A stretch of 34,473 nt of DNA, taken from contig DVKQ01000011.1 in the NCBI GenBank assembly GCA_018715925.1, forward strand, positions 1 through 34,473, given 5' to 3'. Position 1 is the first letter of the stretch; each line of letters opens with the position of its first letter. The notes beneath the pieces are model-generated. The model was not told where the DNA came from. It saw nothing but the letters and a program-made list of their open reading frames with translations, and did no database searches. Of this stretch, positions 1 to 34,473 are shown in pieces. The position numbers and the translations under genes are program-made. The DNA is from Candidatus Onthousia faecipullorum (GTDB taxonomy: Bacteria; Bacillota_I; Bacilli_A; RF39; UBA660).

Positions 1-1
1 T

Positions 2-538
2 ATAAGAGCAGGTACTTTAGATTTAGTACTTGGAGAAGGTAATGAATTAACTTTAGAAAAACAAATACCTATAGAAGATGAAGAAGGTATGAGTTTAGAT
101 GGCTTTACTTTTTCTTTAACAAATAATGGTATTGCCATGATAGAAGATAATATAACTTGGTATTTAGGAAAAATAGATAATGGTAGTTCTTATAAATTAG
201 CAAAGTATACTGATACAAATATGACTGGATATACTTCAACTATTAATTCTAAAGTAGGGTTATTACGTTATGGTGAATTGATGGCTGGGCAATTTAATAG
301 AAATGTTGAGAAAGGCGAAACATATAATCGAACTAATTTGACAATATATTATTGGACTTTAACACCATATACTTCATCTTATGTATGGACTATTGGTCGA
401 CAGTCTAGTCCAACTGCTTTTTCTTCCTCTAATAGTTTAAATGGAATTAAGCCAGCCTTAAATCTAAAATCTAACGTTATCATAACAGGCGGAGGTGGTA
501 CTAAAGAGAATCCTTTCACTTTGCAACTTGCTAGTTAA
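2..538 (+). CDS. 3' part of a surface protein with a DUF6273-like C-terminal module (5' end outside window)
   Basis: The ORF track starts this gene at base 89, but the same frame is open to base 2 with no stop, so the gene enters from outside the window and only its last 178 codons are visible. The protein is rich in Asn, Thr, Ser and Tyr and has no membrane segment in the visible part. Its end (GIKPALNL, then TGGGGTKENPFTL) closely resembles two places in the product of the gene at 4532 (NVRPAVTL, then GDGSENNPYIL; and GGNGSITDPYTI). The shared pattern is a G-x-G-S/T turn followed by a P-Y/F strand. I think this is the DUF6273-type extracellular domain, recalled without a search. A secreted or anchored surface role is inferred from composition and the resemblance. 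A strong terminator follows the stop codon. Confidence 0.75.
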   Translation: MRAGTLDLVLGEGNELTLEKQIPIEDEEGMSLDGFTFSLTNNGIAMIEDNITWYLGKIDNGSSYKLAKYTDTNMTGYTSTINSKVGLLRYGELMAGQFNRNVEKGETYNRTNLTIYYWTLTPYTSSYVWTIGRQSSPTAFSSSNSLNGIKPALNLKSNVIITGGGGTKENPFTLQLAS

Positions 539-554
539 TCTTTCCGTACCTTAA

Positions 555-590
555 GAAAATATTAGAAAACTCTAGTATTTTCTTTTTTTT
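555..590 (+). terminator. Rho-independent terminator after the partial surface protein gene
   Basis: A 12-bp stem, GAAAATATTAGA paired with TCTAGTATTTTC (one G-U pair), has a 4-base loop and is followed at once by eight T residues. It lies between the first gene and typA and separates their transcription. Confidence 0.88.
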
Positions 591-592
591 TA

Positions 593-601
593 TGTTATAA
601 T
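593..601 (+). promoter_or_regulatory. Extended -10 promoter element for typA
   Basis: TGTTATAAT fits the extended -10 pattern TG-N-TATAAT. It lies between the upstream terminator and the typA ribosome binding site. No good -35 box is visible because that position falls in the terminator T-run; extended -10 promoters can work without one. Confidence 0.6.
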
Positions 602-628
602 TTAGAACGTATTTTGGAGTGTGATAGT

Positions 629-2443
629 ATGAAAAAAAGAAATGTAGCAATTATAGCTCATGTCGATCATGGTAAAACTACTTTAGTAGATGGTATTTTA
701 AAAACATCTGGTATGTTTCGTGATAATGAAGATGTAAGTAATGTATCAATGGATTCTAATGCTTTAGAAAAAGAACGTGGTATTACTATTCTAGCTAAGA
801 CAACAGCTTTAGACTATAACGGATATCGCATTAATATTCTTGATACTCCAGGACATGCTGATTTTGGTGGAGAAGTTGAACGTATTATGAATATGGTAGA
901 TGGTGTTATTCTAGTTGTTGATGCTTATGAAGGTGCAATGCCTCAGACTAGATTTGTTTTAAAAAAAGCTTTTGAAGCAGGTGTTAAACCTATAGTTGTT
1001 ATTAATAAAGTAGATAAACCTAGTGCAAGATGCAGTGCTGTTGTTGATGAAGTACTTGACTTATTTATAGAACTTGGTGCAGATGAAGATCAACTTGATT
1101 TCCCTGTAGTTTATGCTAGTGCTTTAAATGAGACTTGTAGCTTAAGTGATGATATTAGTATGCAAGAAAAAGGTTTTGAACCATTACTTGACTTAATAAT
1201 AGAGAAAATTCCTGCCCCAACTGGAGATAATTCTAAACCATTACAATTTCAACCAGCACTTCTCGATTATAATGAATTTGTAGGACGTATTGGAATTGGA
1301 CGTGTACATAATGGTATTATTAAAACAGGAGAGATGGTTAGTTGTCTTAGATTAGATGGTACTGTTAAAAACTTTAGAATCCAAAAATTATTTGGATATT
1401 ATGGTTATAATCGTATAGAAATTAATGAAGCTGAAGCAGGAGATATTGTCGCTATTGCGGGACTTGCTGATATATCAGTAGGAGAGACTATCTGTAATAT
1501 GGGGGATAATTTACCTTTACCTGTTTTACATATAGATGAACCAACTTTACAAATGACTTTTGGTACTAATAGTAGTCCTTTTGTAGGTCGTGATGGTAAG
1601 ATTTTGACTGCTCGTAAGATAGAAGAAAGATTAATTCGTGAGACACAAAAAGACGTATCTTTAAGAGTTGAATCCGCTACAAATGATAGTTTCCTCGTAT
1701 CAGGACGTGGAGAGTTACATCTTGGTATTTTAATAGAAAATATGCGTCGTGAAGGCTTTGAGCTTGAAGTATCTAAACCTAAAGTAATTATTAAAGAAAT
1801 AGATGGTGTTAAGTATGAACCTTGGGAAGATTTACAAATAGAAGTACCAGAAGATGTTGTTGGTAGTGTTATCGAACATTTAGGAACTCGTGGTGGAGTA
1901 ATGGAGAATATGACTAACTTTGAAAATCAAGTTCGTCTTAACTATACTATTCCTTCACGTGGACTTATTGGTTTTTCTACAGACTTTATGACTATGACTA
2001 AGGGTTATGGAATAATGAATCATACCTTTAGTTCCTATAAACCTTATGAAAACGTTGATATTGGTGAACGTAAGCTTGGTGTATTAGTATCAGTTGAAAA
2101 TGGAAATTCTACAGCTTATTCAATAGGTAATCTTGAAGATAGAGGTACAATGTTTATTGAACCTGGTACAGAAGTATACGAAGGTATGATAATAGGAGAG
2201 TGTAATAGAGATAATGACCTTGCAGTTAATGTTGTTAAAGGTAAACAATTAACAAATATGCGTGCTGCTGGAAGTGATCATACTGTTGTCCTAAAAAGAC
2301 CTCGTCAAATAACTTTAGAGTATGCACTTGACTATATTAATTCTGATGAACTAGTAGAAGTAACTCCTAACTTTATTAGACTTAGAAAACGTATATTAAA
2401 TACAGAAGAAAGAAAAAAAGCAGATGCTAAAAAAAATAAATAG
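629..2443 (+). CDS. typA: Ribosome-associated GTPase TypA/BipA
   Basis: This is a translational GTPase of the EF-G/LepA family that acts on ribosomes, mainly in assembly and stress or cold adaptation. All G motifs are present: AHVDHGKTT (G1) at residues 10-18, RGITI (G2), DTPGH (G3) and NKVD (G4). EF-G-like domains II and V and the TypA-specific C-terminal region follow. At 604 residues it is close to the usual length of about 610. The ORF track starts at TTG 614; ATG 629 is preferred because GGAG at 616-619 sits 9 bases before it and the product then begins MKKRN, as in homologues. It is a housekeeping gene with its own promoter and terminator and marks the chromosomal left flank of the pilus/secretion locus. 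Confidence 0.97.
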
Positions 2444-2467
2444 TTCTGATTTGACTATTTATTTTTT
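2431..2467. terminator. Bidirectional terminator between convergent typA and the thioredoxin-like gene
   Basis: AAAAAATAAATAGT (2431-2444) and ACTATTTATTTTTT (2454-2467) form a perfect 14-bp inverted repeat with a 9-base loop. It spans the typA stop codon and has A and T tracts on both sides, so it can end transcription from both converging genes. Confidence 0.85.
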
Positions 2468-2469
2468 TC

Positions 2470-2877
2470 TTATTCAATATATCCACCATCTTTTAAATGT
2501 TCTTCAATCTTTTCATTATTTACCGCCCCATATATTCTATTACTTGTTTCTTTTCCATCTTCAAAAAATAAGACAGTAGGAGTACCAGATATTGTTGTTA
2601 ATTCATCAAACTTCTCACTTTCTTCCTCTGTTAAATTATGTAAATTAAGAGAGTATGCTTCTATATCATTAGTCTTTAAAACAGCTTTAAATCTAGGAGA
2701 AAATTCTTGACAATGAGAACATCCTGTTTGAACTATTTCTAAGATAAAACTTTCTTTATTATCTATCATTTCCTCTAAATCACTATAATTAATTTCTGTA
2801 ATTGTATTTGTGTTATTACATCCAGTTATAAATATCATAAATAATCCAATAATTAAAAATTTAATCTTTTTCTTCAT
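2470..2877 (-). CDS. Thioredoxin-like membrane-anchored lipoprotein
   Basis: A short signal sequence (MKKKIKFLIIGLFMIF) ends in the lipobox ITGC, so the protein should be lipid-anchored on the outer face of the membrane. The rest is a small thioredoxin fold: a CSHC redox motif in TGCSHCQEF near residue 54, and the cis-proline region SGTPTVLFFEDG further on. It probably acts in thiol-disulfide exchange outside the membrane. The ORF track starts at GTG (2886), but AAAG lies only two bases before that codon. ATG 2877 gives better spacing and a cleaner signal peptide, so I use it; the choice is not certain. It is the only minus-strand gene in the window. It lies next to a locus encoding several Cys-rich exported proteins, so a role in their disulfide formation is possible but only inferred. 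Confidence 0.88.
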   Translation of the reverse strand: MKKKIKFLIIGLFMIFITGCNNTNTITEINYSDLEEMIDNKESFILEIVQTGCSHCQEFSPRFKAVLKTNDIEAYSLNLHNLTEEESEKFDELTTISGTPTVLFFEDGKETSNRIYGAVNNEKIEEHLKDGGYIE

Positions 2878-2900
2878 TTTTATCACTACTTTCTTTAAGT

Positions 2901-2929
2901 ATTATAGCAATTTAATTTAATAAAAACAA
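2901..2929 (-). promoter_or_regulatory. Promoter for the thioredoxin-like lipoprotein gene
   Basis: On the minus strand TTGTTT (complement of 2924-2929) is followed after exactly 17 bases by TATAAT (complement of 2901-2906), with an upstream TG giving an extended -10 (TGCTATAAT). Confidence 0.72.
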
Positions 2930-2966
2930 GTTTCTACTTGTATGAAATCTAAAACTAAGTTATACT

Positions 2967-2972
2967 TATAAT
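2967..2972 (+). promoter_or_regulatory. -10 element for the long operon starting at 2991
   Basis: TATAAT lies 18 bases before ATG 2991, just ahead of the AAGGGGTG ribosome binding site. No convincing -35 is seen at 17 bases. This is the only clear promoter signal before the run of genes that reaches 14411. Confidence 0.45.
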
Positions 2973-2990
2973 AGTAAAGGGGTGTAGCCT

Positions 2991-4520
2991 ATGATACTTA
3001 GAAAACCATATGCTCTTTTAATACAATATTTTCAAAGAATCCATTTAATACTTATATTACTTTGTGCTTATATATTTTATAAAATAATGGGATTGCGTAG
3101 TTTTGTAGCAGATTTTTTGACTACAGAAAGTTATAATGCTTATTATGAATCAGTAAATGAACATATTAACTTTTTATTAATTATTTCTATATTAGTAGTT
3201 ATTGCCATTAGTATAGCTTTAATAATATTATTACGTTATAAGAAGAAACCTTGGAAAATATATTTAATTCCTGTTTTTGAATATATATTTATGTTAGGAA
3301 TTTTGATGTTTGTTAATAGTTATTTTCATGGTTATGATGAACTTTCTAGTATTACTCCCATAATGGCAGGTCGTGATTTACTTAATATAGTATCAATTGG
3401 GCAATATGTTATTTTTATTATTTTTGGCATTAGATTTTTAGGAATAGATTTAAAACAGTTCGGTTTTAAGAATGATGAAGAATATTTAGATATTAAAGAA
3501 GAAGATAGAGAAGAATTTGAAGTTAATATAGAATTTGATAAAGATAAAATTACTAGAAACATTAAAAGACTTTTTAGAAATTTAAAATACATTTATTTTG
3601 AACATAGACTTGTTTGTAATACTATTATAATAATTCTATTTGCTTCTCTTACTGGATATACATATTATTATTTTGGAGTTTTACATAGAACTTACGGTGA
3701 AGGGAATACTTTTAGTGCTAACTACTATGATATTACTGTTAATTCTAGTTATTTAACTAATAAAGATAGTCGTGGTAATGTTATTACTGATAAGAACTCT
3801 TATTTAGTTATAAACCTTACTGTTAAAAATGATGCTTCTAAAAGAAATATTAATTTGGATAGATTTAGAGTTATGAATAAAAGTGAAGGGTTTTCTCATG
3901 TTAACAATATTTATGATTATTTTAAAGATTTAGGAAAATCTTATAGCGGGAAGGAACTTGTAAATGGCGATGAGGTAACCTTTATTTTGGTGTATAAAGT
4001 ACCTAATAATTTAAACTCTAATAAATATGTTTTGTATTATCAAGATGTAAGTAAAAGAATATTACTAAAAAAGGTAAAATTAAATGTAGATGATGTTAGA
4101 GAAGTTGAAACTAAAGGGGAAGCTAAAATTACAGAGAGTTTAAAATTTCCTGATGGTAATAATATTACAATTACTGATTTTAAAGTATCTAATGAAACTA
4201 CTTATAGCAGATATTCTTGTGATGATTATGGTTGTAGAATGATGGATTTACCATTAAAATCTAATAATAAGATTTTAGAAATTTCTTTTGTTAGTAATAA
4301 TTTTACAGGTAAAAGTTTTATTGACTTTTCTAATATATATGCTAAAATTAGATATGAAGATAATAATGGTAAGATGAAGAGTGTAGAACCTAAATCTTTA
4401 ATTAGTAACTATAATGGAAATTATGCTTATTTTAGTATTCCTACTGATATTAAAGATAATGGGAAATTAAGGTTAGTATTTATTTTCAGAGATGAGAGAT
4501 ATATTTATCATTTAAGATAG
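2991..4520 (+). CDS. Polytopic membrane protein with a large extracellular C-terminal domain, function unknown
   Basis: I do not recognise this 509-residue protein. It has four hydrophobic helices in the first 155 residues (about 19-36, 61-82, 91-110 and 132-150), then an acidic cytoplasmic stretch (EEYLDIKEEDREEFE), a fifth helix near 208-228 and about 280 residues outside the membrane. The outer part is beta-rich. Its YLVINLTVKNDASKRNINL segment resembles the telokin-like DUF4352 type of immunoglobulin fold, with a second such unit after residue 375. It is the first gene of the co-directional run and is followed 11 bases later by another surface protein gene. A structural or sensory role in the envelope machine is plausible but not shown. 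The start is supported by an AAGGGGTG ribosome binding site. Confidence 0.7.
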   Translation: MILRKPYALLIQYFQRIHLILILLCAYIFYKIMGLRSFVADFLTTESYNAYYESVNEHINFLLIISILVVIAISIALIILLRYKKKPWKIYLIPVFEYIFMLGILMFVNSYFHGYDELSSITPIMAGRDLLNIVSIGQYVIFIIFGIRFLGIDLKQFGFKNDEEYLDIKEEDREEFEVNIEFDKDKITRNIKRLFRNLKYIYFEHRLVCNTIIIILFASLTGYTYYYFGVLHRTYGEGNTFSANYYDITVNSSYLTNKDSRGNVITDKNSYLVINLTVKNDASKRNINLDRFRVMNKSEGFSHVNNIYDYFKDLGKSYSGKELVNGDEVTFILVYKVPNNLNSNKYVLYYQDVSKRILLKKVKLNVDDVREVETKGEAKITESLKFPDGNNITITDFKVSNETTYSRYSCDDYGCRMMDLPLKSNNKILEISFVSNNFTGKSFIDFSNIYAKIRYEDNNGKMKSVEPKSLISNYNGNYAYFSIPTDIKDNGKLRLVFIFRDERYIYHLR

Positions 4521-4531
4521 GAGAGTTTAAA

Positions 4532-6388
4532 ATGAAAAAGAAAAAAAGAGGTTTTGATAAGAAGAAAATAGTTAAAATTGTTATAGCGGTTGCCTTATTA
4601 GTTATTATTTTGTTATTAGTTTGGTTTTTATATTTATATCCTAATAGAGTTTTTAAAGATAATGAGGAATTATTAAGAAAAGCTGGAGAAAGATATTTTT
4701 CTATTAATAGAACTAGTCTTCCAAGTGAAGAAGGACGTGTTGTTTCTGTTTCTTTAAATACTTTGATAAGGCAAGATTATTTAGAAGGATTATATGAGCC
4801 TTATAATAACAAAATATGTGATATGGACGAATCTAATGTTAAAGTTGTTTTGAATAATGATGGCGATTATCAATATTATACTTATTTGAAATGTGGTAAA
4901 TATGAATCTGATGTTGATCATGAAGGCCCTGTTATTACTTTAAATGGAGATACTACAATAAGATTAAATAGAGGAGAAGAATATACAGAGCAGGGAGTTA
5001 AGAGTGTTAGGGATGATACTGATGGTAATTTAAATGTAGATGATGTAAAGATAAGAGGAGAAATTAATACAGATGTAGTTGGTACTTATGAAATTGTTTA
5101 TACTATAAATGATAGTTTAAATAATGTAGGTAGCATTACAAGAAAAGTTATTGTTGAGGAATCCTTGAGTAATGTAGTTAAGAGTGCTACTAGTAATAGC
5201 AATAATTATTATAAAGGAAATGCTTTAAATAACTATGTAATGTTTAATAATATGTTATTTAGAATAATTAAAGTTAATAGTGATAATACAGTTACTATTG
5301 CTAGTGATGAGTTACTTGCAAGTGTTGATTATAGTAATGATGGTAGATTTGCTGGTAGTTCATTAGATTCTTGGTTAAATGATTATTTCTATAATCTATT
5401 AGATGAAAAATATAAAGACTTAATTGTATCATCAAGATGGTGTGATGATGTAGTTAATAATGATGATTATATGACAATAGAGTGTAATAGAACTAGTGCT
5501 AAGAGAAATGTCGGTATTTTATCTATTCAAGATTATAATAATACTTTAGAGGGAACTGGATTTGTTGCTGCTAGTTTCTTAGATAATCCTGGTCTTACAT
5601 GGTATGCTAATATGGGTAGCGATAATAATCCTTGGACAATAACTAGTCTTTATGATTATCCATTAAAGGCTGAGCCTATGAATAAAGAATATTTATTTAA
5701 TGTTAGACCTGCTGTTACTTTGAAGAAAAATACAAAAATATTAAGTGGTGATGGCAGTGAAAATAATCCTTATATATTAGTTGAAAATAATAGTGCTAAG
5801 AGAAATACTTTAGTTAATACAAGACAAGTTGGTGAATATATTAGATATTCTGGATATACCTTTAGAATAGCTGGTATTACTGATGATAATACGACAGAGA
5901 TTATTATGACTGGTGTTCTTAATAATAATGGAGAAGAAGTTCAAATAGGATATGAAAATAGTGGTGCGAAAGTCTATAATCCTAATAAAGAAGGTAATAT
6001 AGGTTATCAAGTTATCAATAATATGACTAGATATATTTCTACTGATTTATTTGCTAAGACTAAAATTGAAGTACCTATTTATAATAATAGAGTGACTTAT
6101 AAAGGAAAACATGATACTAAAACTTATAATAATATAGTTACAATTCCTTCTACATTTGACATTTTCTCTTCTAAGGGAGATAATACTAGTAGTGGTGGAT
6201 ATTGGTTAATAGATTCATCTAAAGCTGATAATGTAAAAACTTTTATGTTTCCTGCTGGTACAATAGATTATGATAGTGTTTTAGATAGTGCTATTAGTGG
6301 AGTAAAAATTAAAGCTTATTTAAAAGATGATGTGTTTATTACTGGTGGTAATGGTAGTATTACAGATCCATATACTATAGATGATTAA
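4532..6388 (+). CDS. Membrane-anchored surface protein with an Ig-like (DUF5011-type) domain and repeated DUF6273-like modules
   Basis: This 618-residue protein has a short Lys-rich cytoplasmic start, one membrane helix (about 13-34) and a long outer part. Residues about 35-125 (LRKAGERYF, LNTLIRQDYLEGLY) look like the helix and linker often seen in pilin-like proteins of related uncultured Firmicutes. Residues about 128-210 (HEGPVITLNG, then VGTYEIVYTINDSLNN) fit a DUF5011/HYR-type Ig-like domain. Two similar modules follow, ending GDGSENNPYIL and GGNGSITDPYTI and sharing YVMFNNMLFRI/YIRYSGYTFRI openings. The same module ends the partial gene at 2-538. There is no C-terminal sorting motif or helix. 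Probable role: surface or adhesive component. The ribosome binding site is GGAG 9 bases before ATG. Confidence 0.75.
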   Translation: MKKKKRGFDKKKIVKIVIAVALLVIILLLVWFLYLYPNRVFKDNEELLRKAGERYFSINRTSLPSEEGRVVSVSLNTLIRQDYLEGLYEPYNNKICDMDESNVKVVLNNDGDYQYYTYLKCGKYESDVDHEGPVITLNGDTTIRLNRGEEYTEQGVKSVRDDTDGNLNVDDVKIRGEINTDVVGTYEIVYTINDSLNNVGSITRKVIVEESLSNVVKSATSNSNNYYKGNALNNYVMFNNMLFRIIKVNSDNTVTIASDELLASVDYSNDGRFAGSSLDSWLNDYFYNLLDEKYKDLIVSSRWCDDVVNNDDYMTIECNRTSAKRNVGILSIQDYNNTLEGTGFVAASFLDNPGLTWYANMGSDNNPWTITSLYDYPLKAEPMNKEYLFNVRPAVTLKKNTKILSGDGSENNPYILVENNSAKRNTLVNTRQVGEYIRYSGYTFRIAGITDDNTTEIIMTGVLNNNGEEVQIGYENSGAKVYNPNKEGNIGYQVINNMTRYISTDLFAKTKIEVPIYNNRVTYKGKHDTKTYNNIVTIPSTFDIFSSKGDNTSSGGYWLIDSSKADNVKTFMFPAGTIDYDSVLDSAISGVKIKAYLKDDVFITGGNGSITDPYTIDD

Positions 6389-6403
6389 TTTAGGTGAAGT
6401 GTT

Positions 6404-7186
6404 ATGAAAAATAGAGTGTTATTATTACTAGGTATATTAATTATTATTGTTGCAATTGTTCTTGTTTTCATGTATTATAAAAGCAATTATAAAATTAGTG
6501 ATTTTACTATTATAAATGAAAGCGATAAAATAGAGGATGCTAAAAAATATGGGGATAATGTAGTTGGATGGCTTAGAGTTGAAGGAACAAACATTGATTT
6601 ACCATTAATTATGATAGATGATGATACTGATGTTTTAAATGGTAAGTATCAGTTTGCTTGGACTAATTCTATACCTGATGGTACAGGAAATAGACCAGCT
6701 TATATATCTCATAATGTTAGGAATGTTTCCTCAAATCCTATAGTAGGTGATGATACAATGAATTACTTTGAACAATTAATGTCATTTATCTATCCTGACT
6801 TTATTAAAGATAATCAGTTTATCGAATTTACAGATAGTAAAGGAGATACTAATATATATAGAGTTTATGCTGTTGCATTGTTAAATGATGATCAGAATGC
6901 TTCTTTTATGGATACTTATACTTCGGAAGAACAATCGCGTTATATTAAGCAGTCTAAAAGAGAAAGCATGTATGATATAGATGTTGATGTTAAAGAAGAT
7001 GATTTAATGTTGACATTGTTTACTTGTACTAGATTTTATGGTGCAAGTAATAGTTATTCATTTAGAGTGGATGCTAGAAAGTTAAGGGAAGGTGAGGATA
7101 AAATATATGCAAAAGTAAAAACTAACGAAAACTATGAAAAAATAAAGGAAAGGATGGAAGAAGGTGAAAGCAATGAAAAAGCTTAA
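6404..7186 (+). CDS. Class B-type sortase (cysteine transpeptidase)
   Basis: Sortases cut a C-terminal sorting signal and join the protein to the cell wall or to pilin subunits. The protein has one N-terminal membrane helix (residues 5-24). The opening VVGWLRVEGTNIDLPLI (52-68) is typical of class B. The catalytic set is visible: His103 in YISHN, Cys208 in TLFTCT and Arg221 in SFRVDARK. The length of 260 residues is normal for class B. It lies between two surface protein genes, and the next gene overlaps its 3' end by 14 bases, so the two are translationally coupled. No protein in the window carries an obvious sorting signal followed by a C-terminal helix, so its substrate is not evident. The ribosome binding site is AGGTGA before ATG 6404. 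Confidence 0.93.
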   Translation: MKNRVLLLLGILIIIVAIVLVFMYYKSNYKISDFTIINESDKIEDAKKYGDNVVGWLRVEGTNIDLPLIMIDDDTDVLNGKYQFAWTNSIPDGTGNRPAYISHNVRNVSSNPIVGDDTMNYFEQLMSFIYPDFIKDNQFIEFTDSKGDTNIYRVYAVALLNDDQNASFMDTYTSEEQSRYIKQSKRESMYDIDVDVKEDDLMLTLFTCTRFYGASNSYSFRVDARKLREGEDKIYAKVKTNENYEKIKERMEEGESNEKA

Positions 7187-10058
7187 GATTTTATTATTAG
7201 TAGTATTAATTGGTGTTACGTCATATTTAGGTACTTTTTCTAGTACTTTAAATGTAGATGCTGCTAATAATGAATGTGATGAAAATTATACACTAAAAAC
7301 TTATATAAACAATTTAGGTTATAGTATTTCTGGAAATACGGTATCTTATACAGGAGCGAAAGGATTACTATATTCAACTAGTTTTGATTCTACTATTAAT
7401 GCAGCTGATCCTGATGGTAATTTTTCTTTCGTTGTTCCTGATGAAAATTTAGCTGATAGAATTGAGGTACATTTCTATTTGGCTCAAGATGATGGTGTTT
7501 GTGAGACAAATAAAGAAATTGGTAGTAATACTTTTTATATTGACAGTACAGGACCTAATCAACTTTATAATGATGCTTTATGTGTTAATTATCGTAATAG
7601 GTGGTCAAATAACGAGACTATGCGTAATGCTGTTCCATATTGTTTTACAGAAACTGTATCTATTCAATATTCTTATAATGACGTTAGTAGTTGGATAAGA
7701 GATGCAGAGAGCCTTTATCAAGTTAGTCAAGGTGGTTCAACTATTCAAGCAGATCCAACTTATCAAAATGTTGATGATGTTACCAATGTACCTAAATTAA
7801 CTTGTGATGCTTTTAGTAATAATAATTATCAAAATATTCATAAATATAGTCATAAGGAGTCTAAGACTGTTAATAATTGTACTACAACTTGTGTTGAAGA
7901 AATAGAGGTTAACTTTAGTGATCCTCAAGCGGTTGAGCCTGGTATGTGTTTTCAATATTTGATCGAAATTAAATCTAAGGTTTCTTGTGATAACACATAT
8001 ACTGCTCCAAGACCTAGTAGAAAAGGTGTTTGTTATATGATTCCTTATTGTAGATCAAGTAATGGTTTTGAAAGTACTAAAGGTGGTCCTAATGAAGATT
8101 TTGATGCATGTGTATTAGAATGTGATGGTGGCGAATATAGTCAGTCATGTATAGACTCATGTTATAATAAAGTATATAAACAAGGCAAAACTTATAGTAA
8201 GCAGAATGTTAAAAGACAAAATGCTTTTAGTACTATTAATAATGCTTCTATGTTAACGTTTAGCTCATTCCCATCTAATAGTGGTGCTTTAGCGGCTGTT
8301 CAAGTTGCTAATGGTTGTATTGCAGATAATGTTATTGCAAATCTTGATGCTAATAATCCTAATGATGTTAATAGATTATATAATTTAAAACAACAATATC
8401 CTGGTGGTTCTTATGAAAATGATAGATGGGTTGCTTCTGGTACTTGTCCAAGTAGTATTGGTTATTATTACTTTAGTACAACTGAAAGAACAAGAGCAAC
8501 TATTTTGGAATTACAGGGAAATTACTATGATCAAGATGGACAAAAAAAATATGCTCCTAATAATAATGGATTTTTAATGAGAATTGCTTTTAATGGTGCT
8601 GCTAATACATGTACTGATGTATGTTATTGGACTAATAATTGTGGTTCTAATACTGTTTTAACACCTGCTTTAGTTGAAGATGATTATCAAAAAGAGTTAG
8701 CTGAGTGGGAAAGAAATAAGGTAGCATGTGAACAAGATGTATCTACTTGTAGTAATGAAACTACTAATTATAAGATTGTAGTTGATAATGTTGATAGTAA
8801 TGATGAATACAATTCTGACTCAAAAGATGAGAATAATGATTGGCGTAAGACATATAGTGCTTCTCAGAAATTAAATAGTAATAAAATTACAGGAGCATTT
8901 CCTGATATGGTTACTCTTGCTACTGGTAAATGTGAAGATAAAAATAGTAGTAGTAATGGATGGGATTATCATAATATAATTACATTCCCTGGTATTTGGA
9001 TTAATAATAAGACAGGCCAAACTGTACATTCTATTGAACCTGGATTTGAAGATTATTATACTTATGCTGGAAATGAGTATTGTACTAAACTAAATTCTCT
9101 TCCTGTTAATACTGCATGGTGGTATTGGAAAGTTTCACAAAATGGTGATCCTAATGCTCTTACTAGTAGTCAAAAACAAGCGATAAATAATTCACTTGAG
9201 ATGAATATTAGGGGTCATATAGATAATTATGGTTATTTTGGTTGGAATTTTGATGTTGAATGTTTCTATGCTGTAGATTCTCCAAAAAATTCTAGTTGTC
9301 CACCAAGTGATCCTAATTATCCGAACTGTGATTCTGGTGATGTAGATGGTTGTCCACCAACTGATCCTGACTATCCATATTGTGATTGTCCACCAAGTGA
9401 TCCTGACTATCCATATTGTAAATCTGGTGATGATGATGATCCTCTTGTAACTGATTTTACTTTTAGACCTGTTTCTTTGGATACGATGTTTCCTAATGGT
9501 GGTAGTGCATCACAAACTAGTGTAGATGATAAAGATATTCAAGCTTCTAATTTAATAAACGATTTAGAATCTTTAAGAAATAGTGGTACATCATTAGAGC
9601 CTGTTGTTTCTGCTACTAGAGATCCTGGGTTCAATTGGAGTTGTGCTGCTACTAATCTTGAAAATCCTGATTATATTATTCAACCTGTTACTGTTATGAA
9701 TAAAATTCAAGAATTAGGTGATAGCGTATATGATGGAGATCGATATCTAGATTATCATATAAGATTAACTCCTGAAACTATGAATAAAGTTAGAGCTTAT
9801 AATAATGAATATGATAGTTATACTGAGCCTAGTGATATGAGTGAACTCTTATCTGCTGGTAATAATAAAACTGCTGGTATTACAGTATATCGTAGTTATT
9901 TACTTCATAAAGTTCTAAATAGTAGTGAGTTACTTAAGAGCGGTTTAATTGGATGTAATAATGAAGATAATGGTAGTTGTACTAATGTTATTGATACTTC
10001 TACAAGTTGTTATAATGAGTATATGGCTCAGAGTGCAGTGTTGAAAGGAGGTAACTAA
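7173..10058 (+). CDS. Large Cys-rich secreted protein, possible pilus tip or adhesin
   Basis: A 961-residue secreted protein with a signal peptide (MKKLKILLLVVLIGVTSYLG, probable cleavage after VDA near residue 30) and no further membrane helix. It is rich in Cys, Asn, Asp, Ser and Tyr. Many cysteines are grouped (CVLECDGG, CIDSCYN, CTTTC, CTDVCYW), suggesting multiple disulfides. Residues about 709-749 hold three copies of CPPSDPxYPxC. I recognise no enzymatic domain. ATG 7173 is chosen over the GTG at 7164 because AAGGTGA overlaps that GTG and is well spaced from the ATG. The gene overlaps the sortase gene and is followed by pilin and Tad genes, so it is probably a large exported subunit or adhesin of the pilus. 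This is inferred from context. Confidence 0.8.
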   Translation: MKKLKILLLVVLIGVTSYLGTFSSTLNVDAANNECDENYTLKTYINNLGYSISGNTVSYTGAKGLLYSTSFDSTINAADPDGNFSFVVPDENLADRIEVHFYLAQDDGVCETNKEIGSNTFYIDSTGPNQLYNDALCVNYRNRWSNNETMRNAVPYCFTETVSIQYSYNDVSSWIRDAESLYQVSQGGSTIQADPTYQNVDDVTNVPKLTCDAFSNNNYQNIHKYSHKESKTVNNCTTTCVEEIEVNFSDPQAVEPGMCFQYLIEIKSKVSCDNTYTAPRPSRKGVCYMIPYCRSSNGFESTKGGPNEDFDACVLECDGGEYSQSCIDSCYNKVYKQGKTYSKQNVKRQNAFSTINNASMLTFSSFPSNSGALAAVQVANGCIADNVIANLDANNPNDVNRLYNLKQQYPGGSYENDRWVASGTCPSSIGYYYFSTTERTRATILELQGNYYDQDGQKKYAPNNNGFLMRIAFNGAANTCTDVCYWTNNCGSNTVLTPALVEDDYQKELAEWERNKVACEQDVSTCSNETTNYKIVVDNVDSNDEYNSDSKDENNDWRKTYSASQKLNSNKITGAFPDMVTLATGKCEDKNSSSNGWDYHNIITFPGIWINNKTGQTVHSIEPGFEDYYTYAGNEYCTKLNSLPVNTAWWYWKVSQNGDPNALTSSQKQAINNSLEMNIRGHIDNYGYFGWNFDVECFYAVDSPKNSSCPPSDPNYPNCDSGDVDGCPPTDPDYPYCDCPPSDPDYPYCKSGDDDDPLVTDFTFRPVSLDTMFPNGGSASQTSVDDKDIQASNLINDLESLRNSGTSLEPVVSATRDPGFNWSCAATNLENPDYIIQPVTVMNKIQELGDSVYDGDRYLDYHIRLTPETMNKVRAYNNEYDSYTEPSDMSELLSAGNNKTAGITVYRSYLLHKVLNSSELLKSGLIGCNNEDNGSCTNVIDTSTSCYNEYMAQSAVLKGGN
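9297..9419 (+). repeat. Three 33-base in-frame repeats encoding CPPSDPxYPxC
   Basis: The units start at 9297, 9351 and 9387. Each encodes Cys-Pro-Pro-Ser/Thr-Asp-Pro-Asn/Asp-Tyr-Pro-x-Cys. The second and third differ by one base, pointing to recent duplication. The Pro/Cys/Asp unit resembles a stiff, possibly disulfide-closed linker. Confidence 0.9.
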
Positions 10059-10061
10059 TAT

Positions 10062-10523
10062 ATGAATAGAGCGATGTTAGTTGTAGGTATTATCCTTTTA
10101 GCTATTATAACTTTTGGAGTTGTAAATATTATGCAAAATTATCAAACTGGTAATGAACTTGATTACTATTTGTTAAGAGAGACGACTGAAGCGGCAATGA
10201 CTGATGCAGTAGATGTTGGTTATTTCCGCTTAAGCGGTCAAGTTAGGATGGATAAAGAAAAATTTGTTGAAAGTTTTGTTAGACGTTTTTCTCAAAATGT
10301 TTCAAATAGTAGAACTTATGATATTGGTTTTTATGATATTAATGAGACACCACCTAAAGTTAGTATTTTAGTTAAATCTGAAACTGCTGCTAGTGTTAAT
10401 GATGCTTCTTTAGGAATTACTAATAAAATAGATGCAATTTTAGAAACTAATTATTATTCTAATGAGTATGTTACTAAGATGACTAGAGCAGGTGAGTTAG
10501 ATTATAGTGATGTTGATAGATAA
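10062..10523 (+). CDS. Pilin-like or TadE-like single-helix membrane protein
   Basis: A 153-residue protein with an N-terminal helix (about 5-24: LVVGIILLAIITFGVV) directly after a short polar start, then a soluble outer domain with VDVGYFRLSGQVRMDKEKF and DIGFYDINETPPKVSI. This is the shape of TadE/TadF-type minor pseudopilins, and it lies directly before cpaB-tadA-tadB-tadC. No clear prepilin peptidase motif is seen. The ribosome binding site AAAGGAGGTAA overlaps the end of the preceding gene, so the two are coupled. The assignment rests on architecture and position. Confidence 0.6.
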   Translation: MNRAMLVVGIILLAIITFGVVNIMQNYQTGNELDYYLLRETTEAAMTDAVDVGYFRLSGQVRMDKEKFVESFVRRFSQNVSNSRTYDIGFYDINETPPKVSILVKSETAASVNDASLGITNKIDAILETNYYSNEYVTKMTRAGELDYSDVDR

Positions 10524-10542
10524 AGGATAAGGAGGAAGTTAG

Positions 10543-11367
10543 ATGAATAATTTAGTTGTTGGTATAAAGAAATTCTTTACTAATAAAAATACTGTTACAG
10601 TTGTTGGTGTTATTCTTGCTATTATAATTATTTATGTAGGTTATAATATGCGTATTAATCAAGCGATTACACCTGTTACTGTTCCATATGCTATGGAAGA
10701 TATAAATCCTAGAACACAGATTACAGAAGACATGGTTGGTACTATGGAAATTCCTCAGTCAATGGTAAATGATAATATTATTTCTAATTCTGCGGATGTT
10801 ATAGATATGTATTCTAATTACAATAGTTTTATACCTGAAGGTAGTTTGTTCTATTCTAAGAGTGTTGTATCAAGAGATCAATTACCTGGAAATATAATAT
10901 TAGATTATCCTAAAGGATATGTTTTATATAACTTAGATGTTGATATGGCTAGTACTTATAGTAACCAAATTGTTCCTGGTAATTATATTGATATTTACTT
11001 AAAAGTTCAGAATGCTGAAGGTGCTCAAGGTACTGCGATTGCAGAAGATAGAATTATGGTTGGTAAGTTACTTTCTAATATTAAAGTACTTGCTGTATTT
11101 GATAGTAGTGGTAATGATGTTTTTGCTAATGTAGAAGAAAAAACAGCTCCTGCCCAGATTATATTTGCTGTTCCAGAAGAATATCATATTTTACTTCGTA
11201 AAGCAGGTTTCTTACGTGCTTATGAATCTGAAATTATTCCTGTTCCAACTAATGAAAGTTTAGAAGATGAGCCAGGTGACGTTGAGTTATCTAGTGAGGA
11301 TTTGAAAAACTTTATTAATAATGTTACAGCGATGACTGAAGAAGATTTATCTTATACACAACAGTAA
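10543..11367 (+). CDS. cpaB: CpaB/RcpC-like Flp pilus assembly protein (SAF domain)
   Basis: The 274-residue protein has one helix (about 19-36), then a SAF-type segment (AMEDINPRTQITEDMVGTME), which in CpaB/RcpC proteins is the periplasmic or extracellular part of the Tad pilus machinery. The family segment VGKLLSNIKVLAVFD, then APAQIIFAVPEEYHILLRKAG, is also present. The acidic tail after residue 240 is variable. In Gram-positive cells, where there is no outer-membrane secretin, CpaB is thought to help the pilus pass the cell wall. The gene stands directly before the TadA ATPase gene, the normal Tad order. The ribosome binding site is AAGGAGGAAG before ATG 10543. Confidence 0.88.
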   Translation: MNNLVVGIKKFFTNKNTVTVVGVILAIIIIYVGYNMRINQAITPVTVPYAMEDINPRTQITEDMVGTMEIPQSMVNDNIISNSADVIDMYSNYNSFIPEGSLFYSKSVVSRDQLPGNIILDYPKGYVLYNLDVDMASTYSNQIVPGNYIDIYLKVQNAEGAQGTAIAEDRIMVGKLLSNIKVLAVFDSSGNDVFANVEEKTAPAQIIFAVPEEYHILLRKAGFLRAYESEIIPVPTNESLEDEPGDVELSSEDLKNFINNVTAMTEEDLSYTQQ

Positions 11368-11382
11368 AAAAGGGGTGATGAT

Positions 11383-12705
11383 ATGAACGATACCATATTT
11401 GATAAGTTAGATTTTGGGCTATTTGAACCACTTATTAAAGATGATGATATTACAGATATTTCTTATTGTAATCATGGACAAATTTGGGTTCGTTCCTTAA
11501 CTCAAGGTTCTAAAAGAGTAGAAATTGAAGGGCTAAATGATGCTTTTGTTGAAAAGTTAGCCTTTCAATGTTCTAATGTTATGGGAACTACTTTTAATAA
11601 TGCAAAACCATTTCTTGATGCTGAATCTACAGAGTTACGTCTTAACTTTGTACATGATTCTATTGCTACTAATGGTATTGCAGTAGTTATTCGTAAAACC
11701 CCTGCTAAGATTAGACTTAATAGAGATAAATTACTTAATGAAGATTATTTTACTGCTAATATTCATGATATTTTAATGAAATGTGTTGAAGGTCATTGTA
11801 ATATTATTGTAAGTGGAGAGACTGGTTCTGGTAAAACAGAATTTGTTAAGTATTTAGCAAGCCATACTAAAGAAAATGAGAAAATTATTACTATAGAAGA
11901 TACATTGGAACTTCATTTGGATAAGATATTTCCTCATAGAGACATAGTTGCTATGAAAACTAATAATGTGGCAAGTTATACCGATGTGTTGGTTACTTGT
12001 ATGCGTCAGAATCCTAAATGGATATTATTATCAGAAGTTCGTAGTGCAGAAGCGGTTACGGCAGTTCGTAACTCAATAAGTTCTGGACATAATATTTTAT
12101 CTACAATACATGCTGATAAAGCTAGTGCTATACCTTATCGTATGTATTCGCTTCTTGAGAGTGATATTGATGTTGATCAGTTTTTATCAACAATTTATAG
12201 ATATATTCAATTAGGAGTTCACATTAAAGCATATTATAGTAAAGAATATGGTAAGTTTCATCGTGAAGTCGATGAGGTTGTAGAATTTTATGTAGATGAT
12301 AATAATAAGCCACAGTCTCATATTTTATATCAAAAGACTTTTGGTAAGGCACCTGTACAAAATATGCCAACAGAGCATTTAAAAGAATATTTGGAAAATC
12401 AAAATATCTTTATTGATAATTTATTTACTAAAGGGGATTCAATGAATGTTATTAATAATGAAACTAATAATACTTTAGAAACAACTACTGTAAACGTAGT
12501 GGAATCTCCTAACTTTGAGAGTACTATTAGTAATAATATAAATAATGTTCAAACAAATATAAATAATTTAGCAAGCCAGTCTACTGTGGTTACACCTTAT
12601 CAAAATACGATGTTTAATCAGAGTAGTCAGGTTGTTTCAACTAATCAATTAGGCGTAAATGGTGTTCAAACATCTGTACCTAAAGATAACTTTCCTACTG
12701 AGTAA
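11383..12705 (+). CDS. tadA: TadA/CpaF-type secretion ATPase (VirB11/GspE superfamily)
   Basis: A cytoplasmic hexameric ATPase that powers pilus extension and, in TadA, also retraction. Motifs: Walker A GETGSGKTE (145-153), Asp box TIEDTLEL, Walker B WILLSEVR (213-220) and His box SGHNILSTIHADK (about 232-244). The catalytic part ends near residue 335. An unusual Asn/Thr/Ser-rich tail of about 90 residues follows (NNETNNTLETTTVN), which typical TadA proteins lack. The gene lies between cpaB and tadB. Because VirB11 ATPases are relatives, it might also serve the T4SS encoded downstream, but the flanking TadB and TadC favour the Tad role. The ribosome binding site is AGGGGTGATGAT before ATG. 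Confidence 0.95.
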   Translation: MNDTIFDKLDFGLFEPLIKDDDITDISYCNHGQIWVRSLTQGSKRVEIEGLNDAFVEKLAFQCSNVMGTTFNNAKPFLDAESTELRLNFVHDSIATNGIAVVIRKTPAKIRLNRDKLLNEDYFTANIHDILMKCVEGHCNIIVSGETGSGKTEFVKYLASHTKENEKIITIEDTLELHLDKIFPHRDIVAMKTNNVASYTDVLVTCMRQNPKWILLSEVRSAEAVTAVRNSISSGHNILSTIHADKASAIPYRMYSLLESDIDVDQFLSTIYRYIQLGVHIKAYYSKEYGKFHREVDEVVEFYVDDNNKPQSHILYQKTFGKAPVQNMPTEHLKEYLENQNIFIDNLFTKGDSMNVINNETNNTLETTTVNVVESPNFESTISNNINNVQTNINNLASQSTVVTPYQNTMFNQSSQVVSTNQLGVNGVQTSVPKDNFPTE

Positions 12706-12726
12706 GTTTAAGAGAGGAGGAATTTT

Positions 12727-13620
12727 ATGGTATTGTTTTTATTAATTGCGATTGCATTTGTTGTCCTTTTATATAGAAATTATCGAGGTAGTAATGTTTC
12801 TAAGTACATTACAGATCAAGTGCAAGTGATTTATGATAAGTTTGCTCCATATTCTTATAAAGTAGTAAGAGAAAAAACTAAGCAATTAGGTCAAGAATAT
12901 ACTGCAAGACAATATCTAATTCAAGTTTTGATTTTAGGTGGTTTTGCTGGTATTGTTACTTATATGTATTTTTATAATTTAATTGTATCTATTATTTATG
13001 TTGTTATTGCTATATGTTTTGTTCCTTACTTATCTTTTTTAAGATGCAAAAGAGTATATAGTGAGTTTATTTTTGAGCAGATTCAAGTTTATACTACTAA
13101 TACTATTATGGAGTTTGCAACTACGCAAAGCTTTGTTAAATCATTAGAAGGGGTTAGAGATTCAGGTATTCTTGAAGATCCTGTATTAGCGGATGTTAAT
13201 CATATGATAGATATTGCTTATGATGAAGGATCTATTGATGGAGCCTTAAAGTTCTTCAGTGATAAATACCCATTTTATATTGTAAAAAATATGCATCAGT
13301 TGTTTTTGCAAATAACTAAAGAAGGTGCTAGAGATACGGGAGAGAGTTTAGAAAATATGCAACTGGATATAGATACACTTGTCGAAAGTGTATATCGTGA
13401 TAGAATGGATAGAGCTAATTTCCATAAGAAGTTTTTACAATATGGTGTTATGTTATTTCTTTTAGTTATGTTAATACAATATATGTTAGGTACTGAAAGT
13501 TATATTGAACTTATTAAAGCTTTTTATGTTCAACTTATACTTCACGGTATTATTATATTTAATAGTTATTTCCTTTTAAAAGGAGAAAAATATTATAATG
13601 AGAATGTGGGGGTTGAATAG
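12727..13620 (+). CDS. tadB: TadB-type inner-membrane platform protein (T2SSF family)
   Basis: TadB and TadC together form the membrane platform that couples the TadA ATPase to pilin assembly. This 297-residue protein has an N-terminal helix, a helix pair at about 64-104, and C-terminal helices at about 238-285. The cytoplasmic helical domain between them (FEQIQVYTTNTIMEFATTQS, then ARDTGESLENMQLDIDTLVE) is typical of T2SSF domains. Strong ribosome binding site GAGAGGAGG. Its stop codon lies 2 bases before the start of tadC. Confidence 0.88.
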   Translation: MVLFLLIAIAFVVLLYRNYRGSNVSKYITDQVQVIYDKFAPYSYKVVREKTKQLGQEYTARQYLIQVLILGGFAGIVTYMYFYNLIVSIIYVVIAICFVPYLSFLRCKRVYSEFIFEQIQVYTTNTIMEFATTQSFVKSLEGVRDSGILEDPVLADVNHMIDIAYDEGSIDGALKFFSDKYPFYIVKNMHQLFLQITKEGARDTGESLENMQLDIDTLVESVYRDRMDRANFHKKFLQYGVMLFLLVMLIQYMLGTESYIELIKAFYVQLILHGIIIFNSYFLLKGEKYYNENVGVE

Positions 13621-13622
13621 TT

Positions 13623-14411
13623 ATGGAAATAGTTTTTGTTGCAATTATTATTTTATTTATATTAGTTTATAATAGAACTATAGATAAAAATAAATTTATT
13701 AATGATAATAAAAAATATTTTGAAATATTAAGGGAAGATGATTATGACTTCTTAGTTTATGCTAAGTATGGTGATAGTGCTGAACCTAATTCTTTGTTTG
13801 AGAAGAGAGTTATGTATGCTTTAGGAGCTTTCTTCATCTTTATGTTCTTATTTATAGATGATGTTAGCTTAATTAATATTATTCTTTCATGTTTAGTTGC
13901 ATTTTTTATCTTTAAAATGCCTTATATGCAATTAAAACAATATTATAAAAAACATTTGCATCAAATTGATGTAATGTTGCCATACTATTTAAAGAGTTTA
14001 GAAATATTAATTCAACATTATACTGTACCTGTAGCGATAGGTAAAAGTATTCCTGATGCTCCTGATATTTTTAAACCTGGTCTTAGGGAAATGATTGAAA
14101 AGATTAATTCAGGAGATTCAAGTATTACACCTTATATGGATTTTGCTAATACTTATCCTGTTAGGGACTCTATGAGAATGATGAGACTTTTATATCGTTT
14201 AGGTCTTGGTGGACAAGAGAAAAAACAAGAAAGACTACTAATGTTTTCTCGTACGGTTTCTAATTTGCAGGCGAAAGCAAGAGATACTAAATATAAAGAA
14301 AGACTTGATCATATGGGTAATATGACAATGATTATGCTTGTTGTTACTGGTGTTAGTGTAATGATAGTTATACTTGCATCTTTGATGTCTAGTTTGGGTA
14401 CGGCTTTATAA
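13623..14411 (+). CDS. tadC: TadC-type inner-membrane platform protein (T2SSF family)
   Basis: The 262-residue partner of TadB. It has an N-terminal helix, a helix pair at about 65-98 and a C-terminal helix at about 232-258. The T2SSF-like cytoplasmic part includes HQIDVMLPYYLKSLEILIQH and, later, RLGLGGQEKKQERLLMFSRT. It follows tadB after two bases and starts just after a GGGGG ribosome binding site inside tadB. It is the last gene of this transcription block; a new promoter follows. Confidence 0.86.
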   Translation: MEIVFVAIIILFILVYNRTIDKNKFINDNKKYFEILREDDYDFLVYAKYGDSAEPNSLFEKRVMYALGAFFIFMFLFIDDVSLINIILSCLVAFFIFKMPYMQLKQYYKKHLHQIDVMLPYYLKSLEILIQHYTVPVAIGKSIPDAPDIFKPGLREMIEKINSGDSSITPYMDFANTYPVRDSMRMMRLLYRLGLGGQEKKQERLLMFSRTVSNLQAKARDTKYKERLDHMGNMTMIMLVVTGVSVMIVILASLMSSLGTAL

Positions 14412-14437
14412 TTATGTAAAATACTAAAAAAAAGTAG

Positions 14438-14465
14438 TTACAAACTAGTGAATGTTTGGTATAAT
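14438..14465 (+). promoter_or_regulatory. Promoter before the small pilin candidate
   Basis: TTACAA (14438-14443), a 16-base spacer, then TATAAT (14460-14465) with upstream TG (TGGTATAAT, extended -10). It is among the strongest promoter matches in the pilus block and stands directly before the 53-codon pilin candidate, which fits high expression of a major subunit. Confidence 0.72.
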
Positions 14466-14499
14466 TATTTCTGTAAGATATGTGAAAGGAGTGAGTTAA

Positions 14500-14661
14500 A
14501 TGAAAGAAGCGACTGGTGAATTAAATATGACTGTAGTAACTATTGTACTTATTGGAGTTATTGCAGCATTCTTTGCTTTCTTTTGGCCTACAATCCAAGA
14601 AAGTATTCAAGATACTTGGAATGATAATACTAGTTCTCAATCAAATGTAGATTTTAATTAA
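14500..14661 (+). CDS. Small Flp-like pilin candidate, 53 residues (absent from ORF track)
   Basis: The ORF begins MKEATGELNMTVV and ends SNVDFN. A short polar leader with Gly6-Glu7 is followed by one hydrophobic helix (about 11-30) and a short polar tail. Flp major pilins of Tad systems have this size and layout. The canonical G-xxxx-E-Y processing site is not matched exactly, since the Glu follows the Gly directly, so processing is uncertain. GAAAGGAGTGAG provides a good ribosome binding site 7-10 bases upstream, and an extended -10 promoter lies 35 bases upstream. It stands between tadC and a TadE-like gene. Its small size explains why the track omits it. A major pilin role is inferred. 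Confidence 0.75.
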   Translation: MKEATGELNMTVVTIVLIGVIAAFFAFFWPTIQESIQDTWNDNTSSQSNVDFN

Positions 14662-14678
14662 TAAGGATGTGATTTATA

Positions 14679-15122
14679 ATGAGAGATGCGATAGGTCAAT
14701 TTTTTGTTTTACAAGTTATATTAGCTTTTGTTATTTTAATTAATGGTTATATGGCTTATTCTGTTAATTATGCTAGAGCATTTCGCGTTAAAAATCAAAT
14801 TGTTGATATTATTGAACAGTATGAAGGACCTTATAATCGAGAAGGAATAGAGAAGATTAATAGTTATATTGATCAGATGACTTATGAAGTTCCCGGACGT
14901 ATTGTTAATGAATTTGAAAGTGATTACGGTGGTGAGGCTAGTTGTCAAAATGGGTGGTGTTATATTCCACATAAAGTTACTATTGCTAGTGGTGATGAGG
15001 ATATGACAGGTTATTATTATTCTGTGGTTACTTTTGTTAATATTGATATTCCTGTAGTTAATAATATAATTGGATTAGGAAATTTTTTGAGAGTCTATGG
15101 TGAGACTAGAACTATCTATTAA
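14679..15122 (+). CDS. TadE-like pseudopilin or minor pilin
   Basis: A 147-residue protein: a short start (MRDAIGQ), then a hydrophobic helix (about 8-28: FFVLQVILAFVILINGYMAY), then RAFRVKNQIVDIIEQYEG and a soluble domain with two Cys (CQNGWC) that could form a disulfide. This is the usual TadE form: one N-terminal helix continued by an amphipathic alpha helix. It follows the small pilin gene by 17 bases, with an AAGGATGTGA ribosome binding site. A role as minor pilin or assembly initiator is inferred from shape and position. Confidence 0.65.
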   Translation: MRDAIGQFFVLQVILAFVILINGYMAYSVNYARAFRVKNQIVDIIEQYEGPYNREGIEKINSYIDQMTYEVPGRIVNEFESDYGGEASCQNGWCYIPHKVTIASGDEDMTGYYYSVVTFVNIDIPVVNNIIGLGNFLRVYGETRTIY

Positions 15123-15139
15123 GAGAGGAAAGTGATATA

Positions 15140-16120
15140 ATGAATGTTATTATTGCTAATGAAGCTAAAACAATGCTTTCCACTTTAGATATTGATGTTA
15201 TTAAAAGCGTTGATGGTGTTCATACTGCTGAAGAGATAGTTGAAATGTTTAAAAACTTCTTTTATGCAAGAATGATTTTAGATGTAACAGCGATTAAAGA
15301 TTATGATAATATTACAAATATTCAAAAAATATCTATAGGTCTTGATGCTGATAAAATTATTCTTTTACTTCCTAATAATGAGATTTCTAATTCAAGTAGT
15401 TATTTATCTAAAATAATATCTATGGGTATTTATAATTTTACTACTACTGTTGATGGAATTAAGTATTTGTTAGATCATCCTAATACATATAAAGACGTTG
15501 CTCATATTCAACAGCTTAATGATTTATCTAGTACTATAAGTGATAAAGTAATTGCAGGTTCTAGTGTTATTGGAATTAAAAATATTACTGATCATGCTGG
15601 TAGTACAACATTAATTTATATGCTAAAAAAAGAATTGCAAGAGACGTATGGTATGAGTGTTGTTGCTATCGAAGTTAATCGACATGATTTCCTTTACTTT
15701 AACGATAATAATATGGTGTCTGTTGGTGATGATAAATTACTTAGTGAAATTGCTAAACATAAGGGAGCTGCTATTATCTTAATAGATTTAAATGATTCTA
15801 GTAATGAAGGTGCTTGTGATGATGTTTTGTATTTGATTGAGCCTTCTAGTATAAAACTTAATAAATTAATGAGAAGAGATAGAAAAATTTTTGAAGAATT
15901 AAAGGGTAAAAAGTTGGTTCTTAATATGAGTTTACTTTCTAATAGTGATATTATGGATTTTGAATATGAAGGTAGAACTAAGGTTTTTTATAACATACCA
16001 CCTTTAAATGATAGAGTTAAAAATCCTGTACTTAGTGATTTTTTATCTAAAGTTGGACTTGTTAATAATACTAAAGGTAAAGAAGGCAGTAGTAAAATTT
16101 TTGGACTATTTAAAAGATAA
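15140..16120 (+). CDS. CpaE/TadZ-like protein with degenerate ParA-type P-loop
   Basis: CpaE/TadZ proteins are MinD/ParA relatives with an atypical N-terminal receiver domain that place the Tad machine in the cell. The N-terminal part shows the receiver-like DKIILLLPNNEISNSSSYLS and SMGIYNFTT. The ATPase-like part starts near residue 140, where the usual KGGxGKTT is replaced by ITDHAGSTTLIYML: the fold position is clear, but both lysines are gone. Later strands (MSVVAIEVNRHDFLYF, GAAIILIDLND) keep the Rossmann pattern. The length of 326 residues is normal. It probably binds nucleotide weakly or not at all. It is the last gene before the VirB2-like block. Confidence 0.8.
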   Translation: MNVIIANEAKTMLSTLDIDVIKSVDGVHTAEEIVEMFKNFFYARMILDVTAIKDYDNITNIQKISIGLDADKIILLLPNNEISNSSSYLSKIISMGIYNFTTTVDGIKYLLDHPNTYKDVAHIQQLNDLSSTISDKVIAGSSVIGIKNITDHAGSTTLIYMLKKELQETYGMSVVAIEVNRHDFLYFNDNNMVSVGDDKLLSEIAKHKGAAIILIDLNDSSNEGACDDVLYLIEPSSIKLNKLMRRDRKIFEELKGKKLVLNMSLLSNSDIMDFEYEGRTKVFYNIPPLNDRVKNPVLSDFLSKVGLVNNTKGKEGSSKIFGLFKR

Positions 16121-16123
16121 TAA

Positions 16124-16152
16124 TTGACAAATTTTATTATTTTGTATATTAT
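16124..16152 (+). promoter_or_regulatory. Promoter before the VirB2-like block
   Basis: Consensus TTGACA (16124-16129), a 17-base spacer and TATTAT (16147-16152). It starts 4 bases after the cpaE-like stop and 24 bases before the start of the first VirB2-like gene. Confidence 0.75.
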
Positions 16153-16175
16153 TATCTTAGTGAAGGAGAATGTAT

Positions 16176-16556
16176 ATGAATATGATGTTATTAATGAATA
16201 TTGTACAAGTTTTAGATACTACAGTAAATCCAGAAGATAATTGTCGTGGTTTTGGTTTTATCGTTAGAATTATTAAAAATGGTCTATTTCCTATTTTACA
16301 AATAGGTATTCCTATCATTTTAATAGTATTAGGTACCTTAGATTTAGGTAAAGCAGTTATTTCTAGTGATGATAAAGCTGTTAAAGAGGCACAATCTAAA
16401 TTAATTAAGAGATGTATTTATGCTATATTAGTATTCTTTATTGTTACTCTTGTTAATTTAGTGTTCTCTATGGTAGGTACTATTGCTGGAGATGATGCAC
16501 CTGGATTACAGTCTTGGAGTGCTTGTTGGTCCAATCCAGATGGTGGTTCAGAATAA
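16176..16556 (+). CDS. VirB2-like two-helix membrane protein, copy 1
   Basis: A 126-residue protein with two membrane helices, about 36-52 (FPILQIGIPIILIVLG) and 76-97 (IYAILVFFIVTLVNLVF), joined by a charged loop (SSDDKAVKEAQSKLIKR). This is the layout of VirB2/TrbC-type T4SS pilin subunits found beside VirB6 in Gram-positive systems. One Cys before helix 1 (DNCRGF) and one after helix 2 (SACW) are shared with copy 2 and could form a disulfide. The track starts at 16170, but AAGGAG (16163-16168) is only one base from that ATG and 7 bases from ATG 16176, so the latter is used. The gene has its own promoter and terminator. No VirB2 name can be proved without a profile search. Confidence 0.7.
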   Translation: MNMMLLMNIVQVLDTTVNPEDNCRGFGFIVRIIKNGLFPILQIGIPIILIVLGTLDLGKAVISSDDKAVKEAQSKLIKRCIYAILVFFIVTLVNLVFSMVGTIAGDDAPGLQSWSACWSNPDGGSE

Positions 16557-16561
16557 TGGGG

Positions 16562-16587
16562 AATAGCAATTTAATTGCTATTTTTTC
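16562..16587 (+). terminator. Terminator hairpin after VirB2-like copy 1
   Basis: AATAGCAATT, T, AATTGCTATT is a perfect 10-bp inverted repeat followed by a T-run. An almost identical hairpin follows copy 2. Confidence 0.82.
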
Positions 16588-16602
16588 TTAAGGAATGATT
16601 TT

Positions 16603-16947
16603 ATGTTTCAGATATTAGATGTAATGGTAAATTTTGAAAGTAATTGTTCTGGACTTGATTCTATTATTAGAGTTATTAAAGAAGGAGTGTTTCCTATTGT
16701 ACAAATAGCGATACCTATTATTTTAATAGTTCTTTGTACTTTAGATTTGGGGAAGGCAGTTATAGGAAGTGATGATAAAGAAAATAAGAAATTACTTAAG
16801 AGAATAGTAAGAAGACTTGTGTATGCTTTGATTTTATTCTTTTTAGTAACAGTTATTAATTTAATATTTACTATGGTTGGTTCTATTACTGAAAATGAGA
16901 CTTTAATTAGATGGAGTAATTGTTGGAATTATCCTATGGAAAATTAG
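16603..16947 (+). CDS. VirB2-like two-helix membrane protein, copy 2
   Basis: A 114-residue paralogue of the preceding gene product. Helix 1 is nearly the same (FPIVQIAIPIILIVLC, TLDLGKAV), the loop is shorter (GSDDKENKKLLKR), and helix 2 is LVYALILFFLVTVINLIF. Both flanking Cys are kept (SNCSG and SNCW). There is no separate promoter: AAGGAATG before ATG 16603 is the ribosome binding site, so it is probably expressed by read-through of the hairpin after copy 1. An equivalent hairpin follows. The pair looks like a tandem duplication of gene plus hairpin. Confidence 0.7.
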   Translation: MFQILDVMVNFESNCSGLDSIIRVIKEGVFPIVQIAIPIILIVLCTLDLGKAVIGSDDKENKKLLKRIVRRLVYALILFFLVTVINLIFTMVGSITENETLIRWSNCWNYPMEN

Positions 16948-16973
16948 ATAGCAATTTAATTGCTATTTTTTTT
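16948..16973 (+). terminator. Terminator hairpin after VirB2-like copy 2
   Basis: ATAGCAATT, T, AATTGCTAT is a 9-bp perfect inverted repeat followed by eight T residues. It matches the hairpin after copy 1 and starts right behind the stop codon. Confidence 0.82.
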
Positions 16974-16988
16974 CTATGATGATATACT
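16960..16988 (+). promoter_or_regulatory. Promoter for the signal-peptide/VirB2-like fusion gene
   Basis: TTGCTA (16960-16965), a 17-base spacer and TATACT (16983-16988) with upstream TG (TGATATACT). The -35 box is the 3' arm of the terminator hairpin after copy 2. Confidence 0.55.
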
Positions 16989-17015
16989 TTATTTATGATG
17001 TTGGGAGAAGATTAT

Positions 17016-18263
17016 ATGAAAAAGAAATTATTTATTTTGATTGGAATTTTTGTTTTTTTAATACCTTTTACAGTTGATGCTAAGACTACCAAAGAATGTA
17101 CTTATAGAGTTGAATCTGGTTTATCTACGAATAGTGTAATGCAAGCTAATCTTAAATGTACATTAAATTGGGAAGAACCTTCTTTTTTTGGCTTATTTGG
17201 TGGATTTAGTTATAGCTGTAAAATTGTAAGAGATGCTACTGGTGATGGATATTCTGATATTACTATTGTACCTGTTAATGCTACTAAAAGTTGGGATACA
17301 GGTTTTAACTTATCTAATTGGTTTGAAGAAAATACTAAGTGTCCTTCTTATGCTGTTGTTGATGTTTCTATTTTAGATAAAAATGAAGGTAGAAGTACTT
17401 ATTCTGTTTTTTTTGCTGATACAATGACTCAAGTAAATAAAATAAAAGATATTGGTCCAGGACTTATTAAAACTCATGTTAGTATTAGTGCTAGTGAAAG
17501 AGCAAACTTGAGTCATTTTATGGAAACTAATAAAAGAAATGAGGAAGCAGAAAATAATCCTGATAGTGAGGCTGCTAGAGAATGTGTTTCTAAAAAAGAA
17601 GCATTGGATAATGCAATAGCTTTATTACAAGCTAATAGAGATAAGCTTATTGAGATGAATTGTCAAAATTATGTATTAAGTGATGAAGAACGTGATACTG
17701 TTGCTAGTCCAGATAATATTAAATGGGGAAGAGAATGTCAACAAATTACAGATACCTATAATGTTACTGTTTCATCTGCTCGTTCGGAACTTAATAATTA
17801 TGTACAAGCTGGTTGTTTAGATGTAAACAGTACTGAATATAATGAGTATAATGGTAAAATAAATAGTTTAGAACAAGAAGTTGAAGAAATTGATAATAAT
17901 ATAGAAGAACAGAATACAAGACCAACTGATGAGGAAAGAGAATGGGAAGAATTAGGTGATGGAATTGAGATTGATACAACAACTATAGGTTGTGGTGATA
18001 TATTTGGAACAGAAGAAGGATCATTTGGATGGCTTTTAAATACTATACTTGGTTATATTAGAGTAATTGGACCTATATTAGTAGTATTATTAAGTGCAAT
18101 TGACTTTATAAAAGCAGTAGTTGGATTTGATGAGAAAGCAATGAAAGAAGCTCAGAATAAATTAATTATTAGATTAGTTTGTGCAGTTGCTTTATTCTTA
18201 GTACCTACATTAGTTCAGTTATTATTCTCATTTATTAACGAGACAGTTTGTACTTTAAACTAA
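17016..18263 (+). CDS. Secreted ectodomain fused to a C-terminal VirB2-like two-helix unit
   Basis: A 415-residue protein: signal peptide (MKKKLFILIGIFVFLIPF, probable cut after VDA), a Cys-containing ectodomain, a charged, probably coiled-coil stretch (about 155-305, e.g. INSLEQEVEEIDNNIEEQN) and a C-terminal unit of two helices (about 352-371 and 389-409). The loop between them, DEKAMKEAQNKLIIRL, matches the DDKAVKEAQSKLIKR loop of VirB2-like copy 1, so the end is a third paralogue of that unit. The track starts at 16995; ATG 17016 is used because GGGAGAAG precedes it and the signal peptide then begins correctly. A structural subunit or cap of the T4SS pilus or channel is plausible but inferred. 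Confidence 0.72.
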   Translation: MKKKLFILIGIFVFLIPFTVDAKTTKECTYRVESGLSTNSVMQANLKCTLNWEEPSFFGLFGGFSYSCKIVRDATGDGYSDITIVPVNATKSWDTGFNLSNWFEENTKCPSYAVVDVSILDKNEGRSTYSVFFADTMTQVNKIKDIGPGLIKTHVSISASERANLSHFMETNKRNEEAENNPDSEAARECVSKKEALDNAIALLQANRDKLIEMNCQNYVLSDEERDTVASPDNIKWGRECQQITDTYNVTVSSARSELNNYVQAGCLDVNSTEYNEYNGKINSLEQEVEEIDNNIEEQNTRPTDEEREWEELGDGIEIDTTTIGCGDIFGTEEGSFGWLLNTILGYIRVIGPILVVLLSAIDFIKAVVGFDEKAMKEAQNKLIIRLVCAVALFLVPTLVQLLFSFINETVCTLN

Positions 18264-18292
18264 TTGCTATTTGTTTATTTATTTGATAAAAT
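18264..18292 (+). promoter_or_regulatory. Candidate promoter before the VirB6-like gene
   Basis: TTGCTA (18264-18269), a 17-base spacer and TAAAAT (18287-18292) with upstream TG. The layout and -35 hexamer match the promoter at 16960. The sequence TAATTGCTATTT also matches the 3' arm of the two hairpins after the VirB2-like genes, although no full hairpin is present here. Confidence 0.45.
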
Positions 18293-18323
18293 AAGATTAA
18301 ACTATGGAAAGAAGTGATGCTTT

Positions 18324-20396
18324 GTGAACTTTTTTGGTGATCCTAACTTTTTAAATGATGCATTAAGATCTATATTTAGTGGTTTGGATAGTTTAGGGTA
18401 TTTCTTACTTGATGCTGTTTATAATATTTTCTTTACGGTTGCAAATGCAAATATTTTTCAAGGTGTAACAATTAATATATTTTATGAAAGGGTTCAATTG
18501 ATTTTAGGAGTGTTTATGATATTTAAACTATCTATAACACTTCTACAAATAATTATTAATCCTGATATGTATAAAGATAAACAGAAGGGGGCGGGTTCTT
18601 TAGTTACAAGAATTGCAGTTATACTTGTGTTACTTACTTTAATTGTTCCTATTGAAAATGTTCCTAATACTGAAAATTCACTTAATGAACAGATTAGTAG
18701 TAATGGTATTTTATTTGGTTTTTTATATCAAATTCAAAATACCGTTATAAAAGATAATGTATTAGGTAAGCTTGTTTTAGGTTCTAATGTTGATAGCACA
18801 GAAGGAACTGGTACAGAGCTTGATAATATGGGTGACGTGGGTTCCCAACTTGCCGCTACTGTTGCTAAGGCTTTTATTAAACCTACTTTAAGTAGTAGTG
18901 CAGATGAAGATAATATAACGGCAATGAAAGGTAATGATGGTAATAGTTATCAAGAGAATATTGCATGTAATGGTGGAGAAGCTGATCCTTATTTTAATAG
19001 TAGTCTTACAGCAGGTACTCTTATTAATCATATTAATGATACTTGTGACTCTGATGATGATGGAGAAGTATATGTATTTAATTATGCTATTATAGGTGGC
19101 TTAATATGTTCTCTTATTATGGTATTTATTATTTTAGGATTTACTATAGATGTAGCGGTAAGAGCTGTAAAACTTGCTATTTTAAGACTTATTGCACCTA
19201 TTCCTATTATTTCTTATATTGATCCTAGCCAAGGGAAAGATGGTGCTTTTAATAATTGGGTTAAGACTTTGACTTCTACTTATCTTAGTTTGTTTGTAAG
19301 ATTGATAATTATATACTTTGGAGCTTATTTAATTATTTTATTAACTAATAATAGTGATGATTTTTCAATCTTACAAACTAGTACAAGTGTATTTACATCA
19401 TTTTTTGCAACAATATTCATTATTATTGGTATTTTAATGTTTATGAAAGATGCACCTAAGTTTTTCCAAGATATGTTAGGAATTAAAGGTGATGGTAAAT
19501 TATTTAGTGGTATTGGTACAATACTTGGGGCTGCTGCTTTAACTGGTGGTTTAGTTGGTTCTGTTGCAACTGGTGTAAGAGCTGGATGGGCTGAAGGGCA
19601 GGAATTTAGAGATAAATCTGAAAAAGGTACGCCTGCTAGATATTTAAGAAATGCTTGGACTGGAATTGGAGCAGGAGTCGCAGGTTTAACTAGTGGAGTA
19701 GGAGGACTTGTAACTGGTGGTAGAGCACTTGCTACTGCTGATAAAAAAGTTCCAAGTTCTGTTATGTCTGCAATGCAAAAGCGAAATGCTATGAGAGCAT
19801 CGCACTCTACTGCTTTAGGTAGACTTTCTAGTGAAGCTTATGGTATGTTTACTGGTAGAACTTTAGCAGAGAAAGATAAACAAGCTTTAGAAGTTAATCA
19901 AGCCGCTGTTAAACAGATGCAGGAATGGAAGAGCTTTACTGAAGGTGAAGCTAAGAAGAAAGGCGATTTTGGTTATTCTAAGTATGGTATATACTCAGCT
20001 ACTGATGGAAGAACGCAAATTAGAGCTTTCAATTATGAACGTTTGGTAGCTGCAATGAATGCAAAAGATAGTAGTGGAAACTTTAAGTATGGTGGTTTAC
20101 AGTATAATGTTAGAGATTTTGATGCAAATGTAATGGGAGAAATCTTAAAAAGTCAGAATAGTCGTTATGTTAAGGCAGTTTTTGATGGTACTGAAGATAA
20201 TCCTGGTGTTTTATCAAATTGGGAATTAGCAAAAAAAGCTTTAGCTGATGCTGATATTGACTATAAAGGTGAATATCTTGATCCTATGGTTATAGGTCCA
20301 ACTATAGGTGTTGCAAGTTCTAAAGCACAAGAGATGCAAACTGGTATGAAACATATTAAACATATTGCTAACCATAATGCTAATAAGAGTAAATAG
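18324..20396 (+). CDS. virB6: VirB6/TrbL-like polytopic T4SS channel protein
   Basis: A 690-residue inner-membrane protein. Helices lie at about 56-78, 92-110, 250-275, 283-298, 317-340 and 350-371, with a 130-residue outer loop (about 112-245). A Gly/Ala-rich segment (GTILGAAALTGGLVGSVATG) follows, then a charged soluble C-terminal part of about 280 residues. VirB6/TrbL proteins form the inner-membrane channel of T4SSs, and the Gram-positive versions are long like this one. The gene is followed by PrgI/VirB3, VirB4 and peptidase genes, the usual order in Firmicute T4SSs. It starts at GTG 18324, with AAAGAAGTGATG upstream. The symbol follows architecture and synteny. Confidence 0.85.
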   Translation: MNFFGDPNFLNDALRSIFSGLDSLGYFLLDAVYNIFFTVANANIFQGVTINIFYERVQLILGVFMIFKLSITLLQIIINPDMYKDKQKGAGSLVTRIAVILVLLTLIVPIENVPNTENSLNEQISSNGILFGFLYQIQNTVIKDNVLGKLVLGSNVDSTEGTGTELDNMGDVGSQLAATVAKAFIKPTLSSSADEDNITAMKGNDGNSYQENIACNGGEADPYFNSSLTAGTLINHINDTCDSDDDGEVYVFNYAIIGGLICSLIMVFIILGFTIDVAVRAVKLAILRLIAPIPIISYIDPSQGKDGAFNNWVKTLTSTYLSLFVRLIIIYFGAYLIILLTNNSDDFSILQTSTSVFTSFFATIFIIIGILMFMKDAPKFFQDMLGIKGDGKLFSGIGTILGAAALTGGLVGSVATGVRAGWAEGQEFRDKSEKGTPARYLRNAWTGIGAGVAGLTSGVGGLVTGGRALATADKKVPSSVMSAMQKRNAMRASHSTALGRLSSEAYGMFTGRTLAEKDKQALEVNQAAVKQMQEWKSFTEGEAKKKGDFGYSKYGIYSATDGRTQIRAFNYERLVAAMNAKDSSGNFKYGGLQYNVRDFDANVMGEILKSQNSRYVKAVFDGTEDNPGVLSNWELAKKALADADIDYKGEYLDPMVIGPTIGVASSKAQEMQTGMKHIKHIANHNANKSK

Positions 20397-20411
20397 GGAG
20401 TGTGATAATAG

Positions 20412-20738
20412 ATGAATGATAGTTATTTAATACCTGCTAATACAAAAAGGGGAACTTTGATACTTGGATGGTTTAAGCCATTTGATTTGATATTACTGGG
20501 AACTGGAGTTTTAATTTCTCTTGTTCTCTTGATGACTTTTCCTATGGCTTCTACTTGGCAAGTTGTTTTGGTTTTATTACCTGGATTAACTTGTGCATTT
20601 CTTGTTATTCCAATACCTAATTATCATAATATTTTAACTATAATTATAGAGTGTTATAATTTCTTTACAGGTAGAAGGAATTATATATGGAAAGGTTGGT
20701 GTGTTAAAGATGTCCAAGATGTCAAAAACAGTAGGTAG
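20412..20738 (+). CDS. PrgI/VirB3-like small membrane protein of the T4SS
   Basis: A 108-residue protein with two adjacent helices (about 27-45 and 50-67) and the PrgI-family style: a polar start (YLIPANTKRG), then FKPFDLILLG, and after the helices PIPNYHNILTIIIECYNFFTGRRNYIWKG. PrgI/TcpE/VirB3 proteins sit beside VirB4 and link it to the membrane. It has a GGGAG ribosome binding site 10 bases before ATG. The next gene starts inside its last 38 bases. Confidence 0.85.
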   Translation: MNDSYLIPANTKRGTLILGWFKPFDLILLGTGVLISLVLLMTFPMASTWQVVLVLLPGLTCAFLVIPIPNYHNILTIIIECYNFFTGRRNYIWKGWCVKDVQDVKNSR

Positions 20739-21267
20739 TCAGTATACTGAAGATTGGCTTCCTATTATAGGAATACAAAATGGTTATATAATCTGTGAAG
20801 GAAAACAGAAAGTTACTGGAGTTAAAATTACTCCTCGTAATATCTTTATTCTTGATCAACAATCTCAAGAGAATGTCTTGATTAGTCTTAAAAATTTTTA
20901 TAATATGATAGACTTTACCTTTTGGTTAGTTGTTGCTGATAGACCTGTAGATATATCTGTTTATATGTCACAACTACAACTTCTATATAACGATACAACA
21001 TCTCCTGCTATTCGTAAGTTAATCTTACAAGATATAGATAAAGGTAATACTTTTATGAATAATAATATTGTTGATACTGAGTACTTCATTCTATTTAAAG
21101 ATGCTAGTGAAGATGTATTACAGAAAAGGGTTCGTTTATTGATTAATGGACTTGCATCTTGTGGACTTAATGCTTCACAAGTTAGTAATGATGATCTTAG
21201 AATAATTATGGAAAACTTCTTAAATGGAGGAGTTAATACAGAGTTTGGGACGGTGATGCCTGTATGA
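20701..21267 (+). CDS. Separate VirB4/TraC N-terminal-like domain protein
   Basis: This 188-residue soluble protein opens SQYTEDWLPIIGIQNGYIIC, like the N-terminal domain of Gram-positive VirB4 proteins (TrsE/TraC type), which usually begin with a similar tract and then carry the ATPase in the same chain. Here the chain stops, and the ATPase follows as its own gene in an ATGA overlap. GTG 20701 has AAAGG five bases upstream; ATG 20710 and ATG 20719 are alternative starts (MSK), and the choice is open. Tight coupling to both neighbours suggests a fixed ratio with VirB4. It is probably the N-terminal half of a split VirB4. The function is inferred from similarity to that domain. Confidence 0.7.
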   Translation: MLKMSKMSKTVGSQYTEDWLPIIGIQNGYIICEGKQKVTGVKITPRNIFILDQQSQENVLISLKNFYNMIDFTFWLVVADRPVDISVYMSQLQLLYNDTTSPAIRKLILQDIDKGNTFMNNNIVDTEYFILFKDASEDVLQKRVRLLINGLASCGLNASQVSNDDLRIIMENFLNGGVNTEFGTVMPV

Positions 21268-23054
21268 GTATAAGTTTAAAGAGTCAGTTAGCTCCTAAAG
21301 GATTACAATTTAATCCTAGTGACTTTAATATTAGCGATAAGTATGCAACTATATTATCAGTTATATCTTATCCTCGTTATATCGCACCTGGTTACCTTTC
21401 AACATTGACTTCTATGAGTGGTATTAAAATAGTTATTAAACATATTCCTGTACCATTTAGTACTATGTCTAAAATGATTAATAGACAAGTTGCAGATTTA
21501 AGAGAAAGATATCGTCAAGAAAAAGATCAGACTACTAAGGAGAGAATTAGACAGGATGCTGAGAGCCTTGAATCCTTTGTCTCTATGCTTGCATCAAGTC
21601 AGTCTCGTATTTTTGATTTTCAAATGCATATTATGATAAATGCTGATACTAAAGAAGACTTGGAGTTACGTAAAGTAAATGTTAAGAACTATTTGGATGC
21701 AATGGAACTTAGAGCGGTTTCTTTACGTTTTGAACAGGAGAAAGTTTTAAAAAGTATCTTGCCAATATTTCCTAATCAAGATATAGAAGAGAGAATTGGT
21801 ACTCCTATTCCAACTCCTACTATTGCAGCGATGTATCCTTTTATCTTTGATAGTATTAAAGATCCAGGATTATCTGTTTTACTTGGAGTTGATTTTTCTG
21901 GAGGGGTAATCTTATTTAATCAATTTCTTTATCAAATAAGAAAAGAGAATAATAGAAATAATGCTAATATGATTATACTTGGTACTTCAGGTTCTGGTAA
22001 AAGTACGGCTGCTAAATTGTTACTTAGATCTCATATTAGAAATGGTTGTCAGATAGTTGCAATTGACCCTGAAAATGAGTTAGAAGAGATGACTAGAACT
22101 TTTGGTGGAGATACTATTGATATTGGTAAAGGTGGAGAGTTTGGACTCATTAATCCATTAGAAGTCATTATAGATGCTGATGATGAGGAGATTAGAGATG
22201 GACTTGGTTATACTGTTTTAACTCGTACTTTACAGTCACTTAGAGCCTTTATGAAGTATTATGATCCATCTATAGAAGAAGATGTACTTAATATGTTTAG
22301 TGAGATTGTTCAAGATACATATAAACGTTTTGGAATAGATTTTAATACAGATTTTAGTAATTTTACATCTGCTGATTATCCAACTTTTTCTGATGTATAT
22401 GCTACTATTAAGGGAAGACTTTTATCATTAACAGAACAGACTAGAGAAAAAGATATTATTCAAAGACTTGAACTTAAGATTAGACCTTTAATAAAAGAAT
22501 TAAAATTCTATTTTGATGGTAAGACTACGTTAACTGCTAATAGTGATTTTATGGTATTTAATATAAAAGAATTTATGAATTCTGATACTAATATTAGAAA
22601 TGCTTTATTTTTTAATATCTTAAAATATGCTTGGGGACTTTGTCTTGATCCAACAGTTAATACAATATTAATGGTAGATGAAGCTCATGTATTACTTAGC
22701 AATAACAATGAACAAGGAGCTGATTTCCTTGCTCAAGTACAACGACGTGCTCGTAAATATAATACAGGTACAATAATTATTACCCAGCAGCCTAGTGACT
22801 TCTCTAGTCCTTCAATTATTACACAGGGGAAAGCAATATTTGATAACTCATCATATTATCTTGTTATGGGACTTAGAAAACAGGCTGTTGAAGATTTATC
22901 ATTATTAATAGATTTAAATGAAAATGAGAAAGATAGTATTAAGAGATATTCTCAAGGTGAAGCACTGTTTGTATGTGGTAATAGACGTATGAGAATAAAT
23001 ATAGTTGTTACGCAAGAAGAATTAGAATCATTTGGTAGTGCTGGAGGATTTTAG
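21264..23054 (+). CDS. virB4: VirB4/TraC-type T4SS ATPase
   Basis: The central ATPase of T4SSs, energising assembly and transport at the inner face of the membrane. An N-terminal region (1-220) has a coiled-coil stretch (about 75-105, RERYRQEKDQTTKERIRQ). The RecA-like domain shows Walker A GTSGSGKST (240-248), Walker B MVDEAH (470-475), and the C-terminal VirB4 signatures ARKYNTGTIIITQQPSDF and GEALF. The length of 596 residues is short for the family because the first domain is encoded by the preceding gene. ATG overlaps the previous stop (ATGA). Confidence 0.95.
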   Translation: MSISLKSQLAPKGLQFNPSDFNISDKYATILSVISYPRYIAPGYLSTLTSMSGIKIVIKHIPVPFSTMSKMINRQVADLRERYRQEKDQTTKERIRQDAESLESFVSMLASSQSRIFDFQMHIMINADTKEDLELRKVNVKNYLDAMELRAVSLRFEQEKVLKSILPIFPNQDIEERIGTPIPTPTIAAMYPFIFDSIKDPGLSVLLGVDFSGGVILFNQFLYQIRKENNRNNANMIILGTSGSGKSTAAKLLLRSHIRNGCQIVAIDPENELEEMTRTFGGDTIDIGKGGEFGLINPLEVIIDADDEEIRDGLGYTVLTRTLQSLRAFMKYYDPSIEEDVLNMFSEIVQDTYKRFGIDFNTDFSNFTSADYPTFSDVYATIKGRLLSLTEQTREKDIIQRLELKIRPLIKELKFYFDGKTTLTANSDFMVFNIKEFMNSDTNIRNALFFNILKYAWGLCLDPTVNTILMVDEAHVLLSNNNEQGADFLAQVQRRARKYNTGTIIITQQPSDFSSPSIITQGKAIFDNSSYYLVMGLRKQAVEDLSLLIDLNENEKDSIKRYSQGEALFVCGNRRMRINIVVTQEELESFGSAGGF

Positions 23055-23093
23055 AAATAGTTAAAGTAATGTATGTAGAGGGAAGTGGTGATT

Positions 23094-24869
23094 ATGGAAG
23101 GAGAAAAATTTAGTAAGAAAAATAGAAAAAAAATAGTTTTTTCTTCTTCTAATTATTTGAAACTTGTTCTAGTAGCATTACTTTTTTCTATTTGTCTTAT
23201 TAGTTTAACTTTTTGTTTTAAAATTAGTATTATCTCTAATAATAATGAATTGCTTTCTTATAGTGATGCTTCAGATGAATTTTATGATAGACTTGATCAA
23301 GTATATAATGAATATCATGGAGAAGATAAAGAGTTTGCTAAATTTGTTATTACTTCAACATTTACTGTTATTCATTTGCATATTCCTGATTTTACTTATG
23401 AAGATATGTCTCTTGATATGATGAGAAAAGTTGCTGATTTAATGGTTGATGAAGTAGAACATGATGATGGTAGTATTACTTATACAGATAAAGGAGAAGA
23501 AGCGGTTAAAGAAGGGTTAGTAGATTATTTTAAAGATGTTGATTCTAGTCTTTCCGATACTACTTGTAAGCGGATGGCGGAAGATGTTTATGATTATATA
23601 GAAGATTATTTAGAGTTTATTGGGGCTAATGAAGGAGAAGGTAATGGCTCTACTTCTAGTTGTGTTGGTAATTCTTATTGGTGGCCTATAGGTAGTGCTG
23701 ATACAACTTTAGAAAATGATGTTACTTTTGCTAGTGGTGATCCTGTCCCTTCTACTATAACTGCTACTTTTGCAGGGAATGATTCTGTTCATGATGGTAG
23801 TCATGGAGCGATTGATATATCTAATGATTTAGGTGTAGGTGGTACAAATATAATTGCTGCTAAGGATGGAGTTGTAATTTATCCTACAAGTGATGAGCAG
23901 ATTCAATATGCCGATAATGGTTATGTTGGTAATCTTGATGGTGGTGGTTATGGCAATTATGTTGTTATAGAACATTCTGATGGTAATTATACATATTATG
24001 CTCATATGGCTCAAGGTAGTATTACTGTTATGGCAGGTGATACAGTTAAGCAGGGACAAGTAATTGGTAAGATGGGTAATTCTGGTAGTTCTACAGGAGT
24101 TCACTTGCATTTTGAAGTTAGATCTGGTGGTAATACTAGTTCTAATAGAGTTGATCCTCTAGATTATGTTAGTATGGAGAGTCCTAGGTCTTCTTGTGTT
24201 GATTTTTCTTTAACTACTTCATCTTTATCAAAACAGGAATTTATATCTAAGATGGAAGCATATTGTACTAATAGTGGAAACAATGCCTTTTGTACTAATT
24301 TTTCTAGTCATGCTGAAGAAGTTTATGATGTATCAGTAGAGGCAGGTGTTAATCCAGAACTTGTTGTTGTTACAGCAGGAACAGAGCAAGGATGGGAAAA
24401 GTGCGATGGATATTCTAATTACTGGGGTATAGGAATATCAAATGGTGAATCTTGTAGTGGTGGACCACATTTAACTTCTTTAGCGGAGGGAATAAGAACT
24501 TATGCTAATGTTTTAAAAGAATATCAACCTGGTGGTGCAAAGGCATCTCTTATTGAAACAAGAAATCAAGAAAGAGAAGCGGCAGGATGTGATGCTGCTG
24601 GACATGGGCCTCCTGGTAGTTTAGCAGGTATGCAATCTATTTATTCTTGGGTTGGTGATTATCGCTTTAGCCCTGGAACTTGGGGACGTGGCGGTTGTAA
24701 ATACCTTGATATAATATATGGTTCTGGTTATTGTTCTACTAAATCAGTTTGTACAAATTATTCAAATTGTCCAGCAAGCAGTGCTACTACAGTTTGTGAA
24801 CAAAATGATTATACTGCTTGGCAATTACAAGGAAAATTAGAGCTTAGAAATACAATATTTGGTTTATAG
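23094..24869 (+). CDS. Membrane-anchored bifunctional wall hydrolase: M23 peptidase plus glucosaminidase/lysozyme-like domain
   Basis: A VirB1-type hydrolase that opens peptidoglycan for the secretion machine. It has one N-terminal helix (about 25-45). An alpha-helical region (about 55-175) follows. The M23/LytM domain (about 215-365) has the zinc ligand set His237 and Asp241 (HGAID) and the HLHF motif with His337 and His339, plus the GYGNYVVIEHSDG core. The C-terminal domain (about 380-591), with GVNPELVVVTAGTEQGW and SNYWGIG, looks like the GH73/lysozyme-like fold and probably uses the Glu in that motif. It is Cys-rich near the end (CSTKSVCTNYSNC). ATG 23094 is chosen over the GTG at 23085 because of the GAGGGAAG position. 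It directly follows virB4, as in many Gram-positive T4SS loci. Confidence 0.9.
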   Translation: MEGEKFSKKNRKKIVFSSSNYLKLVLVALLFSICLISLTFCFKISIISNNNELLSYSDASDEFYDRLDQVYNEYHGEDKEFAKFVITSTFTVIHLHIPDFTYEDMSLDMMRKVADLMVDEVEHDDGSITYTDKGEEAVKEGLVDYFKDVDSSLSDTTCKRMAEDVYDYIEDYLEFIGANEGEGNGSTSSCVGNSYWWPIGSADTTLENDVTFASGDPVPSTITATFAGNDSVHDGSHGAIDISNDLGVGGTNIIAAKDGVVIYPTSDEQIQYADNGYVGNLDGGGYGNYVVIEHSDGNYTYYAHMAQGSITVMAGDTVKQGQVIGKMGNSGSSTGVHLHFEVRSGGNTSSNRVDPLDYVSMESPRSSCVDFSLTTSSLSKQEFISKMEAYCTNSGNNAFCTNFSSHAEEVYDVSVEAGVNPELVVVTAGTEQGWEKCDGYSNYWGIGISNGESCSGGPHLTSLAEGIRTYANVLKEYQPGGAKASLIETRNQEREAAGCDAAGHGPPGSLAGMQSIYSWVGDYRFSPGTWGRGGCKYLDIIYGSGYCSTKSVCTNYSNCPASSATTVCEQNDYTAWQLQGKLELRNTIFGL

Positions 24870-24882
24870 GAGATGGTTTTTT

Positions 24883-25401
24883 ATGAATAAAACATCTAAA
24901 ATAGAATTAAGTATAGTTATATTACTTGTTGTTATTTTTTGTGGGAGTTTTATATATATGAAATCTATGGAAGTTATGAAAGATAATGAAAGTATTAATA
25001 CAGATGTTGTTGCTCTTGCTGATGTTAATCGTTTCTTTACTATAGATTCTGCTATTTCCAAGTATTTTTCTTATATTACTTTAAAAGATGGAGAATCTTT
25101 GTTAAGCATATTAGATGAAGACTATATAAGTAGAAACAATATTACTACTGCTAATATCTATCAATTTGTTGGTAATTATAATAGTAATATAAAGACTAGT
25201 TTAGAGGAAGCCTACAGAGTTAGTTCTTATAAAAATATTTATAAATATTATACTAAAGTGGTGCTTAATGAAGAGACATTATATGATTCTACTTTACAAG
25301 GATATAACTATTATATAGTTACAATTAATGAAAATGAATTAACTTATGCAATAGAGCCTATTTCTGAAATTATTTATAACAATAAAGTGAAAGGAAGCTG
25401 A
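24883..25401 (+). CDS. Small VirB8/TcpC-like membrane protein, copy A
   Basis: A 172-residue protein with one N-terminal helix (about 9-27) and an outer domain of about 140 residues (FFTIDSAISKYFSYITLKDG, LLSILDEDYI, later YIVTINENELTYAIEPI). Secondary structure and position between the wall hydrolase and NlpC/P60 genes fit the NTF2-like VirB8/TcpC proteins of Gram-positive T4SSs; no conserved motif proves it. The track start at TTG 24859 overlaps the previous gene. ATG 24883, with AGGAG 10 bases upstream, is preferred. Confidence 0.6.
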   Translation: MNKTSKIELSIVILLVVIFCGSFIYMKSMEVMKDNESINTDVVALADVNRFFTIDSAISKYFSYITLKDGESLLSILDEDYISRNNITTANIYQFVGNYNSNIKTSLEEAYRVSSYKNIYKYYTKVVLNEETLYDSTLQGYNYYIVTINENELTYAIEPISEIIYNNKVKGS

Positions 25402-25406
25402 TTATT

Positions 25407-25865
25407 GTGGAGAAGAAAATTAAAATTGTTGTTTATATAATCCTTGTAGCTTTACTTTTCTTTTTAATATTTAGAAACTTTAGAATAGTTAATGATGTGG
25501 AAAGAGAGCTTCCTAGTAATGAAGAATTAAATGAGTTTAATAATGTTCAATCTAAAAGTAATGCTAATAGTTATGAAGTTAAAGATATTCCTGATAAAGA
25601 GCTTGTTACTATTTATTATAATCATTTTAAGAATTTAGTAGTTAATAATAGTAGTGAAGCTTATAATAGAGTTAGAAATAAAGATAATATGCCAATAGAG
25701 AAATTTAATTTATTTAGAGATAGTTTAGTAAATAATTATTATAATAATAAAGTTGCTAGTTATAGAATTTCTGATAATACTTATAAAATTGTAAATAGTA
25801 ATAATCAAACTATTATTTTCTATGTTGATGCAGTTTATAAATACGAAGTAGAGTTGTTATTTTGA
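25407..25865 (+). CDS. Small VirB8-like membrane protein, copy B
   Basis: A 152-residue protein, also with one N-terminal helix (about 5-22) and a small outer domain (DKELVTIYYNHFKNLVVNNS, then QTIIFYVDAVYKYEVELLF). It has the same overall shape as the preceding gene product. It starts at GTG 25407, 6 bases after the previous stop, with AAAGGAAG 10 bases upstream. A second VirB8-like subunit is a reasonable reading, because NTF2-like T4SS proteins often occur as more than one copy. Sequence similarity between the two is too low to see by eye, so this is tentative. Confidence 0.5.
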   Translation: MEKKIKIVVYIILVALLFFLIFRNFRIVNDVERELPSNEELNEFNNVQSKSNANSYEVKDIPDKELVTIYYNHFKNLVVNNSSEAYNRVRNKDNMPIEKFNLFRDSLVNNYYNNKVASYRISDNTYKIVNSNNQTIIFYVDAVYKYEVELLF

Positions 25866-25895
25866 TAGTATAGATAAAGTAAAGGTGGTGGTAAT

Positions 25896-27329
25896 ATGAG
25901 AGAAGAAGATATTGAAACGTTAGATGATGAAGGACAAGGTTTAGGACAAGAGAATCAAAATGATAATAATTCTTCTATAAAAAAAACTTCTTCACCTTTA
26001 AAAGATGCTATTACTAATATTGCAGGTGCAACTTTAGATAGTAATAAATATAAAAGTAAATTAAATCATATTAATCCTAATGATGATAATAGCACAACTA
26101 TGGCTAAAAATGATTTTAATAAGACTATTCCTAGTAAAGAATCTAATACAGTCAATACTGTTAAGAATGCAGTTGGTAATAAAGCAGTTAATGCTGTTTC
26201 TAATTTACATCCTGCTTTAAAAGGAGTTAATATTGCTAGAAATATTATAAGTGGTAGAAGGTCTAATAATAGTAATACTAGTGGTAATAATTCTATTAAT
26301 AATAACAATAGCAATAGTCCTGCTAATGATAATAATAATACTGATAGTAATAATATAAATACTAAAAATAATGATGTTATGCCCAATAATACAGTTAATA
26401 ATGGTATTGATAATAGTGATGATAACTCTTCTAGTAATAGGGGAAGTATTTTAAATTCGCTAAATCCTCTTAGTTCTGTTTTAGGAGGTACTAGTGGTGT
26501 ATCTGGTAGATTTAGTTTTTTAGGAAAGATACCTGTAGCATTAAAATTTGTTATTATTGGTGCGGTTTCTTTCTTTGGACTTTTGATTTTAACTTTGCTA
26601 CCAGCATTAATTATAATTAGTCTTTTTAGTAGCTTTTTTGGAATGGATTCAACTATTACTAGTAGTGGTAATGGAAGTGGTAATATTGATTATGGTGATT
26701 ATGAATTGTCATCAGATGGTGATGAAATATTACATCAACCATTAAGTGCTTTTTTAACAACAAATGGTTCTAGTTTAGCTGAATTTAATAATTTAATTAC
26801 TACTAATGTTGAGGATGCTGGTTTTGGTACAAGAGCTGGAGTTGTCGCTTCTGCAGTTACATTAATTGCAGAACTTGGTAATAACTATGATGTTAAAGTT
26901 CCTTATTATTGGGGTGGAGGTCATGGTAATATTGCAAATGGTGCTTTAGGTAATTGGGGAAGTAGTGAGTGTCATACATATGCGAATGGTCAATCTTATA
27001 ATTACTGTGGATTAGATTGTTCTGGTTTTGTTACGTGGGCTATTTATAATGGAGGATTTAACATGTCTCCTAGAACAGCTGGTACTTTTCAATATTTACC
27101 TGGTGCAGAAAGGGTTACTTTAAGTAGTAGTGGTGTTTTACAACCTGGTGATTTGATGGAATCTGACCATCACATTGTATTAATTGTTGAAGTAGTAGAT
27201 GAGGGGTATGTGTGTGCTGAAGCAGCAGGTAACTCTACAGGAGTTAAGTTCTCAATTAGAAGTTTTAATGCAAGTGGATATTGGGGGGTTAATATGGATG
27301 GCTTTTATGAGCGACAAGCGAGGAGTTAA
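25896..27329 (+). CDS. NlpC/P60 endopeptidase anchored by one helix with an Asn-rich cytoplasmic region
   Basis: A 477-residue protein. The first 205 residues are low-complexity and very Asn/Ser-rich (SNNSNTSGNNSINNNNSN) and should lie in the cytoplasm. A helix (about 214-246) follows. The outer part carries an NlpC/P60 domain (about 300-470) with PYYWGGG, catalytic Cys375 in LDCSGF and catalytic His near 426 in HHIVLIVE. These enzymes cut peptide stems in peptidoglycan. It is the second wall hydrolase of the T4SS block, presumably with a distinct cleavage site. The long cytoplasmic Asn-rich part is unusual for this family. Ribosome binding site AAAGGTGGTGG. Confidence 0.9.
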   Translation: MREEDIETLDDEGQGLGQENQNDNNSSIKKTSSPLKDAITNIAGATLDSNKYKSKLNHINPNDDNSTTMAKNDFNKTIPSKESNTVNTVKNAVGNKAVNAVSNLHPALKGVNIARNIISGRRSNNSNTSGNNSINNNNSNSPANDNNNTDSNNINTKNNDVMPNNTVNNGIDNSDDNSSSNRGSILNSLNPLSSVLGGTSGVSGRFSFLGKIPVALKFVIIGAVSFFGLLILTLLPALIIISLFSSFFGMDSTITSSGNGSGNIDYGDYELSSDGDEILHQPLSAFLTTNGSSLAEFNNLITTNVEDAGFGTRAGVVASAVTLIAELGNNYDVKVPYYWGGGHGNIANGALGNWGSSECHTYANGQSYNYCGLDCSGFVTWAIYNGGFNMSPRTAGTFQYLPGAERVTLSSSGVLQPGDLMESDHHIVLIVEVVDEGYVCAEAAGNSTGVKFSIRSFNASGYWGVNMDGFYERQARS

Positions 27330-27332
27330 GAT

Positions 27333-28019
27333 ATGAAAGTTAAGTGTTTAATTCTAATATTTATAACATTTCTAATGTGTGGTTGTACAGCTAGTGTTAA
27401 TCTTGAGATAACTGATAGTGAAATAAGAGAAAGTGTTGATATTACTTTTTATCAAAATGCAATTTACCCTAAAGATATTATTAAAACATCATTTAGAAAT
27501 TATATTCCAATATATTCAAGAGATGCTATTGTTGATACGAATCCTGATTTACCTGCACCTGATGTTACTTATTATCAAAAAGAAGAGACTGATTTAGGTA
27601 ATGGATATAAGTTTAATTATAAATATAATTTTGATATAACAGATTATAATAATGCTAGGACTATTAGAGAAGCCTTTAGATCTTATAATGTTTCTCGGAA
27701 TGGTAATATTATATCTTTAACTACTGATGATGAGGGTATTATATTCTTTGAAGATTATCCGGAACTTGAAGAGGTTAAAATAAATATTAAAACTGACTAT
27801 TATGTAGAAGAGAATAATGCTGATAGTGTTAATGATAATACTTATACTTGGACTTTTAATAAAGATAGTAAAAAAAGTATAAATATGTTAATAGATACAA
27901 CGAAAGATGTTAATTATAGTGTTATTGATTGGAGGATTCCTGTTATTGTTATAATTGCTATAATACTTATTATTGCTTTATTTCTTGTTTTCAAAAATAA
28001 AAAGAATAATAAAATATAA
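27333..28019 (+). CDS. Lipoprotein with a C-terminal membrane helix, function unknown
   Basis: A 228-residue protein with signal peptide and lipobox (LMCGC), an outer domain starting SVNLEITDSEIRESVDITFY, and a hydrophobic segment at about 203-222 (VIVIIAIILIIALFLVF) followed by a Lys/Asn tail. It would be held at both ends, by lipid and by helix. I recognise no family. It lies 4 bases after the NlpC/P60 stop, with a GAGGAG ribosome binding site inside the preceding gene, so it belongs to the T4SS operon and may stabilise the channel outside the membrane (inferred). Confidence 0.7.
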   Translation: MKVKCLILIFITFLMCGCTASVNLEITDSEIRESVDITFYQNAIYPKDIIKTSFRNYIPIYSRDAIVDTNPDLPAPDVTYYQKEETDLGNGYKFNYKYNFDITDYNNARTIREAFRSYNVSRNGNIISLTTDDEGIIFFEDYPELEEVKINIKTDYYVEENNADSVNDNTYTWTFNKDSKKSINMLIDTTKDVNYSVIDWRIPVIVIIAIILIIALFLVFKNKKNNKI

Positions 28020-28057
28020 TTAAATTTGTTTTCAAATTTAAGAAATACTGATATAAT
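28020..28057 (+). promoter_or_regulatory. Inverted repeat and extended -10 promoter before the VirD4 gene
   Basis: TTAAATTTG, TTTT, CAAATTTAA is a perfect 9-bp inverted repeat (28020-28041). It covers the -35 position of an extended -10 promoter, TGATATAAT (28049-28057); TTTTCA stands 17 bases upstream of the -10. The repeat has no T-run, so an operator is more likely than a terminator. Confidence 0.55.
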
Positions 28058-28086
28058 AAGCGTAGATTTGAAATGAGGGGATTAAA

Positions 28087-30294
28087 ATGAAGTTAAAATT
28101 TAGAGCGGATAAAGACGATGTAATGATTTTTATAGTCTTTGCTATATTTTTACTTTATATAGTAGCGATTGGTATTGTTAATTTACATTCTTTTGCTACA
28201 GAAGGATATTTTAGTGGGTTAAATCCATTTCCAGCTTTTACACCTGAATTTTTATGGATTACTTTAATTGTTTATTTTGTGGCATTAATAGGTATGCTTA
28301 TTAGTGTTAAATCATACTTTTTTGAAATGGAAAAGGGGATTGGTTTTACTAGTGAGAAAAAAGATAAAGGTTATTCTAGATGGGCTAAAGATAAAGAGAT
28401 GAAAGAAGAACTAGTTATGGTTCCTTTACAAGATGAAGTTAGTAATGCAGCAGGGGTACCTATTATGCTTAATGATAAAGAAGCTTGGGTTGATAATGGA
28501 GAATATCATACTTTAGTTATTGGTTCTACTGGTTCAGGTAAGACGCAAACAGTTATTAAACCGACAGTTAAATTACTTGCTAAAGCTGGGGAGTCTATGA
28601 TAATTACAGATCCTAAGGGTGAGATTTATGAATCTACTGCTAATATGCTAAGAGATAAAGGATATGATGTACAGATACTTAACTTCCGTGATCCACAAAA
28701 TGGTAGTAGCTGGAATCCTTTATCACTTCCTTATAGGATGTATAAAAATGGTAATCAAGATAAAGCGATAGAGTTACTTGATGACCTTGCTTTAAATATT
28801 TTGTATGATGAATCTAGTAATAATAGTGATCCTTTTTGGGAAAAGACATCAGCTGATTACTTTTCTGGTGTTGCTTTAGGACTTTTTGAAGATGCTAAAG
28901 AAGATGAGATAAATATTAATAGTATTAGTTTAATGACTACTGTTGGTGAAGAGAAGTTTGGTGGTAGTACTTATATTAAAGAATATTTTTCATTTAAAGA
29001 TCCTGCTAGTGCAGCATCAATTAATGCATCTAGTACTATCAATGCTCCGACAGATACTAAGGGATCAATTTTATCAGTATTTAGACAGAAAATTAAATTA
29101 TTTGCATCTCGTGAGAATTTATCAGAAATGCTTAGTCATAGTGATATAGAACTTGCTGATATAGGTAGAAAGAAAACAGCTTTATTTATAGTTGTGCAAG
29201 ATGAAAAGAAGACTTATCATTCTCTTGTTACAATACTATTAAAACAATGTTATGAAACATTAATAGATGTGGCACAGGAAAATGGAGGAGAGCTTCCTGT
29301 TAGAACTAATTTCTTACTTGATGAGTTTGCAAATATGCCACCTTTAAAAGATGTTACAACTATGATAACAGCAGCACGTTCAAGACATATAAGATTTACG
29401 ATGATTATTCAAAACTATGCACAGTTAAATCAAATATATGGTAAAGAAAATGCGGAAACAATTCGTGGTAACTGTGGTAATATAATTTATTTGTTATCAA
29501 CAGAACTTGCTTCTCTTGAAGAGATTTCTAAGATGTGTGGAGAAGTTAAATCTAAAGATGATGATAAAACTGCTAGTACTCCTTTAGTTACTATTTCTGA
29601 TTTACAGAGGATGAAACCATTTGATGTTATTATCTTAAGAATTAGAAAACAACCATTTAAAACGAAATTTACTCCTGATTTTAAACTTGAGTGGGGTAAA
29701 ACTTATCCTAAAGCTAGTTATCCATCACGTGAGAAAATTCCTGTTCATACATTTGATATAAAAACTTTTGTTAAGGAAAAGAAGAAAGAGAAACTTTTAG
29801 AAATGATGAATAGTAATAATGCTAATCCTAATGGGGGAAGTACACCTCCTGGGTTTGTACCACCAAATCTTTTTGGTATAGGTGCTGGTTCTAACAATGG
29901 TCCTATGGAAAGTATGATGCCTAATACTAGTGGTATGCTTAGACCAAGTAATCCTATGCCTTCTTTTATGAATCCTAATATGGAAAATGAAAGTAGTGTA
30001 CCTAAGAGGCCTTCATTTGATGTGGATGAGTTAGTTAAGAAGATAGATGCTAAGATTGCAGAACTTGAAAAAGAAGAGGCAATGAATAAACAAAAACAAC
30101 AGCAGAAGATGGAGGCTATGAAATCTAAAGAGGAAAGACCTGTTAAGGATGTTTCTCCAGTTAAAGAAGTTGTTAATAGTCCTATTCCTGAAGTTAGTGA
30201 AATGCCTAAAGTTGAACAACCTAAAAAGTCAGTTAACTTAAGTTTAGATGATGACGATGATGATGACTTCTTTGATGATTTCTTTGATGAATAG
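28087..30294 (+). CDS. virD4: VirD4/TraG-type T4SS coupling ATPase
   Basis: The coupling protein brings DNA or protein substrates to the T4SS. Two membrane helices (about 13-33 and 55-77) precede a cytoplasmic ATPase with Walker A GSTGSGKT (146-153) and Walker B LLDEF (410-414), then AARSRHIRFTMIIQNYAQL. After about residue 570 the chain becomes low-complexity: a Pro/Gly/Asn/Met-rich part, a Lys/Glu/Gln coiled stretch and a very acidic tail (DDDDDDDFFDDFFDE). The family core is about 570-600 residues, so the tail is an addition that may bind substrates or partners. It ends the T4SS block, has its own promoter and is followed by a terminator. No relaxase gene accompanies it. Confidence 0.95.
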   Translation: MKLKFRADKDDVMIFIVFAIFLLYIVAIGIVNLHSFATEGYFSGLNPFPAFTPEFLWITLIVYFVALIGMLISVKSYFFEMEKGIGFTSEKKDKGYSRWAKDKEMKEELVMVPLQDEVSNAAGVPIMLNDKEAWVDNGEYHTLVIGSTGSGKTQTVIKPTVKLLAKAGESMIITDPKGEIYESTANMLRDKGYDVQILNFRDPQNGSSWNPLSLPYRMYKNGNQDKAIELLDDLALNILYDESSNNSDPFWEKTSADYFSGVALGLFEDAKEDEININSISLMTTVGEEKFGGSTYIKEYFSFKDPASAASINASSTINAPTDTKGSILSVFRQKIKLFASRENLSEMLSHSDIELADIGRKKTALFIVVQDEKKTYHSLVTILLKQCYETLIDVAQENGGELPVRTNFLLDEFANMPPLKDVTTMITAARSRHIRFTMIIQNYAQLNQIYGKENAETIRGNCGNIIYLLSTELASLEEISKMCGEVKSKDDDKTASTPLVTISDLQRMKPFDVIILRIRKQPFKTKFTPDFKLEWGKTYPKASYPSREKIPVHTFDIKTFVKEKKKEKLLEMMNSNNANPNGGSTPPGFVPPNLFGIGAGSNNGPMESMMPNTSGMLRPSNPMPSFMNPNMENESSVPKRPSFDVDELVKKIDAKIAELEKEEAMNKQKQQQKMEAMKSKEERPVKDVSPVKEVVNSPIPEVSEMPKVEQPKKSVNLSLDDDDDDDFFDDFFDE

Positions 30295-30313
30295 AAAAAA
30301 ATAAAAAACTTTG

Positions 30314-30410
30314 AATTTTGCAAATTCAAGAGAATTTAGAAATGAAAATTAAAAATTTAGTGGGCGAATTTTAAAATTTGACCCACTTTTTTAGGTGAAT
30401 TTGCAAAATT
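30314..30410. repeat. 14-bp inverted repeat flanking the terminator after virD4
   Basis: AATTTTGCAAATTC (30314-30327) returns as its exact reverse complement GAATTTGCAAAATT (30397-30410). The left copy is also part of a local palindrome TTGAATTT-TGC-AAATTCAA. The terminator stem lies between the two arms. Confidence 0.65.
30359..30392 (+). terminator. Terminator after virD4
   Basis: AGTGGG and CCCACT close a stem, with an AT-rich inner stem (AATTTT/AAAATT) after a small internal loop. Six T residues follow. It ends the T4SS transcription unit. Confidence 0.82.
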
Positions 30411-30450
30411 TGTAATTTTACAGATATTTAATTCTATGTTAGATTTATTT

Positions 30451-30462
30451 CGTGTTGACACG
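30451..30462 (+). promoter_or_regulatory. Palindromic operator candidate over a -35 box before vapD
   Basis: CGTGT-TG-ACACG is an inverted repeat that contains a consensus TTGACA (30455-30460). The best -10 is TAGAAT at a short 15-base distance, so promoter strength is doubtful. The repeat suggests control by a dimeric repressor, as is common for toxin-antitoxin genes. Confidence 0.45.
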
Positions 30463-30531
30463 ATTAGTATTTAAATAGAATTAATTGAAAGGAGTTGATA
30501 GATATAAGATGTAGTATGGGAGGTATCGGTT

Positions 30532-30852
30532 GTAGATCTAAATCAAAATAATTATTATGATTTAACAAGAAAAGCGATTAATTTTGATTTAGATACTAAG
30601 AAACTAAAAGAAGTATATCCTAAAACCTATACTAATGCCTATTATGATATAAAGAAATATTTAGAAGATATTGGCTATCTGCATAGACAAGGTTCTGGTT
30701 ATATTTCTGTTAATTTTTTAAATTTGTCAGAAGTAGAGCAGGATATGATTAATATGGGAAATGATTTACCATGGATAAAACTTTGCATTAAAAGAATAGA
30801 TGTAACTAGTGTAGGTGATAGGTATGATATGGTGAAAGTTATTAAAGATTAA
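30532..30852 (+). pseudogene. vapD: vapD-like (Cas2-fold endoribonuclease) gene without a canonical start codon
   Basis: The open frame encodes RKAINFDLDTKKLKEVYP, then YTNAYYDIKKYLE, HRQGSGY, PWIKLCIKRIDVTSVG and YDMVKVIKD, which are VapD family marks throughout. VapD is an mRNA-cleaving toxin with a Cas2-like fold. The ORF track omits it because no ATG, GTG or TTG exists in frame between the upstream stop (30505) and the conserved core. GGGAGG (30518-30523) stands 8 bases before GTA at 30532. A GTG or ATG there would give the 106-residue MDLNQNNYYDLTRKAI protein. Either the start codon mutated to GTA (silenced toxin), the base is a sequence error, or translation uses a rare codon. The body is intact, so loss would be recent. 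Confidence 0.8.
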
Positions 30853-30900
30853 AAAATATTTGTAAATATAAAATTTAATTATAAAAGGAGTTGATTAAAA

Positions 30901-31224
30901 ATGATGATGGAAATATATTTTGATGAAGAAAAATGTAAAGAATATAATTATGATATTAATGAACGTTATCAGATTATAGATAATTTTTTTGAAGATAATC
31001 ATGTTAAAAAAATAGATAAAGGTGTGTACTTAGGTACAAAAGAAGATTTTGTAACTTTTTCAAAGGCCAATATAACTTTACCTAGGACTAAATGGTTTAG
31101 ACAGATAATAGATAAGATGTATTGGCGAGTAGAAGGATTAAGCCCTCTTTATAGAGAGGATTGTATGCAATCTTATTATAATTCTATGAGGAAATGCGGT
31201 TTGTTAAATGAAGATACTATGTAA
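30901..31224 (+). CDS. Small protein of unknown function next to vapD
   Basis: A 107-residue soluble, charged protein without membrane helix or signal peptide (EIYFDEEKCKEYNYDINERY, then YLGTKEDFVTFSKANITLP, then LPRTKWFRQIIDKMYWRVEG). I recognise no family. It follows vapD by 48 bases, has a strong AAAAGGAGTTGATT ribosome binding site and shares the AAAGGAGTTGAT string found before the vapD region. It could be the VapD partner or antitoxin, or independent cargo; only adjacency supports the former. A terminator follows it. Confidence 0.65.
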   Translation: MMMEIYFDEEKCKEYNYDINERYQIIDNFFEDNHVKKIDKGVYLGTKEDFVTFSKANITLPRTKWFRQIIDKMYWRVEGLSPLYREDCMQSYYNSMRKCGLLNEDTM

Positions 31225-31225
31225 A

Positions 31226-31258
31226 AAGAGAAATGTTGAGATTAAATTTCTTTTTTTT
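31226..31258 (+). terminator. Terminator after the vapD-adjacent gene
   Basis: AAGAGAAAT pairs with ATTTCTTTT (one G-U pair) across an 11-base loop, and the T-run continues for eight bases. It separates this unit from the NAD salvage operon. Confidence 0.75.
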
Positions 31259-31262
31259 AGTG

Positions 31263-31291
31263 TTGACAAATTATTCTCTTATTAATATAAT
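31263..31291 (+). promoter_or_regulatory. Consensus promoter of the NAD salvage operon
   Basis: TTGACA (31263-31268), exactly 17 bases, then TATAAT (31286-31291): a full sigma-A consensus. The leader of about 70 bases that follows contains a small hairpin, CAAGT-TTAAAC-ACTTG (31300-31315), a possible regulatory site. Confidence 0.9.
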
Positions 31292-31368
31292 GTTAATAAC
31301 AAGTTTAAACACTTGCTTATTTCTTAGCTTTTGATATTAATAAAAAATTAATAAGAGGAGGGATAATT

Positions 31369-31956
31369 ATGAAGGTTAAGAATTTTAAAGTCTATAATAA
31401 AGCTTTAATCGTTGTTGATATGGTTAATGGCTTTGTTAAGGAAGGAGTGTTACATGATAAATCTATTACTAGAGTTATACCTAGACAGATAGAACTTATT
31501 AAAGAGTATCATAATGAGAGAGAACTTGTTATCTTTATTCAAGATACTCATACTAAAGAATCTACGGAACATAAGAGATTTCCAGATTATCACTGTCTTA
31601 AAGGTAGTGGAGAAGAGGAAATAGTTGATGAATTAAAACCTTTTACTAGCCTTAATAATACTATCTGTATACCTAAGAACAATACAAGTTTTATGGAATC
31701 TCCTAGTTTTAGAGAAGTGATGGAGAAATCTACTAATATAAAAGAGTTTGATATAGTAGGATGTTGTACTGATATTTGTGTATGTAATGGTCCTATGGGG
31801 CTTGCAAATTATCTTGATGAACATAATAGAGAAAGTATTATAAGAGTACATAAAGATGCTGTGGCAACTTTTAGAGAAGATAATAGACAAAACTATGTAG
31901 ATGCAGCTTATCTACTTATGGAACAACAGGGAATTAAGTTAGTTAAAAAAATTTAG
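31369..31956 (+). CDS. pncA: Nicotinamidase (isochorismatase-like family)
   Basis: Converts nicotinamide to nicotinate in the cytoplasm, the first step of NAD salvage. The catalytic triad of the family is visible: Asp17 in VVDMVNGF, Lys103 in IPKNN and Cys137 in CCTDICV. Metal-site candidates are Asp59 and His61 (QDTHT). The length of 195 residues is in the usual range. Isochorismatase-like hydrolases are diverse, but the next gene is nicotinate phosphoribosyltransferase, which makes nicotinamidase by far the best call. Very strong ribosome binding site AGAGGAGGG; it starts at ATG 31369. Confidence 0.9.
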   Translation: MKVKNFKVYNKALIVVDMVNGFVKEGVLHDKSITRVIPRQIELIKEYHNERELVIFIQDTHTKESTEHKRFPDYHCLKGSGEEEIVDELKPFTSLNNTICIPKNNTSFMESPSFREVMEKSTNIKEFDIVGCCTDICVCNGPMGLANYLDEHNRESIIRVHKDAVATFREDNRQNYVDAAYLLMEQQGIKLVKKI

Positions 31957-31999
31957 AACTTGATATTAATAATTTGATAAAAAGAAAGGAATGGTTTAA

Positions 32000-33457
32000 A
32001 TGAATGAAAGAAATTTAACTTTATTAACTGATTTATATGAACTTACTATGATGAATGGATATTTTGATATGAAAAGAGATGAAAGAGTTGTCTTTGATGT
32101 ATTTTATCGTAAGAATCCATATGATGGAGGATATGCTATTGTAGCAGGTCTTGAACAAGTAATAGATTATATTAAAAATTTACATTTTAATAGTGATGAC
32201 ATCGAGTACTTAAGAGAATTAGAGCTTTTTGATGAAGAATTTTTAAAATATTTAGAAAACTTTAAATTTACTGGTAATATTTATGCAATTAAAGAAGGAA
32301 CTGTTGTATTTCCAATGGAGCCTTTATTAAAAGTAGAAGCTCCTATAATAGAAGCACAACTTGTAGAGACAGCAATATTAAATATTATTAATCATCAAAG
32401 CTTAATTGCTACTAAAGCATCAAGAGTGTGTGAAGCGGCTAAAGGTGATGCCGTTATGGAGTTTGGACTTAGAAGAGCACAGGGACCTGATGCTGGTATA
32501 TATGGAGCAAGGGCTGCTGTTATTGGAGGATGTGCTTCAACTAGTAATGTTCTAGCTGGTAAAAAATTTAATATTCCTGTTGCAGGTACTCATGCTCACA
32601 GCTATATTATGAGTTTTGATAGTGAATATGAGGCTTTTAAGAAATATGCAGAACTTTTTCCAAATAATGCAACCTTGTTAGTAGATACTTATGATACCTT
32701 AAAGTCAGGTGTTCCTAATGCAATAAGAGTATTTAAAGAATTAAAAGAAGAAGGTAAGATGCCTAAAAAATATGGAATAAGACTTGATAGTGGGGATTTA
32801 GCATATCTATCTAAAAAAGCTAGAGTTATGTTAGATGAAGCAGGATTTCCTGATGCTACTATTTGTGCTTCTAATGATTTAGATGAATATCTAATAGAAT
32901 CTTTAAAAGAACAAGATGCTAAAATAAATCTTTGGGGAGTAGGTACAAGTTTGATTACTTCTAAAGATTGGTCAAGCTTTGGGGGAGTTTATAAACTAGC
33001 TGTGCTTAAAAAAAGTGGAGAAATTATTCCTAAGATTAAACTTAGTGAAGATAGAGTAAAAATTACTAATCCAGGAGATAAACAAGTATTTAGATTCTAT
33101 GATAAAGAAACAGGTAAAATTAGAGGGGATATTATTGGCAATACATACGAAAAATATAATGAAGATGAGACAACTATAATGTTTGATCCTGTAGATACTT
33201 GGAAGAGAAAAGAATTAGAGAAGGGTACTTATACAGTTAGAGAGTTGTTAGAACCAATATTTATAAATGGGGAATGTGTCTATAAAAGTGATAATGTAAT
33301 GAATATTAGAGATTACTGTAGTATGGAAAAAGAAACTTTGAGTGAAGAGAATAGAAGATTTGTTAATCCTCATCCAGTACATGTTGATTTAAGTTATGAT
33401 TTGTGGAATGTTAAAAATAAAATAATAGATGAAGAAAAGAAATTAGTTAAAAAGTAG
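32000..33457 (+). CDS. pncB: Nicotinate phosphoribosyltransferase
   Basis: Joins nicotinate to PRPP to give nicotinate mononucleotide. At 485 residues it has the usual length of the Firmicute type. Family marks: TLLTDLYELTMMNGYF at the start, EFGLRRAQGPDAG, AGTHAHSYIMSF (with the likely phosphorylated His), TLLVDTYDT, and IRLDSGDLAYLSKKAR. It follows pncA by 43 bases with an AAAGGAATGG ribosome binding site; the nudix and nadE genes follow. Confidence 0.96.
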   Translation: MNERNLTLLTDLYELTMMNGYFDMKRDERVVFDVFYRKNPYDGGYAIVAGLEQVIDYIKNLHFNSDDIEYLRELELFDEEFLKYLENFKFTGNIYAIKEGTVVFPMEPLLKVEAPIIEAQLVETAILNIINHQSLIATKASRVCEAAKGDAVMEFGLRRAQGPDAGIYGARAAVIGGCASTSNVLAGKKFNIPVAGTHAHSYIMSFDSEYEAFKKYAELFPNNATLLVDTYDTLKSGVPNAIRVFKELKEEGKMPKKYGIRLDSGDLAYLSKKARVMLDEAGFPDATICASNDLDEYLIESLKEQDAKINLWGVGTSLITSKDWSSFGGVYKLAVLKKSGEIIPKIKLSEDRVKITNPGDKQVFRFYDKETGKIRGDIIGNTYEKYNEDETTIMFDPVDTWKRKELEKGTYTVRELLEPIFINGECVYKSDNVMNIRDYCSMEKETLSEENRRFVNPHPVHVDLSYDLWNVKNKIIDEEKKLVKK

Positions 33458-33464
33458 GGATAAA

Positions 33465-34057
33465 ATGAGAAGAGAGAAGTTAGAAGAGTTACATAGTTAT
33501 ATAAAAGAATTAAAAATAATTGAAAAAAATTATTAGAAAGAAGTGATAATTCTTATATAAAAGTAGAAAACTATAACTGTTTACTTAATAACGGTATCAC
33601 TATCGTAAGAGATAAAATAATTAAAGGTAATAGTAATGGTGATGCCGTTGTTACTATACCTGTTACTAAAGATAATGAGTTTTTATTAATAGTACAACCT
33701 AGACCAGTTAAAGATGGATTTCTTGTTGAGTTTCCTGCAGGTTATGTAGAAGATAAAGAAAATCCTTTGATTTCTGCTAAAAGAGAACTTATTGAAGAGA
33801 CAGGTTATTACTCTGATAATATTAAGTATCTTGATTCTTTCTATCAAGACCAAGGATGTAGTGAAGCATATAACTATGCTTATCTTGCTTTAGACTGTGA
33901 AAAGGTAAAAGAACAGAAGCTAGATAAAGATGAATTTGTTAGATATTTCTTATGTAATTATGATGAAGTACTAGAACTTGTTAAAATGGGGTATATTAAA
34001 GATATACAGTCTAAATATGCTTTAGAGTTATCTAAAAAATATATTAAGAGGAGATGA
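33465..34057 (+). pseudogene. Nudix hydrolase (ADP-ribose pyrophosphatase-like) split by a frameshift at an A-run
   Basis: The Nudix box reads GYVEDKENPLISAKRELIEETG, typical of ADP-ribose pyrophosphatases. The ORF track begins at a TTG inside this box (33767), but the same frame reads good protein back to about 33524 (LLIVQPRPVKDGFLVEFPAG) without any start codon. In another frame, ATG 33465 encodes MRREKLEELHSYIKELKIIEK and then hits TAG. The two parts join at GAAAAAAATTATTAG: one extra A (A8 instead of A7) gives continuous LKIIEKKLLERSDNSYIK. So the gene is frameshifted, phase-variable, read by -1 slippage on A-AAA-AAT, or an assembly error. Product if joined: about 197 residues. Its place between pncB and nadE suits NAD or ADP-ribose turnover. 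Confidence 0.8.
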
Positions 34058-34062
34058 TTAAG

Positions 34063-34473
34063 GTGTTAGAATATGGTTTTGTTAGAGTAGGGGCAATTGT
34101 TAATAAGTTAGTACTTGCTAGTCCTATGGATAATGCTAAAGAAATAGTTAAAATGATTAAGAAAGCAGATAAAGAAGGTGTGTCAATTGTTACTACTGCT
34201 GAACTTGCTCTTACAGGATATACTTGTTCTGATTTGTTTTTACAAGATGAATTACTTGATGAAGCAGAGAAAGCTTTAGGTATTATTATAGAATCTACTA
34301 AAGATTTAGATATTATTTCTATAATAGGTATGCCTATTAGGTGTAATAATCAACTTTTAAATACTGCTGTTGTTATAGAAAAAGGTAATATTATTGGAGT
34401 TGTTCCTAAGACTTATATACCTAATTACAGTGAATTTTATGAGAATAGATGGTTTACTTCTAGTTTTGATTTG
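34063..34473 (+). CDS. nadE: Glutamine-dependent NAD synthetase, N-terminal part (runs out of window)
   Basis: Makes NAD from nicotinate adenine dinucleotide, using ammonia released from glutamine by an N-terminal nitrilase-like domain. The visible 137 codons cover that domain: EYGFVRVGAIVNKLVLASP, the catalytic Glu in TAELALTGYTCSDLF, and the Lys in VVPKTYIPNYSEFYENRWF. The wording matches the long NadE type (about 640 residues). Start GTG 34063 is supported by GAGGAG 9 bases upstream inside the end of the nudix gene. The synthetase domain lies beyond the window. Confidence 0.93.
   Translation, partial: MLEYGFVRVGAIVNKLVLASPMDNAKEIVKMIKKADKEGVSIVTTAELALTGYTCSDLFLQDELLDEAEKALGIIIESTKDLDIISIIGMPIRCNNQLLNTAVVIEKGNIIGVVPKTYIPNYSEFYENRWFTSSFDL

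Follow-up and report, generated by a model that had tools for sequence, protein, structure and literature searches.

A conserved 53-residue protein encoded between tadC and a TadE-like gene in uncultured Bacilli is a candidate Tad pilin without Glu+5

The window analysed here, a stretch of 34,473 nucleotides from Candidatus Onthousia faecipullorum, contains an overlooked 53-codon gene that, as judged from its sequence, is real beyond reasonable doubt. We consider it probable, at roughly 0.62, that its product is the main subunit from which a Tad-like pilus filament is built. The pilus would be a divergent Tad pilus that is coupled to, or encoded together with, a type IV secretion system. On the features tested, the protein is not a canonical Flp, and membership in the Flp family as defined does not hold.

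The ORF extends from an ATG at 14500 to a stop codon at 14659-14661, and the encoded protein begins MKEATGELNMTVVTIVLIGVI. It is preceded by a strong ribosome binding site, AAAGGAG, and is flanked by tadC upstream and a TadE-like gene downstream. The 88 nt that separate it from tadC form the widest gap within the same-strand gene run 10062-30294. The protein has a proposed leader, MKEATG, a hydrophobic helix from about residue 8 to 30 and a short polar tail; the proposed cut is predicted to fall between G6 and E7. The features of the run are as follows.

10062..10523, + strand: DUF5411 protein, marker of the locus family
10543..11367, + strand: CpaB/RcpC-like protein
11383..12705, + strand: TadA/VirB11-type ATPase (VirB11 and TadA models score equally)
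12727..13620, + strand: TadB-like inner-membrane platform protein (by position; no Pfam hit)
13623..14411, + strand: TadC-like inner-membrane platform protein (by position; no Pfam hit above cut-off)
14438..14465, + strand: internal promoter before the pilin gene (TTACAA, 16-nt spacer, extended -10 TGGTATAAT)
14485..14491, + strand: ribosome binding site AAAGGAG, 8 nt before the ATG
14500..14661, + strand: 53-aa pilin-like protein (reading frame, genus alignments, selection, AlphaFold)
14679..15122, + strand: TadE-like minor pilin, leader MRDAIG followed by Q, long helix 2-47 and an alpha/beta domain (weak fold matches to pilins)
15140..16120, + strand: TadZ-position protein (position only; no Pfam hit)
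16170..16947, + strand: two VirB2-like two-helix proteins (the second with a weak match to the Mbov_0395/MMCAP2 conjugation pilin-like families)
18324..20396, + strand: TrbL/VirB6-like protein
20701-21267, + strand: separate conserved 188-aa gene of unknown kind before VirB4, kept adjacent across the family
21264-23054, + strand: VirB4-type ATPase
28087..30294, + strand: VirD4-type coupling protein

This single run unites a Tad-like set (CpaB, TadA/VirB11, TadBC, pilin, TadE) with a type IV secretion set (VirB2-like, VirB6, VirB4, VirD4, and M23 and NlpC/P60 hydrolases). The order recurs in the family as DUF5411, CpaB, TadA, TadB, TadC, pilin, TadE-like, TadZ position, VirB2-like, VirB6, VirB3 position and VirB4, so that the placement of the short gene between tadC and the TadE-like gene, on which the sequence-only reading had drawn, is kept across family loci. 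No Pfam relaxase was found in the window ORFs scanned, and PF03432 finds none in the genome. Just upstream of the locus lie a gene for a 964-aa secreted Cys-rich protein (window 7164-10058), which may be a surface adhesin, and a sortase-B-like gene (window 6404-7186). A thioredoxin-like lipoprotein with a CSHC motif, encoded at window 2470-2886 on the - strand and pointing away from the locus, could serve the disulfides of Cys-rich surface proteins.

Alignment of the same position in related genomes had been set beforehand as the test that could refute the gene, and it found the ORF conserved. The frame is open and alignable in all 20 of the 20 genus relatives whose contig runs past tadC. Residues 2-11 (KEATGELNMT), which include the Gly-Glu start region pointed out earlier, are invariant among these relatives despite synonymous codon change, and pN/pS is 0.16 for codons 2-29 and 0.86 for the variable tail. 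Some relatives use a GTG start and retain the ribosome site. A chance ORF, or a leader peptide without protein function, might be suspected because the frame is short and belongs to no curated family. However, the low pN/pS, the retention of the ribosome site where GTG replaces ATG as the start, and the invariant core of 116 distinct proteins leave this explanation with practically no probability, and conservation and selection already refute a chance ORF at the sequence level.

In a class-wide profile search, 44 of the 54 genomes from its bacterial family contained the pilin (E<1e-5); beyond the family, this search returned only leaderless matches with E of at least 6e-4, and nothing credible. 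A scan of 84,980 species genomes identified 357 encoded relatives, from uncultured Bacilli/Tenericutes such as Candidatus Onthousia and Scybalousia. Eighty of these 357 loci were kept and read. All of them carry the pilin gene, and in those with two recognisable flanks it is always placed between tadC and tadE. K2, G6, E7, L8 and N9 are invariant in the 116 distinct proteins. The scan pattern itself demanded G6, E7, N9 and an acidic residue or Ala at position 3, so that the independent evidence at these positions comes from the class-wide profile search and the alignments. Two family genomes seemingly lack the gene, but the contig of one (G169) stops at tadC and the other (G040) is masked downstream, and neither is therefore counted as a loss. 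A location on phages, plasmids or mobile contigs was considered and rejected: no encoded relative was found in viral contigs, and the neighbours TadC and VirB6 were without a match in plasmids.

The dedicated promoter that the sequence-only reading had placed before the gene is present and conserved. It consists of TTACAA at 14438-14443, a 16-nt spacer and TGGTATAAT at 14457-14465, a TATAAT -10 element with a preceding TGG. In 34 of 78 loci, a perfect TGNTATAAT occurs no more than 110 nt before the pilin gene, compared with 2.6% in shuffled sequences, although formal p-values overstate the case because the loci are related. The same scan upstream of CpaB, TadA, TadB, TadC and TadE found a perfect TGNTATAAT in none of the 58-79 loci available for each. 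Many of the other loci have TTGATA or a similar -35 element together with TATAAT at the usual spacing, and the promoter is also conserved within the genus.

The single hydrophobic helix that had been predicted is reproduced by AlphaFold, which models residues 3-47 as one helix with a pLDDT of 86. A fold search with this model gave no match, as expected for one helix. Positions 8-28 are free of charged residues in 95 of 95 variants. In the same variants, Cys is confined to positions after residue 30, which fits an extracellular tail, and there are 4-6 Cys in loci with two copies. The pilin has no match above cut-off in Pfam and none in NCBIfam, and a PDB sequence search returned nothing credible. 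PF07790, the archaeal pilin N-terminus, matches 15 of 36 members, all below the curated cut-off (best E 0.0022). With respect to VirB2 and conjugative pilins, the protein has one helix rather than two, and no VirB2-type profile matches it.

The earlier designation as Flp-like holds in part. The 53-aa length, the single hydrophobic helix, the location in a tad locus and the invariant G6 that ends the leader are all of the Flp type. The Flp motif, an acidic residue (Glu/Asp) at +5 followed by Tyr+6, counted from the cleavage Gly, is absent: position +5 is Thr or Ser and position +6 is Val, Leu or Ile in 95 of 95 variants. The prepilin motif [GAS]-X4(uncharged)-[DE], published for Gram-positive bacteria (PMC3244431), is found in the first 12 residues of none of the 95 variants, Pfam Flp_Fap (PF04964) matches none of 36 members, and an hhalign comparison of the pilin profile with 18 canonical Flp sequences gave 17%, out of register. 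A search for a canonical Flp elsewhere in this genome found none. A canonical Flp (G followed by QALVEY) is present in 17 of 57 family genomes. Two examples, at L204:9986-10180 and in L205 (reverse strand, rc 7496-7681), have GQALVEY and a Cys-containing tail. In these two neighbourhoods, which were read, there are no tad genes within several kb, and both genomes also carry the hybrid locus.

A TadV-type peptidase, expected of an Flp system, is absent from the locus. The search for a prepilin peptidase elsewhere, suggested earlier, did find one A24 peptidase, the only one in the genome, but it is encoded far away and is of the PilD type, not a dedicated TadV. It is located on another contig beside a PilC-type gene, and this contig also carries a canonical GFTLIE pseudopilin. 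An A24 peptidase is present in 66 of 71 family genomes, nearly always exactly one, and adjoins a PilC-type gene in 28 of 30 loci examined; there is no A24 match in two pilin-positive draft genomes, G106 and G341. The simplest reading is that the PilD-type peptidase also cuts the pilin. Work on the Kil system has discussed that prepilin peptidases can be promiscuous and that a Tad pilin can be processed by the enzyme of another system (PMC12075869).

The leader M[KR][ED][AS]xG is common to the pilin and the TadE-like proteins. A profile alignment of the two places residue 1 on residue 1, at a low probability of 27%. For the TadE-like model, Foldseek gave no match at E<=0.001, and VIA listed type IV pilins (8pfb, 4ixj, 3sok) at Z 3.4-4.0 among unrelated chains at similar Z. 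The copy numbers of the two genes are linked: loci with two pilins have two TadE-like genes in 18 of 18 cases, and loci with one pilin have one in 56 of 62 (Fisher 4e-13 if the loci were independent). The second copy is Cys-rich in the 18 loci (L086-L132; e.g. L086:10296-10526, L107:10001-10267), and its C-terminus is Lys-Gly in each of the 18, mostly as CxWKG or CxYKG. In a minority of loci, tadC and the pilin gene are 1-4 kb apart. The insert in L104 (L104:6156-9580) encodes YfhO and a family-2 glycosyltransferase, the one in L107 (L107:7113-9650) encodes YfhO, and others (e.g. L116:8573-9886, L133:8542-9897) contain membrane-protein genes without a clear Pfam match. That such genes immediately precede the pilin gene hints that the pilin or a surface structure may be glycosylated.

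The role as main filament subunit is favoured by selection, family-wide presence, fixed gene order and the five invariant residues, by the uncharged segment, the tail-only Cys, the single AlphaFold helix and the common leader, by the co-duplication with TadE-like genes, the promoter conservation and the lack of a canonical Flp in the genome, and by the sub-threshold PF07790 matches and the YfhO/glycosyltransferase inserts. It is weakened by the missing Glu+5/Tyr+6, the missing prepilin motif, the lack of Pfam, NCBIfam and PDB matches, the out-of-register Flp profile, the absence of TadV from the locus, the two genomes without A24, and the VirB2-like pair, which could form a filament instead. 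In an unlikely alternative, the protein is a small membrane subunit that assists TadB/TadC or the secretion system as an adapter or assembly factor, and the filament consists of the VirB2-like (16170-16947) or TadE-like proteins. The missing Glu+5 and prepilin motif speak for this reading, two VirB2-like genes are present in the same run, and TadE-like proteins have been proposed as subunits of Gram-positive tad loci in which no Flp is recognisable (PMC3244431). However, a conserved strong promoter of its own, tandem duplication with diverging Cys-rich tails, and a leader common with the TadE-like proteins are pilin-like traits that are not expected of a one-copy adapter.

It is also conceivable, if distinctly improbable, that the protein is a minor pilin and that a canonical Flp encoded elsewhere is the main subunit. 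The 17 family genomes with a canonical Flp speak for such an arrangement, but this genome and most family members have none, and the 53-aa gene is nearly always present.

If the protein is the main filament subunit, its path may be outlined as follows. Major-pilin status and high expression, both part of the sequence-only reading, we infer; read-through together with the internal promoter would raise pilin expression above that of the machinery genes. The pilin would insert with its N-terminus inside and its tail outside, as suggested by the Cys pairs, which relatives carry in the tail alone. The single PilD-type peptidase would cut after Gly6, and the CpaB-TadABC machine would stack the helix of roughly 47 residues to form a thin filament. 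The TadE-like protein, which has the same leader, would act as its tip or primer. The filament would serve the neighbouring type IV secretion system, probably in contact with other cells. Glu+5, which is usual in pilins, is absent from the whole of this system; more speculatively, the invariant Glu at +1 may take over its pairing role.

Pilins are found by the Glu+5 motif, and the existence of a conserved family without it implies that tad loci called pilin-less may have one. The family, which hundreds of genomes from uncultured gut bacteria contain, makes it possible to test whether Tad filaments really require Glu+5, and the gene would supply the missing part of a predicted, unexplained machine of gut bacteria, the DUF5411 locus. 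A wider proposal is made tentatively and is rather unlikely as a whole: that the locus encodes a Tad-type machine without Glu+5 in either leader-bearing pilin (main and TadE-like), forming one chromosomal unit with a VirB4/VirD4 system, with a common TadA/VirB11 ATPase and with the pilin filament as a contact or transfer organ in Bacilli. According to a 2025 review, Gram-positive type IV secretion systems are without VirB11 (PMC12857230).

Among the closest known systems, Flp pilins (PF04964; e.g. Flp1, Caulobacter PilA, Myxococcus KilP) are likewise small (50-80 aa), have a single hydrophobic helix at the N-terminus behind a short leader with Gly as its last residue, and are encoded in tad loci beside the TadABC and TadE-type genes. 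In contrast to them, the pilin described here is without Glu+5 and Tyr+6, has a charged Glu at +1, and has neither a Pfam match nor a TadV. Archaeal type IV pilins (PF07790), in which Glu+5 is also often absent, show a weak N-terminal resemblance, with all matches below the curated cut-off. Gram-positive Flp-like or Flp-less tad loci likewise have a subunit that is not a canonical Flp, and their Flp-like proteins are without Tyr+6 (PMC3244431); here the acidic +5 is missing too, and the motif of that survey therefore cannot find the pilin. An operon of gut bacteria with DUF5411, a CpaF-type ATPase and a PilC-type protein, predicted from gene context to be secretion-related, shares these three components, but it was assigned to Roseburia, Ruminococcus and Eubacterium, and neither a pilin at this position nor type IV secretion genes were named (PMC9523054). 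Finally, PAPI-1 and IncI conjugation also combines type IV pilus genes with a VirB4/VirD4 secretion system (PMC12857230). Those systems are Gram-negative and use a type IV pilus, not a Tad pilus, whereas here, in a genome where no PF03432 relaxase was found, the two sets form one chromosomal gene run in Bacilli.
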